Of a DNA stretch of 64,000 nt, positions 1-64,000 are shown piece after piece. Within the stretch, counting starts at the first letter, position 1, and the number at the start of each line of letters is the position of its first letter. The notes under the pieces were generated by a model. It was not told the DNA's origin, searched no databases, and worked only from the letters and a program-made list of their open reading frames with translations. Source of the stretch: Asticcacaulis endophyticus (lineage in GTDB: Bacteria; Pseudomonadota; Alphaproteobacteria; Caulobacterales; Caulobacteraceae); contig NZ_BMZB01000001.1 in the NCBI RefSeq assembly GCF_014652575.1, positions 983,722 to 1,047,721 of the forward strand, in the 5' to 3' direction. Position numbers and translations under genes: made by a program.

Positions 1-38
1 TTTCATTTGAAGCCTTCCGCTAAGTGCGAATAATCCTA

Positions 39-67
39 AAAAAGCCCGCCGGTTTGGCGGGCTTTTT
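39..67. terminator. Bidirectional intrinsic terminator downstream of ugd
   Basis: A GC-rich stem (GCCCGCC/GGCGGGC) with a 5-base loop, flanked by A-tract and T-tract so that it can terminate in both directions. It lies 14 bases past the stop codon of the leftward UDP-glucose dehydrogenase gene and probably ends that transcript. Nothing else is visible in bases 1-38. Confidence 0.85.
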
Positions 68-80
68 CTATCATCAGGCA

Positions 81-1385
81 TCAGGGGCGACCGATGCTGG
101 TGTAATCAAAATCTTTCGAGCGCACTTCCGAAGGCTTATAAACATTGCGCAGATCGACCATGACGGGGGTCTTCATGACCGATTTAACGCGGTCGAGGTC
201 AAGGGCGCGGAACTGATCCCACTCGGTCAGTATGACCATCGCATCGGCACCTGCCACCGCATCATAGGGATTGGCCTTATAGTCCACATCGGTCAGCAGC
301 TTTTCGGCTTCGTGACGGCCTTCAGGATCATAGGCCTGAATGACAGCCCCGGCAGCCTGAAGGGCGGGTACGATATCGAGCGACGGGGCATCGCGCATGT
401 CGTCGGTGTTGGGCTTAAAGGTCAGGCCTAAGATTCCGATGGTCTTGCCGGACACATCACCACCGAGCGCCTTTTTGATCTTTTCGGCCATGGCCTTTTT
501 GCGCGAGGCGTTGACCGCGACGGTCGCTTCGATCAGCCTGGTCGGTGTGCCATGATCGGCAGCGGTTTTCACCAGGGCCAGCGTATCCTTGGGGAAGCAC
601 GAACCGCCGTAACCGGGGCCAGCGTGCAGGAACTTGGTGCCAATCCGGTTGTCCAGCCCGATGCCGCGGGCCACGGCCTGAACGTCAGCACCGACCGCTT
701 CACTCAGATCGGCCATTTCGTTGATGAAGGTGATCTTCATGGCCAAAAACGCGTTAGCGGCATATTTGATCAGTTCCGAGGTGCGGCGACCCACAAACAG
801 CAGCGGGCTCTCGTTCAGGTTCAGAGGGCGGTAAAGCTCACGCATCACATTGCGGGCGCGCTCATCCTCGGTACCGACGACGACGCGGTCAGGGCGCTTG
901 AAGTCGCTGATGGCGGCCCCTTCGCGCAGGAATTCCGGGTTGGATACGACCGCAAATTCGGCGTCCGGGCGACGCTTTTTGATAATGGCCTCGACCTCAT
1001 CGCCGGTGCCCACGGGGACCGTTGATTTGTTGACGATGACGGTAAAGCCGTCCATCAGATCGGCGATTTCTTCGGCAGCCGCATAGACGTAAGACAGATC
1101 GGCATGGCCATCGCCGCGCCGTGACGGCGTGCCGACCGCAATAAAGATCGCATCGGCCGAGGCGATGGCTTCTTTTGGGTCGACGGCAAAGAACAGGCGG
1201 CCTTCGCGGACATTGGTTTCGACCAGCTTATCAAGACCAGGCTCAAAAATCGGAATTTCCCCGGCCTGCAACCGCTCAATCTTTGAGGCGTCCTTATCGA
1301 CGCAGGTCACGACATGGCCGAAATCCGCAAAGCAGGCGCCGCTGACAAGGCCCACATATCCTGTACCGATCATGGTTACGCGCAT
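81..1385 (-). CDS. ugd: UDP-glucose 6-dehydrogenase
   Basis: Oxidises UDP-glucose to UDP-glucuronate in the cytosol with two NAD+, giving the acidic sugar donor for capsule or exopolysaccharide. The 434-residue protein has the usual length. The N-terminal Rossmann motif GTGYVG is at residues 7-12, the NAD-binding/substrate domains follow, and the catalytic cysteine is in GGSCFPKDT (Cys about 263). The C-terminal UDP-binding domain is complete. It starts with ATG and is transcribed away from the rest of the cluster, but its product is an obvious precursor for the polysaccharide genes on its right. The family (UDP-glucose/GDP-mannose dehydrogenase) is certain; UDP-glucose as substrate is the most likely choice from the sequence style. 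Confidence 0.93.
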   Translation of the reverse strand: MRVTMIGTGYVGLVSGACFADFGHVVTCVDKDASKIERLQAGEIPIFEPGLDKLVETNVREGRLFFAVDPKEAIASADAIFIAVGTPSRRGDGHADLSYVYAAAEEIADLMDGFTVIVNKSTVPVGTGDEVEAIIKKRRPDAEFAVVSNPEFLREGAAISDFKRPDRVVVGTEDERARNVMRELYRPLNLNESPLLFVGRRTSELIKYAANAFLAMKITFINEMADLSEAVGADVQAVARGIGLDNRIGTKFLHAGPGYGGSCFPKDTLALVKTAADHGTPTRLIEATVAVNASRKKAMAEKIKKALGGDVSGKTIGILGLTFKPNTDDMRDAPSLDIVPALQAAGAVIQAYDPEGRHEAEKLLTDVDYKANPYDAVAGADAMVILTEWDQFRALDLDRVKSVMKTPVMVDLRNVYKPSEVRSKDFDYTSIGRP

Positions 1386-1768
1386 GACTATATCCTAATG
1401 TCAAAAATACCGGACGAATGTGCCGGAAATACTGCCAGAAATCGTGAATACGCCGGACATGTCCGCGCACCACGCTGTGAAAAAAATGGATTAAATCCTA
1501 AACCTGATGACGGCGCTCAATGCTGGTAATCCCTAAATCTGTTGGCGGCTTCGCGCGCATTTGTCAATAGATTTACCACGCTCAGACCCTGCCTGAACCT
1601 GATGTGCGAACCTGAGCGTCATAAGTTAAGATTTGTGACCTATTCTATCGTCGAAATCTGATAAGAAATATCTTTAGTAAATTTTTTCAGATTGCGAACT
1701 AAGGTGATCTTTGGTTTAGACTGGCTGCATAACAATAAAGCCTGCGCGGCGGATTGATTGCGTTTTAC
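1386..1768. other. Divergent intergenic region between ugd and the phosphoesterase gene
   Basis: About 380 bases without a convincing gene. It must hold the promoters of the leftward ugd gene and the rightward phosphoesterase gene. A perfect 12-bp palindrome, CGGACATGTCCG, is at 1454-1465 on the ugd side and could be an operator or a chance match. The right part (about 1620-1740) is AT-rich. I could not assign -35/-10 boxes with confidence. Confidence 0.5.
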
Positions 1769-2530
1769 ATGATAAGCTTTTTCAAAAATCTGTTTTCACC
1801 GCGCAAGAGTGACCCCGTGCCGATCGTTGATCGGCTGACCTATGCCATCGGCGATATTCATGGCCGCGCCGATTTGCTGACGCGCATGATCGACAAGATC
1901 CGCGAAGACTCTTACGCCTATCAGGAAAAGCCAAGGGTGGTGCTGCTGGGCGACTATGTTGATCGCGGGCCGGCCTCCGATAAGGTGATCGAGACGATCC
2001 TTAAGCTTAAGAACGAGATCTGGTGCGACCTCGAAGTCCTGATGGGCAATCACGAGATGTCGCTGATCAACTTCCTCGAAGACCCCGAAAGCGGCTCAAC
2101 CTGGGTGCAGCACGGCGGGGGTACGACCCTGATGAACTATGGAGTCCAGGCGCCGCCCCTGCGTAGCGACGCGGAGGCCTGGATTGAGGCGCGCGACCAG
2201 TTTGGCAATAATCTGCCGCGCGCGCACCTTGAGGCCATCTGCGCCATGAAGCTGATTATCTATGGCGGTGATTATGTGTTTGTCCACGCCGGGGTCAAGC
2301 CGGGCGTGCCGCTGGATGATCAGGACGCCATGACCTTATTATGGATACGGGCGGAATTCCTGTCGGCGACCAAGGCCTGCAACTATGTGGTGGTGCATGG
2401 CCATACGCCGACGCCGGAGCCGTTTAATTCGACCTGGCGGATCGGGGTGGATACCGGCGCCTATGCCACAGGGGTGTTAACCTGTGTGCGTCTTCATAAG
2501 GAAACGCGCCAGTTTATCCACGTAACATAA
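1769..2530 (+). CDS. Metallophosphoesterase of the Ser/Thr protein phosphatase type
   Basis: Calcineurin-like phosphoesterase, expected to be a cytosolic bimetal hydrolase acting on phosphoprotein or dinucleoside polyphosphate. All metal-binding blocks are visible in order: GDIHGR near residue 28, GDYVDRG near residue 65, GNHE near residue 95, and the late histidine motifs (VFVHAG and VVVHGHTPT). The length (about 253 residues) is typical of the bacterial PP2A-like/ApaH-like group. A TTG at 1754 would add five residues; the ATG at 1769 is chosen because no good ribosome site decides between them. It stands alone between divergent ugd and the export gene wza1. A role in reversing the BY-kinase pathway is possible by position only; tyrosine phosphatases partnering Wzc are normally from other families. 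Confidence 0.8.
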   Translation: MISFFKNLFSPRKSDPVPIVDRLTYAIGDIHGRADLLTRMIDKIREDSYAYQEKPRVVLLGDYVDRGPASDKVIETILKLKNEIWCDLEVLMGNHEMSLINFLEDPESGSTWVQHGGGTTLMNYGVQAPPLRSDAEAWIEARDQFGNNLPRAHLEAICAMKLIIYGGDYVFVHAGVKPGVPLDDQDAMTLLWIRAEFLSATKACNYVVVHGHTPTPEPFNSTWRIGVDTGAYATGVLTCVRLHKETRQFIHVT

Positions 2531-2714
2531 AAATGGCATATTAATTGCACAGTTTAACGCCGGGTAAGTTCCGTCGTGAGGTTAACCATTTACTTATTAA
2601 AAGTAATGGAAAAACACATATCATTATTGGAACTTTATATCCGTATCCGTTATCTGAATTTGCGCCGCAGCAGAAGATTGAAAGACATTTTCGGGTTGAG
2701 GCAGGAGGCTTAGC

Positions 2715-3335
2715 GTGCAGGCATACGTAAAAAAGATTTTCTTTGTATTGGCAACGATACTTATGGTTTCGGTCGGGGCAGGCGGTATGGCCTTCGCCCA
2801 AACATCTGCGTCTGAATCCGATGCGCAAACTGCATCGGTAGCCGCGCCGTCTACCGCAGTTGCGAGCGTGGACGCCTACAAGTATAAAATGGGCGCCGAC
2901 GACAAGATCCGGGTCATCGTATTCGGTGAGCCTGACCTGAGCGGCGAGTTCGTCGTCAACGGTCAGGGCACGGTCGCCCTGCCCCTGATCGGTGAAGTTA
3001 AGGCTATGGGCCTGAGTATCAGGGAGCTGCAGGAACAATATGCGGCCGTCCTGCGCGAAGGCTACCTTAAGGACCCGCGCGTCAGTATCGAGGTTCTGAC
3101 CTTCCGGCCATTCTACGTTCTGGGTGAAGTCAGCCGTCCGGGTGAATATCCATATGTCAACGGCATGACCGTGATGAATGCGGTCGCACGGGCACAAGGT
3201 TTCACCTATCGCGCGAACAAGAAAAAGGTCTATATTAAAAGTGCGGACTCAATTGAGGAACGTGCGGTCGATCTGACACAAACTCTGACTGTGCAACCCG
3301 GTGATACCATTCGGGTCACGGAACGATATTTCTGA
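2715..3335 (+). CDS. Polysaccharide export protein, Wza/OPX type (copy 1)
   Basis: Outer-membrane/periplasmic export channel component for exopolysaccharide. It has a signal peptide (hydrophobic core about residues 8-25, cleavage near AFAQ at 26-29), then a poly-export domain (about 55-130) and an SLBB domain (about 135-190). At 206 residues it is the short alphaproteobacterial form without the C-terminal membrane helix of E. coli Wza. The start is a GTG fixed by a very strong AGGAGG at 2703-2708. It is followed by the Wzc-type co-polymerase at 3489, its expected partner. From the YKMGADD motif to the C-terminus it is almost identical (about 7 differences in about 150 residues) to the product of 13679-14311, while the signal peptides and linkers differ, showing an internal duplication. 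Confidence 0.92.
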   Translation: MQAYVKKIFFVLATILMVSVGAGGMAFAQTSASESDAQTASVAAPSTAVASVDAYKYKMGADDKIRVIVFGEPDLSGEFVVNGQGTVALPLIGEVKAMGLSIRELQEQYAAVLREGYLKDPRVSIEVLTFRPFYVLGEVSRPGEYPYVNGMTVMNAVARAQGFTYRANKKKVYIKSADSIEERAVDLTQTLTVQPGDTIRVTERYF

Positions 3336-3340
3336 TAAGG

Positions 3341-3363
3341 TGCGCGGGTGTGATTCCCGCGCA
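3341..3363 (+). other. Stem-loop in the wza1-wzc1 intergenic leader
   Basis: TGCGCGGG (3341-3348) pairs perfectly with CCCGCGCA (3356-3363) around a 7-base loop, six bases after the wza1 stop codon. The overlapping GGTGCGC at 3339-3345 can pair instead with GCGCACC at 3370-3376, so two mutually exclusive hairpins are possible. There is no clean T-tract, so a standard intrinsic terminator is unlikely. RNA stabilisation or attenuation between the two genes is possible. Confidence 0.45.
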
Positions 3364-3367
3364 TTTA

Positions 3368-3411
3368 GTGCGCACCCCGAACCCGTGTAAGCGGTTTCGG
3401 AACAAGGTGCG
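3368..3411. repeat. Dispersed palindromic element, GTGCGC...CCGAA...TTCGG type, diverged copy
   Basis: The stretch has the plan GTGCGC, CCGAA, a core GTGTAAGCGGT, TTCGG and a terminal GTGCG. This is the plan of a short dispersed element that is common between genes in alphaproteobacteria. A better conserved relative lies at 8345-8391. Here it sits in the 152-base gap between wza1 and wzc1. Function unknown. Confidence 0.5.
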
Positions 3412-3488
3412 TATTAAGACAAATGTCGGGCGTCTTTTAAGTGTGTGTGGCGTTTCGGCATAAATTTTTTTAAGAAGAGCAATAGCCT

Positions 3489-5687
3489 ATGGCGGAAGTT
3501 GTGAACCCAGTCGAAGCGCGTGATGTTGATGATGCGGGCTTCGATGTGTTAAGTTTCATCGCTGATTTCCGCCGTTATATCCTGCTGTTCGGCCTGGTCT
3601 TCATTGCCATATTTGCGCTTATTCTGGTGCCGCTGGTGACGCAGGCGCCGAAATATACCGCCGAAGCCAGTGTTATGATCGATCCGCGCATCGTTAATAC
3701 TACGCCGGGTAAAGAGGTTGTCTCTGACCTGCCCGCCGATACCGCGACCATCGATACCGAGGTTGAAATCCTGAAATCGACCGCTCTGGCGGAACGGGTG
3801 ATGACCGACCTTGATCTGGATCAGGACCCTGAGTTCAACCCCTATATCGGTGAGCGCAAGAAGTTCCTTGGCTTTATCGGCGACAGCCAGCCGATCAAAA
3901 AAGCGACCACTGCCGATGAGGCCGATGCCCGCCATCAGGTGATCATTAACAAGATTCTCAAGCGGGTTTCGGTTAAGCGTCAGGGCGCTACCCGCGTCAT
4001 CAATGTCCGCTTCACCAGTCTGTCGCCGTCAAAGGCTGCCGCAGTTGCCGATGCCTGGGCACGGCTTTATCTGGTGCAGCAGCAGGAAGCGCGGGTCAGC
4101 ACGACCCGCGATGCGTCTAACTGGCTCGATTCACGCCTGACCGAACTGCGGGCGCAGGTCGAGACGGCTGAGCGCGCGGTGCAGCAATATAAGATCGCCA
4201 ATAACCTGATGAGCTCCGAAGGGGCGACCCTGACCGAGCAGGAAATCTCCAACCTAAATACCCAGATGGCCGGGGTTAAGCTGGATGAAGCCGCTGCTGC
4301 CGCACGCCTGTCTACGGCCAAGCGCCAACTGGCGACGGGTTCATCGGGCGATGATGTCGGTGAGGCGCTCAATTCCGGCGTTGTCCATTCCCTGCGCACC
4401 CAAAGCGCCGAGGTCAGCCGCAAGGTGGCCGAGTTGGAGTCCCGTTATGGGCCGCGTCACCCGGAAATCCTTAAGGCCAAGCGCGAAAAAGAAGACATCG
4501 ATCAGCAAATCCGTGCCGAAATCACGCGCATAATCTCAAACCTTGAGGCGCAGGTTCAGGTGCAGCGTCAACGCCGCGGTGCGTTGGAGCAAAGTGTATC
4601 CCAGACCCGCGGTACACTGGCCGGCAATAACCGCGCTCAGGTGCGGCTGAATGAGCTGGAACGCGACGCCATGGCCGCGCGCACCATCTATAATTCCTAT
4701 CTGGAGCGCTTTAAGGAAACCTCCTCTCAGGAAGGTAATAACCGCGCCGATGCCCGCATCGTGGCCACCGCCAAGCGTCCGACCAATCCGAGCGAACCGC
4801 GCATCCCGCTGAGCATTGCCCTGGCTTTCTGTGGGGCGCTGGGGGCGGCAACGACCGTCGTGATGGGCCGCCGTGCCCTTGACCGGACGATTACGACCTC
4901 TAACGAAGTTGAACTGCATCTGGCCCAGCCCTATCTGGCCGGTTTGCCGCTGCTGAATGTCTCTCTCGATAAGGCGGCGGCCAAAATGGACCCGTCGACC
5001 TATCTGATGGAAAAACCGCTGTCGGTGTTTGCCGAAGGCTTCCGGACACTTAAAACCTCTCTGATCTATGGCCGTAATGGTGAGCGCGCACAGGTTATCG
5101 CCGTCACCTCAGCTCTGCCGGGCGAAGGCAAGACCACGGCCTCGATCTGCCTGGCCCAGGTCATTGCCATGGCCGGTCAGTCGGTGGTGGTGGTCGATTG
5201 CGATCTGCGCCGTAAGTCATTGAATAAATTCATCGGCCATAAGGTCGAGCAGGGATTGCTTGAGGTTCTGGCGGGTATGGCGACCATTGATGATGTCGTG
5301 GTCGACGGCCCCGGCGGCAAGCTTAAATTGTTACCGCTGGCGCAGGATACAGATACCACCAAGGACGTCTTCGGCTCGCTGGTTATGGACTATCTTATCC
5401 ACCGTCTGCGCCGACGCTATGATATTGTTATTCTGGATACAGCGCCGGTCTTGCCGGTGGTGGATACACGGGTTCTGGCCCGCAAGGCCGATGTGGTGGC
5501 CATGCTGGTGCGCTGGCGCAAGACCCCGCGCGAAGCCGCCCGCAGCGCGTTGCAGATCCTGATCGACTCGCAGGCCCCGCTTAGCGGCGTGGCCCTGAGC
5601 CAGATCGACGTCCATAAGCAGGCCAAGTATGCTTACGGCGAAGGTGCGTTCTACTACGAGGAATATAAAGACTATTACATGCAGTAA
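3489..5687 (+). CDS. Wzc-type polysaccharide co-polymerase with C-terminal BY-kinase (copy 1)
   Basis: Inner-membrane protein that controls chain length and export of polysaccharide, with a cytoplasmic bacterial tyrosine kinase domain. Order: short cytosolic start, TM1 (about 32-52), Wzz/GumC periplasmic region rich in coiled coil (about 60-430, with the usual ARYGPRHPE-like motif), TM2 (about 439-460), then a kinase with Walker A LPGEGKTT near 543-551, Walker A' VVVDCDLRR near 567 and Walker B VILDTAPV. The C-terminal tail carries seven tyrosines in the last 20 residues, the autophosphorylation cluster. It follows wza1 by 152 bases and precedes an ExoA-like glycosyltransferase. It is a close paralogue of 15904-18105. 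Length 732, normal for fused Wzc. Confidence 0.93.
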   Translation: MAEVVNPVEARDVDDAGFDVLSFIADFRRYILLFGLVFIAIFALILVPLVTQAPKYTAEASVMIDPRIVNTTPGKEVVSDLPADTATIDTEVEILKSTALAERVMTDLDLDQDPEFNPYIGERKKFLGFIGDSQPIKKATTADEADARHQVIINKILKRVSVKRQGATRVINVRFTSLSPSKAAAVADAWARLYLVQQQEARVSTTRDASNWLDSRLTELRAQVETAERAVQQYKIANNLMSSEGATLTEQEISNLNTQMAGVKLDEAAAAARLSTAKRQLATGSSGDDVGEALNSGVVHSLRTQSAEVSRKVAELESRYGPRHPEILKAKREKEDIDQQIRAEITRIISNLEAQVQVQRQRRGALEQSVSQTRGTLAGNNRAQVRLNELERDAMAARTIYNSYLERFKETSSQEGNNRADARIVATAKRPTNPSEPRIPLSIALAFCGALGAATTVVMGRRALDRTITTSNEVELHLAQPYLAGLPLLNVSLDKAAAKMDPSTYLMEKPLSVFAEGFRTLKTSLIYGRNGERAQVIAVTSALPGEGKTTASICLAQVIAMAGQSVVVVDCDLRRKSLNKFIGHKVEQGLLEVLAGMATIDDVVVDGPGGKLKLLPLAQDTDTTKDVFGSLVMDYLIHRLRRRYDIVILDTAPVLPVVDTRVLARKADVVAMLVRWRKTPREAARSALQILIDSQAPLSGVALSQIDVHKQAKYAYGEGAFYYEEYKDYYMQ

Positions 5688-5753
5688 CCCCGCTGGCGCA
5701 TAACCTGCGTCAGGCAATCCTCCGGGGCAGCCTTTTTATGGGTATCAAAGCCT

Positions 5754-6791
5754 ATGTCGGTAAAGCTTAAATATGACGTGGTTATCGCGGTGCCGGTCCT
5801 CAATGAGGCCGGGGTTATCGAAGGGGTGGTGCAAAACCTGCTCGATAGTTCTGCGGATCTTCAATCCTGTGTCGTGGTGGTCGCCGATGGCGGCTCACGC
5901 GACGGCACGACCGATATTGTGCGCAACCGGTTTGGCGATAATGATCGTGTCAAACTGATCCATAATCCCGCAAAGCTGCAAAGTGCCGGGGTCAATCTGT
6001 GCGTTCAGGAATTTGCCCATCCGCAAGGGGTGCTGATCCGCTGCGATGCCCATTCGGATTATCAGCCTGATTTCATCACCCGGCTTTTGACGACGCTGAA
6101 CGATACGGGGGCTGACTCTGTGGTCGTGCCGATGGACTCGGTGGGCTTTAGCTGCCTGCAAAAGGCGGTGGCCTGGGTCTCTGATACACCGCTGGGCTCC
6201 GGCGGGGCCGCGCACCGCGGCGGTCATGTCAAAGGCTTTGTCGATCACGGCCATCATGCGGCGTTCAAGGTCGCCAGCTTCATGCATGCCGGCGGCTATG
6301 ATCCGACCTTCTCGCACAACGAAGACGGTGAGTTCGACAATCGCCTGCGCGCGCGCGGCGGTCGCATCTATATGGATAGCGATATCCGGCTGAACTACTT
6401 CCCGCGCGATAGCCTGATCAAGCTGTTCCGGCAATATTTCAACTATGGCTGCGGGCGGTCACGTACCGTGCGTCGCCATCCGGGCTCCATTCGCCTGCGC
6501 CAGATGGCGGTGCCGCTGCATCTTATATTGCTGCTGACGTCGCTGGCCCTGCTGCCGGTATCAGGTGTGTTTGGTTTGTGGCCGCTGACCTACCTGTTTG
6601 TGCTGACCATCTATTCGCTGATGATCACGGCCAAGCGTAAATCGGCGTGTGGGCTGCTGGCGGGACCTGCGGCCTTTGCCATGCATACCGGCTGGGCGTT
6701 AGGGTTCTTCTATGGCTTTGTGGCGATCCGCGAACATCGCTGGAAGCCGGAAGAGGTTGCTGCCCCGGTCGTTACCGAAAGTCTTTCGTAA
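5754..6791 (+). CDS. Glycosyltransferase family 2, ExoA-like
   Basis: Membrane-associated GT-A glycosyltransferase expected to add a sugar to a lipid-linked repeat unit on the cytosolic face. The N-terminal domain shows the family start (VVIAVPVLNEAG), the nucleotide-binding VADGGSRDGT segment near residue 43-52, the RCDAHSDY metal-binding region and an HNEDGEFDNRLR acceptor/catalytic block. The C-terminal part (about 235-330) has two to three hydrophobic helices. It resembles the succinoglycan transferase ExoA, which adds glucose to the galactose-primed carrier; the sugar specificity here is not readable. A second ExoA-like protein is encoded at 28638-29660 with the same plan. Confidence 0.85.
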   Translation: MSVKLKYDVVIAVPVLNEAGVIEGVVQNLLDSSADLQSCVVVVADGGSRDGTTDIVRNRFGDNDRVKLIHNPAKLQSAGVNLCVQEFAHPQGVLIRCDAHSDYQPDFITRLLTTLNDTGADSVVVPMDSVGFSCLQKAVAWVSDTPLGSGGAAHRGGHVKGFVDHGHHAAFKVASFMHAGGYDPTFSHNEDGEFDNRLRARGGRIYMDSDIRLNYFPRDSLIKLFRQYFNYGCGRSRTVRRHPGSIRLRQMAVPLHLILLLTSLALLPVSGVFGLWPLTYLFVLTIYSLMITAKRKSACGLLAGPAAFAMHTGWALGFFYGFVAIREHRWKPEEVAAPVVTESLS

Positions 6792-6797
6792 AACTTA

Positions 6798-7208
6798 CTA
6801 CAGTCTGATTTGCAGATGCTTGTTGTCGGCGACATTGCGCTTGAACTTCTGGCGCATAAAACCGATCAGGGTCGGCAGAACCGCCATGGTCGAGCCAAGG
6901 CTGCTGGCCAGGAAATCGGCGACATTGCCATCGCGCCCGGTGCTGGTTTGCAGCACTTCGGCGACGGCGCTAATGGTGATGCAGAACAACAGCACACTGC
7001 CCCGGCGCGTCGTATGGGTCGCCAGCAGCAACAGCGACGCAAAGCAATAGAACGTCAGGACGTGGGCTTCTTTGTCGCTCATGCCCAGTTCAAAGGGCAG
7101 GGTCTGATACGGACCGAGCAGGAAGACGAACAGCCAGATCGATACCACGAGCACGAGTCCGCGCAACGCCAGAACAGGCATGGACAGGGTCATGGTGGTC
7201 ATCCTCAC
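6798..7208 (-). CDS. VanZ-family membrane protein (1)
   Basis: Small integral membrane protein of the VanZ-like family, about 136 residues with four hydrophobic segments. The conserved SDKEAHVLTF motif near residues 44-53 and a later EVLQ...GRDGN...DFLAS block mark the family. Members are named for teicoplanin resistance but most have unknown roles, and they often occur in exopolysaccharide or exosortase loci. The first codon is GTG; an ATG five codons in (7193) has better spacing to a GAGG and may be the true start. It faces the ExoA-like gene with only 6 bases between stop codons. A paralogue is encoded on the other strand at 7869-8345. Confidence 0.75.
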   Translation of the reverse strand: MRMTTMTLSMPVLALRGLVLVVSIWLFVFLLGPYQTLPFELGMSDKEAHVLTFYCFASLLLLATHTTRRGSVLLFCITISAVAEVLQTSTGRDGNVADFLASSLGSTMAVLPTLIGFMRQKFKRNVADNKHLQIRL

Positions 7209-7213
7209 GATAA

Positions 7214-7246
7214 GGCTTATTAGGATTTAATTAATCCTATTAAAGC
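7214..7246. promoter_or_regulatory. Palindrome upstream of VanZ gene 1
   Basis: TAGGATT (7221-7227) and AATCCTA (7233-7239) form a perfect inverted repeat around TAATT, inside a longer imperfect palindrome with GGCTT and AAGCC at its ends. It lies just upstream of the leftward VanZ gene, where an operator or a 5' hairpin would be expected. No regulator can be named. Confidence 0.35.
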
Positions 7247-7370
7247 CAAAGCGCGAGTCTAAACAAGGAAAAATGTTGCGATTGCGTAACGTGGGTCTTT
7301 TTCCGTGTAAGGTTTTTTGTTTTGCCGCATTTTTTAACGACGAACCGGTGTCCACTTCGTCGAAAAATGC

Positions 7371-7685
7371 TTACAACAGATGCGCCAGCCCCATGACAAC
7401 GGCAGTCCACACTGAGCCACAAAACAGCACCAGAGCCGTCACCGTGTAGACCGTTGGGATTTTTTGGGTTTCCGGCGATGGATCGGGGAACGGCATCGAC
7501 AACTGCGTGCGCAGGTCGGCCTGCAACTTTTGCGCAGGTGACGGCACATGAACGTAGTGCGCGGCGTCCGAAACCTGCGTCAGATGGCTGCGATCACGCT
7601 TGGCAGGCGCTGCCGGTTTGGTGAAATCGCGCGTCACGACATCGGTGGTGTCTTCGAATGACGGGGCTAAGTTGAGCTCAGGCAT
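7371..7685 (-). CDS. Hypothetical tail-anchored membrane protein
   Basis: A 104-residue protein that I do not recognise. The first about 75 residues are polar, proline-rich and probably disordered; the last about 25 residues form one strongly hydrophobic segment (TVYTVTALVLFCGSVWTAVV), so it is likely anchored in the inner membrane by its C-terminus with the N-terminus in the cytosol. An AGGGAT sequence 7 bases before the ATG supports the start. It lies between the two VanZ-like genes, and the codon use resembles its neighbours. It could be a small accessory protein of the polysaccharide machinery, but only position suggests this. Confidence 0.65.
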   Translation of the reverse strand: MPELNLAPSFEDTTDVVTRDFTKPAAPAKRDRSHLTQVSDAAHYVHVPSPAQKLQADLRTQLSMPFPDPSPETQKIPTVYTVTALVLFCGSVWTAVVMGLAHLL

Positions 7686-7868
7686 ATTCTATCCCTGCAA
7701 AAAATCTATGCTCCCAAAGTAACCTATCGGCCTTAAGTAATAGTTTCAATCCTTAATAAACAGAAGGTAAATATAAGAGGGCTGTAAATTATACCTCTAT
7801 TAACCATGAAATTTAACATCACCTTATGTGTGTATCCGTTAAAGGTTAGGGCAAGGTGAGGTGGTAAT

Positions 7869-8345
7869 ATGAGCAGGCAATCTCAAGCAATTTTCCTTGT
7901 ACGCACGGCCGTTGTTTTACTGGCGGTCATTTTGGCGGTTCTGATGTTTGGACCGTTTCAGGGGCGCGAGCAGGAACTGGGTCTTAGTGATAAAGAAGCG
8001 CACGTTCTGGCCTTCTTTGTTCTGACGTTGCTGGCGGTGACGGCCTTTCCGCGTGTCCGTAAGTGGGATGTCGGTCTGGCCTGCCTGATTGTTGCGGGCT
8101 TAAGCGAAATCATTCAGATGTTTACCGGCCGCAGCGCCAGTCTTTATGACTGGCTGGCCGATGCGACCGGGGTGGTCATGGCGATTGCACCTATGAACTT
8201 TGCCGCCTGGCGCGCTCAGATGCGCGGCGGCAAGCGCTGGAAGCGTCGGGCTACCGATCAGTTTGCTAAGGAGGTCATCGCCCGCCGACCGACACCGCCG
8301 ACCCTGGCCGGGGTGCGTCGCCGCCGAACCAGCGAAGCCTCTTAG
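7869..8345 (+). CDS. VanZ-family membrane protein (2)
   Basis: 158-residue VanZ-like protein with hydrophobic segments at about residues 9-27, 45-63, 74-88 and 98-116. It shares with the 6798-7208 product the motifs LSDKEAHVLAF and EIIQMFTGRSAS...DWLAD, so the two are paralogues placed back to back with a small hypothetical gene between them. The C-terminal 35 residues are strongly basic (KRWKRR, RRRRTS) and lie in the cytosol. A GAGG 7 bases before the ATG supports the start. Role unknown; the context is polysaccharide assembly. Confidence 0.75.
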   Translation: MSRQSQAIFLVRTAVVLLAVILAVLMFGPFQGREQELGLSDKEAHVLAFFVLTLLAVTAFPRVRKWDVGLACLIVAGLSEIIQMFTGRSASLYDWLADATGVVMAIAPMNFAAWRAQMRGGKRWKRRATDQFAKEVIARRPTPPTLAGVRRRRTSEAS

Positions 8346-8391
8346 AGTGCATTCCGAAAAGTGTTCAACGGTTTTCGGACTCAAATGCACG
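8345..8391. repeat. Alphaproteobacterial dispersed palindromic element
   Basis: Directly after the VanZ stop codon there is a 47-base imperfect palindrome with outer arms GTGCATT/AAATGCAC, inner arms CCGAAAA/TTTTCGG and a core GTGTTCAACGG. I recognise this as a widespread intergenic element of alphaproteobacteria. A diverged copy lies at 3368-3411. It is not itself mobile by any gene seen here. Confidence 0.6.
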
Positions 8392-8407
8392 TTAAAACAA
8401 AAATTCA

Positions 8408-8441
8408 TAAAAAAAGCGGCCCGCTAAAGGCCGCTTTTTTT
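8408..8441. terminator. Bidirectional terminator between VanZ gene 2 and the wzy-like gene
   Basis: AAAAAGCGGCC (8411-8421) pairs with GGCCGCTTTTT (8429-8439), with A- and T-tracts on both sides. It serves the rightward VanZ gene and abuts the stop codon of the leftward polymerase gene. Confidence 0.85.
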
Positions 8442-9876
8442 ATGATGCCTGAACATCCTCGGTTTCCGATGATCGGTGAATATGGCCGACCACGCGCGGC
8501 GGGACGACATATTTGGTGCCCGCAATCACCCCAAACAGGCAGGCGACGAAGATGCCGTAATCCGGTGTCGTCCCGACCAGAGACGCGCAGACCAGAACCG
8601 GCAGGACGGACAGCTTGGCGCCGTGCAAAATAACTTTAAGCTCTTTTTGCTCAGGTCTGACGCGGGCCGAGATAAGCTGGATCAGGAAGATGGCAAACAG
8701 CAGGGCGCCGATAAAGCCGGTCGCCGCCAGAATATTGACGAAGAAGTTCGACGTCCGCACCGAGCCGGCCCCGACACCAAAGCCCTTGGTATCCCAGAAA
8801 TTCTGCAGGGCATAGGTGTTCCACGACGACCGCTCGATATAGGACAGGGACTGGGTCTTATTAAGCAGCATCTCATCGACCAGAGTGAAAATGAGCTCGC
8901 GCGTGGCGGGCAGGGCCATCAGGCCGATGAAGCCGAGAAGACCCAGAATGGAAATGACCCCCAGCTCCTTGGCCACGCGGGCGCGCAGAGCCATATCGCC
9001 ATTAATGGCCTTATGGATGCTATCGGCAAAATGCAGGCCGACGATGACAATAATACCGACATAGGCCGTCGACGACGTGGACAGGGCGGCAAACAGAAAG
9101 CCCAGGCCAATCGCGGGCATGACCACCCACTTGGTCATCTTGGGCGAATAGAGCTGACGCATGAACAGCAAAGGCCCCAGCAGGGCGATCACCAGCGTGC
9201 CATAGGAGGATGCTTCCGGCATCAGGCCGACCGTGCGGCGCACGCCGCCACTGACTTCCTGATCGACCAGCATGGCGTAGCTGGCGTTTCGGAAAATTTT
9301 GAGCATGTCGGTCTTGCCGGCTATGCCGAAAACGAAATCTATCATGCCGGTCGCGATGGCGGCGATCATGGCGTACAAAATCGCCTTGGTGAAGGTCTCT
9401 TTGAAATCCGGCAAACGCGCCATAGTCGCCATGGCGGTGACGATCATGAACGAGATGATCAGGTACAGCGATTGGGTAATATTAGACGTCGTCGGATAGA
9501 GCGGCGTCAGGGCGTAGGAATAGCTGGTGGCCAGGCGCATCGGGATGACGTACATCTCACCGGCAAACAGGCTCGGCAATATAAAAGCGCCCACGACTGC
9601 CACCAGGGTGAATAGCCCTAAGATTCCGACGCGACTGGGGTTCACCAGGGTCCGCGTATAGATCAGCGCCGTTTTCTGCATCCACAGCAGTTTGCCGATC
9701 AGGAACAGGAACGCCACCGGGGCCGCCAGAATACTGGCGCCTGCGGTCAGGGCCGGGGGGATGAGCGCCAGAGCGCCGAAGCTGGTATAGACCAGTGCCG
9801 TAATCAGCAGGAAAGATGGTGGCCGCGTCAGGCCGTAAATCAGGATCAGCAGACAGAGTATGGAAACAGGCGTCAC
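8440..9876 (-). CDS. Wzy-like polysaccharide polymerase / O-antigen ligase family protein
   Basis: Polytopic inner-membrane protein of 478 residues with about 11-12 hydrophobic segments and a large periplasmic loop (about 155-250, containing GLMPEASSYGTLV). This layout matches Wzy polymerases, which join lipid-linked repeat units in the periplasm. Sequence conservation in the family is low, so the assignment rests on topology plus context (flippase, Wzc, Wza and priming transferase in the same locus). The start is GTG with AAGGA about 9 bases upstream. Downstream is a shared terminator. Its neighbours on the same strand are two GT4 glycosyltransferases. A second protein of the same general type is encoded at 45655-47001. 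Confidence 0.75.
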   Translation of the reverse strand: MTPVSILCLLILIYGLTRPPSFLLITALVYTSFGALALIPPALTAGASILAAPVAFLFLIGKLLWMQKTALIYTRTLVNPSRVGILGLFTLVAVVGAFILPSLFAGEMYVIPMRLATSYSYALTPLYPTTSNITQSLYLIISFMIVTAMATMARLPDFKETFTKAILYAMIAAIATGMIDFVFGIAGKTDMLKIFRNASYAMLVDQEVSGGVRRTVGLMPEASSYGTLVIALLGPLLFMRQLYSPKMTKWVVMPAIGLGFLFAALSTSSTAYVGIIVIVGLHFADSIHKAINGDMALRARVAKELGVISILGLLGFIGLMALPATRELIFTLVDEMLLNKTQSLSYIERSSWNTYALQNFWDTKGFGVGAGSVRTSNFFVNILAATGFIGALLFAIFLIQLISARVRPEQKELKVILHGAKLSVLPVLVCASLVGTTPDYGIFVACLFGVIAGTKYVVPPRVVGHIHRSSETEDVQAS

Positions 9877-9951
9877 GTCTTTGGTCCTTTTCGCGCCCTT
9901 CGGGCAACCGTCGGGAAGCCCGAACAGGGTTATTCATAACGGCAGCATTTT

Positions 9952-11067
9952 TCAAGCGGCTTTTGCTGCAACGGCGGCGGGGGCTAAAAGTTCCAGAAGC
10001 TGACGGGCCGTGCGCGCCCAGCTATAGTGGGATGCCTTGAGCCGCCCAAGGCTGACATAGGTCTGACGCAAAGTCGGATCGGTACTGAGAGCACTGATCT
10101 GGCGGACCCAGTCTGCGGGCTGATCAGGGTCGGCATAGAGCACCGCCTCCCCACACACTTCCGGTAGCGCGCCGCAGGGCGCCACGACCGCTGGACACCC
10201 CAGCAGCATGGCCTCAAGCGGCGGCAGGCCAAAGCCTTCGGTGCGCGACGGAAAGGCAATGCACAGAGCCTGAGCCATAAGCGCGCTTAAGGCTTCATCG
10301 CTGACGGGGCCCGCAGCGATGATATTATCGCCAAGCGGAACATCGGTCAGGGATTGCAGGGCGTTGCGATCCGCCCGGCCAAACAGAACCAGCTTAAGGT
10401 TGGGCAGGTCGGCAAAGGCTTCCAGCAGCACTTTGATATTTTTGTGGCTCTGGGTATTGGCCAGGCCGATGACATAGCCGCCTTCGCTCAGGCCAAGATG
10501 CTCAAGCACGGAACGATCCGGCCGCACCCGCAGGACATGGTCTACACCATTGTGCACCGCGGTGATTTTGGCGGCGGGCGCAATGCCATAGTGGATCAGC
10601 TCTTGTTTAGAGAACTCCGACACCGACAATATCTGCTGGCTGCGATGACCGAGCCACGGCTGGATAAAGCGATACCAGAGCCGAAACGGCACACTGTAGG
10701 ACTTAGGCGAGGCGTGCACCTGCGCATCATGCAGCATGGTCACGGCATTCAGGCTTAAGGCCGGGCCGAGATTGCATAGGTTTAGCAGGCGGGTGCCGCG
10801 TGCCAGATACGGCAGGTCGATCTGCTCCCACAGGTTGCCACCAAAGCGGCCGGCGGTGCGGGTGGGAATGGTCTTAAGACCCAATCCGGCAATGGCCTCG
10901 GCGGCGGATTTCGGGGCCACCAGCTCAAAAGCGATCTGATCGCGAAGGGCCGGATCAAGGGTGATGAGGCGGTCAAGCTCGCGCACGATTTCCATCGCCA
11001 CGCGCTGAACGCCGGTCATATGGGCGCCCATGAACTTGCCATTAAGTGTTACGCGAACCGGATGCAT
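9952..11067 (-). CDS. Glycosyltransferase family 4
   Basis: GT-B fold transferase, 371 residues, expected to transfer a sugar from a nucleotide donor in the cytosol. The N-terminal GMT-like start includes KFMGAHMTGVQRVAMEI, typical of enzymes annotated as group 1 glycosyltransferases. The C-terminal donor domain carries the EX7E motif in FPSRTEGFGLPPLEAMLLGCPVV-like form (about residue 275-297). It lies 9 bases after the stop of the neighbouring GT4 gene (11077-12246) and is clearly co-transcribed with it. Substrate not readable. Confidence 0.88.
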   Translation of the reverse strand: MHPVRVTLNGKFMGAHMTGVQRVAMEIVRELDRLITLDPALRDQIAFELVAPKSAAEAIAGLGLKTIPTRTAGRFGGNLWEQIDLPYLARGTRLLNLCNLGPALSLNAVTMLHDAQVHASPKSYSVPFRLWYRFIQPWLGHRSQQILSVSEFSKQELIHYGIAPAAKITAVHNGVDHVLRVRPDRSVLEHLGLSEGGYVIGLANTQSHKNIKVLLEAFADLPNLKLVLFGRADRNALQSLTDVPLGDNIIAAGPVSDEALSALMAQALCIAFPSRTEGFGLPPLEAMLLGCPAVVAPCGALPEVCGEAVLYADPDQPADWVRQISALSTDPTLRQTYVSLGRLKASHYSWARTARQLLELLAPAAVAAKAA

Positions 11068-11076
11068 AGTTATAGC

Positions 11077-12246
11077 TTAACCGCGCATAGCCTGTTTTTC
11101 CAGCATGACATTGCTGGGTTTCAGTTCGATCACCGGGCTGGGCGGGACATCCTCGCCCTTAAGGCAGTCTTCGATATGGCGACGCAGACGCTCGACAAAG
11201 ATCGGCTTGGCAAAGCTTGAGGCATGGGCGCTCAAGGTCGCCGGATCGAAGCTTTCGTGGCGGGTTTCCATCTCTTCGACAGCGGCCATCAGCGATTCGA
11301 CCGTCTGCTCTTTGAACAATATGCCGGTCTTGCCATCCACGACGGTTTCAAGCGCGCCGCCCTTGGCATAGGCAATCACAGGGCGTCCGCTGGCCATGAC
11401 TTCAAGCGGGATGATGCCAAAGTCCTCAACACCGGGGAAAACCAGAGCGCGGCAATGGGCAAAGTGATGGGCCATGGCCTTATCATCAACTGAGTCCAGA
11501 AACTGCACATTCGGGCCCGCCGAGGCTTTCAGTTTTGAGTCGGCACCAGCGCCAATAACCACCAGCGGCTTACCGGATTTAGTGAAGGTTTCGACCGCCA
11601 GGCTGACTTTTTTGTAGGGCGTGATCTGACCGGCGCACAGGTAATAGTCACCGGGACCGTCGCTGTTGCTGGCCAGAGGCACAAAGCGTGAGGTATCGAC
11701 CGGCGGATTAATGACCGTGGCGTCGCGGCGATAGAATTTTTCGATACGCTTGGCGACATAGTGCGAATTGGCAATGAAGTGGTCGACGCGCGAGGCGGTG
11801 GTCACGTCCCACACCCGCAGCATGGGGGCTGCGATCGACATGATCAGGCGGCCCATAAAGCCCATGCTGGAGCGGTACTGGTCATACAGATCCCAGATGT
11901 AGCGCATAGGCGAATGGCAATAGCAGATATGGGTGGCGTCCGGGCGGGTCACGATCGCCTTGGCGGGGCCGGCCTCGCTTGAGATCACCAGATCATAACC
12001 GGTGACATCGAAGGATTCGATGGCGAACGGCATTAGCGGCAGCATGGCCTTATAGTGTTTCACGCCACCGAACTTTTGCAGGAACGAGGTGTGGATCTTA
12101 TGTTTCAGGATGGTGGGCGACAGCTTGGCTGGATCGGCCACCAGAGTGAATATATCCGCATCCGGATAAAGTTCACACAACGCTTCAAGTACTCGTTCGC
12201 CCCCGCGCATGCCGACTAGCCAGTAATGTACAAGGGCGACTTTCAT
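11077..12246 (-). CDS. Glycosyltransferase family 4, WbaZ-like mannosyltransferase type
   Basis: 389-residue GT-B glycosyltransferase. The start MKVALVHYWLVGMRGGERV and the block THICYCHSPMRYIWD are characteristic of the WbaZ-like branch, whose characterised members transfer mannose. The donor-site EX7E motif is in GVEDFGIIPLEVMASGRPV near residue 275-292. First gene of a leftward operon with 9952-11067, followed by the polymerase gene. Its promoter must lie within 12247-12503. Mannose as donor is inference from family resemblance. Confidence 0.86.
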   Translation of the reverse strand: MKVALVHYWLVGMRGGERVLEALCELYPDADIFTLVADPAKLSPTILKHKIHTSFLQKFGGVKHYKAMLPLMPFAIESFDVTGYDLVISSEAGPAKAIVTRPDATHICYCHSPMRYIWDLYDQYRSSMGFMGRLIMSIAAPMLRVWDVTTASRVDHFIANSHYVAKRIEKFYRRDATVINPPVDTSRFVPLASNSDGPGDYYLCAGQITPYKKVSLAVETFTKSGKPLVVIGAGADSKLKASAGPNVQFLDSVDDKAMAHHFAHCRALVFPGVEDFGIIPLEVMASGRPVIAYAKGGALETVVDGKTGILFKEQTVESLMAAVEEMETRHESFDPATLSAHASSFAKPIFVERLRRHIEDCLKGEDVPPSPVIELKPSNVMLEKQAMRG

Positions 12247-12561
12247 TGCGTATCTGCGCGTCCTTCGGCGTGAATTGGTTATGTGTCAGTTAATAATGGT
12301 TAACACATATTACGGTTGTATAACGTGGGTTTGCGAAAGGCAATAAGCTGCTGAACTCACTGGATTTTCGATTCCGTAAAAAACCCGGTGAACGCAGGCG
12401 ACGTGCCTTCAAGCCCGGCCATAACCAATTTCAGCAAGAAGGGTGCCATGCGCAGGGGTGTCATAGCTTGTCCCCGAAATTTATTGAATTTTTATTTTGC
12501 AGCACACAAAAAAAGCGGCAGGTGAGCCTGCCGCTTTGGGTTTTGAGATGTGCCGTAAGCC
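12247..12561. other. Intergenic region upstream of the leftward GT4 operon
   Basis: About 315 bases without a gene. The right end holds the terminator of the sugar-transferase gene (12504-12537). The left part should hold the promoter of the leftward glycosyltransferase operon; it contains GTTAACACATA at 12299-12309, the same 11-mer found at 20438-20448 upstream of the third wzc gene, and TTAACCAT on the minus strand at 12296-12303. Confidence 0.45.
12504..12537 (-). terminator. Terminator of the sugar transferase gene
   Basis: Reading leftward, AAAGCGGCAGG and CCTGCCGCTTT form a perfect 11-bp stem with a 4-base loop (12512-12537) followed by a run of seven T. It lies 25 bases beyond the stop codon of the leftward undecaprenyl-phosphate sugar transferase gene. 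Confidence 0.88.
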
Positions 12562-13287
12562 CTAATATGAGCCTTTTTGTAACAGTACCGCCGGTAACGT
12601 TTTTACCAGGATCATGATATATATGCCACACGAATGCTTACGGGCAAACAGGCGATCCATGGCTACACGACGGCTGTAGCTGACATCGTTGCGGCCCATG
12701 ACCTGCCACAGGCCGGTAATGCCGGGCAGCACGGACACGTAGTTTTTAAAGGAGCGGCCATATTTGACCACTTCGGCGCTGACGATCGGGCGTGGGCCCA
12801 CCAGGCTCATTTCACCGCGAATGACGTTGAGCAACTGAGGCAGCTCATCGACGCTGGTTTTGCGCAAGATGCGTCCCAAAACGGTAATGCGCGGATCGTT
12901 CTTGAGCTTCTGTTCGGCTTCCCACTCAGCGCGGGCGACCGGATCGTTCAACAGGATTTCCCGCAGAATCTCATCGGAGCGCATATGCATGCTGCGCAGT
13001 TTGAAACAGAAGAACTCACGGCCGTTCAGGCCGATACGTTTTTGCCGGTAAAGCGCCGGGCCCCCGTCCTGAAGACGGATAAACAAGGCGATCACGACTA
13101 TCGCCGGCGCCAGGAATATCAACGCGCTCAAACTAATCATCAGATCCAGGCAACGAATAACGCCGTGGTTCAGGCGACGCAATCTGGCCCGTTTACCGGC
13201 CTTATCGCGTGCCTGTGGGGTGCGTACCTTAAATCCGACGGAGACGCTGTTTTCCATACTTGCCGCAGACGGCGTATTGATCAACAT
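12562..13287 (-). CDS. Undecaprenyl-phosphate sugar-1-phosphate transferase, ExoY/WcaJ type
   Basis: Priming enzyme that transfers a hexose-1-phosphate from a UDP-sugar to undecaprenyl phosphate, the first step of repeat-unit synthesis at the inner membrane. The 241-residue protein has a single N-terminal re-entrant hydrophobic segment (about 45-68) and the catalytic domain only, as in ExoY, not the five-helix PssY/WcaJ form. Conserved blocks: FKLRSM, the DP pair in LKNDPRITVLGRILRKTSVDELPQ (split in the text), GEMSLVGPRP and PGITGLWQV. The start is the ATG at 13287, set by GGAGAGG 5 bases upstream; a GTG two codons earlier is less likely. The sugar (galactose or glucose) cannot be told. Confidence 0.9.
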   Translation of the reverse strand: MLINTPSAASMENSVSVGFKVRTPQARDKAGKRARLRRLNHGVIRCLDLMISLSALIFLAPAIVVIALFIRLQDGGPALYRQKRIGLNGREFFCFKLRSMHMRSDEILREILLNDPVARAEWEAEQKLKNDPRITVLGRILRKTSVDELPQLLNVIRGEMSLVGPRPIVSAEVVKYGRSFKNYVSVLPGITGLWQVMGRNDVSYSRRVAMDRLFARKHSCGIYIMILVKTLPAVLLQKGSY

Positions 13288-13678
13288 GATCACCTCTCCA
13301 AAACTGCACAGTCAGTATTTAAATTGACGGGCAAACTGTCAACGATTTGTCCCGCATTGCACAATGTATGCCATAAAAAATTTCAGCCTGCGCTCTTTGC
13401 GCAACTGATGGCGATCAGAATATAAAAACTTGCGAAAAACTGTTGGTTAACAGCTTCGCCCGCAATGGGATTCCCCTGATGGTTGATTAATCATTTCAAT
13501 CAAAAGGGCATCTTATGTGTTAAAAATGAAGCCCTGTGCATCGTTTTGATGCAGCCAATTTGTTTTGTTTGGACTTAACAGCTTTTTGCAATTATTTCAC
13601 TATCATTAGTTCAGAGGCGTGTCAAAATCGATATTGCGCCGCACAATTAACTATGAGACCATGGACGAGAGCCGAAAC
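13288..13678. other. Divergent intergenic region between the sugar transferase and wza2
   Basis: About 390 bases with no convincing gene. It must contain the promoters of the leftward priming transferase and the rightward export protein. The centre (about 13470-13620) is AT-rich and has the inverted repeat TTGATT...AATCAA at 13482-13502 around the palindrome GATTAATC. An in-frame GTG at 13619 would extend wza2 into this region but lacks a signal-peptide-like start. Confidence 0.45.
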
Positions 13679-14311
13679 ATGTCGACCTTTTTCGCAAGAT
13701 TAGTATCTCTTTGGGTTGTGCTGATAAGTTTGACGCTGACCAGTTTAGGGTCGGCAGGTCTGGCTTACGCACAGGGTACGGCTGTGCCCGACGCCGGGAC
13801 GGTGTCCCAAACTCAGACAACTCAGCCATCCCAAACGGTAAGTGCTGACGCTTACAGCTATAAAATGGGCGCCGATGACAAAATCCGCGTCATCGTTTTT
13901 GGCGAACCTGACCTGAGCGGTGAGTTCGTCGTCAACGGCCAGGGCACGGTGGCTCTGCCGCTGATCGGTGAGGTCAAGGCCGTGGGCCTGACCGTGAGGG
14001 AGTTGCAGGAACAATATGCCGCGGTCTTACGTGAAGGGTATCTCAAAGACCCGCGCGTCAGTATCGAGGTTCTGACCTTTCGGCCGTTCTACGTTCTGGG
14101 GGAAGTCAGCCGTCCGGGCGAATACCCTTACGTCAACGGCATGACGGTGATGAATGCGATTGCGCGCGCTCAGGGCTTTACCTATCGGGCGAACAAGAAG
14201 AAGGTCTACATCAAAAGTGCCAATTCCGCTGAGGAACGTGCGGTCGATCTGACACAAACCCTGACGGTGCAACCCGGCGACACTATCCGTGTAACAGAAC
14301 GATATTTCTGA
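13679..14311 (+). CDS. Polysaccharide export protein, Wza/OPX type (copy 2)
   Basis: Second OPX protein, 210 residues from the ATG chosen at 13679, where a proper signal peptide begins (basic start, hydrophobic core, cleavage near AYAQ). The mature part has the poly-export domain and the SLBB domain. From YKMGADDKIRV to the end it matches copy 1 (2715-3335) with only about seven substitutions, while the signal peptides and linkers differ. This pattern fits duplication followed by selection or gene conversion on the mature protein. It is followed by an outer-membrane beta-barrel gene and a Wzc-type gene, so each copy has its own co-polymerase. A GTG at 13619 would add 20 residues with no support. 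Confidence 0.92.
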   Translation: MSTFFARLVSLWVVLISLTLTSLGSAGLAYAQGTAVPDAGTVSQTQTTQPSQTVSADAYSYKMGADDKIRVIVFGEPDLSGEFVVNGQGTVALPLIGEVKAVGLTVRELQEQYAAVLREGYLKDPRVSIEVLTFRPFYVLGEVSRPGEYPYVNGMTVMNAIARAQGFTYRANKKKVYIKSANSAEERAVDLTQTLTVQPGDTIRVTERYF

Positions 14312-14393
14312 TGCGCAACAAAGATTTAGTTAAGCGTTTAAGATTATAAGACCAGTCAACAGGCTGGTCGTTTACCATTATGGCATACCCGTC

Positions 14394-15725
14394 GTGACCT
14401 TCATTGGGAAGGTGCGAAAAACTCTACACTCTGGCATGGACCTTATGCAAAAAAAGAAACTCCTCACGCTTACGCTGATCCCGGCTATGTGCGCCACGGC
14501 CGGAATCGCCGGGGCTCAAGATTACTTCATACAGGAAAAGGACAAAAACTCGTCGGTGGCCGCGCGCGTGCCCGCGGGCTATGAACCTTTGGGCATCCGC
14601 ACCGGCGGGTTTGACATCTACCCCAAGGTCGATATGGGGCTTGAGCGTACCGACAACGTCTTCTTCAGCGACACAGCCAAAGAAGACGACATGATCTTTA
14701 CCGCACGCCCGGAAGTGCGCGCCCAGTCACGCTGGAGCCGCCACGCCCTGATGGGCTCGGTGTACAGCAATATCCGTCGCTACGGCGATAATGACACCCA
14801 AAATTCCGAAGACTGGGGCGCCAACGCGTATGGCCGCGCCGACATTACGCGGTTCAGCAATGTCTATGGCACGGTCAACCTGGGGCGCAGCAGCGAATCG
14901 CGCGGTGACCCGTCGCTTAGCGAAAACATCGCCGAGCCGGTCAAGGTGAAAAACAACGGCTTTGTGTTGGGCGGTCAGTTTACCTTCAACCGCCTGCGCT
15001 TTGGCATCGATGGCGGCATCAGTGAACTGGACTACACCGATGTGCGCACCAACGATCTGGTCAATTTCCCGTCCGGGATTCAGGATCAGGACAATCGCGA
15101 TGTGAAGTTCAATCGCCTGGGCCTGCGCGGCGATTATGCCCTTAGCCCGGATACGTCGGTGTTTGTCACCTATGAATATAATGAGCGTAAATATGATCTG
15201 GCCTCAGCGGCGGCTGAGCGTGACTCTAACGGCTATAATATCTCGATCGGTGCGGCGTTCGATCTGACGGATCTTCTGCGCGGTGAAGTGCGGGCCGGCT
15301 ACCTGATGCAGGACTATGACAACTTCGCCTATGCCACGGCGCGCGGCTCGTCCTTTAATGCCCAGATCGAATGGTTCCCGACCCGTCTGACGACGGTTAA
15401 CTTCAACGCGGGCCGCTCGATCAACGAAACGCCATACGCTGGGGCGTCAGGCTTCCTGTCGACCCAGCTTAGCGTGACGGTTGACCATGAACTGCTGCGC
15501 AATCTGGTACTGTCGGCCGGGGTGCTTCACTTTGATGATGAATACCGGGGTCTGGACCGTAATGATACACGCGACAGCTTAACCCTGGGCGGGCGCTACC
15601 TGATTAACCGCCGCCTGAGCCTTAAGGGCGAATACATGCATTCAAAGCTGGGTTCCGAAGGGGCCTCAGCCTTCCGCGATTATACTCATAACAGCATTAA
15701 GTTTACTTTAGGCGTACAATATTAA
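14394..15725 (+). CDS. Outer-membrane beta-barrel protein of an exopolysaccharide locus
   Basis: 443-residue protein with a signal peptide (basic MQKKK, hydrophobic core, cleavage near AGAQ) followed by many amphipathic strands with alternating residues, and a C-terminal strand ending in an aromatic residue (KFTLGVQY), the mark of beta-barrel insertion by BAM. It looks like the BBP2_2/EpsL-like family found between wza and wzc genes in exopolysaccharide clusters, thought to help export or anchor the polymer at the outer membrane. The start is uncertain: GTG 14394 or ATGs at 14436 and 14445; the later ones give a better signal peptide. It lies 82 bases after wza2 and 178 bases before wzc2. Confidence 0.78.
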   Translation: MTFIGKVRKTLHSGMDLMQKKKLLTLTLIPAMCATAGIAGAQDYFIQEKDKNSSVAARVPAGYEPLGIRTGGFDIYPKVDMGLERTDNVFFSDTAKEDDMIFTARPEVRAQSRWSRHALMGSVYSNIRRYGDNDTQNSEDWGANAYGRADITRFSNVYGTVNLGRSSESRGDPSLSENIAEPVKVKNNGFVLGGQFTFNRLRFGIDGGISELDYTDVRTNDLVNFPSGIQDQDNRDVKFNRLGLRGDYALSPDTSVFVTYEYNERKYDLASAAAERDSNGYNISIGAAFDLTDLLRGEVRAGYLMQDYDNFAYATARGSSFNAQIEWFPTRLTTVNFNAGRSINETPYAGASGFLSTQLSVTVDHELLRNLVLSAGVLHFDDEYRGLDRNDTRDSLTLGGRYLINRRLSLKGEYMHSKLGSEGASAFRDYTHNSIKFTLGVQY

Positions 15726-15728
15726 CGC

Positions 15729-15773
15729 ATGCCGGGCCATGGGATCAGTTCTGATGCCATGGCCCGCATTTTC
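15729..15773 (+). terminator. Strong hairpin after the beta-barrel gene
   Basis: CGGGCCATGG (15733-15742) pairs perfectly with CCATGGCCCG (15757-15766), followed by CATTTTCT. It begins 7 bases after the stop codon. It is probably an intrinsic terminator or a processing hairpin separating the wza2/beta-barrel transcript from wzc2; the T-tract is short. Confidence 0.6.
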
Positions 15774-15784
15774 TGGTCCCCATA

Positions 15785-15820
15785 TCTTGGCCTTAGTGTT
15801 CTGGCCTTAGTGTCTTGGCC
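15785..15820 (+). repeat. Short tandem repeat upstream of wzc2
   Basis: The unit TCTTGGCCTTAGTGT occurs at 15785-15799, again with one base missing at 15800-15813, and as a partial third copy (CTTGGCC) to 15820. It lies in the gap between the beta-barrel gene and wzc2. Slippage in it would change spacing upstream of wzc2. Function unknown. Confidence 0.6.
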
Positions 15821-15903
15821 CCTATTTTGCAAAATGGGCTTTGGGTTCCCAAAAAATGGCTCACGGGTTCCATAACTGAACAAGTGCCGGAAAGATCTGT
15901 CAT

Positions 15904-18105
15904 ATGAAAACGCGTGATAATTATGGAAAAAGCAGTTCGGACGATGAAGCGGGTCTGGACCTTCGCGGGCTGATCGCTGACTTTCGGCGCTACTCGCTGC
16001 TGTTTGGCGTTGTGTTCTGTACCGCCTTTGTCCTGATCCTGTTTCCGCTGTTGTCGCAGACGCCGAAATATGTAGCGTCATCTGCCGTGATGATCGATCC
16101 GCGCTCCGTCAATATCACCAATGCCAGTGAGCAGGTGCTGTCGGATTTGCCGCAGGATGCCGCCACTATCGATACCGAAGTCTCCCTGATCAAGTCATCA
16201 TCGCTCGCGGAGATGGCCATCCGGGAACTGGATCTGGATAAGGACCCTGAGTTCAACCCGTTCCTTAACCCGCGCAAGAAATATTTCGGTCTGGTGACCG
16301 AGCCTCAGCGCCCCGAAGCGGCCCTGACGCCGCTTGAGAAAAAGGCTCGCCAGCAGATCATCACCAATATCGTGCTGGGCGGTCTGACTGTGCGCCGCGA
16401 AGGCACCACCCGCGTCATCAACATCAGCTATTCCAGCACCTCGCCGGAAAAGGCCATGCGCATCGCCGATGAGTGGGCCAACTTCTATCTGGCTCAGCAA
16501 ATGGAAGCGCGCTTTGAAGCGACCCGCAGTGCGTCCGGCTGGCTCGACTCGCGCCTTGATGAGCTGCGCGGTCAGGTGGAATCTGCCGAGCGTGCGGTTC
16601 AGCAATATAAGATCGCCAATAACCTGATGAGTTCGACCGGTTCTACGCTGACCGAGCAGGAAATCTCCAGCCTCAATCAGCAACTGGCTGTGGTGCGTGT
16701 TGACGAAGCCGAAAGCGAAGCTCGTCTGGCCACCGCCCGCCGTCAGCTTGCCGCCGGTTCGACCGGTGAAGATGTCGGTGAAGCCCTGAATTCCGGCGTG
16801 GTTGCCAATCTGCGCTCGCAAAGCGCCGAGGTTAGCCGCCGCGTAGCCGAACTGGAAGCCCGTTACGGCCCGCTGCATCCTGAAATCATCAAGGCCAAGC
16901 GTGAAAAGGCCGATATCGACCAGCAGATCCGCAACGAAATCGCCCGTATTATCTCTAACCTCGAAGCTCAGGTTCAGGTTCAGCGTCAACGCACCTCGTC
17001 TCTGGCCGGCAGCGTAGGCTCTGCCCGCGGTGTGCTGGCGGGCAACAACCGCGCTCAGGTTCGCCTGAACGAGCTTGAGCGTGATGCTCAGGCCGTCCGC
17101 AGCCTGTACGAATCATATCTGGAGCGTTTCAAGGAAACCTCGTCGCAGGAAGGCATGGCCAAGTCCGACGCCCGTATCGTGGCTAAGGCTAAGCTGCCGA
17201 TGGGGCCATCGTCGCCCAAGGTCTCCTTAAGCGTCGCATTGGCGCTGGTAGGGGCCTTTGGGGCCGGTGCCGCCGCTGTACTGGGTCGTCGGGCCTTCGA
17301 CAGCGTCCTGACCACCTCCACGGACGTTGAGCGTCATCTGCGCCAGCCTTATCTGGCCGGTCTGCCGGATCTGGCCTCGACGGTTGAAAAGGGTCATAAG
17401 CGCACAGATCCGGTCACCTATGTGACGGAAAAGCCCCTGTCGGTCTTTGCCGAAGGCTTCCGCAGCCTGAGAGCGTCCCTGCTCTATACCCGTGACGGCG
17501 AGCAGGCCCGCGTCATCGCCCTGACCTCCTGCCTGCCCGGCGAAGGTAAGACCACGGCGTCCATGTGTCTGGCTCAGATTGTCGCTATGGCGGGGCAGAC
17601 GGTTGTGGTTGTCGACTGTGACCTGCGCCGTAAGTCGATCAACGCCTATGTTCAGGATCAGCCCGAAGCTGGTATTCTGGAAGTGCTGGACGGCTCGGCC
17701 ACGCTTGATCAGGCCCTGACCGATGGTCCTGGCGGTAAGGTCAAGCTCCTGCCGGTCAAGCCGGAAAGCTATACCACCCGCGACGTATTTGGTGATCCGT
17801 CGATGGACGGCCTGATCGCTGAACTCAAAGAGCGCTTTGATGTAGTCATTATGGATACCGCTCCGGTGCTGCCGGTGGTTGATACCCGTATTCTAGTGCG
17901 TAAGGTCGATGCGGTAGTCATGCTTGTACACTGGCGTAAAACGCCGCGTGACGCCGCCCAGAAAGCCCTTGATCTGCTTATCAGTGCCGATGCGCCGATG
18001 GCCGGTGTGGCCCTGAGCCAGATCGACGTCAACCAGCAGGCCAAATACGCCTACGGCGACTCCGGCTTCTACTATAAGGCCTATAAGGGATATTACACCG
18101 AGTAG
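15904..18105 (+). CDS. Wzc-type polysaccharide co-polymerase with C-terminal BY-kinase (copy 2)
   Basis: Inner-membrane chain-length regulator and tyrosine autokinase, 733 residues, a close full-length paralogue of the 3489-5687 product. TM1 is at about 31-51, a coiled-coil-rich Wzz/GumC periplasmic region follows, TM2 is at about 440-460, and the kinase domain has Walker A LPGEGKTT near 545-553, Walker A' VVVDCDLRR and Walker B VIMDTAPV. Seven tyrosines lie in the last 20 residues. The start ATG at 15904 is followed by a strongly charged leader. It probably works with Wza copy 2 and the beta-barrel protein just upstream. A good terminator follows the stop codon. Confidence 0.93.
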   Translation: MKTRDNYGKSSSDDEAGLDLRGLIADFRRYSLLFGVVFCTAFVLILFPLLSQTPKYVASSAVMIDPRSVNITNASEQVLSDLPQDAATIDTEVSLIKSSSLAEMAIRELDLDKDPEFNPFLNPRKKYFGLVTEPQRPEAALTPLEKKARQQIITNIVLGGLTVRREGTTRVINISYSSTSPEKAMRIADEWANFYLAQQMEARFEATRSASGWLDSRLDELRGQVESAERAVQQYKIANNLMSSTGSTLTEQEISSLNQQLAVVRVDEAESEARLATARRQLAAGSTGEDVGEALNSGVVANLRSQSAEVSRRVAELEARYGPLHPEIIKAKREKADIDQQIRNEIARIISNLEAQVQVQRQRTSSLAGSVGSARGVLAGNNRAQVRLNELERDAQAVRSLYESYLERFKETSSQEGMAKSDARIVAKAKLPMGPSSPKVSLSVALALVGAFGAGAAAVLGRRAFDSVLTTSTDVERHLRQPYLAGLPDLASTVEKGHKRTDPVTYVTEKPLSVFAEGFRSLRASLLYTRDGEQARVIALTSCLPGEGKTTASMCLAQIVAMAGQTVVVVDCDLRRKSINAYVQDQPEAGILEVLDGSATLDQALTDGPGGKVKLLPVKPESYTTRDVFGDPSMDGLIAELKERFDVVIMDTAPVLPVVDTRILVRKVDAVVMLVHWRKTPRDAAQKALDLLISADAPMAGVALSQIDVNQQAKYAYGDSGFYYKAYKGYYTE

Positions 18106-18125
18106 GTCACCCGGATAAGTTAAAC

Positions 18126-18160
18126 AAAAAGCCCGCGATCATTATGGTCGCGGGCTTTTT
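18126..18160. terminator. Bidirectional terminator between convergent wzc2 and wzc3
   Basis: AAAAAGCCCGCGA (18126-18138) pairs with TCGCGGGCTTTTT (18148-18160). It lies between two convergent genes and has T-tracts in both directions, so it can end both transcripts. Confidence 0.9.
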
Positions 18161-18167
18161 GTTTGTT

Positions 18168-20330
18168 TCAGTACATTGAACTTTTCTTGAACAGCCGCTC
18201 ATCCATCTGGGATAGGACGATGCCGATAACGGGTCCGCCGGTTTGTCTCAAACTGGACAGGGCCGCCTTAACTGCCCGCATCGGGGTCTTGGCCCAGCGC
18301 ACCAGCATAATGGTCTGATCGGCAAACTTAGTGAGGATCTGAGTTTCAGCAATCGCCAGAACCGGCGGCGTATCCAGAATGACAATGTCGTACTTATGGC
18401 GCAGATAGGTGATGAAGCGGTCCATGATCGGGGCTTCGAACACGCCGGTCACGTCGCGATCCTTGCGCGGCGCCAGCAGATAATCAACGCCGGTATCGTC
18501 GCTCAGGATAACATCTTCCAGATTGGCATCGCCTTGCAGCACTTCGATCAGGCCATTTTCGGCCCGCTTTCCCAGCGCGCGACTGAGGCCCGGACGGCGC
18601 AGATCGCATTCAACCACAATTACCGACTGACCGGACAGGGCCATGACCCTGGCCAGACAAACCGAGGTGGTCGATTTGCCCTCCGAAGGTAGGGGCGAAG
18701 TGATGGCGATAATCCCGCCATGATCATTCGCCGTATAAAGCAGAGCGGTACGTAAGCTTCTCAGTCCCTCAGCAAAAGCAGAACCCGGATTCTGAATGAC
18801 ATAATCGGGCAGCGACAGGGGCGCATTTTTGGACGGGGATTTAACTTTAACGAGCGTCGCCAGATGCGGCAGCCCCAGCTTATAGCCGATATCACCGGGG
18901 GCGATGATGCCGGTTTCAAAAATCTGACGGGTGAACACACCGCCGACACCGGCGATGGTGCCCAGACCCAGCGCAATTATAAAGGCCATGACCAGATTGG
19001 GGGAACTGGGCGCCGACGGGGTACGGGCCAGTGAGATCAGACGGGCATGAATATTTTGCGCCGGATTGGCCGTAAGTGATTGTTTATAAAGGTCAAGATA
19101 GTGTTCAAAAACCTCCTGAGCCGCGGTCGCATCATTTTCAAGCTGGCTGAGACCGGCGCTGGCGCTGTTGGCGGAGACCAGTTGGCCGGTGGCGGCCCCC
19201 AGACTGGACTGGGTCTGGCTGAGGCGGCGGCGGTCAACATCAACCTCGGCTTCGAGACTGGACAAAAGCCGGTCGCCTTCGATGCGGATTTGCTGGTCAA
19301 TATCGGAAAGCTGATCCTGCGCGGCGATGACCTGCGGGTGGCGGGGGCCGTAGGTGGTTTGCAGATCGGCAATCTGTCGCGTAATCTGGGCGCGTTTTAA
19401 GCGCAGGGTGGTCAGAACGCGTGAACCCACGGGGCCTGCCATTTCGGCGCTGACGCCGGTATTTTGCAATTGCTGGCGGGCGGTGGTGAGCTTGGCTTCC
19501 TGCTCGGCCAGATCGAGTTTGTTGCTGGCGACCTGTCGGTTCAGCGCTGAGATTTCGCTTTCGGTCAGGGTTGAGGTGCCAACGGTCATCAGGTTATTGG
19601 CGACCTTATAATTGGCCAGAGCTTCTTCGCGGGCGAGCACTTCGCCGCGCAGTTTATCCAGACGCGCAGCCATGCCGCTGCCGGCACTTTGCAGTTCGGC
19701 CTGATTCTGATCGATCTTTTGGGCGATATATTGCAGGCTCCATTCATTGGCGATATCTGCGGCCAGTTCGGGCGACGGCGATGAATAGTTCAGATAGACA
19801 ATGCGGGTGGTTTCCTGGCGTTTGATCTTCAGGCCATACAATAGCGCACCGGCAATGGCGCGCCGTCTAAGGGCTGCTTTTTCCCCTGGCGTTTGGGCGG
19901 GTTGCGAGGGTTGCGCGCTGACCTCAGTCTTTTTTGCCGTTTTGGGATCAACCGGTGGCGGCGCAAAGGCCGGGTGCTGATCCAGTTTTAGCGACTCAAC
20001 AACGCGCTCGGCCAGAGACACCTGTTGCAGCAAAACCAGTTCCGTATTGACCTGAAGCGATTCCGGCGTGTCATCCTGACGCAATTGAACCAGTGCCAGG
20101 TTTTCGGGGGTAAGGGCCACATTGCGGGCATCGAGAGCTACGATCGCGGTCGCCGTAAAAAGCTTGGGGCGGCTGCTGAGATAGAGATAGGTGAGCGCAA
20201 ATACGCCCACAAACAGCGCTAAAAATATCCATATATAACGGCGATAATCAAAGCCGATGGAGCGCAGATCAAGGCGGATTTGCAGAATATCTTCGCGGTC
20301 CGCCGCGATGTCGAAGGTTTCAGGCTTCAT
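18168..20330 (-). CDS. Divergent Wzc/GumC-type co-polymerase with BY-kinase domain but no tyrosine tail
   Basis: 720 residues from the chosen ATG at 20330 (an ATG at 20393 would add 21 residues). TM1 near residue 35-55, a long coiled-coil periplasmic region with the TYGPRHPQV motif, TM2 near 440-460, then a kinase-type ATPase with Walker A LPSEGKSTT (about 543), Walker A' VIVVECDLRRPG and Walker B VILDTPPV. The C-terminus ends ERLFKKSSMY, with a single tyrosine, whereas the two paralogues have seven. So either autophosphorylation occurs elsewhere or the domain acts as an ATPase switch only. It is a more distant paralogue, encoded on the opposite strand, and may control a different polymer or polymer length. 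Confidence 0.9.
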   Translation of the reverse strand: MKPETFDIAADREDILQIRLDLRSIGFDYRRYIWIFLALFVGVFALTYLYLSSRPKLFTATAIVALDARNVALTPENLALVQLRQDDTPESLQVNTELVLLQQVSLAERVVESLKLDQHPAFAPPPVDPKTAKKTEVSAQPSQPAQTPGEKAALRRRAIAGALLYGLKIKRQETTRIVYLNYSSPSPELAADIANEWSLQYIAQKIDQNQAELQSAGSGMAARLDKLRGEVLAREEALANYKVANNLMTVGTSTLTESEISALNRQVASNKLDLAEQEAKLTTARQQLQNTGVSAEMAGPVGSRVLTTLRLKRAQITRQIADLQTTYGPRHPQVIAAQDQLSDIDQQIRIEGDRLLSSLEAEVDVDRRRLSQTQSSLGAATGQLVSANSASAGLSQLENDATAAQEVFEHYLDLYKQSLTANPAQNIHARLISLARTPSAPSSPNLVMAFIIALGLGTIAGVGGVFTRQIFETGIIAPGDIGYKLGLPHLATLVKVKSPSKNAPLSLPDYVIQNPGSAFAEGLRSLRTALLYTANDHGGIIAITSPLPSEGKSTTSVCLARVMALSGQSVIVVECDLRRPGLSRALGKRAENGLIEVLQGDANLEDVILSDDTGVDYLLAPRKDRDVTGVFEAPIMDRFITYLRHKYDIVILDTPPVLAIAETQILTKFADQTIMLVRWAKTPMRAVKAALSSLRQTGGPVIGIVLSQMDERLFKKSSMY

Positions 20331-20437
20331 GTAAAATGCTTTTCCGCTGAAATATGAGCGCGTCAGATATAAAAGGCTGACCGGTGCCCGCACGCGGCCG
20401 TAGCCAGTCTATTTCAGGTATTATTTATGACCAGAAT

Positions 20438-20458
20438 GTTAACACATAATGTTAACAC
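20438..20458. promoter_or_regulatory. Direct repeat GTTAACAC x2 upstream of wzc3
   Basis: GTTAACACATA at 20438-20448 and GTTAACAC at 20451-20458 are spaced by 13 bases between start points, in the gap between the leftward wzc3 gene and the lasso-cluster nucleotidyltransferase gene. The same 11-mer occurs at 12299-12309 in another promoter region of the locus. A shared regulator site is possible; no family is assigned. Confidence 0.35.
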
Positions 20459-20497
20459 GCACCTGCTGCGCTTCACAAACGGATAAATATCGACGCC

Positions 20498-21535
20498 CTA
20501 TAACCAAGGGGTGATTCGTGCGGTCTCAGACGCCAGCCAACGTGCACTCTCACGCGGGAAATCGGTCGCGGGATGATCGCTCAGGACACGCAGCATAGTC
20601 CGGCGGCGCGGCATGTCCGCCAGCATTTCATCCGGCGATAAGAGTAGCTGCTCAATTTTGCTCTCGGCGACGGGTAAAACCAAGGATGCGTCCGAGAACA
20701 GATCACTGACCCCAAAGACTAGGGCTGACAGACGCGCGGCAAATTGCGTGGTGTTAAAAAGCCCCTGAAGGCGGGCCTCCTGTTGCAGGGCCTTGATTTC
20801 TGGGGGCGACATCTGGCGAAGCGCCGTCAGCAGGTCCATAGCATAGCTGCCGCCCGGCTGACGGTTGTAAATAGCTTTCACAAGGTTCATCGCCGAGATA
20901 AGCGCTATATACTTAGTGTTAGGGGTTGGAATACTGTTTGAGCCCAAATTAACCTTAACAGGATTGCTCATAAATCTGTCAACATGGCGGGGTGCTGGCG
21001 ATCCGGGCTGCTGCAGGCGGTGGTGCAGATCGACCGAATGGGGGCCGGACGAATCAGTGAACAGGTGTTGCTCACCCAAAAACAGACGCCACCATAGACG
21101 GTGACATTCTGCCGGAACCGAAAATCCAGCGGCGACAAGCACTTCGCGGGCGCGGGAGAAGTCTTTTCTGGCCACCAAAAGGTCTGCATCGACACTTTTT
21201 TTCGAAAAAAAGTCGCCGTAGAGAATTTTTTGTTGCAGCGGGCCCTTATAAAATACGTGGTTAATGCTCGCAAATTCTAGTGTCAGGTGAGTTTTGTGAA
21301 CCAGGTGAAGGATGCGGGAATTGGTTAATGCGACCGTCTTGGTTTCACTTATGAAGTCTTTATAGTGCGGTGCATCATGCTCATAGGGGGGCAGGGTACG
21401 TGCAAAAAGCACACCAAGCTTGTTTTTAAGGGCATAATCAATTGATTTTTCACGATTTTCTTGTGGGCCGAGTGAGGGTTTTGGCGCGTGTCCAGGATCA
21501 AGCAGTTGGGCCAGATTCAGACACAGAAGGCTCAT
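20498..21535 (-). CDS. Nucleotidyltransferase-family protein of the lasso-peptide cluster
   Basis: 345-residue protein of the uncharacterised NTP_transf_5 type. The centre has FYKGPLQQKILYGDF followed by the metal-binding-like VDADLLVARKD (Asp pair near residue 117-119) and a helical segment as in other nucleotidyltransferase folds. Proteins of this family recur in kinase-bearing lasso-peptide clusters and some other peptide clusters, where they may modify the peptide or the phosphate placed by the kinase; the reaction is not established to my knowledge. It is divergent from the precursor gene. The ATG at 21535 is chosen because GAGG lies 8 bases upstream; an ATG at 21592 would add 19 residues and overlap the precursor promoter region. 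Confidence 0.72.
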   Translation of the reverse strand: MSLLCLNLAQLLDPGHAPKPSLGPQENREKSIDYALKNKLGVLFARTLPPYEHDAPHYKDFISETKTVALTNSRILHLVHKTHLTLEFASINHVFYKGPLQQKILYGDFFSKKSVDADLLVARKDFSRAREVLVAAGFSVPAECHRLWWRLFLGEQHLFTDSSGPHSVDLHHRLQQPGSPAPRHVDRFMSNPVKVNLGSNSIPTPNTKYIALISAMNLVKAIYNRQPGGSYAMDLLTALRQMSPPEIKALQQEARLQGLFNTTQFAARLSALVFGVSDLFSDASLVLPVAESKIEQLLLSPDEMLADMPRRRTMLRVLSDHPATDFPRESARWLASETARITPWL

Positions 21536-21699
21536 GCGTCGGTCCTCAATGAAAAGAAATGATAAAAACGGATGTAAAGTAGTTGGTGGCACTATACATC
21601 ATTTATGTTGAGAAATCCTTATGCTTGACTTTAAGCACTCAATATGAGAGATTTTTCTCGTTATCCAAAGGGGTACGCCCCATATCGGAGATTATTGAA

Positions 21700-21846
21700 A
21701 TGACGCAAGTTAAGGCTGTTTACGAAGCCCCGACCGTTGCTAAGGTCGGCGACTTTGAAACCACCACCCAGAACACGGGTACCGGTGGTACACTGGATGC
21801 CTCCTTCCCGGTTGGCACCCCGTTTGCGGACCTGACCTTCTCTTAA
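21700..21846 (+). CDS. Lasso peptide precursor (A gene)
   Basis: 48-residue ribosomal peptide precursor. GGAG at 21687-21690 sets the ATG at 21700. The leader carries the lasso motif with its normal spacing: Tyr8, Pro11, Val13, Gly17 and Thr23 (YxxPxxxxxG...T). If Thr23 is the usual penultimate leader residue, the core starts at Asn25 and Asp33 is core position 9, giving a standard nine-residue ring. If the core starts at Gly27, the ring would have seven residues. The tail runs ASFPVGTPFADLTFS and ends in Ser48, as expected where the precursor's terminal serine is phosphorylated by the cluster kinase. It lies 164 bases from the divergent nucleotidyltransferase gene; that gap must hold both promoters. 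An in-frame upstream GTG-type extension has no support. Confidence 0.88.
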   Translation: MTQVKAVYEAPTVAKVGDFETTTQNTGTGGTLDASFPVGTPFADLTFS

Positions 21847-21872
21847 GGCCGGGCCTGTGAGTAAAGAGTTCT

Positions 21873-21910
21873 AAAATGCCCGGCGGGTTTTATGTCGCCG
21901 GGCATTTTTT
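21873..21910 (+). terminator. Terminator/attenuator between lasso precursor and processing genes
   Basis: AAAATGCCCGGCG (21873-21885) pairs perfectly with CGCCGGGCATTTT (21896-21908) and is followed by a run of T. It begins 27 bases after the precursor stop codon and 46 bases before the B1 gene. A partial terminator here would give much more precursor mRNA than enzyme mRNA, a common arrangement in peptide clusters. Confidence 0.88.
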
Positions 21911-21955
21911 ACATATATTATCTTAGTTTCAAAATTTTTAATCCGGAGTGGTTGC

Positions 21956-22240
21956 GTGGCGCTGGTGAATTCCTCAATCATTACGGCGTCGGGCGATGTG
22001 GTCGGCACGGAACTGGCCGGTGGGCTGGCTCTGCTGGATCTACGCACCGGCAGCTATTTTAATCTTAATCAGACCGGCGCCTATGTCTGGTCGCAGATCG
22101 AAGGCTCCGCCAAGACCATTGGCGATATCCTGGGCGCGATGACACAGGCCTATGATGTCAGTGCCGACGTTCTGGAACAGGATTTGCAGACTTTGCTGAC
22201 GCAATTGTCAGAACAGGGCCTGATTGCCGTCAGCGCGTAA
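21956..22240 (+). CDS. PqqD-like leader-recognition protein (lasso B1)
   Basis: 94-residue protein of the PqqD family, the RiPP recognition element that binds the lasso leader and presents it to the protease and cyclase. Typical features: VVGTELAGGLALLDLRTGSYF (split here: LDLRTGSYFNLN) beta segment near residue 24-36, the GAYVWSQIEG helix near residue 39-48, and the C-terminal winged-helix with LEQDLQTLLTQL. The GTG start at 21956 is preceded by GGAG with 7-base spacing. It follows the precursor and its terminator. Lasso systems with separate B1 and B2 proteins use this arrangement. Confidence 0.9.
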   Translation: MALVNSSIITASGDVVGTELAGGLALLDLRTGSYFNLNQTGAYVWSQIEGSAKTIGDILGAMTQAYDVSADVLEQDLQTLLTQLSEQGLIAVSA

Positions 22241-22280
22241 AGCGCCTGACCGTCGGCCCAAAACTTGGATACATAAAGCC

Positions 22281-22700
22281 ATGCAGACGGCTTGGAAAAA
22301 TATCCTGTCGGGAACCAAATATTTCGCGCTGAACCTCTATTTCCGCGCCTATATCCTTGCCTTTGGGTATAAAAAAATAAAACAGCACATCCGTGAAATT
22401 GAGGGCCCGCCCGCCCCACCATGGGAAGCCCGCCGGGTCGGATGGTTTGTGTTTAAGACCGCCAAACCCATTCCCGGCGCGACCTGCCTGTCACGGGCCA
22501 TGACCGCGCAACATATCCTTAAACGCCATGGGTTTGGCTCATCCTTATGTGTCGGTGTGGCCCAGAGCGATAAACAGGGCGATAAGGGGCTATTGGCCCA
22601 TGCCTGGGTCATGAGCGGCGATCAGGTCGTGGTTGGCAATGAATCCGGTGAGCTTGAGCGCTATAAGCTGCTGACCCGGATGGGTGCGCAGATCCCTTGA
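22281..22700 (+). CDS. Lasso peptide leader protease (B2, transglutaminase-like)
   Basis: 139-residue cysteine protease that removes the leader peptide before ring closure. The catalytic Cys69 is in PGATCLSRAMTAQ and the catalytic His107 in LLAHAWVMSGD, the two conserved blocks of the family; the third acidic or Asn position is near VVVGNESGE. The ATG at 22281 gives the usual length; a TTG at 22224 inside the B1 gene would add 19 residues that do not resemble the family. The stop codon overlaps the TTG start of the next gene (TTGA), so translation of B2 and the cyclase is probably coupled. Confidence 0.88.
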   Translation: MQTAWKNILSGTKYFALNLYFRAYILAFGYKKIKQHIREIEGPPAPPWEARRVGWFVFKTAKPIPGATCLSRAMTAQHILKRHGFGSSLCVGVAQSDKQGDKGLLAHAWVMSGDQVVVGNESGELERYKLLTRMGAQIP

Positions 22701-24568
22701 GCGCCATTGCCGGTATTTTTCTGAACTCTGAAGGTTCATCACACGACCTGGTGTTAACCATGTTGCGGGCCATGCCCTATCGTGCGCCCGATGGAACCGA
22801 GGTCTGGGCGGAGGGGCACTCTGCCTTGGGCATGGGCCTGATGCGCACCCTGCCCGAAGACCCGGCTCAGGCCACCATTTTTGAAGGCGGTACTGTGCGC
22901 GCTGTGGTCGATGCGCGGCTGGATAACCGTCCCCAATTGCTGGCCGCCCTCGGTATCACGAACGAAAGCCTGTCCGAAGGGGCGCTGATATTGGCGGCGT
23001 GGCGGCGGTGGGGTGAGGACTGCGTCCATCACTTCATCGGTGACTTTGCGTTCATTATATATGATGCCGACACCCACCGCATTTTTGCCGCCCGCGACCA
23101 TATGGGCGTAAAGCCTTTGTTTTACCGCGCCGACGGGGCCGGACTGGCCTTGGCCAGTGAGGCGAAGGTGCTGGCTGCACCGGGCGCGCCGTTTACCGAT
23201 GTGTCCAAGGCGGGGCTGATTGAGGCTGATGTGGCCGATTTCATGACCGGGCAACTGCCGCGTGATCACCGGGTGGTTTATGACGGCCTGTGGCGGGTGC
23301 CACCGGGGCATATCTTAAGCGCCGGGCCTGATTTGGTGCCGACCTTGACCTGTTACTGGCAGGCCGCCCCAGATGCGACGATAACCGACAAAAGCCCGCA
23401 GGCCTTACGCGCCCTGCTGACCGAGGCGGTGCGTTGCCGCCTGCGCTCCCCTCAGCCGGTGGCGGCCCTGCTCAGTGGCGGGCTGGATTCGACCTCGATC
23501 GCCTGTCTGGCCAGTCAGTTGCAACCCGATGCGCCGGTCGACAGTTTTTCGGTGGTGTTTGATAAGACGCCTCACTTAAGCGAGCGCGACTATATAGACG
23601 CCGGTATTGCCCACGCCCATTTCCGTCCGCGTCATGTGGCCATGGATGGTTACGCACCGTTTGGTGATTTCCAGGCCCTTCTGGCGCTGGAGGGGCGGCT
23701 GTTTGGCGCGCCGGGTCTGCGGATGACCAGTTCTCTGTTCCAGCGGGTCGGGGCTGAGGGCTTTCGCGTCGTCTTTGAAGGCCACGGCGGCGATGAGGTG
23801 CTATCCCACGGCTATGGCCGGTTCCACGAACTGGCGCAGCGAGGGCAGTGGCGGGAGTTGTGGGCGCAAACCCGTGCCTTTTCCGGCCTGTACGGGCAGG
23901 GGCGGCTGGGTCTGTTTATCCTGCTGTTCATTCGCTATGGGCGCTTTAAAGGTTCGCACTCTCTGCGACGCGTCGCCGGTTGGGTGCAAAAGCGCTGGCC
24001 CAAGGCTGACCGGGACGTGTTGCTTAAGCCGGAGTTTCGCACGCGCGCGGCGGCGGACCACCGCCCTCAGCATCAGGATGAAGCATCGCAGCACACGGCC
24101 TTTCTGCAATCGCCGGGGCTGGCGTCCAGCCTTGAGGTGCTTGAGGCCGCTGCCGCCGGGGCCGGCCTTGAGGCGCGCTTTCCGTTCTTCGATAAGCGGG
24201 TGGTCGAGTTTTGTCTGTCGCTGCCGTCTGAGGCCAAGCTCGATCAGGGCCATGTCCGCTTGATCCTGCGTCAGGCGATGGAGGGCGTTTTGCCCCCCAA
24301 AGTCCAGTGGCGGCGCAGCAAGTTCGATTTCGCGCCCCATATCGCGACCGGCCTTTTGACCCATCATGATGGCCTGATGCGTGACGTGATCGACGATAAC
24401 CGTGATAATGTGGCGGCCTTCGTTGACCTTGAACGGGTGAAAAAATCGCTCAATCGGTTACGTAAGCGGGGAGCGAAGGTTTCGGCCTATGATTTGCAAG
24501 CGGTATGGCGAACCGTCGCCTTATCGCTCTGGCTGCGGCACAGCCAGGGTAAAACCCATTCAAATTGA
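22697..24568 (+). CDS. Lasso macrolactam synthetase (C protein, asparagine synthetase B-like)
   Basis: 623-residue ATP-dependent cyclase. It adenylates the side chain of the ring Asp/Glu of the core and joins it to the core N-terminus. The N-terminal half is a class II glutaminase-like domain, but the sequence starts MSAIAGIF, so the nucleophilic Cys2 of true asparagine synthetase is absent, as expected for a lasso enzyme that uses no glutamine. The C-terminal half has the PP-loop SGGLDSTS near residue 258-265 and the ARFPFFDKRVVEF block. It starts with TTG overlapping the B2 stop. The length agrees with known C proteins (about 600). Confidence 0.92.
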   Translation: MSAIAGIFLNSEGSSHDLVLTMLRAMPYRAPDGTEVWAEGHSALGMGLMRTLPEDPAQATIFEGGTVRAVVDARLDNRPQLLAALGITNESLSEGALILAAWRRWGEDCVHHFIGDFAFIIYDADTHRIFAARDHMGVKPLFYRADGAGLALASEAKVLAAPGAPFTDVSKAGLIEADVADFMTGQLPRDHRVVYDGLWRVPPGHILSAGPDLVPTLTCYWQAAPDATITDKSPQALRALLTEAVRCRLRSPQPVAALLSGGLDSTSIACLASQLQPDAPVDSFSVVFDKTPHLSERDYIDAGIAHAHFRPRHVAMDGYAPFGDFQALLALEGRLFGAPGLRMTSSLFQRVGAEGFRVVFEGHGGDEVLSHGYGRFHELAQRGQWRELWAQTRAFSGLYGQGRLGLFILLFIRYGRFKGSHSLRRVAGWVQKRWPKADRDVLLKPEFRTRAAADHRPQHQDEASQHTAFLQSPGLASSLEVLEAAAAGAGLEARFPFFDKRVVEFCLSLPSEAKLDQGHVRLILRQAMEGVLPPKVQWRRSKFDFAPHIATGLLTHHDGLMRDVIDDNRDNVAAFVDLERVKKSLNRLRKRGAKVSAYDLQAVWRTVALSLWLRHSQGKTHSN

Positions 24569-24714
24569 TACACAATTTGGTGGAGCCGTGGTCTGAGCCC
24601 GGCAGGAGTGGCGTTTCAGTAAAGATTAAAATGCGTGCGCTCTTAGTTTTACGCAACGTCTTCGCAGAAAACCGCGCAACACTTTTCTGCACGTTGCTCA
24701 AGAAAGTTGTCTTG

Positions 24715-25620
24715 ATGACCAAGCCTCTCTTTCGTCACACCGCCTACGGGCTGACGATCCATTCCGAGATCGAACTGCCGGAGCTTTTGCCGTCAGATAA
24801 TGATGCTGCCGATCTGGTGATCCGGTGCGCGTCGATCGGGCGTGACCTGCCGGTGGGGGCACCTGGGACCTTCTTTGAGTTTAGCCGCGACCTTCAGATG
24901 CTGGACTGGGCCGCGGTCGGTAAGTTTGAGATCAGAGGCTCATCGGAAATTGTGGTCGATGCGCGCGCTGATGTGCCGGAAAAGATCGTGCGCCTGCCGC
25001 TGCTCGGGCCGGTTATGGCCATGCTGTTGCATGTGCGTAGCCTGATGGTGCTGCACGCCAGCGCGGTGTTAATTAATGGCAAGGGCGCTGGCTTTCTGGG
25101 GGATAAACGCGCCGGGAAATCGACGACCGCCGGGGCTTTGGTCGGTAAGGGCTATCCGCTGCTGACCGATGACGTGCTGGCCTTTGATTTCAAGCCAGAG
25201 GTGCGCATCCTGCCGGGCTTCCCGCAGATGAAGCTGACCGATGAATCGGCGGCGTCCGTGGCGATTGAACACGCCCGCCCGCTGGAAATGATCGACGTGC
25301 CGGGCTTTGATAAGCGCCAGCACAGCGTCAGTGCGCATTTTTCCAATGACTATGCTGTACCGGGCCGCCTTTATGTGCTGGAACGGGGGCCGCAGGCGCA
25401 GGTCATCGACCTAAGCCCGGTCGAGGCGTTCCGCGCTCTGATGCGCTTTTCCTATCTGATCCGCTTTGGTAAAGAGGCCTTGTCGGCGGGCAGTGCGCCG
25501 GGTTTTATGCAGCAATGTGCTTATCTGGCTGAATTAGGTGTGGTCCGGCGGTTGGTTGTGCCGGATTCGCTGGAGCGCTTGGGCGAAGCTGTGGCTATTA
25601 TAGAGCATGACCTTGGCTGA
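24715..25620 (+). CDS. HPr-kinase-like lasso peptide kinase
   Basis: 301-residue protein related to the C-terminal domain of HPr kinase. The P-loop is GDKRAGKST near residue 129-137, followed by LLTDDVLAFDF near 149-159, where acidic residues bind metal in the family. In paeninodin-type clusters such kinases phosphorylate the C-terminal serine of the precursor; the precursor here does end in Ser. The ATG at 24715 begins MTKPLFRHTAYGLTIHSE, a normal family start. A TTG at 24565, overlapping the cyclase stop as TTGA, would add 50 residues unlike the family; I reject it but it is not excluded. The 146 bases between the cyclase stop and the ATG hold no other gene. Its end overlaps the ABC gene by 14 bases. 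Confidence 0.87.
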   Translation: MTKPLFRHTAYGLTIHSEIELPELLPSDNDAADLVIRCASIGRDLPVGAPGTFFEFSRDLQMLDWAAVGKFEIRGSSEIVVDARADVPEKIVRLPLLGPVMAMLLHVRSLMVLHASAVLINGKGAGFLGDKRAGKSTTAGALVGKGYPLLTDDVLAFDFKPEVRILPGFPQMKLTDESAASVAIEHARPLEMIDVPGFDKRQHSVSAHFSNDYAVPGRLYVLERGPQAQVIDLSPVEAFRALMRFSYLIRFGKEALSAGSAPGFMQQCAYLAELGVVRRLVVPDSLERLGEAVAIIEHDLG

Positions 25621-27373
25621 TACCCGCGATTCGCCTATAAAGAGTGGCCTTAAGACTTGGCAGCGTTGCCGGTCGCTGGCGGCTTACGTCCTGTCGGTAT
25701 CGCGCAAACGCTCAATCTTATCCGTTGTCTTCCTGATTTTGGGTAGCTTCAGCGAAGGGGTGTCGCTGCTGCTGCTGTTGCCGCTGTTGCAGTTCATCAG
25801 CGCGCAGGGCACAGGGACGGTGCTCGACTTGCCGACCGGGCCACTGGCACCGGTGCTGGGGGCGTCGTTTCAGATTGAGCTGTGGCTGATTCTGGCGATC
25901 TTTGTCGCGGTGGTGACCATCGGAGCGCTGTTTGCGCGGTTCAAGAATATCTACATGTCGGCGCTGCTGGTTGATACGGTCAATCGTCTGCGCATCGACC
26001 TGTTTGCCAGCATCTCTAAGGCCAGATGGTCGGCGGTGGCACGTAAACGCACGGCGGACCTTGACCATGTTCTTACCGGCGATATTGACCGGGTGCAGAC
26101 GGCGACCGCCAGCCTGTTTCTGCTGATCCAGAACGCGGTGTTTTTATGCGCCTACATGCTGCTGTCGCTGATGATTTCGTGGCAGATGACGGCGATTGCG
26201 GCGGTGGCCGGGGCTTTGGTGTTTGTGGCCCTGCGCCCCATCCGTAAGCAGGGCGCGATCTTTGGCGATAAGCTGACGACCGAGCGCCAGCGCCAGTACC
26301 GCACTATCAGCGATTTTCTGGCGGGCCTTAAGGTCACCAAAAGCTTTAATGCTGAACCGCGCTATATCGCTGAGCTGAACGGCACCTTAGAGCGGATGCG
26401 CGGCGACCTGATGCGTTATACCCGCATCAATTCGCTGGGGACGACCCTGTTTCAGATCCTGAGCGCGGTCATGGTGTGCGTCTTCATCTATGTCGCCTAC
26501 GCCGTCTACGCCATGCCGTTTTCGCGCATCATTGTGCTGTTGGTGATCTTCATGCGCTTATCGCCGCGCTTTACCGGCACCCAAGATCATCTGCAAAACG
26601 CCATTATTAATTTACCGGCGTTTGAGACCATGCAGCGCGTCAAGGCCGACTGTGACGCCGCCGTGGAAATCCCGCAGGCGGCGACGACGCTGTCTCCGTC
26701 GGGGCTAAAGCACAGCCTTGATTTCGAGGCGGTCAGTTTTGCTTATGGTGATCATCTGGCGGTCGATGCCGTCAGTTTCAGCCTGCCTGCCCGCCAGATC
26801 ACGGCCATAGTCGGCCCCTCCGGCGGCGGCAAGAGCACTATGGCTGATCTGGTCATGGGCCTGCTGATGCCTGATAGCGGCCGCATCCTGATTGATGGCG
26901 TGGCCTTAGAGGCCGCCCATGGGCCGTCATGGCGCACCCACATTGCTTACGTCCCGCAGGAAACCTATCTGCTGTCGGCAACCGTGGCGGAAAACCTGAA
27001 AATAGCCGCCCCCCATGCCACAGTGGATGATATGTGGCATGCGCTGCGCCAAGCGCAGGCAGCAGCCTTTATTGAGCGCCTGCCGCAGGGGCTGGATACG
27101 CCGGTCGGTGACGGCGGTATCAAATTGTCGGGCGGGGAGCGTCAGCGGGTGGCGCTGGCCCGCGCCCTGCTGCGTCAGCCGGCGCTGCTGATCCTTGATG
27201 AATCGACCAGCGCGCTTGATCGTGAAAATACCCAAGGCATATTATCGACGATCGATAGCTTACGCGGGCAAATGACCGTGCTGTTAATCACCCACAATCC
27301 GGTGGTGGTCGAATACGCCGATAAGGTGATCACAGTTGAGGGCGGGCGCGTATCGGGTCATGGAGATGGATAA
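25607..27373 (+). CDS. ABC transporter, fused permease-ATPase (lasso exporter D)
   Basis: 588-residue half-transporter, active as a dimer in the inner membrane. Six membrane segments occupy about residues 25-340; the ATPase domain has Walker A GPSGGGKST near 402-411, Q-loop VPQETYL, signature LSGGERQRVALARALL near 507-522, Walker B LLILDEST and H-switch ITHNP. Its place as last gene of the lasso cluster, overlapping the kinase gene, identifies it as the likely exporter and immunity factor for the mature peptide. No TonB receptor, isopeptidase or GntR-type regulator gene is seen nearby. It is the last gene before a 138-base gap. Confidence 0.9.
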   Translation: MTLADTRDSPIKSGLKTWQRCRSLAAYVLSVSRKRSILSVVFLILGSFSEGVSLLLLLPLLQFISAQGTGTVLDLPTGPLAPVLGASFQIELWLILAIFVAVVTIGALFARFKNIYMSALLVDTVNRLRIDLFASISKARWSAVARKRTADLDHVLTGDIDRVQTATASLFLLIQNAVFLCAYMLLSLMISWQMTAIAAVAGALVFVALRPIRKQGAIFGDKLTTERQRQYRTISDFLAGLKVTKSFNAEPRYIAELNGTLERMRGDLMRYTRINSLGTTLFQILSAVMVCVFIYVAYAVYAMPFSRIIVLLVIFMRLSPRFTGTQDHLQNAIINLPAFETMQRVKADCDAAVEIPQAATTLSPSGLKHSLDFEAVSFAYGDHLAVDAVSFSLPARQITAIVGPSGGGKSTMADLVMGLLMPDSGRILIDGVALEAAHGPSWRTHIAYVPQETYLLSATVAENLKIAAPHATVDDMWHALRQAQAAAFIERLPQGLDTPVGDGGIKLSGGERQRVALARALLRQPALLILDESTSALDRENTQGILSTIDSLRGQMTVLLITHNPVVVEYADKVITVEGGRVSGHGDG

Positions 27374-27511
27374 GGCCTTGGCTATGGGACGTAAACCCTG
27401 TCTGGGCAAGGATTACCGCGTCCTGTTCATAAATTGTTTGAGTTCACGGGCTATTGTGGCTCATGCTTTAAGCGAATCGTATAGGTTTTTAATTTTCCGG
27501 AACCCATTAGT

Positions 27512-28645
27512 GTGACCATGCGGGTACTCTATCTTGTGCATGATCTGGAAGATGCTGCGGTGCGTCGCCGAACCCTTATGCTTGAGGCGGGCGGGGCGCA
27601 GGTCTATCTGGCGGGCTTTCGCCGGTCACAAAAACCGGCAGATGATTCCGGCAAGGTCATCGATCTGGGCGAAACCCGCAACGGTGCCTTTGCCCATCGT
27701 GCCGCCAAGACGATCACCAGTGCGCCGTCTCTGATCCGTGCCCTTAAAGGGGAACGTCCGGACATTATCATCGCCCGTAATCTGGAGATGCTGTTTCTGG
27801 CCCGTCAGGCCGCCAGACGGTTTACGTCCGCCCCCGTCATTGTTTACGAAAGCCTCGATATCCACCGCCTGCTGCTGCGCCGTGATTTTATCGGCGCGCT
27901 ATTGCGTGGGGCCGAACGCAGTCTGATGTCGCGGGCATCACTGGTCGTCACTAGTTCCCCGGCCTTTGTTGAGAACTATTTTGCGCCCATGCAGAACCTT
28001 ACCCTGCCGGTTTTCCTGCTGGAGAATAAGGTGCTGGACTTGAGCAGCCGTAGTGTGGGCGTTACGGCGGCTAAAAACATAGACGGGGTTATCACCATCG
28101 GCTGGTTCGGGGCCCTGCGCTGCTGCAAATCACTGGATCTGCTGTCAAAGTTCACGCGCCTGATGGACGGGCGAGTCAAGGTCGTGATGCGTGGCAAACC
28201 TGCCTATAATGAGTTTGAGGATTTTGATGCGCAGGTCGCGGCTGAGCCCGACATCACATTTGAGGGCCCGTACAGTGCCGAGGATTTGAGCGCGCTTTAT
28301 GCGCAGGTCGATCTGACCTGGGCGATTGATTTTTTTGAAGAAGGCCAGAACTCAAAATGGTTGCTGCCTAACCGGCTCTATGAAGGCAGCCGTTATGGTT
28401 CGGTGCCGATTGCCATGAACGGCACGGAAACCGGAAATTTTGTCAGCCGTCACGGCATCGGCCTGACGCTGGATGAGGCGACACCGCAGGCCTTGATCGC
28501 GCTGTTTGAGACGCTCACCCCGGATCGCCTGTCGACCTTGCGGGCGACCCTTAAGGCCTGTCCGCCGTCTCTGTTTACCGCCACCCGTGACGATTGTGTG
28601 GGTTTTGTCGACCACCTGAAAACATTGCAGGTGGCACATGCGTGA
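27512..28645 (+). CDS. Glycosyltransferase, ExoL-like GT-B enzyme
   Basis: 377-residue GT-B fold protein. It has an N-terminal Rossmann start (MRVLYLVHDLEDAAVRRR), then IIARNLEMLFLARQAA and VIVYESLDIHRLLL, which I associate with the ExoL-like group of succinoglycan transferases. The C-terminal donor domain has IGWFGALRCCKSLDLL and the acidic NRLYEGSRYGSVPI block. The GTG at 27512 or the ATG at 27518 may start it. The gene overlaps the next, ExoA-like, gene by 8 bases, so the two probably act on the same repeat unit. The sugar is not readable. Confidence 0.78.
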   Translation: MTMRVLYLVHDLEDAAVRRRTLMLEAGGAQVYLAGFRRSQKPADDSGKVIDLGETRNGAFAHRAAKTITSAPSLIRALKGERPDIIIARNLEMLFLARQAARRFTSAPVIVYESLDIHRLLLRRDFIGALLRGAERSLMSRASLVVTSSPAFVENYFAPMQNLTLPVFLLENKVLDLSSRSVGVTAAKNIDGVITIGWFGALRCCKSLDLLSKFTRLMDGRVKVVMRGKPAYNEFEDFDAQVAAEPDITFEGPYSAEDLSALYAQVDLTWAIDFFEEGQNSKWLLPNRLYEGSRYGSVPIAMNGTETGNFVSRHGIGLTLDEATPQALIALFETLTPDRLSTLRATLKACPPSLFTATRDDCVGFVDHLKTLQVAHA

Positions 28646-29660
28646 CGCGGGACTGGCTATGAATTTACCGACGGCAGACCCTGTGCGTACCGAAAAAGTG
28701 CTGGTGGTGGTTCCGTGCCTGAATGAGGCCGCCCATATCGGTAAGCTGCTGGACTGGCTGCTGCGCACCGAAGGCGAGGCCGGGTCTCTGATTGTCGTCG
28801 CTGATGGCGGATCGAGCGATGGCACGCAGGATATTGTGCGCCGCTATGTTGATGATGGCGCGCCGGTACGGTTGCTGCACAATCCGAAGAAAATCCAAAG
28901 CGCGGGTATCAATCTGGCGGTCGAGCGCTACGGTGACGACGCTGAGTATCTGATCCGCATAGATGCCCACGGTACCTATCCGGAGGATTTTTGTGAGCAA
29001 CTGATGGACGAGGCGCGCAAGGTCGGCTGTGCCTCGATCGTGGTGTCGATGAACACTATCGGCGCAGGCGCATTCCAGAAGGCCGTAGCGATCGCCCAAA
29101 ATTCTCCGCTCGGCAATGGCGGCTCAAAACACCGCGTGGTCAATAAGGGCGAATTTGTCGATCACGGCCACCATGCCCTGATGCGTATCAAGGCGTTTCG
29201 CGAAGTGGGCGGCTATGACGAAAGCTTTGCCCATAACGAAGACGCGGAACTTGATTTCCGGTTGCGTAAGATCGGCTACTACATCTGGATGACGCCGAAA
29301 ACCGTCATGGAATATTTGCCGCGCACCACCGCCAGGGGCCTGTTTAAGCAATACCGCGGCTATGGCAGTGGTCGTATTCAGAATATCCTTAAGCATAAAC
29401 AAACGCCGGGCCTGCGTCAGATCATTCCGGCCATGGTGCTGCCGTCGATCCTGATGGCGCCGCTGGCGTTGATCTGGTGGGTGTGCGCTCTGCCGCTGAT
29501 CGGGTGGCTGTGCCTGTGGGGCGGGCTGTCGGTGATCGAAGGCGTGCGGACGCGCTCGGTCGAAGGGTTCATGTCCGGCTATGCCGCCATGACCATGCAC
29601 GTCGCCTGGTCGGTCGGGTTCTGGAAAAAATGGTTTGAGCTGAAATTTAAAGCGGCTTAA
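28638..29660 (+). CDS. Glycosyltransferase family 2, ExoA-like (second copy)
   Basis: 340-residue GT-A transferase with the same plan as the 5754-6791 product: VLVVVPCLNEAAHIG start, VADGGSSDGTQDIV, the LIRIDAHGTYP metal site, HNEDAELDFRLRKIG block, and C-terminal hydrophobic helices at about 265-330. Shared phrases (LHNPKKIQSAGINL here, LIHNPAKLQSAGVNL there) show true paralogy. ATG 28638 overlaps the previous gene; an internal ATG at 28659 is an alternative. ExoL- and ExoA-like enzymes side by side suggest a succinoglycan-like backbone step. Confidence 0.87.
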   Translation: MRDAGLAMNLPTADPVRTEKVLVVVPCLNEAAHIGKLLDWLLRTEGEAGSLIVVADGGSSDGTQDIVRRYVDDGAPVRLLHNPKKIQSAGINLAVERYGDDAEYLIRIDAHGTYPEDFCEQLMDEARKVGCASIVVSMNTIGAGAFQKAVAIAQNSPLGNGGSKHRVVNKGEFVDHGHHALMRIKAFREVGGYDESFAHNEDAELDFRLRKIGYYIWMTPKTVMEYLPRTTARGLFKQYRGYGSGRIQNILKHKQTPGLRQIIPAMVLPSILMAPLALIWWVCALPLIGWLCLWGGLSVIEGVRTRSVEGFMSGYAAMTMHVAWSVGFWKKWFELKFKAA

Positions 29661-29707
29661 GGGCTTAAGGCCCACCTTCATTTTATTCTGTTATTTTTAG
29701 GGCTCAC

Positions 29708-30601
29708 ATGGCCGATATCGATATCTGTATCTGTACGTTCCGGCGTGAGCATATTGCCGACACCCTGCGCTCGCTGGCGGGGCTTGAGGTGCCTGCCGGT
29801 CATGCCGTGCGGGTGATCGTCGCCGACAATGATGAGGTGCCGTCGGCCAGAGATCGGGTTGAGGCGATGGGGCCGGAAGTGCCGTTTCCGGTGACCTATG
29901 TGCATGCCCCTGCGGCCAATATTTCTGTGGCCCGCAATGCCTGCCTTGAGGCGGCGACAGGGCGCTATACCCTGTTTATCGATGATGATGAGCTGGTCAC
30001 GCCCGCATGGTTGAAAGAGATGGTGACGACCGCCCAGACTACGAGTGCGGATGCCGTTCTGGGGCCGGTAAGGGCGCTTTATCCGGAAGGGATCGCAGGC
30101 TGGATCAGGGGCGGGGATTTCCATTCGACCTATCCGGTGATCGTCGGTGATGAGATACTGACCGGCTATACCTGTAATGCCTTGCTGGATCGCCAGTCGG
30201 ATAAGGTAGCGGGCTTACGCTTTGATCTGTCGCGCGGCAAAAGCGGCGGTGAGGATACCGACTTTTTCACGCAGATTTATCGTCGCGGCGGTAAAATCGC
30301 CTATGCCCGTGAAGCGTGGATCGAGGAGCCGGTACCGCCTGCGCGCGCCAGTTTCAGGTGGCTGCGCGACCGCCGGTTTCGCTCAGGCCAGACTCACGGT
30401 CGCCTGATCCGTGAGGGCGGACTGACGCGTCCGGTCGTGGTTGAGCAGGCGATGGCCGCTGCCAAGGCCGGTTTCAGTTTTGCTTCGGCGGCGTTGACCT
30501 TCTGGTCGCCGGTAAAGCGGCGACGCAATATCCTGCGCGGCGCGCTGCATCTGGGGACTATGTCCGGCCTGTCGGGCTCCAAAGAAATAAGTCAATACTG
30601 A
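29708..30601 (+). CDS. Glycosyltransferase family 2
   Basis: 297-residue GT-A enzyme. IDICICTFRREHIADTLRSL at the start, the nucleotide-binding VADNDEVPSARDRV, the phrase ISVARNACLE, and the DDDE motif (FIDDDELVTP near residue 91-100), which is the metal-binding site. AGG G at 29700 region with 7-base spacing supports the ATG. It stands between the ExoA-like gene and the phosphatase that opens the nonulosonic-acid module. Donor and acceptor are unknown. Confidence 0.85.
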   Translation: MADIDICICTFRREHIADTLRSLAGLEVPAGHAVRVIVADNDEVPSARDRVEAMGPEVPFPVTYVHAPAANISVARNACLEAATGRYTLFIDDDELVTPAWLKEMVTTAQTTSADAVLGPVRALYPEGIAGWIRGGDFHSTYPVIVGDEILTGYTCNALLDRQSDKVAGLRFDLSRGKSGGEDTDFFTQIYRRGGKIAYAREAWIEEPVPPARASFRWLRDRRFRSGQTHGRLIREGGLTRPVVVEQAMAAAKAGFSFASAALTFWSPVKRRRNILRGALHLGTMSGLSGSKEISQY

Positions 30602-30753
30602 AGGCGGTCGGGGCGTGGTTAATTCAGGCTTTTCAATAGGATTTTTTGTTGGGTGCGCCGCAAAAAGAATTTTGCGATCCCCCCGTTTGGCACTAAAGTC
30701 CGAGCCTATTGATTTTGATTTTTTTATTGTTCGATTTTTCAAGGCCGGCCTCA

Positions 30754-31461
30754 ATGACCGACGCGATTAAAATCCTCGGTAGTGTGGCCGAGGTGGTGCA
30801 CCAGCATCTGCCCCATGTTCTGGCCAACCGCCGCGACGTGACCTGGAAAGAGGACGGCAGTCCGGTGACGGTCGCCGATGTCTTTCTGGAAAACGCCATC
30901 AAGGATCATCTGACCGGTCTGATGGGCGATATCAATTTCGTCGGCGAAGAAAGCTATGCCGTGGGGGCTGCCGACGATAAGGACTGGACGGCGGTGCTTG
31001 ATCCGATCGATGGCACTGAGAACTTCTGCTCTGGTCTACCGGAATGGGGCGTGTCCCTGTCGATCTGGCATAAGCGCGAACATGCCGCCTCCATGCTGAT
31101 GGTGCCGGAAATGGGGCTTAAGCTCATGACTGGCGATAAGATTGATTACCAGACGTCACGGATCATGGGATTTTCGTCTTCGATCAATGATAAGCTGGTC
31201 GAAATGATCCCCGTCGGCGGCGAAGCCCGCATCATGGGCTGTGCCGTTTATAACCTGTTTAATGTCGTGCGCGGGTCGCTGGCGCGGTTTGTCAATCCGG
31301 CCGGCGCCAAAAGCTGGGATATGCTGGCCGGTGTTCAGCTTGCGCGTGAACACGGCTGTGAAGTTATTGTTGAAGGAGCCCCCTATGACGGACGCTATCT
31401 CGAACCTGATCGGAAACATCGCTTCGACATACGCCACCGACACGATCTTCATCCTCGGTAA
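30754..31461 (+). CDS. Inositol-monophosphatase family sugar phosphatase
   Basis: 235-residue Mg-dependent phosphatase. It shows GEES near residue 66, the metal motif LDPIDGTENF near 83-92 and WDMLAGVQLAREHG near 188-201, all intact. Family members act on inositol phosphate, histidinol phosphate, PAP or sugar phosphates. Its last 77 bases overlap the start of the NeuB-like fusion gene, so tight co-expression is likely. In a nonulosonic-acid pathway that makes a 9-phosphate intermediate it could be the phosphatase, but this is inference from position. ATG 30754 is chosen over a TTG at 30709 that would add 15 hydrophobic residues. Confidence 0.82.
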   Translation: MTDAIKILGSVAEVVHQHLPHVLANRRDVTWKEDGSPVTVADVFLENAIKDHLTGLMGDINFVGEESYAVGAADDKDWTAVLDPIDGTENFCSGLPEWGVSLSIWHKREHAASMLMVPEMGLKLMTGDKIDYQTSRIMGFSSSINDKLVEMIPVGGEARIMGCAVYNLFNVVRGSLARFVNPAGAKSWDMLAGVQLAREHGCEVIVEGAPYDGRYLEPDRKHRFDIRHRHDLHPR

Positions 31462-32923
31462 AGGCCCGTCGATCGACCAGATCGACCCGCAGATTTTCGC
31501 GGGCTCTCTGGTCATCGCCATGAACGATGCCGAGCGCATCGCGCCTGCCGACATCAGCGTATTCCATGCGGCCTGGGCCGCCGACAGCGTTCAGGCCAAT
31601 GGCCTGAAATCGCGCGCCTACCTGACCTCGACACCGCTGAAAGCAGCGGATCGTTCGGTGGTGCAACTGCCGCATACGCCGCTGACGCAGGAATCTGCCG
31701 ATCTGATGATGCAGCGCTTTCAGGCCGGTGATCTGGTCATCGAAGATATTCTGTTCATCACCGCCCTTCAGGTCGCCCGTAAAGTCGCCGCCGTTCGTGG
31801 CCGTCCGCAGACGGTTTACATGGTCGGCCTTGATTTTAGCTATGATGGCAGCCAGGCCTATAGTGAGCGCATCGACAGCGATTTTTCCCACGCCCGCGAC
31901 GCTGACCGTAAGATGGTATTCAACACGCAGGAATTCTATTTCCTGAACGCGCTCTATGTCCTTAAGGGCTCGGAAATCGAAGTTCGCCATGTTGGCACCA
32001 AATCGTTCAGCGCGCTAACGCCTACCGAACTGAACGCGCAACTGGGCACGCCGGAGCCGCTTGAGGCCAGCGACAATATCCATAAGGTCGATGTTATCGC
32101 AGAGCTGACCACCAACCATTTTGGCGACCGTCTGCGTCTTGAGCGCATGATCCGCTCCGCTAAGGCGGCGGGGGCGGACTACATAAAATTGCAAAAGCGC
32201 GATGTCGAAAGCTTCTATTCGACTGAGCAGCTCAAAGCCCCATATGTGTCGCCGTTTGGCTCAACCTTTGGCGATTACCGCCATCAGTTGGAACTGAGCA
32301 AGGACGATTTCGCGTTCGTCGATACGCTATGTAAAAGCCTTGGCATGGGCTGGTTCGCGTCGATCCTCGATAAGCCGTCGTTTGAGTTCATGCTCGATGT
32401 CAAACCGGCTATGGTCAAGCTGCCGTCGACCATTTCCGAGCACACCGATTATCTGGAATATGTCTCGAAAAACTACACCGGCTCGGTGGTCTTATCGACC
32501 GGCATGACCGACGAGGCCTATGAGCGCTGGGTGCTGGATAATTTCACGGCGTGCGAAAAGCTGATCCTGATGCAGGCCAATTCGGCCTATCCGACCCCCG
32601 CCGAAGACACCAATATCGCGGTCGTGCGCCGTTACCATGAACTGTCGGCACAAAATCCGCGTATCGTACCGGCGTTTTCCAGTCATGATTTCGGCTGGCT
32701 GGGTTCGGCGCTGGCCGTGGCGGCGGGTGCGCGCATGGTCGAAAAGCATGTTAAGCTCGGCAATACCGAATGGGCGCACTTTGATGCCGTCGCGGTTGAT
32801 TTGACTACCCCGGCCTTTAAGGAATATGTCGATCAGATCCGCCTGACCGAACGCATGGTCGGCTCCGGCGAAAAACGGGTCAACAAAAGCGAACACCACA
32901 AATACCGGGTGGCGCAGGCTTAA
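31385..32923 (+). CDS. Two-domain protein: GT42/DUF115-like domain fused to a NeuB-like nonulosonate synthase
   Basis: 512 residues from the ATG at 31385, set by AAGGAG 7 bases upstream. Residues 1-225 show FILGKGPSIDQID, then a conserved Asn in IAMNDAER, and VYMVGLDFSYDGSQAYS, a layout like GT42 sialyltransferases or the related DUF115/MptE-like domain. Residues about 232-510 are NeuB-like: VIAELTTNHFGD, DYIKLQKRD, LSTGMT, NSAYPTPAEDTNI, SSHDFG and GARMVEKHVKL. NeuB condenses a hexosamine-type sugar with phosphoenolpyruvate to a nine-carbon acid. The usual C-terminal SAF (antifreeze-like) domain is missing. The next gene encodes a NeuA-like enzyme, which supports the call. An upstream reading start at 31241 is rejected as out of character. 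Confidence 0.8.
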   Translation: MTDAISNLIGNIASTYATDTIFILGKGPSIDQIDPQIFAGSLVIAMNDAERIAPADISVFHAAWAADSVQANGLKSRAYLTSTPLKAADRSVVQLPHTPLTQESADLMMQRFQAGDLVIEDILFITALQVARKVAAVRGRPQTVYMVGLDFSYDGSQAYSERIDSDFSHARDADRKMVFNTQEFYFLNALYVLKGSEIEVRHVGTKSFSALTPTELNAQLGTPEPLEASDNIHKVDVIAELTTNHFGDRLRLERMIRSAKAAGADYIKLQKRDVESFYSTEQLKAPYVSPFGSTFGDYRHQLELSKDDFAFVDTLCKSLGMGWFASILDKPSFEFMLDVKPAMVKLPSTISEHTDYLEYVSKNYTGSVVLSTGMTDEAYERWVLDNFTACEKLILMQANSAYPTPAEDTNIAVVRRYHELSAQNPRIVPAFSSHDFGWLGSALAVAAGARMVEKHVKLGNTEWAHFDAVAVDLTTPAFKEYVDQIRLTERMVGSGEKRVNKSEHHKYRVAQA

Positions 32924-32938
32924 AAAGCGGGGAAGATC

Positions 32939-33613
32939 GTGTCGAAACCGAAATGTGTGGCCTTAGTGCCCGCCAAGGCCCATTCCGGGCGCCTGCCTGA
33001 GAAGAACCTGCGCCCGTTTGTCGGCGAAAAATCCCTGCTGGATGTCAAGCTGGAGCAGTGCAAGGCGTCGGGTGTTTTTGACGAAATCTACGTCTCCAGC
33101 GAAGCGGATAAGGTCGCCGCATATGCCACCCGTCACGGCGTAGACTTCCTGTTGCGCAATCCGAAATGGTCGAGTGATGCGACGCCCTGGTCGGAAGCTC
33201 TGGTCGGGCTGCTCGATGAAATGCCGGTCGATGACGACACCTATGTGGCCATAGTCCCCGTCACCACGCCGCTGTTTCATCGCTACGGCGATGCGGTGGC
33301 CATGCTGGAGCAGGATAGCCGCGACAGTGTGATGTCGCTCAGCGCCCACAAGCATTATTTCCTCAATCCGGATTTCCTGCCGATCAACTATCAGTGGGGG
33401 CCGTGGCATTCCTACAGCCAGAACATCAAGCCGCTGTATCAGATGAACTGCGCGTTTTGGGTCGCCAAAAAAGGCGTCATGAAGCGCAACCGGTTTCAAG
33501 TTGGCGACCGTCCGGCCTTCTTTGTGACCGATGCGACCGAAGGCATGGATATCGACACGCTGGAGGAATTTGAGGTGGCGCAACTGCTGTTCCAAAAGCG
33601 GTTCGGCGCATGA
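32939..33613 (+). CDS. CMP-acylneuraminate cytidylyltransferase-like (NeuA family)
   Basis: 224-residue enzyme expected to join CMP from CTP to a nonulosonic acid. The CTP-binding start is [20 protein letters not shown] (a NeuA/KdsB motif), followed by [12 protein letters not shown], the VPVTTPL segment near residue 103 and the late [16 protein letters not shown], which holds the catalytic acidic pair. The start is GTG at 32939 with GGGGAAG just before it. It lies 15 bases after the NeuB fusion and overlaps the acetyltransferase gene as ATGA, so all are translated together. Confidence 0.84.
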
Positions 33614-34434
33614 GCCTGACGCCGGTTGAGCTTAAGGTCGATGCGGCGCTATTGGAGCGGTTCCGGGCGGCGGGCGTCCTCTTTTCCTACGACCGGGCGG
33701 AAATTGCCAAGGGCGAGGGCTGGCTGAGCCAGCTTGATACCTACACGGTCAAACAGCCGATCCGTATCGAAGGGCCGTGCGCCTTTTACGGCGGGCCCTA
33801 TTCCCCCAGCCGCTGGTTTGCGGGCAGCGGCCTGTGCGACATGGGGGCGGCGTCCTATTCTCATTCCCCATTGCCGGAGGGTTTGACGGTCGGGCGTTAC
33901 TGCTCGATCGGCAAGGGCCTGCGCTTTATCGATTTCGCCCATCCGACCGAGTGGGTGTCATCGTCGATTGCGTTTTTCCGGCCGGATAATGTGCCGTATC
34001 TGTCGCCGCTATATGATGCGCTTGAGGCGCGAAATGGTGAATTTACACCGACGGCCTATGATCCGCGCCGGGGGCTTGGCTATCCGGTGATCGAGCATGA
34101 TGTCTGGATCGGCGATAATGTGACGTTAGGTCTTGGCGTGACCATCGGCACTGGTGCGGTGATCGCGGCCAATGCGACCGTCACCAAGGATGTGCCGCCC
34201 TATGCCATAGTTGGCGGTCTGCCCGCCAAGGTTCTGAAATATCGTTTCGCGCCAGAGGTGATCGAGGCGCTGCTGGCCTCCGAATGGTGGCAGTATGCCT
34301 ATTACGATTTTGGCGGACTAGATTACACAAAGCCCCGTGAGTTCGCGCAAGGGGTCATGGCGGCGATAGCAAGCGGTAGCCTTACGCCGTGGAAGCCAGA
34401 CGTGGTGGAACTGCCCGGAGCGGCGGATGACTGA
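33610..34434 (+). CDS. CatB/XAT-type hexapeptide O-acetyltransferase
   Basis: 274-residue acyltransferase with a left-handed beta-helix. The repeats are seen at [37 protein letters not shown] and [18 protein letters not shown]; the catalytic His is probably in [10 protein letters not shown], and the WW motif (SEWWQY) follows as in CatB-like enzymes. The N-terminal about 80 residues are an extension not typical of CatB itself. Placed between the NeuA-like and sialyltransferase-like genes, it may O-acetylate the nonulosonic acid or the finished glycan; this is inference. Confidence 0.85.
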
Positions 34435-35464
34435 GGGGCGGTACGATACGATTTTTCTGATCAGCACGCCGATCCAGTATCTGATGGCGCGGCTGATTGT
34501 CTCGGCCTATTTTCCGGGGCGGCATCGGGCGGTGGTGTACCGTGACGGCCATGATTTTCGCCCCATTTTCGATGAGATAGACGCCCGGTTTTTAGGGCCG
34601 TCGCCGTTTGACTATATGGGTTTTGATGAGGCGCTGGCGTCTGACCTGCCGCGACCCAAACGCCTGTTTATCAGCTACCGGTTCTACCGCTTTGCGGTCG
34701 AGACCTATTACCGCTTTAAGCCTGAAATCCTGTGCGCCTATGAAGACGGCTTTTCGCTGCATATCGATCATGACTATGGCAACAAATCCCTGAATGATCG
34801 CAATCCGCAATATGTCATATCTGACGCGATAAAGGCCGTGGCGCGGGCTACCGGATTAAAACCTTCGGCGCGGCCCAAGTTTATCCGACTGAACCGCTTT
34901 CAGGAAGTCTACAGCGTCTTTCCCGATGTGGTCGGTTTCAAGCCGGGCGCCCCGCATTTTTCAACGCGGCAGGCCTTTAAGGACAATCTGTTTAAGCCTG
35001 AATCCCAAAATACAGGGCAGGGCGAATGTCTGTTTCTGTCGCAGCCCCTGTCTAATCTGGGCATGATGACGGACCCGGAATATCTGCGCCTGCTTGAGGC
35101 CGTACTGGCCGATCTGTCCGCCCGCTATGAGCGCGTCTATTTCAAGCCCCATCCGCGTGACGGTGAGGCGGTGATGAGTGTCATTGCGGGTCAGCCCAAA
35201 TGCGTGCCCTTGCCGGAATTCTACAGCCGCATGCCGGCGGAGTTTTATCTTGGCCACTATCCGGCGACCGATGTTTACGGCTTTATGTCCTCGACCCTGT
35301 TCTATGTGCCGGCGGTGTTTGGTACGAAGGCCTATACATTGGCGCCGTTGCTGGATCGCTGGCCGGGCGGGAATGAAAAACTACGCGATTACTGGCAGGC
35401 CATGAAGCCGCTGCTGACCAAGGCCGATGTGCGCGACTATGCGCCGGAGATTGTTAGCCGATGA
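34427..35464 (+). CDS. Sialyltransferase / polysialyltransferase-like protein (GT38/GT52-like)
   Basis: 345-residue protein. The features resemble the GT38/GT52 group: early [11 protein letters not shown] (residues 13-23), [12 protein letters not shown] near residue 104-115 with the catalytic-type acidic pair E-D-G, the CMP-binding [10 protein letters not shown] near 240-249, PEFYSRMP near 265-272 and SSTLFYVP near 287-294. Enzymes of this type transfer sialic acid from CMP-sialic acid. The upstream genes for an activated nonulosonic acid make this role plausible. It overlaps both neighbours by 4-8 bases. Low sequence similarity limits certainty. Confidence 0.62.
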
Positions 35465-36393
35465 CCGGCGATATGATCACGGTATCCATAGTCATCTGCA
35501 CTCGCAACCGTGCCGCTAGTCTGGGCGGGACGCTCACCTCCCTGATGGCGCAACAGACCGGGCATGGTTGGGAAGCCTTGCTGGTCGATAATGCCTCGAC
35601 CGATAATACAGCCGAAGTCATCAGGGCAGCAGCGGAAAGCGATCCGCATCTGCGCTATCTCAGCGTGACGCGGATCGGTCTGGGGGCCGCGCGCGATGCC
35701 GCCTGGCGACAGGCCAGAGGGCGGATTATCGCTTTTACCGATGATGATTGCTACCTTGAGCCAGACTATATAGACCGGCTGGTTGAGGCGTGGGCGGATT
35801 ATCCCGATGCGGGTGTGATCGGCGGGCGCATCCGGCTGCATGACCCCGACGATGCCGCGATCACCATTGATGAGCGCAACCTGGCTGAGGTCTATCCGGC
35901 GCGGGCGTTCCTTAAGGCCGGGGCGCTGCACGGGGCGAACCTGACCTTTCGGCGTGAGGTTCTGGAGGCCACGGGTGGGTTCGATCCTGAACTGGGGGCG
36001 GGGACACCGTTTCCGTGTGAGGATATTGATGCGGTGGCGGCAACGGTCTGGGCCGGCTATCCGGCGCGCTTTGATCCGCGCTTTCAGGTCGCGCACCACC
36101 ATGGCCGTAAAGCCTGCGATGTGCCGCGCATTATGGAAGGCTATGATCGCGGGCGCGGGGCCTATTTCATGAAATATATCCTGCGGACCGATAGCCGTGC
36201 CGCCTATATGTCAGCGTGGCGCGACAGCCTGCGCCACTCTTACGGACGGGACGGGTTTCAGGCCCGTCAGCGTGAACTGAGCTATGCCTTGCGCTGGCTG
36301 AAGTCGCGCAGGGAATATGCGGCTATGGCCGTTGTTGCCGTGGCCGCACTGGTCATGATCGCGGCCACCTGGCTTAAGCGCAAACTGCCTTAA
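35461..36393 (+). CDS. Glycosyltransferase family 2 with C-terminal membrane anchor
   Basis: 310-residue GT-A enzyme: VSIVICTRNRAASLGGTL start, VDNASTDNTAEVI, the GLGAARDAAW phrase, FTDDDCYLEPDYI with the metal-binding DDD (about residue 94-96), and a late hydrophobic segment (about 284-303) that anchors it in the membrane. It starts ATGA over the stop of the sialyltransferase-like gene, so it closes the same operon. Its stop overlaps the stop of the convergent flippase gene by 4 bases. Confidence 0.86.
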   Translation: MTGDMITVSIVICTRNRAASLGGTLTSLMAQQTGHGWEALLVDNASTDNTAEVIRAAAESDPHLRYLSVTRIGLGAARDAAWRQARGRIIAFTDDDCYLEPDYIDRLVEAWADYPDAGVIGGRIRLHDPDDAAITIDERNLAEVYPARAFLKAGALHGANLTFRREVLEATGGFDPELGAGTPFPCEDIDAVAATVWAGYPARFDPRFQVAHHHGRKACDVPRIMEGYDRGRGAYFMKYILRTDSRAAYMSAWRDSLRHSYGRDGFQARQRELSYALRWLKSRREYAAMAVVAVAALVMIAATWLKRKLP

Positions 36394-37886
36394 ACCGGCT
36401 TACGCTTCAAAATCCGGTTAAGTATCGGCTGGGCCTGAGTTATGATCGGTGCCACCAGCGACCTGCCGAAAATCAGAATACCTGACACATAGATCACCGC
36501 CCCGATAAAGCTGCCGGTTATGACCACAAACAGAGCGTTGTCATAGATGCCGAACAGAACCGGGCGCAGGCTCCACACCACCGCTGCCATAACCAGCGCG
36601 ACCAGCAACGGCACCAAGGGCTTACTGAGCGCCGTCAGCACCGGAATGTCGACAAAGCGCTTAAGCTGATACTGCTGGTACGGCAGGGTCAGATAGCTTC
36701 TGAGGGCATAGGCGGCGGCAATGCCGACCAGACCCCACGGCAGGGCCAGCCAGGTGAACAATATGGTCAGGGCCAGTTGCAGGGCCGCCACCTTGGTGAT
36801 AGCCCCCGGCTTATTGACGGCGGCCAGCATGCCCGGAGAGATGTAGTTAAACACAAACGGCACGATCATCAGGGCCAGCACCTGCGAGATCTTGCCGGTA
36901 CCCGCCCATTGCTCCGAGAATATGACCTTGATGATTTCTTCGGCCAGCGCCGCATAGCCCAGCAACAGCGGCAGCACCAAAAGCCCGACTATGCTGATCA
37001 TGCGATAATAGGCCGCTTTCAATTTTTCAGGCTCATGCTGCAATTTCGAGAAGGTCAGCATGGAGACGCTGCCGATGGGGGCCAGAGCCAGTTGGCCGAT
37101 CAGTTCGTACATGCGCCACGCGATGCGGTACCGGCCAACCTCGGCCTGACCATAGGTGCGCGAAATCAGAATGTCACCGACCCGTCCCATCAGCAGCCAC
37201 AAAAGCTGATTGAAGGTTGTGCTGAAACTGAAGCTGGCGATCTGGCGAAGCATTGAGGGGGAGAACCGCACCTTCGGCACCCAGCGCGAGGCCACCCAGG
37301 CCATAATGACACCAAGTACGGCCCCGACCCACGCCTGCACGACCAGCGACCATACCCCCAGCCCCATCAGGGCGGCGGTAATCCCTGAGATTCCGGAGAC
37401 TATGCTGGCGATGGCGGCCTGAATCGCAAACAATTTATGCTTATATTCACGCGTCAGGCGGGCCCCATGAATGCCGGCCAGTGACGATATCGGCAGGGTC
37501 AGGGCCAGCGCCTGAAGGATATGGGTGACGTTGGTGTTATGGATCATTTGGGCATAAAAAGGGGCCGCGATGATCACAATCGTGGCTACAATCGTGCTCA
37601 GGCCAAAATTGGCCCAGAAGGCCGTGTCGGCCATTTCTTCTTCGAGAACATGCTGGCGTATGATCGCATCGCCCAGACCGGCGCTGGCGAAAATGCGGCT
37701 GACATCGAGGAAAAGGGCGGCCAGCGCAAACAGGCCAAAATCTGAGGGGCCCAATATCCGCGCCAGACAGACAAAGATGACAAAGGTTGCGCCCGTAGAC
37801 CATAACACCCGTAAGACCGACCACAGAATGGAGGTGGTGGTACGCTGTTTCAGATCCTGATAACCGTCAGCCTCGGTCTTACTCAT
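36390..37886 (-). CDS. Wzx-like oligosaccharide flippase (MATE/MOP superfamily)
   Basis: 498-residue inner-membrane protein with about 12-14 hydrophobic segments. Family features include LARILGPSDFGLFALAALFL near residue 42-61 (typical Wzx/MviN start), GLGVWSLVVQAWVG near residue 175 and a central GRVGDILISRTYGQAEVGRY. It should flip lipid-linked repeat units to the periplasm for a Wzy polymerase. It is the only clear flippase in the window although two Wzy-like and three Wzc-like proteins are present. Confidence 0.88.
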   Translation of the reverse strand: MSKTEADGYQDLKQRTTTSILWSVLRVLWSTGATFVIFVCLARILGPSDFGLFALAALFLDVSRIFASAGLGDAIIRQHVLEEEMADTAFWANFGLSTIVATIVIIAAPFYAQMIHNTNVTHILQALALTLPISSLAGIHGARLTREYKHKLFAIQAAIASIVSGISGITAALMGLGVWSLVVQAWVGAVLGVIMAWVASRWVPKVRFSPSMLRQIASFSFSTTFNQLLWLLMGRVGDILISRTYGQAEVGRYRIAWRMYELIGQLALAPIGSVSMLTFSKLQHEPEKLKAAYYRMISIVGLLVLPLLLGYAALAEEIIKVIFSEQWAGTGKISQVLALMIVPFVFNYISPGMLAAVNKPGAITKVAALQLALTILFTWLALPWGLVGIAAAYALRSYLTLPYQQYQLKRFVDIPVLTALSKPLVPLLVALVMAAVVWSLRPVLFGIYDNALFVVITGSFIGAVIYVSGILIFGRSLVAPIITQAQPILNRILKRKPV

Positions 37887-38251
37887 ATTAAAGGCTCATA
37901 ACTAAATAAGGTGGTACATGGGGGCGCTGCGTACCGGAATGTTCCGGCGGCAACTTAAACGCAGATAATTGAAAACTATGTAAAATGTGGCTGTAACGCT
38001 TGAAATGTCCGCCGGTAGGCTGGGGCGACGTTATAGTGTTCGCAGGCTTTGTGCAATTTGAATGATCGTTTTGTTTGCGTTGCACAACCGCTTGCCAAGG
38101 GCTGAGAAAAATGGTCTTTTAAGCACACATTCTGGCGCAGGGTTTATCGGCTCTGCGGCGTCATTTAATTTTAAACGATTAGTATCGTTATTACCTTTGG
38201 CTTTATTACCTCTGGCCATGATTGTCCGTGGCTTCATAATGGGCACGTTTT
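37887..38251. other. Divergent intergenic region between the flippase and a glycosyltransferase gene
   Basis: 365 bases without a supported gene. It should contain the promoters of the leftward flippase gene and the rightward glycosyltransferase pair. The right half (about 38155-38230) is AT-rich. A reading stretch from 38062 encodes an unlikely hydrophobic peptide overlapping the next gene and is not called. No clear repeat or hairpin was seen. Confidence 0.45.
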
Positions 38252-39211
38252 ATGTTCATCAGCGTTATTATGTGTACCCGCAATCGCGCCGAACAGTTGC
38301 GGCGCGTGCTGGAGACAGCGGCGGCCATGACCGTCCCTGACGGGCTTGAGTGGGAAATTGTGCTGATCGATAATGGCAGTTCCGATCACACGCCGGATGT
38401 TGTCCAAAGCTTTTCTGACCGGATTCCGATCCGCTATGTGCTGGAGCCGAAGGCCGGTTTGTCCAATGCCCGCAACCGCGGTGTGGCGGAGGCTTTGGGC
38501 GAGTATATCTGCTGGACCGATGATGATGTGCTGATCGATCCGAACTGGCTGGCGGCCTATGCGCAAGCTTTTGCGCAAAACCCGCAGGCCAGCGTCTTTG
38601 GCGGGGTGATTGAACCCGTGCCGGAAACCGAGTTGCCAGCGTGGTGGCACGAACATGCCGACGGTTTATTGAATGTATTGGCTGCCCGTGATTTCGGGCC
38701 GGACGTGCGTCCGCTGTCACTCGAAGGCCATATACTGCCATATGGTGCCAACTATGCCCTGCGCGGCGAAGCGCAGCGCAAATATCTCTACGATCCGGGG
38801 CTTGGGGTTGGGCCGCACCATAAACGTCTGGGCGAAGAAACCGCCGTCATCCGCGCGATCATGCGTGAGAGTAGTGGTGTGTGGGTGCCCGGTGCGCGGG
38901 TGCGGCACATGATCCCGGCGGCGCGCCTGACCTATGACTATGTGGGGGTTTATTACCGCTCGGTCGGGGAAACCTGGGCCTATCTGGCGCATCATGGCCG
39001 TGACAATTTCATTGATCCGGCACCCGTTACAGGCGCGAGAATTGGTAATGTGCCGGTGTGGGTGCTGAAACGGCGGCTGCGGCACTGGCTGGGCTATAAG
39101 GTCAGGGCTATGTCCGGCAATATCGGCAGTTCGCTGTGGCACTGGCGCAAGTACAGCTATTTTTCGGGTGCGGCGGATTTCTGGCGCCGTGAAAAAAGGC
39201 CCGCCGCATGA
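38252..39211 (+). CDS. Glycosyltransferase family 2
   Basis: 319-residue GT-A enzyme: FISVIMCTRNRAEQLRRVLE start, LIDNGSSDHTPDVV, the GLSNARNRGVAEA phrase, WTDDDVLIDPNWL with the DDD metal site (about residue 91-93). The middle has HILPYGANYALR and RLGEETAVIRAIM, the acceptor/catalytic region of the O-antigen type GT2 group. It overlaps the next glycosyltransferase gene as ATGA. Specificity is unknown. Confidence 0.87.
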   Translation: MFISVIMCTRNRAEQLRRVLETAAAMTVPDGLEWEIVLIDNGSSDHTPDVVQSFSDRIPIRYVLEPKAGLSNARNRGVAEALGEYICWTDDDVLIDPNWLAAYAQAFAQNPQASVFGGVIEPVPETELPAWWHEHADGLLNVLAARDFGPDVRPLSLEGHILPYGANYALRGEAQRKYLYDPGLGVGPHHKRLGEETAVIRAIMRESSGVWVPGARVRHMIPAARLTYDYVGVYYRSVGETWAYLAHHGRDNFIDPAPVTGARIGNVPVWVLKRRLRHWLGYKVRAMSGNIGSSLWHWRKYSYFSGAADFWRREKRPAA

Positions 39212-40206
39212 TTACCATAGGCGTTGTCATCCCGTTTTATCAGCGGGAAAAAGGCATACTCAGTAAGGCGTTAGAGTCTGTGGCCGCGCAAGCGCTGCCG
39301 GAAGGTGTCCGCCTGATCGTCGTGGTGGTCGATGACAGTTCGCCTTTGCCAGCGGCGGAAGCTCTCGAAGGCTTTACCCTCCCGCCCCCGCACCAGTTGA
39401 TCACGATCCGGCAGGCCAATGGCGGGCCGGGCGGGGCGCGCAACGGCGGGCTGGACTATCTTGATCCGGCTGAGGTTGACTATGTGGCCTTTTTGGATTC
39501 CGACGATACCTGGTCGCCCGATCATATTGCCGAAGCGCTTAAGGTCCTCAAAAGCGGCGTGGATTTCTACTTTGCCAATTGCAGCTTTAATGATGTCGAT
39601 TCCTTCAGTCACTGGAATTACATCAAGGCCCGCCACGGCACATTTGGCGCTTACGCGCCGGAGTTTGGCGAACTGACCTCAACTGAGGCCGTCAGCGCCA
39701 TCGTCGATGAGTGCCTGCCCCATGCTTCTCAGGTTGTTTATGAGTTTCGCCGCCATAGCCGGGTGCGCTTTGACGCGACCTTTCGTCAGGCCTGCGAAGA
39801 CCGGCTGTTTTTCATGGACCTCAGCCGCGAATGTGACCGCATCGTCTATACGACCCGGCTGATGGGGCAGCGTGGCAAGGGCGTGTCGATCTATGATGAG
39901 ACTCTGGCGTGGGGATCACCCAACGCCCCCAACCGCGTCATCGAAGAATTGCGCTTTCGCCAAAAGATGATGTCGGTCAGCTATTTCGGGATGGCGAAAA
40001 AGCTGCGTATTTTTGGTTCGGCCCGCCAAAGGGTCGATCATCTGCTGTTCCTGATTTTGAGAAACCTGCGCCATAACCCTGAGATCGCGAAGGCGGCGAT
40101 CGGCCGGTTTGTGCGCGAAGTGCCGATGTTTGGCATGTTTTTGCCGGTGTCAGTGATTAGCCTGCCGCTGCATTATCTGGCTCTGCGGCGTCAGGCCGGT
40201 CTGTAA
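39208..40206 (+). CDS. Glycosyltransferase family 2
   Basis: 332-residue GT-A enzyme. TIGVVIPFYQREKGILSKAL start, VVVDDSSPLPAAEAL, the GGPGGARNGGLDYL phrase and FLDSDDTWSPDHI with the DSDD metal motif near residue 97. A more helical C-terminal third ends in a hydrophobic stretch (about 300-325), suggesting membrane contact. Translation is coupled to the upstream glycosyltransferase through the ATGA overlap. Confidence 0.86.
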   Translation: MITIGVVIPFYQREKGILSKALESVAAQALPEGVRLIVVVVDDSSPLPAAEALEGFTLPPPHQLITIRQANGGPGGARNGGLDYLDPAEVDYVAFLDSDDTWSPDHIAEALKVLKSGVDFYFANCSFNDVDSFSHWNYIKARHGTFGAYAPEFGELTSTEAVSAIVDECLPHASQVVYEFRRHSRVRFDATFRQACEDRLFFMDLSRECDRIVYTTRLMGQRGKGVSIYDETLAWGSPNAPNRVIEELRFRQKMMSVSYFGMAKKLRIFGSARQRVDHLLFLILRNLRHNPEIAKAAIGRFVREVPMFGMFLPVSVISLPLHYLALRRQAGL

Positions 40207-40267
40207 CATCTTTAAGTTTGTATTCGCAGGGCTTTGTAAAGGCCCGCCGTTTTGAGGCATAAGCGTC

Positions 40268-41338
40268 ATGAATATCCTGTTTAGTTTCGGCAACGGTCAC
40301 TTTCCGGAATTCAGCGGCGGGGTGCAGTCCAGTACCGACTATCTGGTCAAGGCCATGCAGGCGCGCGGCCACAAGGCGTCGGTACTGTGTTCACTGTTCG
40401 GGGACGGCACTTTCGGGCTGGTGGCGCGTTTGAAGATGAAGCTGACGCATAGGCCTTGGGCGACGGATAATGGTCTGGGCTACGATGTCCGTCGGGCGTG
40501 GAAGGCGTGGGACGCGGTGCCGACCCTTGTCAAAGACGATCGTCCCGATGTGGCGGTGGTGCAGTGTCATAATACCGTGCCGATTGGCGCCGAACTGCAA
40601 AAGCAGGGCGTGCCGCTGGTGGTCTATTTTCGCAATGTCGAATTTGAGGAACTGGGCGGCGATCCGCGTCAATTTTCGGGTGCGCAGTTTATCTCAAACT
40701 CTCAGTTCACCCGCAGCCGTTACCGTGAAGCGTTCGGCATAGACTCGCACGTCATCCCCCCGTCGATCGATGTGGCCAAGTATGAGACCGAGACGACCGG
40801 GCGCTATGTGACCTTTATCAATCCGGTCGCCAAAAAGGGACTGGACCGCGCCCTTGAGATCGCGGCCCTGTGCCCGGAGATCGAGTTCCTGTTTGTCGAA
40901 GGCTGGCCGCTTAATCCCGAACAGGAAGCGTCGCTGAATGCCGCCATTGCGCCGTTCAAAAACATCACCTTCATGCGCCGCACCTCGGATATGCGCACCG
41001 TCTATGGCCAGACCAAAATCCTGCTGGCCCCCAGCCAGTGGGAGGAAACCTGGGGGCGGGTGGCGTCAGAAGCCCATTGCAGCGGTATCCCTGTGCTGGC
41101 GGCCAATGTCGGGGGCTTAGGCGAGGCGGTGGGCCCCGGCGGCGTTTTGATGCCGGTGGGAAGCGGGGCGGCGGATTGGGCCAGCGAACTTAAGCGGATG
41201 TGGTCGGACAGCGATCATTATGCCGCCCTGTCGCAGACGGCGCGGGCCTATGCGCGGCGGCCAGAGATCGATCCGGCGGCCCAGATCGATCAGTTCGAGG
41301 CGATTTTGGTTCAGGCTTCGGGCAGCGGGAAAAGATAA
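40268..41338 (+). CDS. Glycosyltransferase family 4
   Basis: 356-residue GT-B enzyme. Start MNILFSFGNGHFPEFSGGVQ, which includes the glycine-rich loop of GT4; middle IPPSIDVAKYE; donor domain FINPVAKKGLDRALEIA and the EX7E-type block LAPSQWEETWGRVASEAHCSGIPV near residue 257-278. Its last 28 bases overlap the end of the convergent glycosyltransferase gene (41311-42276). Specificity is unknown. Confidence 0.87.
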   Translation: MNILFSFGNGHFPEFSGGVQSSTDYLVKAMQARGHKASVLCSLFGDGTFGLVARLKMKLTHRPWATDNGLGYDVRRAWKAWDAVPTLVKDDRPDVAVVQCHNTVPIGAELQKQGVPLVVYFRNVEFEELGGDPRQFSGAQFISNSQFTRSRYREAFGIDSHVIPPSIDVAKYETETTGRYVTFINPVAKKGLDRALEIAALCPEIEFLFVEGWPLNPEQEASLNAAIAPFKNITFMRRTSDMRTVYGQTKILLAPSQWEETWGRVASEAHCSGIPVLAANVGGLGEAVGPGGVLMPVGSGAADWASELKRMWSDSDHYAALSQTARAYARRPEIDPAAQIDQFEAILVQASGSGKR

Positions 41339-42276
41339 CGCACATCGCGGCTGGCGGGCGCCGCATGGGGCGCGGATAACTTATCGCGCAGCACACCGCT
41401 TACGACCGGCAACCATGAGTCCGGATCACCCAGCAGAGCCTTGATAGTCGCCACCGTGCCCTTATCGCGCTTGAGATCAAGATAGTGACGGTGACGATAG
41501 CGGTTGCGGGTCTGGGTTTCGTGCAGATGTATGGCGTGTCGTTCAGGTGCCGACAGGGGCAGGGCCAACAGATCATGATCGGCATCGGCCAGGCGGCGCA
41601 GATCTTCGGTGCGATGCTGACCGCTTAAGGAATTGGGGCGCACGACCGCGCCATAGCCCAGGGTCCGCGTGGTTTTGAACCGCCCGCCTGCCGCCAGCAT
41701 CCGGGCATAGAGGTCATAATCTTCGCCCAACCGCAGGTCCTCATTATAGGACAGCTTGTGGGTCTTGAGGAAGGCCAGACGGATGACGGGCTTGAGGAAA
41801 CCCAACTCGCCACGGTGCATGTCATCGCGCGTCAGATTGCCGAGCACAAAATTCTCAAGACTGAGCGGGTGGGCATCATCCGTACCCTTGATCTCAAGCG
41901 GCGCGTCGTATCCGGTCGGCACAAACGCGATATTGTCGGCGATCATGTCCCATTCGGCATGGGGCAACAGGCGGGTAAACCGGCCGGGTAGCAAAAAGTC
42001 GTCGGCATCGAGAATGGCCGCCAACTGTCCGCGGCAGACTTCAAGCGCCCGGTTGCGGGCATAGGCGGGGCCATGGTTTTTACCAAGCGATATGACCTCG
42101 ACCCGCCCGGTGCCATCATCGGCATCGCGCGCCGTCTGAGCCGTCGTATCTTTTGAGCCATCATCAACGACGATGACCTGCACAACCTCAGCTTGATTAA
42201 GAGCTGACGCAATGGCTCTGACGATGGTATCCGCCGAATCCTTGGCCGCAATAATCACGCTGACGCTGGTGGGCAA
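41311..42276 (-). CDS. Glycosyltransferase family 2
   Basis: 321 residues if started at the TTG at 42276, which has GGAG 9 bases upstream and lies 5 bases after the stop of the GH16 gene. A longer version to 42390 would overlap the GH16 gene and add 38 unlike residues. Features: VSVIIAAKDSADTIVRAI, VDDGSKDTTAQTA, GPAYARNRAL and AILDADDFLLPGRF with the DADD metal motif. The middle (RLGEDYDLYARMLAAGG) is typical of capsule-type GT2 enzymes and is shared with the 46998-48290 product. Co-transcribed with the glycanase gene. Confidence 0.85.
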   Translation of the reverse strand: MPTSVSVIIAAKDSADTIVRAIASALNQAEVVQVIVVDDGSKDTTAQTARDADDGTGRVEVISLGKNHGPAYARNRALEVCRGQLAAILDADDFLLPGRFTRLLPHAEWDMIADNIAFVPTGYDAPLEIKGTDDAHPLSLENFVLGNLTRDDMHRGELGFLKPVIRLAFLKTHKLSYNEDLRLGEDYDLYARMLAAGGRFKTTRTLGYGAVVRPNSLSGQHRTEDLRRLADADHDLLALPLSAPERHAIHLHETQTRNRYRHRHYLDLKRDKGTVATIKALLGDPDSWLPVVSGVLRDKLSAPHAAPASRDVRYLFPLPEA

Positions 42277-42280
42277 AAAC

Positions 42281-43087
42281 TTAGGCTCCGTTGAGTTTAC
42301 AGACAAGCGACTCCGGGAACTGGCAGGCATCATCGGGACGGGTATAGGCGACCCAGTCGACCAGCATGTAAAGAGGCTTTTCCGGTTCAATGAAGGTGCC
42401 CATCCAATCCGTCAAGGTGTTGGTACCCCACAGGCTGAAAAAGATTTTCTGGGCATTTGACGGCAGGGGGGCGGGGCTTTCAAGCGTGCGGACCAGCACG
42501 CCGTTGATGTAATATTTGATGCTGTCAGGTGCCCAGATGAAGGCGTAATTGATGTAATCGCTATCGGCACTGTAGGGCAGCTTGGGCAGGGTAGCGCCCA
42601 TGCCCTTGCCGTTCACATAACCGCCGCTTTGGGCGACGCTGGTGTCTTTCAGCAGGACTTCCCAGTCGATCTCATCGTGTGGTTTGCCCTGGGTTGCCCC
42701 GATATAGGTAAAGAAGGCACCGTTAAGGCCCGAACCCTTGGGCGTTTTCATGCGCGCTTCATAGGTGCCATAGCCATAGGTGGCCTTGGTCTGGATTTCA
42801 CCGCAGCTAAACAAACGGTCCGCCATGGGTTTTTTCTGAAAGCGCAGATTCAGATTGCCTTTATAGGCAAAGGTTTCATGCATCGACCAGCCGCAGTTTT
42901 GATGGGCGCCGTTACTCCAGCCGTGGGACACGTACCAGAACGCCTTATCAACCTTATCGAAGTTATCGACGAAGGACGCGCCGCCGGTGACCTGAGCCGT
43001 AGCTGGTTGTATCGCAAACAGGGATAAGGCGGCAGCAGTGGCCGCCAGAAACGGCTTGAGCAAGGGCTTTAACACTGATCCGGTCAT
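42281..43087 (-). CDS. Secreted glycoside hydrolase family 16 (beta-glucanase/ExoK-like)
   Basis: 268-residue exported enzyme. Signal peptide of about 32 residues ends near PATAQ. The jelly-roll catalytic domain has the GH16 signature HDEIDWEVL, with the nucleophile and acid/base glutamates in E-I-D-W-E (about residue 138-142), and tryptophans lining the cleft. ExoK-type members cut beta-linked exopolysaccharide and set polymer size; that role fits this locus. Whether the natural substrate is the polymer made here is inference. The stop codon is 5 bases from the downstream glycosyltransferase start. Confidence 0.88.
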   Translation of the reverse strand: MTGSVLKPLLKPFLAATAAALSLFAIQPATAQVTGGASFVDNFDKVDKAFWYVSHGWSNGAHQNCGWSMHETFAYKGNLNLRFQKKPMADRLFSCGEIQTKATYGYGTYEARMKTPKGSGLNGAFFTYIGATQGKPHDEIDWEVLLKDTSVAQSGGYVNGKGMGATLPKLPYSADSDYINYAFIWAPDSIKYYINGVLVRTLESPAPLPSNAQKIFFSLWGTNTLTDWMGTFIEPEKPLYMLVDWVAYTRPDDACQFPESLVCKLNGA

Positions 43088-43333
43088 GGCATGTCTCCGC
43101 AGAAAGGGGCGATAGCTTAGTCTGACAGACGCCTCAAACGGTCAAAGGGCAGTGCGAACCGCTCATGCTCAGACTAACAAGGGTGCAAATATAATCAACC
43201 CGTTCCGTGACAGATTTATACTCAAGGCCAAACTGGCTTTAGGCTATACTTAAAAGCCTGAGCGCACAAGGCAAAGAGGATATCGGGAAGATATCCTATA
43301 TTACCTGATTGCCTGTAAAAAACAGATGTGGTT

Positions 43334-44476
43334 TCACACCGATTTAAGGTAAAGATCGTCCCAGAACTCAGTGGCGCGTTCGTGATCGAACTGGGCATTG
43401 CAGCCCGCGCGCGCCTGATGGCGCATGGCACGGTACTGGTCAGGCGATTCCAAAAGTTCTTCTAAGCGCTCAATACCCTGACGGGCGAAGCGCTCAACAT
43501 TTCCGGCGAACAGGTCTTCAAAGGCGCGCGTGCTGCGGGCGAACCAGTGCGGGCGCCAGTCAGCGTCGCCTTCGGTGACGGCCGGATCAAGCATGACGCC
43601 GTTAACGCCGTCCTTGATAAATTCCGGCAAGGCGCCCTGAGCCGACGCGATGACCGGTGTGCCCTGGGCCAGGGACTCGATCGCGCTATAGCCGAAGGTG
43701 TCAGAGAAGGTCAAAAGGGTTGAGGCATAACTCTCGCCGAGCAGTTTCATGACCCCGGCATTCTCAAGCTTTGGGATATGCCTGACATTGGGCAGGTCGA
43801 GCAGTTTCAGATACGGCTCGTAAAATTCCGCGTTGGTGGGGTCCGACCAGATATGGCCGCCGTATTGAAGCGAAGACACGATGGTAAACGTAAAGGGCAG
43901 TTTTTTCTTGAGGCTCAGCTCAGCCATACGGGCCACAGCGCAGCCGCCTTTGCGCGCAAAGTGATTTCCGACAAAGCTGATTTGGTAATTATCAGGCTGT
44001 GGCAGATCGTCAGTGTCGGGGGTATCCGACATGACCATATTGGGGTAGCGCACTTCGGCCTTGGCGCGCAGAACGGCTTTTTGGGCTGGGCTGAGGTCGC
44101 TGGCGGCCAGATCGCGTTCAAAGTTTCTCAGCGCGTAGTCTGAAATGGCGATGATCTTGCGGCATTTCGACGACAGCAGACGCTTATAGAGAAAGTGGTG
44201 ATAGGCGGGTTTGTCCTCGATGCCGAAAATGCGCGGCAAATGGGATTCAAAGCCGATAATATAGGGCTTTGTGGTTACGGGGACGCGGTTGAAGGCATGC
44301 AGCAGGTCGCTGCCCATCTCATCGACCGGGTTAAAGACCGTCACCCCGTCCAGTGTGCCATTGACCCGGTTGAACGGGACGAAGCGGCGATTGCGAACCT
44401 TATGGCTTGAACGGCGCGGACCGTTAAAGGCCCAAGGATACCCGGTAGGTGCTAACACCTTGATTTGCTTGTCCAT
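43334..44476 (-). CDS. Glycosyltransferase family 4-like
   Basis: 380-residue GT-B enzyme. The first third has RFVPFNRVNGTLDGV and PYIIGFESHLPRIFG; then CRKIIAISDYALRNFERDL, the donor domain ISFVGNHFARKGG and the EX7E-like TFSDTFGYSAIESLAQGTPV near residue 256-275. ATG 44476 is chosen. The gap to its left (43088-43333, 246 bases) and the gap to its right (44477-44612) show no other gene. Specificity is unknown. Confidence 0.83.
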   Translation of the reverse strand: MDKQIKVLAPTGYPWAFNGPRRSSHKVRNRRFVPFNRVNGTLDGVTVFNPVDEMGSDLLHAFNRVPVTTKPYIIGFESHLPRIFGIEDKPAYHHFLYKRLLSSKCRKIIAISDYALRNFERDLAASDLSPAQKAVLRAKAEVRYPNMVMSDTPDTDDLPQPDNYQISFVGNHFARKGGCAVARMAELSLKKKLPFTFTIVSSLQYGGHIWSDPTNAEFYEPYLKLLDLPNVRHIPKLENAGVMKLLGESYASTLLTFSDTFGYSAIESLAQGTPVIASAQGALPEFIKDGVNGVMLDPAVTEGDADWRPHWFARSTRAFEDLFAGNVERFARQGIERLEELLESPDQYRAMRHQARAGCNAQFDHERATEFWDDLYLKSV

Positions 44477-44612
44477 CGTTGCGGTCTCGAAGTGATACTA
44501 CAGGGTTGATGAGCAAAAACTGTACCAACGCAGGAACTATCATCTCCAGACCGACGATGTGACGTGCATGCCGAGGTGGAAACTCGGCTACATATTAACC
44601 TTTATTAAGATA

Positions 44613-45608
44613 TTATAAACCCTGATTTTTAACCAAAGCCTCAAAGTCGGCGTCGGTTTTTCCGCCGAACCGTATCAGGCTACCGCGCAAGGTAAGCTCA
44701 ACCGCGTCGCGCACCGATACCGTCTTGGGCAACAGGCCACCCAGACGGGCCTTGATCAGGCCGCGCTCACGGGCCTGCGGTGGGGTGGTGAAGGCCGGAT
44801 GCGCCAGAAACTGATGACGCACTTCGGCGGGCGTCGCCTTCCAGGTGGCGCGTTGCAGGGTCTGGATGGCGCGTTTCAGATTGAGCTCGCGCTGCATATA
44901 GGCCGCCTTATCGCCGCCATTACGGGTGGTCGCGGCTTCGTTCTCCATCCATACCGCCAGCGGCTTCATGGCCACATAGATCGGCTCAGTCAGGATAAAG
45001 GTGCGGATGTATTCCTGAAGCACCGCCGTGCAGGTGCAGGTGATCTCAATCGGGCTTTTTGTGTGGCGTGTCCAGAACAGGCCGCCATTGGAAACGCCAA
45101 TACCCATGATCAGCGACAGCCGGAACATTTCGGGGGTATAGAGCCCTTCTTTGAACAGGTGATCGAGCACACCCTCAGTGCTTAAGGTCGGGACCTCGAC
45201 ATGGCTGTTGAATTCGGTGATCTGGTTGCGCAAGACCAGATTGACCTTGTGGTCGTGGATGACAGCGATGTTTTCGGCCATAAACGCCGGCAACATGTAA
45301 TTGTCATCTTCCAGCACGCAGAAATAATCGGCGTCGCGCGGATTGCTCAGGCTGAAACAGGCATTGATGTTGGCAGAGGCATATTTCTGTGGCTTGTTTT
45401 GTGTGTAGTGAATACGCGGGTCGGCCAGTTCGCGCACCACCTCACCCCCGGCAGCATCAGGGTCATCGTCGTAGATGTCGCACACCCAGTTGTCCCAGGT
45501 CTGCTGCTGCAATGAGGTCAGGGCGCGCCGCAAAAGCTCTGGGCGCTTATAGGTCGGCATCCGCACGTGGACGAGGCCAGTTTCAGGGCCGTCTGATAAT
45601 TCCGGCAT
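44613..45608 (-). CDS. Glycosyltransferase family 2
   Basis: 331-residue GT-A enzyme. HVRMPTYKRPELLRRALTSL start, IYDDDPDAAGGEVV nucleotide-binding segment, YFCVLEDDNYMLPAFM with the LEDDN metal motif (about residue 96-101). The C-terminal half is helical and shows no membrane anchor. AAGGA 9 bases before the ATG supports the start. First gene after a 46-base gap from the polymerase-like gene on the same strand; probably one operon (48290 to 44613). Confidence 0.84.
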   Translation of the reverse strand: MPELSDGPETGLVHVRMPTYKRPELLRRALTSLQQQTWDNWVCDIYDDDPDAAGGEVVRELADPRIHYTQNKPQKYASANINACFSLSNPRDADYFCVLEDDNYMLPAFMAENIAVIHDHKVNLVLRNQITEFNSHVEVPTLSTEGVLDHLFKEGLYTPEMFRLSLIMGIGVSNGGLFWTRHTKSPIEITCTCTAVLQEYIRTFILTEPIYVAMKPLAVWMENEAATTRNGGDKAAYMQRELNLKRAIQTLQRATWKATPAEVRHQFLAHPAFTTPPQARERGLIKARLGGLLPKTVSVRDAVELTLRGSLIRFGGKTDADFEALVKNQGL

Positions 45609-45654
45609 GATGAAATATCCTTAAATAAAATAAACTCGGTACAATCAAAAATAA

Positions 45655-47001
45655 TCAGGTAACAGGTTCAGGCTCCGCAGGCGCAGGGGGCGGCGCAGTG
45701 GCTGGCTTAGGGCCAGGACGCAGGCGCCGGCGCGCGGCGCGTGATGATGGACGGCGCTCCGTGTCTTCCTTTTTCAGGCTGTAGACGCAAATGGCGTAGA
45801 CCAGCATCGACACATCGCTGAACCCAAAGAAGACCTGCACTTCGCCGAAGCTGCGGTAAAGAATGAACAGCATGAACATGACGAAGAACATCTTTTCCGT
45901 CGTCGGGGCAATAATCAGCTTATAAAGTGCGGCGATGAAGGTGCCGAACAGGATCACCGTCTGGATCGCCACACCAATGATGCCGATTTCCACCGCATTG
46001 GAAATATAGAGATTGTGGAAATGGAAGCCGCCGCCGGATTTAACGCCAAACTTGAGCCACAGGGCTTCGGCGTCAGGATTGCCAATCACCCAGTAAGCGC
46101 GGTAGCCAATGCCCAGCATAGGGTGGTCGCGGATGTGAGCAAAGGCGATGTCCCAGAGTTCTGTCCGTCCGGTAAGGGTCGGGTCTTTACCAAAATAGCG
46201 CAGGACGCTGGCGAACATGTCACTAAAATGGGGGGCGAGCGCCAGACCGGCGACAATGGCGGCCCAGGTAGCGAAAGTCAGGATAGTAATGCGCTGAACG
46301 GGTTTCCAGCTACGGGTCAACTGAAACAGCACCATCATCATAACCGGCGGCACGAGGCCCATGATCACCCCCGCCGACTGCGCTTTCAGCAGCAGGAACG
46401 GACAGACGGCCATGATACCGAGCGCTACGATCTTAAGCGTGAGCTTGACCCGTTTTTCGTAAATAAGCGCCAGTGAAAACAGAAACACCATGGCGATCAC
46501 GGTCGCGAAGGCGTTCTTACTGGCGAAAATACCCTGCCAGGCGCCGGTTCCGGGACGCGACCCGAAAATAAGACACAGCGCCAAAACCATCAGGTTGCAA
46601 ACAAACAGTATGAAAAACAGGTTGCGCGGGGCGACGCGGGCGGCAATCACAATGGCGATAATCAGGGTCAGGGCCAACTGAAAGCCCTGTCGTGCGGTCA
46701 CCGCCGGATACTGCGACCAGAAGATCGACAACAGGCAATAGACCGGCAGGATCAGCAGATACCAGTGCCGGTTCAGCGTAACCAGACTGATCTTGGTGCG
46801 GTGAAGCATCAAAAGCGCGCCAAAAACCAGAAAGGCCAGCGCCGCCCGCGAGGTAAACAAAGGCTCCAGCATCAGGGACGCCAGACACAGACAGGTCAGA
46901 ATGATCGGAATATTAAAGCGCAGAATGACGCCGGGATCATAGGGGACTCTGCGGCCCTTATGCGCGCCTTTTTCCTGAACATCTTGCCGGGCAGCCGTCA
47001 T
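45655..47001 (-). CDS. O-antigen ligase/Wzy-family membrane protein, ExoQ-like
   Basis: 448-residue polytopic protein with about 10-12 hydrophobic segments and a periplasmic loop containing GRTELWDIAFAHIRDHPMLG (split: TGRTELWDIA, HPMLGIGY), the conserved block of the Wzy_C/O-antigen ligase family. It should polymerise or ligate repeat units in the periplasm. The ATG at 47001 overlaps the stop of the upstream glycosyltransferase as ATGA; a longer start at 47082 is rejected. The C-terminal 35 residues are basic and proline-rich and lie in the cytosol. Second such protein in the locus after 8440-9876. Confidence 0.83.
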   Translation of the reverse strand: MTAARQDVQEKGAHKGRRVPYDPGVILRFNIPIILTCLCLASLMLEPLFTSRAALAFLVFGALLMLHRTKISLVTLNRHWYLLILPVYCLLSIFWSQYPAVTARQGFQLALTLIIAIVIAARVAPRNLFFILFVCNLMVLALCLIFGSRPGTGAWQGIFASKNAFATVIAMVFLFSLALIYEKRVKLTLKIVALGIMAVCPFLLLKAQSAGVIMGLVPPVMMMVLFQLTRSWKPVQRITILTFATWAAIVAGLALAPHFSDMFASVLRYFGKDPTLTGRTELWDIAFAHIRDHPMLGIGYRAYWVIGNPDAEALWLKFGVKSGGGFHFHNLYISNAVEIGIIGVAIQTVILFGTFIAALYKLIIAPTTEKMFFVMFMLFILYRSFGEVQVFFGFSDVSMLVYAICVYSLKKEDTERRPSSRAARRRLRPGPKPATAPPPAPAEPEPVT

Positions 47002-48290
47002 GACAGAGGTCTTTCTTCGATGTCGGCCGCAATGCCAGTAGGTAGATATCCTGCCGCATTGACCGCCGCCGGTCCGTCGCACACCACAATCAGGGTTTCC
47101 GGATTACCGAGCGCTTCGGCATGTTTCCATAGTTCGCGGTATTTGGCGGCGTCTGTCAACAACGGCTCCGTTAAAAACCCGTCCGGCACAGTGACTGTGG
47201 CGAATGTATCAGCCCCCTGTTGCATGGCAAGAGCATTAAGTCTGCTGAGCGAATCCGCATCTGGCGCTTTATCGCACAGGATGAGGGCGTGAGCCTTGGG
47301 GCCGGTCGGGACGGGCGGTGCCGGCGGCACGACCTGACGGGTGCTGCGTTCGCGGAATGAGCGGTAAAGATTTCCAATCAGGGCGGGGGCGCGGGTCAGT
47401 ATGCCAATCGCCTTAGTGATCTGCTTGGCCTTAATGGCCGCCACCAGTCGCTCATAGGCCAGATCGGTTTCCATGCCATTCAGACGGGCGTTGAGCGCAG
47501 CCTGAACTGGCGCTGGATGCGGGCCACGCTCTGCGACAAAGCGGTTGTGATTATCAATCATGTCACTGAGGATCGTCTCAGACATGCGGTGCGAGATCGA
47601 GCCGCCGTGGCGGCGGTACAGATAGGTCGGATCGGGCACGACATAGCCCTTGGTTCCGCCCGCCAGCAGGCGCACGACCAGATCATAATCTTCGGCCACC
47701 TTAAGGCCGGTGTCGTAACGCAAATCACCCAGTCGCGTCCGCCGGATCAGGGGCTTGAGATAGCCCAGGGTCGGCAAGCCGCTGCGGGCCGTGTTGGCGC
47801 GGATAAACAGCTCGGCGGTCAGTTCAAACGGTTGGGTCAGTCCGTGATCCAGCATCAGAAAAGATATCGGCTGGCTGTTGTCATCGTGAAAATGCAGCAG
47901 ATCATCGGCCACAATATCAGCGTTCTGGTCGCGGGCGGCGGCTAAAAGGCGCTCCAGCCGCTGCGGGTGCTGGTAGTCATCGGAATCGACAATGGCGATC
48001 CACTCGCCGCGGGCGGCATCAAGCGCGCGGTTTCGGGCCTTGGCGGGGCCACCATTTTCGGGCGCTTCGATCAGCCTGACCCGGTCGTCTTCGGCCATGA
48101 TGGCGCGAATAATTTCAACACTGTTGTCGGGGGAGGCATCATCGGAGACGATGATTTCGATATCGCGCACGGTCTGGGACAGGGCCGAGGTCAGCGCCGC
48201 GTTCAGAAACCGCCCACCGCGATAGTTGGCCATAATAATGGACACTAAAGGACGGCCAGTGACGGCGTGTTGGGCGGGGGGCAAGGTCAT
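46998..48290 (-). CDS. Glycosyltransferase family 2 with extra C-terminal region
   Basis: 430 residues. The N-terminal about 250 residues are a GT-A domain: VSIIMANYRGGRFLNAALTS, VSDDASPDNSVEII, GPAKARNRALDAA, AIVDSDDYQHPQRL with the DSDD metal motif near residue 97. The RLAEDYDLVVRLL-like block (KVAEDYDLVVRLLAGG) follows. The last about 120 residues are an unrelated extension with a beta-alpha pattern (HALILCDKAPDADSLSRL, LIVVCDGPAAVNA). First gene of a leftward operon with the polymerase-like gene. Close relative of 41311-42276. Confidence 0.85.
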   Translation of the reverse strand: MTLPPAQHAVTGRPLVSIIMANYRGGRFLNAALTSALSQTVRDIEIIVSDDASPDNSVEIIRAIMAEDDRVRLIEAPENGGPAKARNRALDAARGEWIAIVDSDDYQHPQRLERLLAAARDQNADIVADDLLHFHDDNSQPISFLMLDHGLTQPFELTAELFIRANTARSGLPTLGYLKPLIRRTRLGDLRYDTGLKVAEDYDLVVRLLAGGTKGYVVPDPTYLYRRHGGSISHRMSETILSDMIDNHNRFVAERGPHPAPVQAALNARLNGMETDLAYERLVAAIKAKQITKAIGILTRAPALIGNLYRSFRERSTRQVVPPAPPVPTGPKAHALILCDKAPDADSLSRLNALAMQQGADTFATVTVPDGFLTEPLLTDAAKYRELWKHAEALGNPETLIVVCDGPAAVNAAGYLPTGIAADIEERPLS

Positions 48291-48377
48291 CCTGATCCGG
48301 TTTTGTCGCAGATATGGGGCGACTTTAGGGCGGATGTGTTTACGGTCTGTAAACCCTTGCTGCGATGCGGTGGATAG

Positions 48378-49367
48378 TTAGGTTATGGTCATCGGTTTGA
48401 GGCCTAGTTCGGCAAACAGATGGGCGTCCGATCCGCGCTCCGGGTTGGGCGTGGTCAGCAACTGATCGCCGACAAAGATCGAATTGGCCCCAGCCATGAA
48501 GCATAGGGCCTGAAGTTCTTCGCTCATCTCAGTGCGGCCGGCCGACAGCCGCACCATTGAGTGTGGGCAGACGATACGGGCAACCGCAATCGTGCGCACA
48601 AATTCAAGACCGGAAATGCCGCCCTCAATGCGCGCTTTATCCCCCAGCGGCGTGCCCGAAACCGGCACCAGATTATTGATCGGGATAGAATCCGGGTGGT
48701 GGCTCATCGTCGCCAGTTGGTGCAGGAACGAGACCCGATCAGCGCGGGCCTCCCCCATGCCGGTAATCCCGCCGCAGCAGGTTTTCATGCCGATATTTTT
48801 GACGGCCTCCAGCGTATCGAGGCGTTCCTGATAGGTGCGGGTGGTGACCACGCTGTCGTAATATTCCGGCGAGGTATCAAGGTTGTGGTTGTAGTAATCA
48901 AGGCCTGCGTCTTTAAGGGTTTTGGCCTGATCCGGCGTGATCATGCCGAGCGTGGCGCAGGTCTCAAGCCCCAGCGCCTTCACGCCACCGATCATGTCCG
49001 CCAAGGCGGGCACATCGCGGTCCTTCAGATCGCGCCAGGCCGCGCCCATGCAAAAGCGCTGCGCCCCGCTGTCGCGAGCGGCCCTGGCGGCGGTCAACAC
49101 CTCATCGACCGGCATCAGCTTTGAGGCCTTAAGGCCGGTTTTAAAGCTGGCCGACTGTGAGCAATAGCCGCAGTTTTCGGCGCAGCCACCAGTCTTGATC
49201 GACAATAACTGCGATAGCTGAACCTCAGACGGATCAAAGCTTTGGCGGTGGACGGTGGCCGCCCGAAAGACCAGTTCCATGAACGGCAGATCAAACAGAT
49301 CAGCGATCTCAGCCTTTGACCAGTCGTGACGGGCTGAAACCTGAACGGGGTGTACGCTGTCGGCCAA
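48378..49367 (-). CDS. bioB: Biotin synthase
   Basis: Radical-SAM enzyme that inserts sulfur into dethiobiotin, the last step of biotin synthesis. The [4Fe-4S] motif CAENCGYC (CxxxCxxC) is intact, followed by [14 protein letters not shown] and the [13 protein letters not shown] block; the Arg/Cys ligands of the auxiliary [2Fe-2S] cluster are in the later conserved region (RLSAGR). The TTG at 49367 is preferred because GGAG lies 7 bases upstream; an ATG at 49388 sits before that ribosome site. It stands alone, with no bioF/A/D nearby. Confidence 0.93.
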
Positions 49368-49497
49368 GATGAGGCTCCTTCTTTGCATTAGGGATTAGAC
49401 CGAAATGCCACTTAAGGTCAAACCCGACGAAAGCGTTTGATCGCTTGCCAAACGCCGCAGACTATTCTTTGTTAACGATCTTAAGAGGGGGAACGAT

Positions 49498-50151
49498 ATG
49501 CCCAAAAGCCAGCACCGAATTCCGGCGTCTCAGCTTATCGACGAACTGGCGGACGGCCTTTACGGGGCGCGGGTTAGTGTCGGCGATCTTTTGGTGCGCC
49601 TTGAGGGACGGGGGATCGGTTTGTTGCTGATCATTCTGGCCCTGCCGATTTGCATTCCTAATATTCCGGGCATTTCGACCATTTTTGGGTTCTTGCTGAT
49701 CGGGCCGTCAATACAGATGCTGATGCAGCATAAGGCCCTGTGGATGCCGGGCTTCGTTAAGCGCTGGGACTTCAAGGGCGATGATTTCCGAAAAGTTCTT
49801 AAAGGTTGTGCGGCGGTATTGCGTAAGGTGGAATATCTGGCGCGACCGCGTTGGGTGTTTTTGACGCGCGGGCCGGCTATGATTTATCTGGGCTTACAAA
49901 CCCTGATTATGGCCCTGATCCTGTTGCTGCCCATGCCGGGGGCCAATGTCATTCCGGGGGTAGCGGTGGTGCTGACCGGGCTGGCCATCCTGCAACGGGA
50001 CGGCCTGTTCATGCTGGCAGGACTTGCGGTGGCAGCCGGGGCCGTGGCCTATGTCTATTACTTTGCCCACTATGTCGTCGATTTCGCACTCTGGGCCTAT
50101 CAGGCCAGTGTCGGCTGGATTGAACAGATCGCCCAAAATCTACCTATATAA
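49498..50151 (+). CDS. exoD: ExoD-family membrane protein
   Basis: 217-residue inner-membrane protein of the ExoD family. Hydrophobic segments lie at about residues 38-58, 60-80, 130-155 and 165-190; the ALPICIPNIPGISTIFG block is diagnostic. In rhizobia exoD mutants make altered exopolysaccharide and are alkali-sensitive; the molecular function is not settled. GAGGGGG 7 bases upstream supports the ATG. It is close to but outside the main polysaccharide operons, next to bioB and ahcY. Confidence 0.85.
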   Translation: MPKSQHRIPASQLIDELADGLYGARVSVGDLLVRLEGRGIGLLLIILALPICIPNIPGISTIFGFLLIGPSIQMLMQHKALWMPGFVKRWDFKGDDFRKVLKGCAAVLRKVEYLARPRWVFLTRGPAMIYLGLQTLIMALILLLPMPGANVIPGVAVVLTGLAILQRDGLFMLAGLAVAAGAVAYVYYFAHYVVDFALWAYQASVGWIEQIAQNLPI

Positions 50152-50158
50152 AATTGCC

Positions 50159-50180
50159 CATATAAAGATATCTTTATATG
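50159..50180. promoter_or_regulatory. Perfect 22-bp palindrome upstream of ahcY, SahR-like operator
   Basis: CATATAAAGAT (50159-50169) is followed at once by its exact reverse complement ATCTTTATATG (50170-50180), 70 bases before the ahcY start. This matches the general form of operators assigned to SahR, the ArsR-family regulator of methionine/SAH metabolism genes in Proteobacteria. Assignment is from memory of the motif and from the target gene. Confidence 0.6.
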
Positions 50181-50249
50181 TTTATTGCATCGTCTCGTAT
50201 CTGCCGTTATAAGGCAGGGAACATTTGAAACGAGATGAGGCGTAACCCC

Positions 50250-51641
50250 ATGGGCGACTACATTGTAAGAGACTTAGGCCTGGCCGATTGGGGCCGTAAG
50301 GAACTGGACATTGCCGAAGGTGAAATGCCCGGACTGATGGCGACCCGCGAAGAATATGGCCCTGCGCAGGTGCTTAAAGGCGCGCGCATCGCCGGTTCTT
50401 TGCACATGACCATTCAAACGGGTGTGCTGATTGAAACCCTGCAAGCCCTGGGCGCTGAAGTGCGCTGGGCGTCGTGCAATATCTTCTCGACGCAGGATCA
50501 TGCCGCGGCGGCGATCGCCGCTAAGGGCACGCCGGTATTTGCCATCAAGGGCGAAACCCTCGAAGAATACTGGGACTATGCCCACAAGATTTTCGAGTGG
50601 CATGACGGTGGCTATCCCAACCTGATCCTCGATGACGGTGGCGATGCGACCCTGCTAACCGTGCTGGGCCCAAAGGCCGAAGCCGACGCCTCGGTGCTCG
50701 ACAATCCGCAGAATGAGGAAGAAGAAGCGCTCTATAAGGTCATGAAGCGCTACCTTAAGGAAAAGCCGGGCTTCTATTCGGCCATCCGTGACGCCATCAT
50801 CGGCGTGTCGGAAGAAACCACTACCGGCGTTCATCGCCTGTACCAGATGGCCCAAAAAGGCGACCTGCCATTCCCGGCCATCAACGTCAATGACTCGGTC
50901 ACCAAGTCGAAGTTCGACAACCTCTATGGTTGCCGCGAATCGCTGGTCGATGCTATCCGCCGCGCCACCGATGTGATGCTGGCCGGTAAGGTCGCGGTCG
51001 TGCTCGGTTACGGCGATGTCGGTAAGGGCTCGGCCGCATCTTTGCGTAACGGCGGCGCGCGCGTCATCGTCACCGAAGTCGATCCGATCTGCGCCCTGCA
51101 AGCCGCCATGGAAGGCTATGAAGTCCGCACGGTTGAAGAAGTCGCCGCTCAGGGCGACATCTTCGTCACGGCCACCGGCAACAAAGATGTGCTGCGTCTT
51201 GAGCACATGCGCGCCATGAAGCACAACGCGATTGTCTGTAACATCGGCCACTTCGATTCGGAAATTCAGGTCGCGTCGCTGAAAAACTTTAAGTGGGACG
51301 AGATCAAGCCGCAGGTTCACCATGTTGAATTTCCGGACGGCAAGAAAATCATCCTTCTGTCAGAAGGTCGTCTCGTGAACCTTGGCAACGCCACCGGCCA
51401 CCCGTCGTTTGTGATGTCGGCTTCGTTCACCAACCAGACCCTGGCGCAGATTGAGCTGTGGACCAACAACAAGGCTTACGAAAAACAGGTTTATACGTTG
51501 CCGAAGAAACTGGATGAAAAGGTCGCACTTCTGCATCTTGAAAAGCTGGGCGCCAAACTGACCACGCTCAATCAGGAGCAGGCCGACTATATCAACGTGC
51601 CGGTCGAAGGCCCGTTCAAGCCGGAGCATTATAGATACTAA
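50250..51641 (+). CDS. ahcY: Adenosylhomocysteinase
   Basis: NAD-dependent cytosolic enzyme that hydrolyses S-adenosylhomocysteine to adenosine and homocysteine, part of the activated methyl cycle. 463 residues with the usual bacterial length. Motifs: the substrate region [13 protein letters not shown], the NAD site [14 protein letters not shown], and the C-terminal KPEHYRY with the conserved Lys/Tyr that reach into the partner subunit. ATG 50250 (MGDYIVRDL) is preferred, with GAGG about 9 bases upstream; an ATG at 50235 adds five residues. The upstream palindrome suggests SAH-responsive repression. A terminator follows at 51691. Confidence 0.95.
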
Positions 51642-51682
51642 TATCGAAAGTCCTTCGCTGACGCTCAGTGTACTTTCGATAT
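51642..51682. repeat. Short palindromic repeat after ahcY
   Basis: ATATCGAAAGT and ACTTTCGATAT form a perfect stem around CCTTCGCTGACGCTCAGTGT. A related sequence with the same core order (AGTCC-TCGCTG-GCTCAGTGTACTTT) follows the serine hydrolase gene at 54751-54795, so this is a dispersed element. It directly abuts the ahcY stop codon. Confidence 0.6.
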
Positions 51683-51690
51683 TGAAGAAT

Positions 51691-51722
51691 AAAAAACCCC
51701 AGGCCGATGGCTTGGGGTTTTT
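51691..51722 (+). terminator. Terminator of ahcY
   Basis: AAAAACCCCA pairs with TTGGGGTTTTT around a GC-rich loop (GGCCGATGGC) that extends the stem, followed by T-rich sequence. It ends the ahcY transcript about 50 bases past the stop codon. Confidence 0.82.
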
Positions 51723-51733
51723 GTTTGCAGATC

Positions 51734-51869
51734 GCCCCCTCCGTCTGGCCTTCGGCCATCCACCTCCCCCGCAGCGCTACGCTTGCAGGGGCGGAGAAAT
51801 TATGCTGACTTCTCCTCCCCTGTTTACGGGGGAGGTGGATGCGAGCCTTGCGAAGCAGACGGAGGGGGC
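51734..51869. repeat. 136-bp inverted-repeat element with GCCCCCTCCGTCTG ends
   Basis: GCCCCCTCCGTCTG (51734-51747) is exactly complementary to CAGACGGAGGGGGC (51856-51869). Inside, ATCCACCTCCCCCG pairs with CGGGGGAGGTGGAT, giving a long cruciform with small side hairpins. Elements of this look are common in Caulobacterales and other alphaproteobacteria; there is no coding capacity. Its right end supplies GGAGGGGG, a strong ribosome site, to the gene that starts at 51874. Confidence 0.7.
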
Positions 51870-51873
51870 AAGG

Positions 51874-52155
51874 ATGTGGTATCGCGTGATGCTTAAAGGC
51901 GAAAACTTTGTGATGAAGCTTAGCGGTAAGCAGACGGTTCATGGTTTTTACACCACACGATATGTCGAAGCGACTTCCGAGGATGATGCCGAGATGAAAG
52001 CCGTGGAACTTATCCGCGAAGACAATTACCTTAGAGAGCGTGTTCGCAATCCTAAGAGTGACCCGCCCATGATTTATCTCGAAGAGATTGAGGTGTTGTC
52101 TTCACACTCCGGTGAGGCGGGTTCGGGCTATAGCTTTTACTCGGATGACGACTAA
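51874..52155 (+). CDS. Small hypothetical protein downstream of an inverted-repeat element
   Basis: 93-residue protein that I do not recognise. The start MWYRVMLKGENFVMKL leads into mixed alpha/beta sequence (VHGFYTTRYVEATSEDDAE, MKAVELIREDNYLRERV) and an acidic C-terminus (YSFYSDDD). It is soluble and cytosolic by appearance. The ribosome site GGAGGGGG at 51861-51868 lies within the terminal arm of the adjoining repeat element, so I place the start at 51874; an in-frame reading from 51682 would run through the terminator and the repeat and is rejected. Its stop overlaps the convergent DUF3597 gene by 4 bases. Confidence 0.6.
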   Translation: MWYRVMLKGENFVMKLSGKQTVHGFYTTRYVEATSEDDAEMKAVELIREDNYLRERVRNPKSDPPMIYLEEIEVLSSHSGEAGSGYSFYSDDD

Positions 52156-52544
52156 TCCTTCAACTCATTCGGCACCTTGCCGCCGTTTTCTGCAAGCTTT
52201 TTCATGACCTGTTTGTGCAGCCAGATATTGTCATCGGCTGAGCCATCATAGGCGCTGCTAAAGCCCAGTTCCTCGGCCAGTTCTTTGCGCGCCGCATAGC
52301 TGGAATCGAGACCAAGCAACTTCATCAGATCCACGATCGAGGTGCGCCAGTTGGACGGCTGGCCGTAGTCTTTGGCCAACTGTTCCATAATGGCTTCGAC
52401 ATCGACCGGTTCCATGACCTCAACGGGTGCGGGAGCTACGGTCGGTGCCGGTTGTGCGGCAGCGGGAGCAGAAGGTGCCGCTGGCGCAGGTGCCGCCTTT
52501 TTCTTTCCGAAAATAGCATCCTTGATGGCAGAGAAAATACCCAT
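52152..52544 (-). CDS. DUF3597 family protein
   Basis: 130-residue protein. The start MGIFSAIKDAIFGKKK is an amphipathic basic helix, followed by a low-complexity Ala/Pro linker (about 17-43) and a compact helical domain (about 46-130) with VDVEAIMEQLAKD, NWRTSIVDLMKLLGLDSS, ARKELAEELG and the NIWLHKQVMKKLAENGG end, the pattern of DUF3597. Function unknown; relatives are widely spread in Proteobacteria and have an LysM-free plan. AAGGAG 7 bases upstream fixes the ATG. Confidence 0.83.
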   Translation of the reverse strand: MGIFSAIKDAIFGKKKAAPAPAAPSAPAAAQPAPTVAPAPVEVMEPVDVEAIMEQLAKDYGQPSNWRTSIVDLMKLLGLDSSYAARKELAEELGFSSAYDGSADDNIWLHKQVMKKLAENGGKVPNELKD

Positions 52545-52685
52545 GATCCGGCTCCTTGGAATGTACGTTAAAAAAATGATGGCGTGTCAGGTTCAAACCC
52601 TAACACGCCATAAGAGCTGTATCTTGTGCGCCATAATCACAATATCCGGCGCGGTCTGTTTATAAGGAACTTATCAGGGCGGTGC

Positions 52686-53486
52686 TTACTTCACCTTTTT
52701 GAACTTCAAGGTCATGCGGTCGGACTCGCCAATCGCATCATATTTGGCGCGGTCGAAATCGGCGGCGGGTTCCTGACCACGGGCGGCACTTGTGCGAATG
52801 GGCTTAAGCGTCCAGACACCAAATGGATGGTCGCGGCTGTCCTTAGGGTTGGCGTTGATTTCGGACTTGGCGACCAGTTCAAAGCCGGCTTTTTTCGCGG
52901 CTTCGATCACATAGGACTCCGGCACATAGCCAGTGCCCGCCTTCGGGTCTGCGCCTTCGGCGGCGCGGTGTTGCTCGACCGCTAAAATGCCACCGGGCTT
53001 AAGCATGGTATTGAACGCGCTCATATAGGCATCAGTTGTGCCATCCTGACGAGCCCAGTTGTGGAAATAGCGCGCCACCAGAACCATGTCGACCGAACCG
53101 GCCGGCACTTCATTGACCGTGGGCGACAGGGTATAGGCCTTGACATCGCCCATGATGGCCGGATCACCGGCGGAATAGTTGGCGACATTGCCGACTGCGG
53201 CCACATAGGCACCGCCGGTTGCCTTGGCGTAGGGCGCCAGAATTTCAGTCCACCAGCCCTTGTTGCCAGGATTGACATCCACCACCGTCATGCCGGGTTT
53301 CAGGCCCCAGAAGGTCAGGGCTTCGACCGGATGGCGGTACTGATCGCGGGCGGCATTTTCAGGCGCGCGCCATGCGCCAGAGGCTGCGGCTTTCAGGGCT
53401 GCATCTGCGGCCAAAGCCGGTGCGCTTACGCAAACTATGGCCGCCCCCATAAGGGCTGCGCCGAACATCCGATGGAAATTTGTCAT
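52686..53486 (-). CDS. Exported methyltransferase-like protein
   Basis: 266 residues with a clear signal peptide (about 1-26, cleavage near ALAA), so it should act in the periplasm. The mature part has a methyltransferase-like Rossmann fold: MTVVDVNPGNKGWWTEILAP replaces the normal E/DxGxGxG motif I, followed by YVAAVGN and an acidic block, and VDMVLVARYFHNW in motif IV position. This is the COG4798-type predicted methyltransferase. Export of a SAM-binding protein is odd, as SAM is cytosolic; it may bind another ligand. GGGAG 8 bases upstream supports the ATG. Confidence 0.8.
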   Translation of the reverse strand: MTNFHRMFGAALMGAAIVCVSAPALAADAALKAAASGAWRAPENAARDQYRHPVEALTFWGLKPGMTVVDVNPGNKGWWTEILAPYAKATGGAYVAAVGNVANYSAGDPAIMGDVKAYTLSPTVNEVPAGSVDMVLVARYFHNWARQDGTTDAYMSAFNTMLKPGGILAVEQHRAAEGADPKAGTGYVPESYVIEAAKKAGFELVAKSEINANPKDSRDHPFGVWTLKPIRTSAARGQEPAADFDRAKYDAIGESDRMTLKFKKVK

Positions 53487-53626
53487 GAATAGCTCCCGTT
53501 ATTCTCTGTTGCTTGAACGCCATTAGACCCTCTTTCCGTCGCCATAACAATATTGCAGGTCATCATTATTGCTGTTTTTGGCAACGCGGGATAAACACAA
53601 ACCTATTGGTTAAGGGGAACGGTTTC

Positions 53627-54751
53627 ATGACGGATATCCACGGGTTTGCGGCGGCTCATCTCGGCCCCGTCAAGGATGTGTTCGCGGCCAATTTCGCCGA
53701 CGGTCAGGAGCGCGGCGCGCGCTTTACGGTGGTGCAGGACGGAGAAACCGTCCTCGACCTGTGGGCCGGATCGTGTGACCGAGGCGGCGAGGTGCCCTTT
53801 ACCGATAAGACCCTGGTGCCGGTATTTTCTTCGACCAAGGCCGTGACCGCGCTGATGATCGCGCGTCTGGTCGATCAGGGTAAGCTTGATTATGAAGCCA
53901 CCGTTGCCAGCTATTGGCCGGAATTTGGTCAGAACGGTAAAGACCAGATTACGCTAGGTCAATTGATCTCCCATCAGGGCGGCATTCCGGGCTTTGATCC
54001 GCCGCGGGCCGCCGAACTGTGGTTCGACATTCCGGCGGTACTTGCGGCGATCTGCGAGCAGGCCCCGCTGTGGGCGCCGGGCGAAGGGTCAGGTTACCAT
54101 CCCTACACGACCGGCTTTGTGCTGGGTGAGCTTTTCCGCAGGGTCGATGGCCGCACCTTGGGCACGGCGTTGCGTGAGGATATCGCGGGTAAGTACGGCC
54201 TCGATCTCTATATCGGCACCCCCGAAAGTGAATTTGACCGGATCAGCGACCTGCAAAAACCGTCAGCCGTACCCAATTTCGGTGAGGTCGATGACATCAA
54301 AAAAGCGGCGTTTCTGAACAAAGGCGCCTTCCCCGGCGGTCGCGGGTCTGAGCAGTGGCGCTCACTGGAGATGCCGTCAGCCAATGGTCATGCCACGTCT
54401 GAGGCCCTGGCCAAATTTATGAATATCATCGCCACCGGCGGCTTTATCGACGGGGACCGGGTAATTTCGTTGAGTGCGTTGGGGCAGGCCTTGCGGGAGC
54501 GGGTCTATGGCCCGGACCGCGTGTTGCCGTTCAAGCTGTCGTGGGCGGCAGGGTTCCTGCGCAATAAAAACATTCTCATCTACGGCAAGAACGAGCGCGC
54601 CGTCGGCCATTCCGGCAATGGTGGGTCGATGGTCATGGCCGATCCGGATAAGAAATTGTCGGCGGCTTACGTGATGAATAAGCAGTCCAATCACCTCATC
54701 GGTGATCCGCGTTCGGTGCGGCTGATGGATGCCCTTTATGAAACTCTGTAA
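53627..54751 (+). CDS. Serine hydrolase, beta-lactamase/EstB family
   Basis: 374-residue enzyme of the class C beta-lactamase fold, probably an esterase or peptidase. The catalytic SxxK is in VFSSTKAVTAL (about residue 69-72); the YxN-like tyrosine is in GSGYHPYTTGFVLGE; the third motif (HSGNGGS near residue 330) replaces KTG, as in esterases. No signal peptide is seen from the ATG at 53627, which has AAGGGG about 9 bases upstream, so it is cytosolic. A longer start at 53513 is rejected. Confidence 0.86.
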   Translation: MTDIHGFAAAHLGPVKDVFAANFADGQERGARFTVVQDGETVLDLWAGSCDRGGEVPFTDKTLVPVFSSTKAVTALMIARLVDQGKLDYEATVASYWPEFGQNGKDQITLGQLISHQGGIPGFDPPRAAELWFDIPAVLAAICEQAPLWAPGEGSGYHPYTTGFVLGELFRRVDGRTLGTALREDIAGKYGLDLYIGTPESEFDRISDLQKPSAVPNFGEVDDIKKAAFLNKGAFPGGRGSEQWRSLEMPSANGHATSEALAKFMNIIATGGFIDGDRVISLSALGQALRERVYGPDRVLPFKLSWAAGFLRNKNILIYGKNERAVGHSGNGGSMVMADPDKKLSAAYVMNKQSNHLIGDPRSVRLMDALYETL

Positions 54752-54795
54752 AAAGTCCCTCGCTGCGGCTACGCGCCTCGGCTCAGTGTACTTTT
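54751..54795. repeat. Short palindromic repeat after the serine hydrolase gene
   Basis: AAAAGT (54751-54756) pairs with ACTTTT (54790-54795); the core has CCCTCGCTG and CGGCTCAGTGT, matching the order of the element at 51642-51682 after ahcY, with about four extra bases. Two such copies right behind stop codons suggest a dispersed 3'-end element. Confidence 0.55.
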
Positions 54796-54807
54796 GACAG
54801 CAAGTCT

Positions 54808-55920
54808 TTAAACGCGGTTAAGATAATCTTCCGAACGCATTTCTTCCAGGCGAGACACGGTGCGCTCAAACTCAAACGCGCCGTCGCCCTTGGGGTAAAG
54901 ATCGGCCGGTTCAGCCTCGGCCAGTACAACCAGCTTGGTACCGGCTTCATAGAGCGCATCAATCAGGGTCACAAACCGGCGGGCTTCATTGCGTTTATCG
55001 GCGCTCAGTTTTGGTACATGGTCGATAAAGACGGTGGTGAAGCGCTCGGCAATCGCCAGATAATCCTGCGCGCCGTTATTGGCCGCGCACAGCTCAGCAA
55101 ATGAGGCCCTAAGCAACGGCCCCGCCGCGCGCCGGAACTCTAAGCGCCGCTCATTGACCTCAAGGCACGCGCCGGTCTCGGTCAGGTTCTTGGTCAGCTT
55201 GGCCCACAGCGCATTGAAGGCCGCGACCTCAGCATCGGAATCCGACGGCGTGAAATAGACCTTGGACCCTTTGAGGCGATCCAGCCGGAAATCCTTCGGC
55301 CCTTTGACCTCAAGCACCTTCATCTTTTCCGCGATCATACGGATAAACGGCACAAACAGGTCGCGGTTCAGACCGTTTTTGTAAAGCTCTTCCGGTGCGC
55401 GGTTGGAGGTAATGACGACGATGACTTTACGCGCGAACAAGGCCTCAAACAGCCGCCCCAGCATCATGGCATCGGCAATGTCGGTGACCTGAAGCTCATC
55501 AAAACATAACAGCTTTGAGCGCTTGGCAATCAGACCCGCGATCGGCGGGATCGGGTCATCGCCCTTATGGGTGCCGAAAATGGCTTTGCGGGCTTTGGGG
55601 TCGCTTTCGCGCCATTGTTTCACATACCCATGCACCTCGGCCATGAAGGTATGAAAGTGGATACGGCGTTTGGACGGGGAGCGGATCTGATCATAGAACA
55701 GGTCCATCATCATCGACTTGCCGCGTCCGGGCAGGCCCCACAGATAAAGCCCGTAGACCCGCGGGCTGATTCCTAAAAACTGCCGCCAAAAAGATTGCGA
55801 GCGGTAAATCTTGCATTCCAGCTTGATCAGCACGTCAATCGCCGCACTCTGGGCCGGATCGGGGGTCAGGTCGCCCGATTTGATCAGACGTTTGTACTGG
55901 GATTTAATGGCGCTGCTCAT
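54808..55920 (-). CDS. zapE: Cell division protein ZapE (AFG1-like ATPase)
   Basis: 370-residue P-loop ATPase of the AFG1/ZapE family, which in E. coli is needed for Z-ring function under low-oxygen or heat conditions. Walker A is LWGLPGRGKSMMMD near residue 62-75, Walker B LLCFDELQVTD near 143-153, and sensor motif VVITSNRAPEELY. Full length for the family. AAGGG 7 bases upstream supports the ATG. It is single and followed by the gene end near the repeat at 54795. Confidence 0.92.
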   Translation of the reverse strand: MSSAIKSQYKRLIKSGDLTPDPAQSAAIDVLIKLECKIYRSQSFWRQFLGISPRVYGLYLWGLPGRGKSMMMDLFYDQIRSPSKRRIHFHTFMAEVHGYVKQWRESDPKARKAIFGTHKGDDPIPPIAGLIAKRSKLLCFDELQVTDIADAMMLGRLFEALFARKVIVVITSNRAPEELYKNGLNRDLFVPFIRMIAEKMKVLEVKGPKDFRLDRLKGSKVYFTPSDSDAEVAAFNALWAKLTKNLTETGACLEVNERRLEFRRAAGPLLRASFAELCAANNGAQDYLAIAERFTTVFIDHVPKLSADKRNEARRFVTLIDALYEAGTKLVVLAEAEPADLYPKGDGAFEFERTVSRLEEMRSEDYLNRV

Positions 55921-56170
55921 GGCAGACCCTTACCAAAACTTCGTGAGGTTCGCGTTAAAAAAATGCCGCAGATGCGTAAAGCCTGCCCACTGTGTCAAAT
56001 CGGCGCGTTTATCGCCGGGTAACATACGGTTTTAAGCCTGCGGATCGGTTTTTTGCACATCCCCTGTTAACCCTTAACTGGCAGCGTTCTTGCTGGGTTT
56101 GTTTCGGAATGTTTCATTTTTGGAAAGCCGCGTGAACGGTGATGAAACATCGATACAAAGGGAGCGTCCG

Positions 56171-56596
56171 ATGAAAGTTTTATGCGTTGAGGATAACAGC
56201 ACCCATTCCCGCATGATCGACCTCATGCTGGCGGCGACTGGGGTCGAGGTCAACTTTGTCCGTAATGGCGAAGAGGCGGTCGAGGCCTATCAGGAAGACG
56301 AATATGATGCCATCCTGATGGACATTCAGATGCCGGTAAAATCGGGCATTGAGGCCACGCGAGAAATCCGCCAGATCGAAGAGGGCTTTCACCTCAGCCA
56401 CTGCCCGATCCTGCTGGTGACCAGCCATGATGACGAAGATCACATCAATGAAGGCCACGCCGCCGGTGGTGATGCCATTCTCAAAAAGCCGTTTACCTCT
56501 GAGGGTCTGCTGGGGGCGCTGGATCGCGTCCTGATCGGGGCCAACCGCATGGGCCTGCACAGCGTGCTCAACGCCAATCACATATCTTTGCGATAG
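56171..56596 (+). CDS. Single-domain response regulator
   Basis: 141-residue receiver domain with no output domain. The phosphoacceptor Asp is in DAILMDIQMPVKSG (about residue 56), the acidic pair is in VLCVEDNSTH (residues 8-9 region), the Thr/Ser is in LLVTSHDDED and the Lys is in AILKKPFTSEG. It may act as a phosphorelay intermediate of the DivK/CpdR type, or bind a kinase directly. No kinase is adjacent. GGGAG 7 bases upstream sets the ATG at 56171; an in-frame ATG at 56090 adds 27 unlike residues. Confidence 0.88.
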   Translation: MKVLCVEDNSTHSRMIDLMLAATGVEVNFVRNGEEAVEAYQEDEYDAILMDIQMPVKSGIEATREIRQIEEGFHLSHCPILLVTSHDDEDHINEGHAAGGDAILKKPFTSEGLLGALDRVLIGANRMGLHSVLNANHISLR

Positions 56597-56741
56597 CTCT
56601 GCTGAATAACCAGATTACGAAAAAGCGTTTTCATTATCTGCACACTGCTGTATAGGGCGCGCATCCGTTTTTGCGTGCGCGGTCGAAGTCGAAAAGCACG
56701 CATATCGGCCGCAGATTACGGCTAGTTGAGGAGTATGCGCG

Positions 56742-57770
56742 ATGTCTTATCGTGTTGCAGTTGTAGGCGCTACCGGCGCCGTGGGTCGCGAAATGATGGC
56801 GACTCTCGAAGAAGTCAATTTCCCGATTAAGGACATTTACGCAGTCGCTTCGCGCAAATCGATTGGGGTTGAAGTCTCATTCGGCAACCGCACCCTCAAA
56901 TGTCTTGATCTGGAAACCTTTGATTTCACTAAGGTCGATATCGTGCTGATGAGCGCGGGCGGCGACGTGTCTAAGGCCTGGTCTGAAAAGATCGGTAAGC
57001 TTGGCCCCATCGTCATCGACAATTCCTCGGCCTGGCGCATGGACCCGGACGTGCCTTTGATCGTGCCGGAAGTGAACCCTGACGCCATCTGGGACTGCAA
57101 GAAGAAAAACATCATCGCCAACCCCAATTGCTCGACCATTCAGATGGTTGTGGCCCTAAAGCCGCTGCATGACGCAGCGGTGGTTAAGCGTGTCATCGTC
57201 TCGACCTATCAGGCGACCGCCGGTGCCGGCAAAGAAGGCATGGACGAACTGTGGAACCAGACCAAGGCGGTCTTTGTCATGGGCGATGTCCCGGCCAAGA
57301 AGTTCTCCAAGGAAATCGCCTTCAACGTCATTCCGCACATCGACGTCTTCATGGAAGACGGCCAGACCAAAGAAGAGTGGAAGATGAAGGTCGAGACCAA
57401 GAAAATCCTCGACCCGAATATTGAAGTGTTCGCTACCTGCGTGCGTGTGCCGGTGTTCGTTGGCCACTCGGAATCGATCAATGTCGAGTTCGAAAACCCG
57501 CTCGACGAGGACGAAGCGCGCGAAATCCTGCGCGAAGCTCCCGGCATCTCGGTAATCGATAAACGCGAAGCGGGCGGCTACATCACGCCCAAAGAATGTG
57601 TCGGTGAATTTGACACCTTCATTTCGCGTATCCGCAAAGACCCAAGCGTGCCGAACGGTCTCGCCTTCTGGTGCGTGTCCGACAACCTGCGCAAAGGTGC
57701 GGCACTCAACGCCGTGCAGATTGCACAGCTTCTTGATGAACGCGGGGTTCTGACGCCAGTTACAGCTTAA
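56742..57770 (+). CDS. asd: Aspartate-semialdehyde dehydrogenase
   Basis: NADPH-dependent enzyme that reduces aspartyl phosphate to aspartate semialdehyde, feeding lysine/diaminopimelate, threonine and methionine. 342 residues. The nucleotide motif VVGATGAVG is at residues 7-15, the catalytic Cys is in NPNCSTIQ near residue 130, and the conserved His/Arg set follows (YQATAGAGKEGMDE, VRVPVFVGHSE). GAGGAG 8 bases upstream fixes the ATG. A strong terminator follows 30 bases past the stop codon. Confidence 0.95.
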   Translation: MSYRVAVVGATGAVGREMMATLEEVNFPIKDIYAVASRKSIGVEVSFGNRTLKCLDLETFDFTKVDIVLMSAGGDVSKAWSEKIGKLGPIVIDNSSAWRMDPDVPLIVPEVNPDAIWDCKKKNIIANPNCSTIQMVVALKPLHDAAVVKRVIVSTYQATAGAGKEGMDELWNQTKAVFVMGDVPAKKFSKEIAFNVIPHIDVFMEDGQTKEEWKMKVETKKILDPNIEVFATCVRVPVFVGHSESINVEFENPLDEDEAREILREAPGISVIDKREAGGYITPKECVGEFDTFISRIRKDPSVPNGLAFWCVSDNLRKGAALNAVQIAQLLDERGVLTPVTA

Positions 57771-57801
57771 AAAGATCGCTCATAAAAGGTGATCGTTTTA
57801 G

Positions 57802-57833
57802 CCGGCAGAACCCCAAAGGTTCTGCCGGTTTTT
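57802..57833 (+). terminator. Terminator of asd
   Basis: CCGGCAGAACC pairs with GGTTCTGCCGG around CCAAA, followed by TTTTTC. Its position shows that an upstream in-frame extension of the following rarD gene (to 57789) is not translated. Confidence 0.9.
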
Positions 57834-57905
57834 CGTTGTTTGGCCCTTCATAATCTTGTACCCGATGACCTGTATCGTTTGATACATTTTGCAAAGTATA
57901 ATGCC

Positions 57906-58829
57906 ATGTCCTCCCCCGGCGCATCTTCACAACCTTCTGGTTCTTTCCTGACCTCGCCCATAGGGCTGGCCATCATGTGCTACGGCGTGTGGGGCTTTGC
58001 GCCGCTGGCCTATCTGCCGCTCAAAGCCATTGATGCGGGCGCTCTGGAGATCATGGCCCACCGCTCAGTCTGGGCGCTGCTGTGGTCGTTCGGGCTGGTG
58101 ATCCTGACCAAGCAACTGCCCGAAGCGATGTCCTATTTCCTGAAGCCGAAGCTGGCGTTGCTGCTCCTGTTATCGTCGGTCATGATCGCCATCAACTGGG
58201 GTGTGTTCGTGTGGGCGGTGACCAATCAGCACACCATGGAAACCTCGCTTGGTTACTACCTAAACCCGCTGATCAATATGGCGGTGGGGGCGGCCTTTTT
58301 CCGTGAGCGGCTCGACATCTACGGCAAGATCGCCATCGGCATGGCGGTGATCGGTGTCGGTGTGCAGGCGCTCGCTTTGGGCCATATTCCCTATATTGGC
58401 CTGACGATTGCAATAAGTTTTGCGGCCTACGGAATCATCCGTAAGCAACTGGTGGTCACAGCCCTGGGCGGGTTGTTTGTTGAGTGCGTGTTCCTGTTTG
58501 TGCCGTCGATCATCTATCTGTGGTGGTTTGAGGCGAGCGGGCAGGGGCACTTCTTCGATGCGCCGTCCAATGCCTTCTGGTTCTTTGTGACCGGGCCGGT
58601 GACCGTGCTGCCGCTGGCGCTGTTTTCATTCGTGGCGCGCCGTTTAGCCCTATCGACTATGGGCTTTATCCAGTTCATCGCCCCAACCATCAGCTTTTGC
58701 ATCGGCCTGTTTCAGGGCGAACTGTTCACGCCACTGCGGGCGCTGTCGTTCGCCTTTATCTGGGGCGGGGCGCTGATTTTTGCCTTCGGGGCCTGGCGGC
58801 GGTTTAAGGAACTGAAAACGGCCGCATAA
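57906..58829 (+). CDS. rarD: EamA-family transporter RarD
   Basis: 307-residue inner-membrane protein with ten predicted helices in two EamA repeats. The start of the first helix, GLAIMCYGVWGFAPLAYLPL, the EIMAHRSVWAL motif and the NWGVFVWAVTNQHTMETSLG block are diagnostic of RarD. Named for chloramphenicol sensitivity; the natural substrate is unknown. The ATG at 57906 is chosen; the longer reading from 57789 runs through the asd terminator. Its end lies 3 bases from the end of the convergent EAL gene. Confidence 0.9.
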   Translation: MSSPGASSQPSGSFLTSPIGLAIMCYGVWGFAPLAYLPLKAIDAGALEIMAHRSVWALLWSFGLVILTKQLPEAMSYFLKPKLALLLLLSSVMIAINWGVFVWAVTNQHTMETSLGYYLNPLINMAVGAAFFRERLDIYGKIAIGMAVIGVGVQALALGHIPYIGLTIAISFAAYGIIRKQLVVTALGGLFVECVFLFVPSIIYLWWFEASGQGHFFDAPSNAFWFFVTGPVTVLPLALFSFVARRLALSTMGFIQFIAPTISFCIGLFQGELFTPLRALSFAFIWGGALIFAFGAWRRFKELKTAA

Positions 58830-58832
58830 GGT

Positions 58833-59612
58833 TTATGCCGTGTTTTTCAGCCCGGCATGATTTCCGGGCCACATCGGCTCAGGGGCTGCTGCAACCGCAG
58901 GGCGTCCAAACAGGTAGCCTTGCATGAGTTTCACGCCCATGTCCTTTAGCACGGTGTATTCTGCGTGGGTTTCGATACCTTCGCAAATGACCTGAATATC
59001 AAGTTCGGTCAGTATCTTGATCGTGTTGTTAAGGATAACCCGCTTGACCCGGTCTTTATCGATATCGCGGATAAGATCCATATCGATCTTGACCAGATCC
59101 GGCTGGAACTTCGACAGCAGGCCAAGGCCCGCATAGCCTGACCCAAAGTCATCAATCGCCGTCTTAAAACCCATGGCGCGATAGGACCGTAAGATGTTCA
59201 ACAGATGAACCGTGTCCAGCTTTTCGGTTTCCGTGAATTCAAAAATGATGTTTCGCAGCGGAAAGTCATATTTCATCGCCGTCGCCAGAGTAAGGCGGAT
59301 ACAGGCGCGCGGCTCATAAACGGCGTTGGGCAGAAAATTAATAGACAGGTGCGTGCCGTTTTGGGCGAACTTCAGACCGGCGGCAAGCTCAATGGCCTTT
59401 ACCCGGCAGGCCTGATCAAAGGCATAGCGGTTTTGGTCTGATACCTGAGACAGAACCTGCCCAGCACCTTCGCCATTAACGCCGCGAACCAAGGCTTCAT
59501 GAGCAAATACGGAGCCTTCCGCCACATCGACTATCGGCTGAAAAGCCATGGTGATCGGCAACTCGAAGCCGACTCCGTCACGGCAGCCGTTACAAGAGGT
59601 TTTATCAGCCAT
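58833..59612 (-). CDS. EAL-domain cyclic-di-GMP phosphodiesterase
   Basis: 259-residue, stand-alone EAL domain, cytosolic. The catalytic set is intact: EALVRG, SINFLPN, FEFTE, IDDFGSGYAG, VKIDMDL, ICEGIET and QGYLFGRP, so it should hydrolyse c-di-GMP to pGpG. The N-terminus (MADKTSCNGCRDG) has two cysteines, CNGC, of unknown use. c-di-GMP often controls exopolysaccharide output in this group, so this enzyme could influence the nearby loci, but no direct link is visible. GGAG 7 bases upstream fixes the ATG. Confidence 0.92.
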   Translation of the reverse strand: MADKTSCNGCRDGVGFELPITMAFQPIVDVAEGSVFAHEALVRGVNGEGAGQVLSQVSDQNRYAFDQACRVKAIELAAGLKFAQNGTHLSINFLPNAVYEPRACIRLTLATAMKYDFPLRNIIFEFTETEKLDTVHLLNILRSYRAMGFKTAIDDFGSGYAGLGLLSKFQPDLVKIDMDLIRDIDKDRVKRVILNNTIKILTELDIQVICEGIETHAEYTVLKDMGVKLMQGYLFGRPAVAAAPEPMWPGNHAGLKNTA

Positions 59613-59679
59613 GCGATGACTCCAGATGCTAGATTGAGCAAATCTACACTGAAATCATTAAAAATTTTTCCACACGCGA

Positions 59680-60501
59680 CTACAAACTCAGGATTTCACG
59701 GGCCCGCTTAAGGTGCAGGCGCTCGATCATCTCACCGTTCACCGATACCACACCGGCCGCAGCATTTTCCGGCTGCTCATAGGCCTCAAGCACGGCTTGC
59801 GCCCATGCGATCTCGGTGGCATTGGGCGAGAAGGCGATCTCACAGCCTTCGATCTGAGACGGGTGGATCAGGGTTTTACCGTCGAAGCCCAGGGCCTTGC
59901 CCTGCGTACATTCGGCGCGGAAACCGTCTTCGTCCTTGAAGGCGTTATAAACCCCGTCGAGCGCGATCAGCCCATAGGCGCGGGCATAGAGCACGATCTG
60001 GCTTAAGGCATAACGCAGTTCAATGCGTTTGGGCGTCGAGGCGGCGCGCAGGCCGCTGCGCAAATCATTGGGCCCGGCGATCAGCCCTTTGAGCGGCTGT
60101 TTACCGGACAGTTTGGCAATGTCCGGCAACCTGACCACGCCCATCGGCGTTTCGATCATGGCCCACAAATCAACTTCGGGCATCATGAAGGCCATGTCCT
60201 CAATCGCCTGCGGGCTGGCGACCTTGGGGATGACAATACCGTGCAGGCGTCCGGCGGCAAACAGGTCGCCAAAGGCTTTTAAATCCGGTTCCGCCGTCTC
60301 CGGATTGACCCGTACCATGCGGTAAGGGGTCGCAAAATCACCGGCTCCTGCCGTTTCAATCAACCCTTCCAATGCTGCCGCCTTGACCGTATCGCCCACG
60401 GCATCCTCAAGGTCAAAGATCAGGGCGTCGGCCTTAAGGTTATGGGCTTTGGACAAGGCCTTGGGATTGCCGCAGGGGATAAACAAAACGGAACGGAACA
60501 T
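59680..60501 (-). CDS. HpcH/HpaI aldolase-fold CoA ester lyase (citrate lyase beta-like)
   Basis: 273 residues from the ATG at 60501. It begins MFRSVLFIPCGNPKALSKAH, a citrate-lyase-beta/malyl-CoA-lyase start, with DALIFDLEDAVGD near residue 25-37 (metal-binding acidic residues), VRVNPE near residue 67, and MIETPMGV near residue 110. The C-terminus KTLIHPSQIEGC is the CoA-binding-type motif. Probably cleaves a beta-hydroxyacyl-CoA such as citramalyl- or malyl-CoA. It lies 10 bases downstream of the aldo/keto reductase gene and is co-transcribed. An ATG at 60588 would overlap that gene. Confidence 0.86.
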   Translation of the reverse strand: MFRSVLFIPCGNPKALSKAHNLKADALIFDLEDAVGDTVKAAALEGLIETAGAGDFATPYRMVRVNPETAEPDLKAFGDLFAAGRLHGIVIPKVASPQAIEDMAFMMPEVDLWAMIETPMGVVRLPDIAKLSGKQPLKGLIAGPNDLRSGLRAASTPKRIELRYALSQIVLYARAYGLIALDGVYNAFKDEDGFRAECTQGKALGFDGKTLIHPSQIEGCEIAFSPNATEIAWAQAVLEAYEQPENAAAGVVSVNGEMIERLHLKRAREILSL

Positions 60502-60511
60502 GGGTACGCCT

Positions 60512-61546
60512 TTACGCTGCGGGACTTCTGTGGATTTTGAACACCTTATCGACCTGGGCTTCCAGCTTCTTGGTCCACTCAAGGTCAAAGGCGTCGATGT
60601 CGGTTTTAAGTTGCTCCATCGTGGTCGCCCCGATGATGGTTGAGGTCACAAATGGGCGGGTATCGACGAATTTCAGCGCGAACTGCTCCGGCGACCAGTC
60701 CAGCGTGCGCGCCAGTTCCACATAGGCATCAACCGCTTCGATCCCGCCCGGCCGTTCATAACGCCCCAGCCGTTCAAACAGCGTTTTGCGTGCCCCGTCC
60801 GGCCGTGCCCCGCCCTGATACTTTCCGGTCAGATAACCCTGCGCCAGCGGCGAATAGGCCAGAAGACCTACCTGTTCGCGCAAAGACACCTCGGCCAGTC
60901 CATATTCAAACACGCGCGTGACAAGGTTATAACAGTTCTGGATCGACGCCGGACGGTGCAGGCCGCGCTTATCGCTCTCGGCAATAAAGCGCATCAGGCC
61001 CCACGGGCTCTCATTCGACACGCCAAAATGACGGATATTGCCCTTTTTGATGTGCGAATCGAGGGTTTCCAGAATGGTCTCAAACGCCTCATAGTCGGCG
61101 TCGTAGTCAACATAGCTGTGGAACCCAAACCCCGGATAGCGCCGGTCAGGCCAGTGCAACTGGTAGAGATCAATGTAGTCGGTTTGCAGGCGCTTGAGCG
61201 AGCCTTCGACGGCGGAATCAATATGAGAGCGGGTGTGGCGCGGGCCGCCCCTGATCCATTTCATCATGTCTTCGCGGCCAGTGACCTTGGAGGCCAGAAC
61301 GATGTCCTGACGCTTTCCCGTCGCCTTGAACCAGTTGCCGATAATGGTTTCGGTCGCCCCGTAAGTTTCGGCCTTGGGCGGCACGGCATAAACCTCAGCC
61401 GTATCAAAGAAATTGATACCGCGGGATACCGCATAGTCCATCTGGGCGTGGCCCTCGGCCTCTGAATTTTGCTGCCCCCAGGTCATGGTGCCCAGGCACA
61501 CGCGGGAGACTTTAAGGCCGGTGCGGCCCAGTTCGGAATATTGCAT
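60512..61546 (-). CDS. Aldo/keto reductase, Tas-like
   Basis: 344-residue NADPH-dependent oxidoreductase with a TIM barrel. Tetrad: Asp in NFFDTAEVYA, Tyr in the same segment (VYAVPP), Lys in LASKVTGRE, and His in LYQLHWPDR. The long loop with PPKAETYGATETIIGNW marks the Tas (YdhF/Tas) subgroup. Substrate unknown. The start MQYSELGRTGLKVSRV is canonical. Operon with the CoA lyase-like gene. Confidence 0.9.
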   Translation of the reverse strand: MQYSELGRTGLKVSRVCLGTMTWGQQNSEAEGHAQMDYAVSRGINFFDTAEVYAVPPKAETYGATETIIGNWFKATGKRQDIVLASKVTGREDMMKWIRGGPRHTRSHIDSAVEGSLKRLQTDYIDLYQLHWPDRRYPGFGFHSYVDYDADYEAFETILETLDSHIKKGNIRHFGVSNESPWGLMRFIAESDKRGLHRPASIQNCYNLVTRVFEYGLAEVSLREQVGLLAYSPLAQGYLTGKYQGGARPDGARKTLFERLGRYERPGGIEAVDAYVELARTLDWSPEQFALKFVDTRPFVTSTIIGATTMEQLKTDIDAFDLEWTKKLEAQVDKVFKIHRSPAA

Positions 61547-61736
61547 ACAGCCCTCAAGTAGCGAAGCGGTAGGGCATCTTAATACCCTCAGATGTCATGG
61601 ATTTGTCCCGTATCACGAAGCCTTTATAGAATTGTGAAGGCGGGACTTGCGAAGAAATGGCAATTTCACCATATAATATGTTACACTAAGCTTTAAGTTC
61701 CATATGGTTGGAAACGGCAAAAGGGAAATTTTTCTA

Positions 61737-62483
61737 ATGAGTGACTATAAAGGTCAATACTCTTCGGCACCTACGGTTGACCTCGCCTATGACGAGGGCT
61801 TACGTAAGTTCATGCTCGGCGTCTACAATAAGATGGGGCTGGGCCTCGTCCTGACGGGCGTACTCGCCTGGGCCGCAGCGAATGTGCCTGCCATTCAGCA
61901 ACTGATGTTCAACATTACCGCCGATGGTCGCTTTGCGGGCTATACCATCCTTGGCTATGTCATTACCTTTGCGCCGGTGGTGATCCTGCTGGGTGCAGGC
62001 TTTGTGATGAAAAACCCAACGGTCGCGACTACGACCGCTCTTTATTGGTTGGTTGTCGCTCTTATCGGCCTGTCGACCGGCGCTAACTTCCTTGTCTACA
62101 CCGGCGGTTCGATCGCCACGACCTTCTTTGTGACGGCGGCGGCCTTTGGTGCGCTCAGCCTGTTTGGTTACACCACCAAAAAGGATCTGTCGGCTTGGGG
62201 TAAGTTCCTGTTCATGGCCGTGATCGGCCTGATCATTGCCTCGCTGGTCAACATGTTCATGAAGTCGCCGATCTTCTATCTGCTGATCTCAGGCGCTGGC
62301 GTGCTGATCTTCTCGGCCCTGATCGCGTTTGAGACCCAAAGCCTTAAGCGCACCTACTATGCGCTGGGCGGCGATGAGGCCGGTACGGCTATGGCTACCA
62401 ACTATGGTGCCCTGTCGCTCTACATCAGCTTCATCAACCTGTTCCAGTTCCTGCTGGCCTTTATGGGCGTGCGCCGAGATTAA
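61737..62483 (+). CDS. Bax inhibitor-1/YccA family membrane protein
   Basis: 248-residue inner-membrane protein with seven hydrophobic segments and the short charged N-terminus of the family (VDLAYDEGLRKFMLGVYNKMG, split: DEGLRKFMLGVYNKMG). Bacterial members are related to YccA/BsYetJ, which act as pH-dependent Ca2+ leak channels or FtsH modulators. The ATG at 61737 begins MSDYKGQYSSAP; an ATG at 61704 adds 11 residues. A terminator follows at 62509. Confidence 0.9.
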   Translation: MSDYKGQYSSAPTVDLAYDEGLRKFMLGVYNKMGLGLVLTGVLAWAAANVPAIQQLMFNITADGRFAGYTILGYVITFAPVVILLGAGFVMKNPTVATTTALYWLVVALIGLSTGANFLVYTGGSIATTFFVTAAAFGALSLFGYTTKKDLSAWGKFLFMAVIGLIIASLVNMFMKSPIFYLLISGAGVLIFSALIAFETQSLKRTYYALGGDEAGTAMATNYGALSLYISFINLFQFLLAFMGVRRD

Positions 62484-62508
62484 TCGGGATTCAGACTGAC
62501 GAAAATGA

Positions 62509-62538
62509 CCCCTCCGGATACCCATCCGGAGGGGTTTT
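62509..62538 (+). terminator. Terminator of the Bax-inhibitor-1 family gene
   Basis: CCCCTCCGGA (62509-62518) pairs perfectly with TCCGGAGGGG (62525-62534), followed by TTTT. It lies 26 bases past the stop codon. The next 100 bases hold the promoter region of phoD with an inverted repeat TTGCACA...TGTGCAA (62550-62578). Confidence 0.85.
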
Positions 62539-62639
62539 GCGTTAACCCTTTGCACACAAAACTATCACAGATGTGCAATACCCCTGACATCGACGCGGTT
62601 TAATCAACCGTTCTGATCGCTGGATCAGGGGGCTACACT

Positions 62640-64000
62640 ATGAAGCTGTCGCGTCGTCGCGCGTTACTGTCACTGGCTGCCGTAGGTAGTGCGCCCGCCT
62701 TGGGGGCCTCTGAGGTTTCGCCGCAGCTCAAAGGCCTGCACTTCGCCCACGGTGTCGCCTCGGGTGATCCGCTCAAAGACCGCGTGATCCTGTGGACGCG
62801 GCTGTCGGGCGCGCAATCTTCGACCGAAGTCAGCTATGATGTTGCCGCCGATGCAGCCTTCGCCAATATCATAACCACCGGCAAATTCACGACCGATGCG
62901 GGTCGCGACTATACGGTCAAGGTCGATGCCGCGGGCCTTAAGTCCGGCACCACCTATTATTACCGCTTCCGCGGCGGTGAGGCGACCTCGCCCACAGGGC
63001 GCACCCAAACCCTGCCCGAAAACACCGATAAGCTGGTCATGGCGGTGGCGTCGTGTTCGCTGCATCCCAACGGCTATTTCAATGCCTATAAGGCCATTGC
63101 CGAACTGCCCGAAGTCGATGTCGTTGTGCATCTGGGCGACTACATCTATGAATATGGCGCCGCGGTTACCGCCTACGGCATGACCAATGGCCAGATGCTG
63201 AGCCGCATCCCGCAACCGCCTCATGAGATTGTAAGCCTGGATGACTACCGCCTGCGCCATGCGCAGTATAAGGCCGATCCAGACCTTCAGGCCGCCCATG
63301 CCCGCGCCGCGTGGATCTGCGTCTTTGACGACCACGAAATCACCAACGATCCGTGGTACGGCGGCGCCGAGAACCACAATGCCGGTGAAGGCGACTGGTT
63401 TGAACGCAAGGCCAAGGGCTTAAAAGCCTACCGCGAATGGATGCCGATCCGCGACCCGCAACCGGGGCAATTGTCAGACGCCATCTATCGCTCGTTCCGC
63501 TTTGGGAAGCTGGCCGAACTGATCATGGTCGAAACCCGCCTGCTGGCGCGTTCAAAGCAGCTTGATTACCAGCATGATGTTGAGATGATCGACCTGCCCG
63601 ACGGTACGCGCCAGCTTGATGTCGAAGCTTTCCGCAAAAAGCTCAACGATCCGGCCCGCGAACTGTTTGGGCCTGAGCAGCGCCAGTGGCTGAAATCGAC
63701 CCTGCAATCGTCAACGGACAACGATGTGCGCTGGCAGGTGCTCGGCAATCAGGTCGTCATGGCCCGCGTCGCTGGCCCCGATGTCAATAAGGTACTGGGG
63801 CCTGAGAAAATCAAAACCCTCATGCCGCTGATGCCCGAAGAGGCGCAAAAGTACCTGACGGCCATGATGGGCCTGTTCAGCCAGAACCCGCCTCTGCCGC
63901 TCAATCTCGATGCCTGGGACGGCTATCCGGCCGAGCGCGAGCGCTTTTACGATATGATCAAGGCCACCAATGCCCGCGCCGTGGTGATTTCGGGCGACAG
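62640..64000 (+). CDS. phoD: Alkaline phosphatase D family protein (partial, runs off the right end)
   Basis: Metal-dependent phosphatase or phosphodiesterase exported by the Tat system. The open frame begins at ATG 62640, has AGGGGG 8 bases upstream and shows no stop before the window ends, giving 453 residues so far. The signal peptide has LSRRRALLSLAAVGS with the twin-arginine motif. The mature protein shows the PhoD N-terminal Ig-like domain (GVASGDPLKDRVILWTRL) and the phosphatase domain with HLGDYIYEYG, FDDHEITND and VVISGD at the end. The missing C-terminus prevents a full check. Confidence 0.9.
   Translation, partial: MKLSRRRALLSLAAVGSAPALGASEVSPQLKGLHFAHGVASGDPLKDRVILWTRLSGAQSSTEVSYDVAADAAFANIITTGKFTTDAGRDYTVKVDAAGLKSGTTYYYRFRGGEATSPTGRTQTLPENTDKLVMAVASCSLHPNGYFNAYKAIAELPEVDVVVHLGDYIYEYGAAVTAYGMTNGQMLSRIPQPPHEIVSLDDYRLRHAQYKADPDLQAAHARAAWICVFDDHEITNDPWYGGAENHNAGEGDWFERKAKGLKAYREWMPIRDPQPGQLSDAIYRSFRFGKLAELIMVETRLLARSKQLDYQHDVEMIDLPDGTRQLDVEAFRKKLNDPARELFGPEQRQWLKSTLQSSTDNDVRWQVLGNQVVMARVAGPDVNKVLGPEKIKTLMPLMPEEAQKYLTAMMGLFSQNPPLPLNLDAWDGYPAERERFYDMIKATNARAVVISGD

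Follow-up and report, generated by a model that had tools for sequence, protein, structure and literature searches.

The locus examined here raises the question of what a lasso peptide with a kinase of its own does among exopolysaccharide (EPS) genes. The window, which is the whole 64 kb stretch of DNA that was analysed, was found to contain a seven-gene lasso-peptide cluster (A, B1, B2, C, K, D and N) of the genus Asticcacaulis at positions 20498-27373. Each of the seven genes listed in a preliminary description was found at or near the coordinates claimed, and its reading of them as a lasso cluster was supported by profiles for A, B2 and C (NCBIfam) and for B1, D and N (Pfam). The kinase type was likewise borne out by the HprK-like K, and the EPS locus by the Wzc-like proteins and glycosyltransferases flanking the cluster (Pfam). 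We consider it somewhat probable that this is a working kinase-type lasso-peptide cluster dedicated to the EPS system.

The precursor gene A (21700-21846, + strand; 48 aa) was found to match the lasso leader profile NF033521 at 26.7 bits (cut-off 19) and to encode the leader MTQVKAVYEAPTVAKVGDFETTTQ followed by the predicted core NTGTGGTLDASFPVGTPFADLTFS, with a ring N1-D9 and a C-terminal Ser as read from the leader spacing. With the YxxP motif placed at -17, T(-2) and D9 were conserved in 18/18 precursors compared, and a 19th distinct precursor (L169), outside this count, has the same register. By this spacing from YxxP to T(-2), the core begins at Asn25 of the precursor and has its D at position 9, and cores starting at Gly (GTGGTLD with a ring of 7, TGGTLD with a ring of 6) were rejected. 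Residue 1 of the predicted window core is therefore Asn; metanodin (2025) is described in PMC12670498 as the first lasso peptide for which Asn1 was demonstrated. The leader motif of the window was found to be YEAP, unlike the Trp-type WxxP of the Bacillota paeninodin family (PMC13381572).

A C-terminal Ser was present in 17 of the 18 precursors (the exception being L175, with a core ending in FSN), a count that is partly by construction because two of the precursor scans demanded Ser or Thr at or beside the end; a third scan without this requirement gave six distinct clade precursors, all ending in Ser. The consensus xxxxGxxLDAxFPxxTPxxxLTFS was common to 13/16 cores compared, with D9, F12, T16 and T22 conserved in 13/13 aligned core rows and P17 and S24 in 12/13. 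The clade members L100, L101 and L103 were found without the LTFS tail, with D9 and the C-terminal Ser kept. The conserved core spans families and reaches a Nostoc plasmid, where no cluster genes were found within 12 kb of the precursor (tblastn, 1e-3), so that the Nostoc case says nothing on EPS. The precursor protein was identical in three sister genomes, with 1-3 synonymous codon changes between them, whereas a fourth genome showed 11 synonymous and 3 non-synonymous differences in the precursor codons. The core of A. machinosus was found to differ from the window core at two positions. So few amino-acid changes beside the synonymous ones mark the cluster as more than chance, and a decayed cluster was ruled out because the precursor substitutions are mostly synonymous. 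Between A and B1, a hairpin with a U-run (21876-21910, + strand) was found by its fold, a probable attenuator or terminator; the fold of 21847-21925 had a z of -3.37, with 1/200 shuffles equally stable. A pattern scan for promoters and terminators gave hits no more numerous than in shuffles, and this hairpin was not listed among them.

The precursor gene is followed on the + strand by the biosynthetic genes. B1 (21956-22240, GTG start) was found to encode a PqqD-like leader-binding protein (PF05402, 72.7 bits), followed by the leader cysteine protease B2 (22281-22700; NF033537, 60.6 bits, cut-off 33), in which C69 and H107 were retained in 12/12 aligned relatives. The asparagine-synthetase-like macrolactam cyclase C (22697-24568) starts at a TTG overlapping the B2 stop and matched PF00733 at 192 bits and NF033535 at 505.6 bits, marginally below its cut-off of 525. 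The SGGLDS motif was retained in the window C and in 12/12 relatives, and the N-terminus (M)SAIAGIF indicates that the glutaminase Cys2 is replaced by Ser, in agreement with the preliminary description. A cyclase scan of genome contigs gave 69 loci, of which the best two were Asticcacaulis (96 and 89%) and the remainder were at <=32%; no further cluster was gained from it at the level of the match list. The ABC exporter D (25607-27373; PF00005, PF00664) overlaps the end of K.

The kinase gene K (24715-25620, + strand) was assigned by alignments A1, A2 and A4, an HprK profile match, its fold and its clade. The P-loop was found to be GDKRAGKST, with GDKxAGKST as the clade form. The match to Pfam Hpr_kinase_C reached 19.6 bits, below the cut-off of 33.3; a profile built from 17 K sequences, the window included, matched solved HprK chains at E 1.3e-9, and the predicted model (pLDDT 92) contained a PEPCK/HprK fold. 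H114, K135, D152 and D153 were invariant across the 17 K proteins (alignment A1), and by the HprK alignment they are the predicted counterparts of the His-Lys-Asp-Asp catalytic motif given for such kinases in the cited part of PMC9266682. The window K was found in a single kinase clade (support 99/89), in which the tree mixes families (L102 with L191, 82/77; L101 with L174, 96/76), so that the clusters seem to have moved, though each lies in an EPS locus. In L102 and L175, what look like TAG codons ahead of K fall just 5′ of an ATG, and the K genes of both loci are therefore open.

The gene N (20498-21592, - strand), divergent from A, was found to encode an NTP_transf_5 nucleotidyltransferase-fold protein (PF14907, 75.5 bits, cut-off 31.2), with D134, D136 and D187 invariant in 6 rows (alignment A3 numbering, from residue 2). 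N was present within the fetched stretch in 20/21 clade loci (E 1e-5). It is not exclusive to the kinase clade, as weak N-like matches lie near K in L105, L107 and L112, three of the 53 loci with other K genes. A fold search gave weak similarity to MenT1, ANT(2'')-Ia and LnuA and a still weaker one to FKRP, too weak to fix the chemistry of N. On a Methylobacterium tardum plasmid, N adjoins a PqqD-family gene, and the incomplete gene table of that stretch holds no EPS or lasso genes.

The same genome contains a second lasso cluster elsewhere, of the isopeptidase/TonB type. When its isopeptidase and TonB receptor were used as queries, no relative of either was found by tblastn across the 64 kb of the window, as the preliminary description had held, nor in the 21 related loci. 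A K relative was present at E <= 1e-5 in 20/248 other Caulobacteraceae genomes, and 8 of these 20 contained a K of the window clade; the cluster type is hence not unique in the family. Sphingobium yanoikuyae is an alphaproteobacterium, and its SyanK, together with the Caulobacteraceae relatives, speaks against a class new for alphaproteobacteria. The proposed "different class for the group" was therefore only partly right: the cluster stands apart from the isopeptidase/TonB type, and the literature already describes kinase-type lasso clusters (2016, one of Sphingobium) as well as clusters of Bradymonas and Bacillus with both K and N.

The EPS setting had been spotted in the preliminary description, which drew no inference from it, and proved to be the informative part. 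A Wzc-like chain-length/tyrosine kinase protein (18168-20393, - strand; GNVR, AAA_31) adjoins N, and a second Wzc-like protein was found at 15904-18105 (+ strand; GNVR, AAA_31). On the other side, the glycosyltransferase GT4 (27512-28645, + strand; PF13579/PF13439), which recurs near other clade clusters, is followed by GT2a (28638-29660, + strand; PF00535).

EPS markers were found near 21/21 examined lasso loci of the K clade, which amount to 12/12 lineages (collapsed by hand) from five families plus two plasmids. Markers were present in 10/53 other-K loci, which are K matches with lasso genes not evident in all, in 0/20 lasso loci without K and in 0/20 arbitrary loci, sampled at round coordinates in five of the clade genomes. 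These counts were made by tblastn with the EPS proteins of the window, so that distant loci are possibly under-counted. The K-less lasso loci, of the same family, were picked by eye: 20 were taken from the first 29 matches to B2, and of the nine omitted, some lay near a K or at the edge of a contig and some were left out without a stated reason. An isopeptidase match was present in 17 of these 20, whereas L165 and L167 had other genes of this type alone and L154 had none. One search covered 20 regions, fetched around the best matches, and the plasmid loci were the best 2 of 12 plasmid matches, a third (Thalassobaculum) sharing the coordinates of L128. EPS gene content varies between lineages; since EPS loci are variable and gather foreign genes, position by itself is no proof of common function. 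The EPS siting of the examined relatives nevertheless suggests that the knotted peptide works together with exopolysaccharide.

Within the genus, GT2a (E <= 1e-30) was found in 7/25 Asticcacaulis genomes, which are exactly the seven with a clade K (Fisher 2.1e-6, uncorrected for relatedness); GT2a does not adjoin K in two genomes, lying on another contig in G114 and about 22 kb away in G010. The idea that the EPS cassette occurs only alongside the lasso cluster holds within the genus but fails in Caulobacteraceae, where 14 of the 22 genomes with GT2a (22/199) were without a clade K. The cassette can thus exist independently of the peptide.

At the level of sequence, the gene set, the leader register, D9, the intact catalytic residues and, for the examined part of the clade, the EPS location are established, and the product is plausibly a phosphorylated lasso peptide. 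By analogy with known systems, B1 would bind the YxxP leader, and K, perhaps with the help of B1, would phosphorylate the linear precursor at its C-terminal Ser24, once or more. After cleavage behind T(-2)Q(-1) by B2, C would close the lactam ring (N1-D9) about the tail, N would attach a further group (glycosyl or nucleotidyl) onto the phosphate and D would export the product. Judged from genomics, the exported peptide would act together with the locally encoded EPS, whether in the matrix, on the chain or by signalling for EPS production, and would not be a free-standing antibiotic. The most likely product is a putative lasso peptide that is phosphorylated at its C-terminus, decorated further and of service to the EPS layer. 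For the cyclised window core a mass of 2354.107 ([M+H]+ 2355.114) was calculated, to which each phosphate would add 79.966 and each hexose 162.05.

That the cluster is instead carried along in EPS loci as insertion hot spots with shared transfer, making an ordinary diffusible lasso peptide (antimicrobial or signal) with no EPS role, is unlikely, though it keeps appreciable weight. Two clade loci lie on plasmids, with transposases near one of them, the K tree cuts across family lines, EPS cassettes exist without the lasso cluster, and the patchy spread of the Bacilli systems was read as selection-driven transfer typical of biological-conflict genes (PMC13381572, in the part cited). Such a passenger is hard to reconcile with EPS markers in 21/21 clade loci vs 0/20 K-less lasso loci of the same family, and a core conserved across families is unexpected for fast-changing weapons.

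It appears quite improbable that K and N originated as EPS enzymes, with a neighbourhood that is historical and an N that may serve EPS synthesis rather than the peptide. The weak NCBIfam matches of K to HprK_rel_A and of B1 to PqqD_rel_X would suit such an origin, as would the Paracoccus plasmid, on which N lies away from the lasso genes and adjoins a glycosyltransferase. However, K follows B1-B2-C in 14/14 loci drawn, N was found at E 1e-5 in 0/53 other-K loci, the 10 with EPS markers included, and published lasso clusters apply an HprK-like K and an N to the peptide. Phosphorylation of a different residue in the ring or loop has a similarly slim chance; BsfK phosphorylates Ser3 of its core (PMC10368454), and the window core contains several Thr in the ring as well as Ser11. 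Against this, Ser occurs in that core only at positions 11 and 24, and position 11 varies among the aligned cores while 24 is Ser in 12/13.

Within the preferred EPS-serving role, a rather improbable extension is that the lasso peptide joins the EPS itself: K would phosphorylate the C-terminal Ser, N would turn that phosphate into a handle (sugar or nucleotidyl), and the glycosyltransferases encoded nearby would extend it or link it to the chain. In that case the polymer of many Alphaproteobacteria would have the knotted peptide as its covalent cap, primer or cross-link. Such a scheme would agree with the PsmN experiment in E. coli, in which the action of a glycosyltransferase of the host, following nucleotidylation, could not be ruled out (PMC9266682).

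Among known systems, the SyanK-type cluster is alike in being a proteobacterial kinase cluster with a C-terminal Ser. SyanK of this proteobacterium was described in 2016 work as phosphorylating the C-terminal Ser of the precursor (PMC8498205, PMC9266682), with (poly)phosphorylation of the linear precursor (Zhu 2016 FEBS Lett via PMC8498205, PMC9266682); the cited passages mention no EPS context. The bsf cluster of Bradymonas sediminis was published with the same set A, B1, B2, C, D, K and N (PMC10368454) and contains the YxxPxL leader at -17, but has Ile(-2), a ring G1-D8 and a phosphate on Ser3, as against Thr(-2), N1-D9 and the predicted Ser24 of the window. Pseudomycoidin of Bacillus pseudomycoides, with a C-terminal phospho-Ser bearing hexoses (PMC8498205, PMC9266682), shares the pair of an HprK-like kinase (PsmK) and a nucleotidyltransferase (PsmN, compared by description), a pair also found in the window; its host is of Bacillota, whereas the window cluster has N divergent from A. 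Astexin-type clusters (PMC11006600) make lasso peptides in the same genus but are accompanied by an isopeptidase and a TonB receptor, both lacking in the window cluster.

A likeness in setting was reported in 2026 for capsule loci of Bacilli, where related lasso clusters carry HprK-like kinases together with NTP transferases (PMC13381572), so that the present EPS link extends a fresh lead. The paeninodin/LPP clusters of Bacilli share the HprK-like kinase, NTP transferase, exporter and polysaccharide loci; paeninodin differs by a Trp leader motif from the Tyr leader and alphaproteobacterial loci of the window type, and LPP, unlike the window cluster, follows a signal-peptidase route without a cyclase (PMC13381572). 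With the present loci, the remark on Bacilli becomes a cross-phylum pattern with controls, one that hints at where the as yet unexplained step of the nucleotidyltransferase is heading. A kinase clade with every examined lasso locus in an EPS region, and with a slowly changing core, offers a direct route to the role of phosphorylated lasso peptides in bacteria that are harmless and can be cultured. The lasso kind itself is known; the new element is the genomic company of EPS genes kept by this kinase clade.

The lasso peptide gene cluster was found to contain the NTP_transf_5 protein gene N on the minus strand (20498-21592), followed on the plus strand by the precursor gene A (21700-21846), the PqqD-like gene B1 (21956-22240), the leader cysteine protease gene B2 (22281-22700), the cyclase gene C (22697-24568, overlapping B2), the HprK-like kinase gene K (24715-25620) and the ABC exporter gene D (25607-27373, overlapping K). 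A probable attenuator hairpin (21876-21910; z -3.37 in folding) was found between A and B1 and was absent from the pattern-scan output. Relatives of the cyclase were present in Asticcacaulis sp. UBA2476 (96%) and A. machinosus (89%). The preliminary description had placed the cluster in an exopolysaccharide (EPS) locus, which was borne out by the presence of genes for a sugar transferase, a polysaccharide export protein, a beta-barrel protein and two Wzc-like proteins upstream, and for glycosyltransferases, a NeuB-family protein, a cytidylyltransferase, a polysialyltransferase-like protein and a flippase downstream. The absence of an isopeptidase and a TonB receptor was also confirmed, as tblastn of the 64-kb window found no relative of either. 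Judged from its sequence, this is an intact lasso cluster of the type that carries a kinase together with N.

The two Wzc-like genes were found to lie tail to tail (15904-20393); compared with locus L099 (genome G068), the one adjacent to N was only 65% identical whereas the other was 98% identical. The NeuB-family, cytidylyltransferase and polysialyltransferase-like genes occupied 31241-36393, and the EPS of this locus may therefore contain a nonulosonic acid. The same genome contained a second lasso cluster of the astexin type (G000:C2, about 75900-84610, equal to L118:1900-10613) with genes for FecR, a TonB receptor, an S9-family isopeptidase-like protein, a cyclase, a B protein and a precursor ending in T-Q-GGAPGGPEPSNQKAAIGISED.

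The kinase K scored under the cut-off of the Pfam HPr kinase model. A 17-sequence K profile matched HprK chains at 1.3e-9 with the His, the P-loop and two Asp aligned, and the AlphaFold2 model (mean pLDDT 92) matched PEPCK and HprK structures. The residues H114, K135, D152 and D153 were invariant in 17/17 K sequences; a His-Lys-Asp-Asp catalytic motif is described for lasso kinases in PMC9266682. In a maximum-likelihood tree of 81 K proteins, 22 proteins of the GDKxAGKST P-loop type, L188 with ADKGVGKST counted among them, were split off by one branch (support 99/89, the bootstrap being not fully settled). Another kinase-type group of Caulobacteraceae (L107:3852, L108:10465, L111:10824, L112:3307) was accompanied by candidate precursors ending in ...HD.LHLS or ...QDFLHLS, whose leader carries WxxP and in which Thr(-2) is not clear; their lasso cores are perhaps very short.

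The N protein fitted the NTP_transf_5 profile well, its residues D134, D136 and D187 were invariant in 6/6 aligned rows, and its model (pLDDT 82) weakly resembled nucleotidyltransferases. At E 1e-5, N was found in 20/21 loci of the window's K clade vs 0/53 loci with other K relatives (three of which gave weak N-like matches), 0/20 K-less lasso loci and 0/20 arbitrary loci. In the comparable step of pseudomycoidin, hexoses are added according to PMC9266682, where PsmN is read either as a glycosyltransferase or as a nucleotidyltransferase after which a host enzyme acts. An N relative adjoined a PqqD-family gene on Methylobacterium tardum plasmid pMt-1 (L223, 9811-12834), and EPS, kinase and cyclase genes were not among the genes listed for that stretch.

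The YxxPxL leader motif is placed at -17 to -12 in PMC10368454; applied to the window precursor, this spacing gives T(-2)Q(-1) followed by the core NTGTGGTLDASFPVGTPFADLTFS, with D9 in the core. By the same rule, Thr(-2) and Asp9 were found in 18/18 precursors (17 from cluster loci, window included, and one orphan), the scans having demanded a YxxP-like motif and neither of these residues, and a C-terminal Ser in 17/18, two of the scans having additionally demanded Ser/Thr at the C-terminal end or adjoining position. The orphan, GLKDGSALDKDFPTGTPRGKLTFS, of the same core family, lay on a plasmid of Nostoc sp. UHCC 0302 (L190:11986-12132), and no biosynthetic genes were found within 12 kb by tblastn. 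Of 16 compared cores, 13 aligned over 24 positions, L100, L101 and L103 being excluded from the position counts because their tails differ; D9, F12, T16 and T22 were conserved in 13/13, P17 and S24 in 12/13, and L21 in 11/13. Two core variants were observed, L191:13098(-) with the tail prolonged after LT to CGVDGGMS, Ser still last, and L175:13273(-) ending in FSN, the last residue not Ser, yet with K open.

K was sought without regard to EPS in whole genomes from overlapping draws (249 of Caulobacteraceae, 385 of the class, 25 of the genus, 398 of the phylum, 226 and 229 of two orders) and in plasmids. In stretches no longer than 20.9 kb, proteins of the window then served as tblastn queries for six EPS markers (two Wzc, export protein, beta-barrel protein, sugar transferase, flippase). 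Markers were found at 21/21 clade loci other than the window, representing 12/12 lineages, vs 10/53 loci with other K relatives, 0/20 K-less Caulobacteraceae lasso loci (nearly all of the isopeptidase type) and 0/20 arbitrary loci in clade genomes (Fisher over the 12 lineages, 1.6e-7, 4.4e-9 and 4.4e-9, respectively). Outside the clade, K loci also lay near Wzc and polysaccharide export genes at L192, L195, L197, L199 and L200, so kinase-type loci as a whole may have a looser link to EPS.

The main rival explanation is that the cluster occurs in EPS loci by shared transfer, the peptide having no EPS role. The clade's clusters seem to have been transferred between families and to plasmids, with plasmid examples in Paracoccus sp. 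MC1862 and Sulfitobacter indolifex. Among 14 drawn loci the order B1-B2-C-K was kept in all and D followed K in 12, and the surrounding EPS genes varied. GT2a, a glycosyltransferase of the window's EPS locus (28638-29660), was found in 7/25 Asticcacaulis genomes of three lineages, exactly the seven with a clade K (in G114 on separate contigs); an eighth genome, G099, contained a different kind of K and no GT2a. Across the family, 14 of the 22 GT2a genomes (among 199) were without a clade K, so the EPS cassette does not depend on the peptide; lasso peptide genes without EPS genes were not found among the clade loci examined. Since the tie to EPS loci outlasts the apparent transfer and the core changes slowly, these results point to a job that the peptide shares with the EPS.

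In the open-licence PMC literature, covered mostly at title and abstract level, no report was found of a kinase-type lasso cluster in Asticcacaulis or of its association with EPS in Alphaproteobacteria. Kinase-type clusters and C-terminal phosphorylation are already published, including SyanK of Sphingobium (PMC8498205, PMC9266682), as is the seven-gene set from Bradymonas (PMC10368454). In Bacilli, PMC13381572 (Nat Commun 2026) describes atypical lasso clusters that lie inside capsular polysaccharide loci and likewise include HprK-like kinases and NTP transferases; a biofilm role is there called "tempting" but untested.
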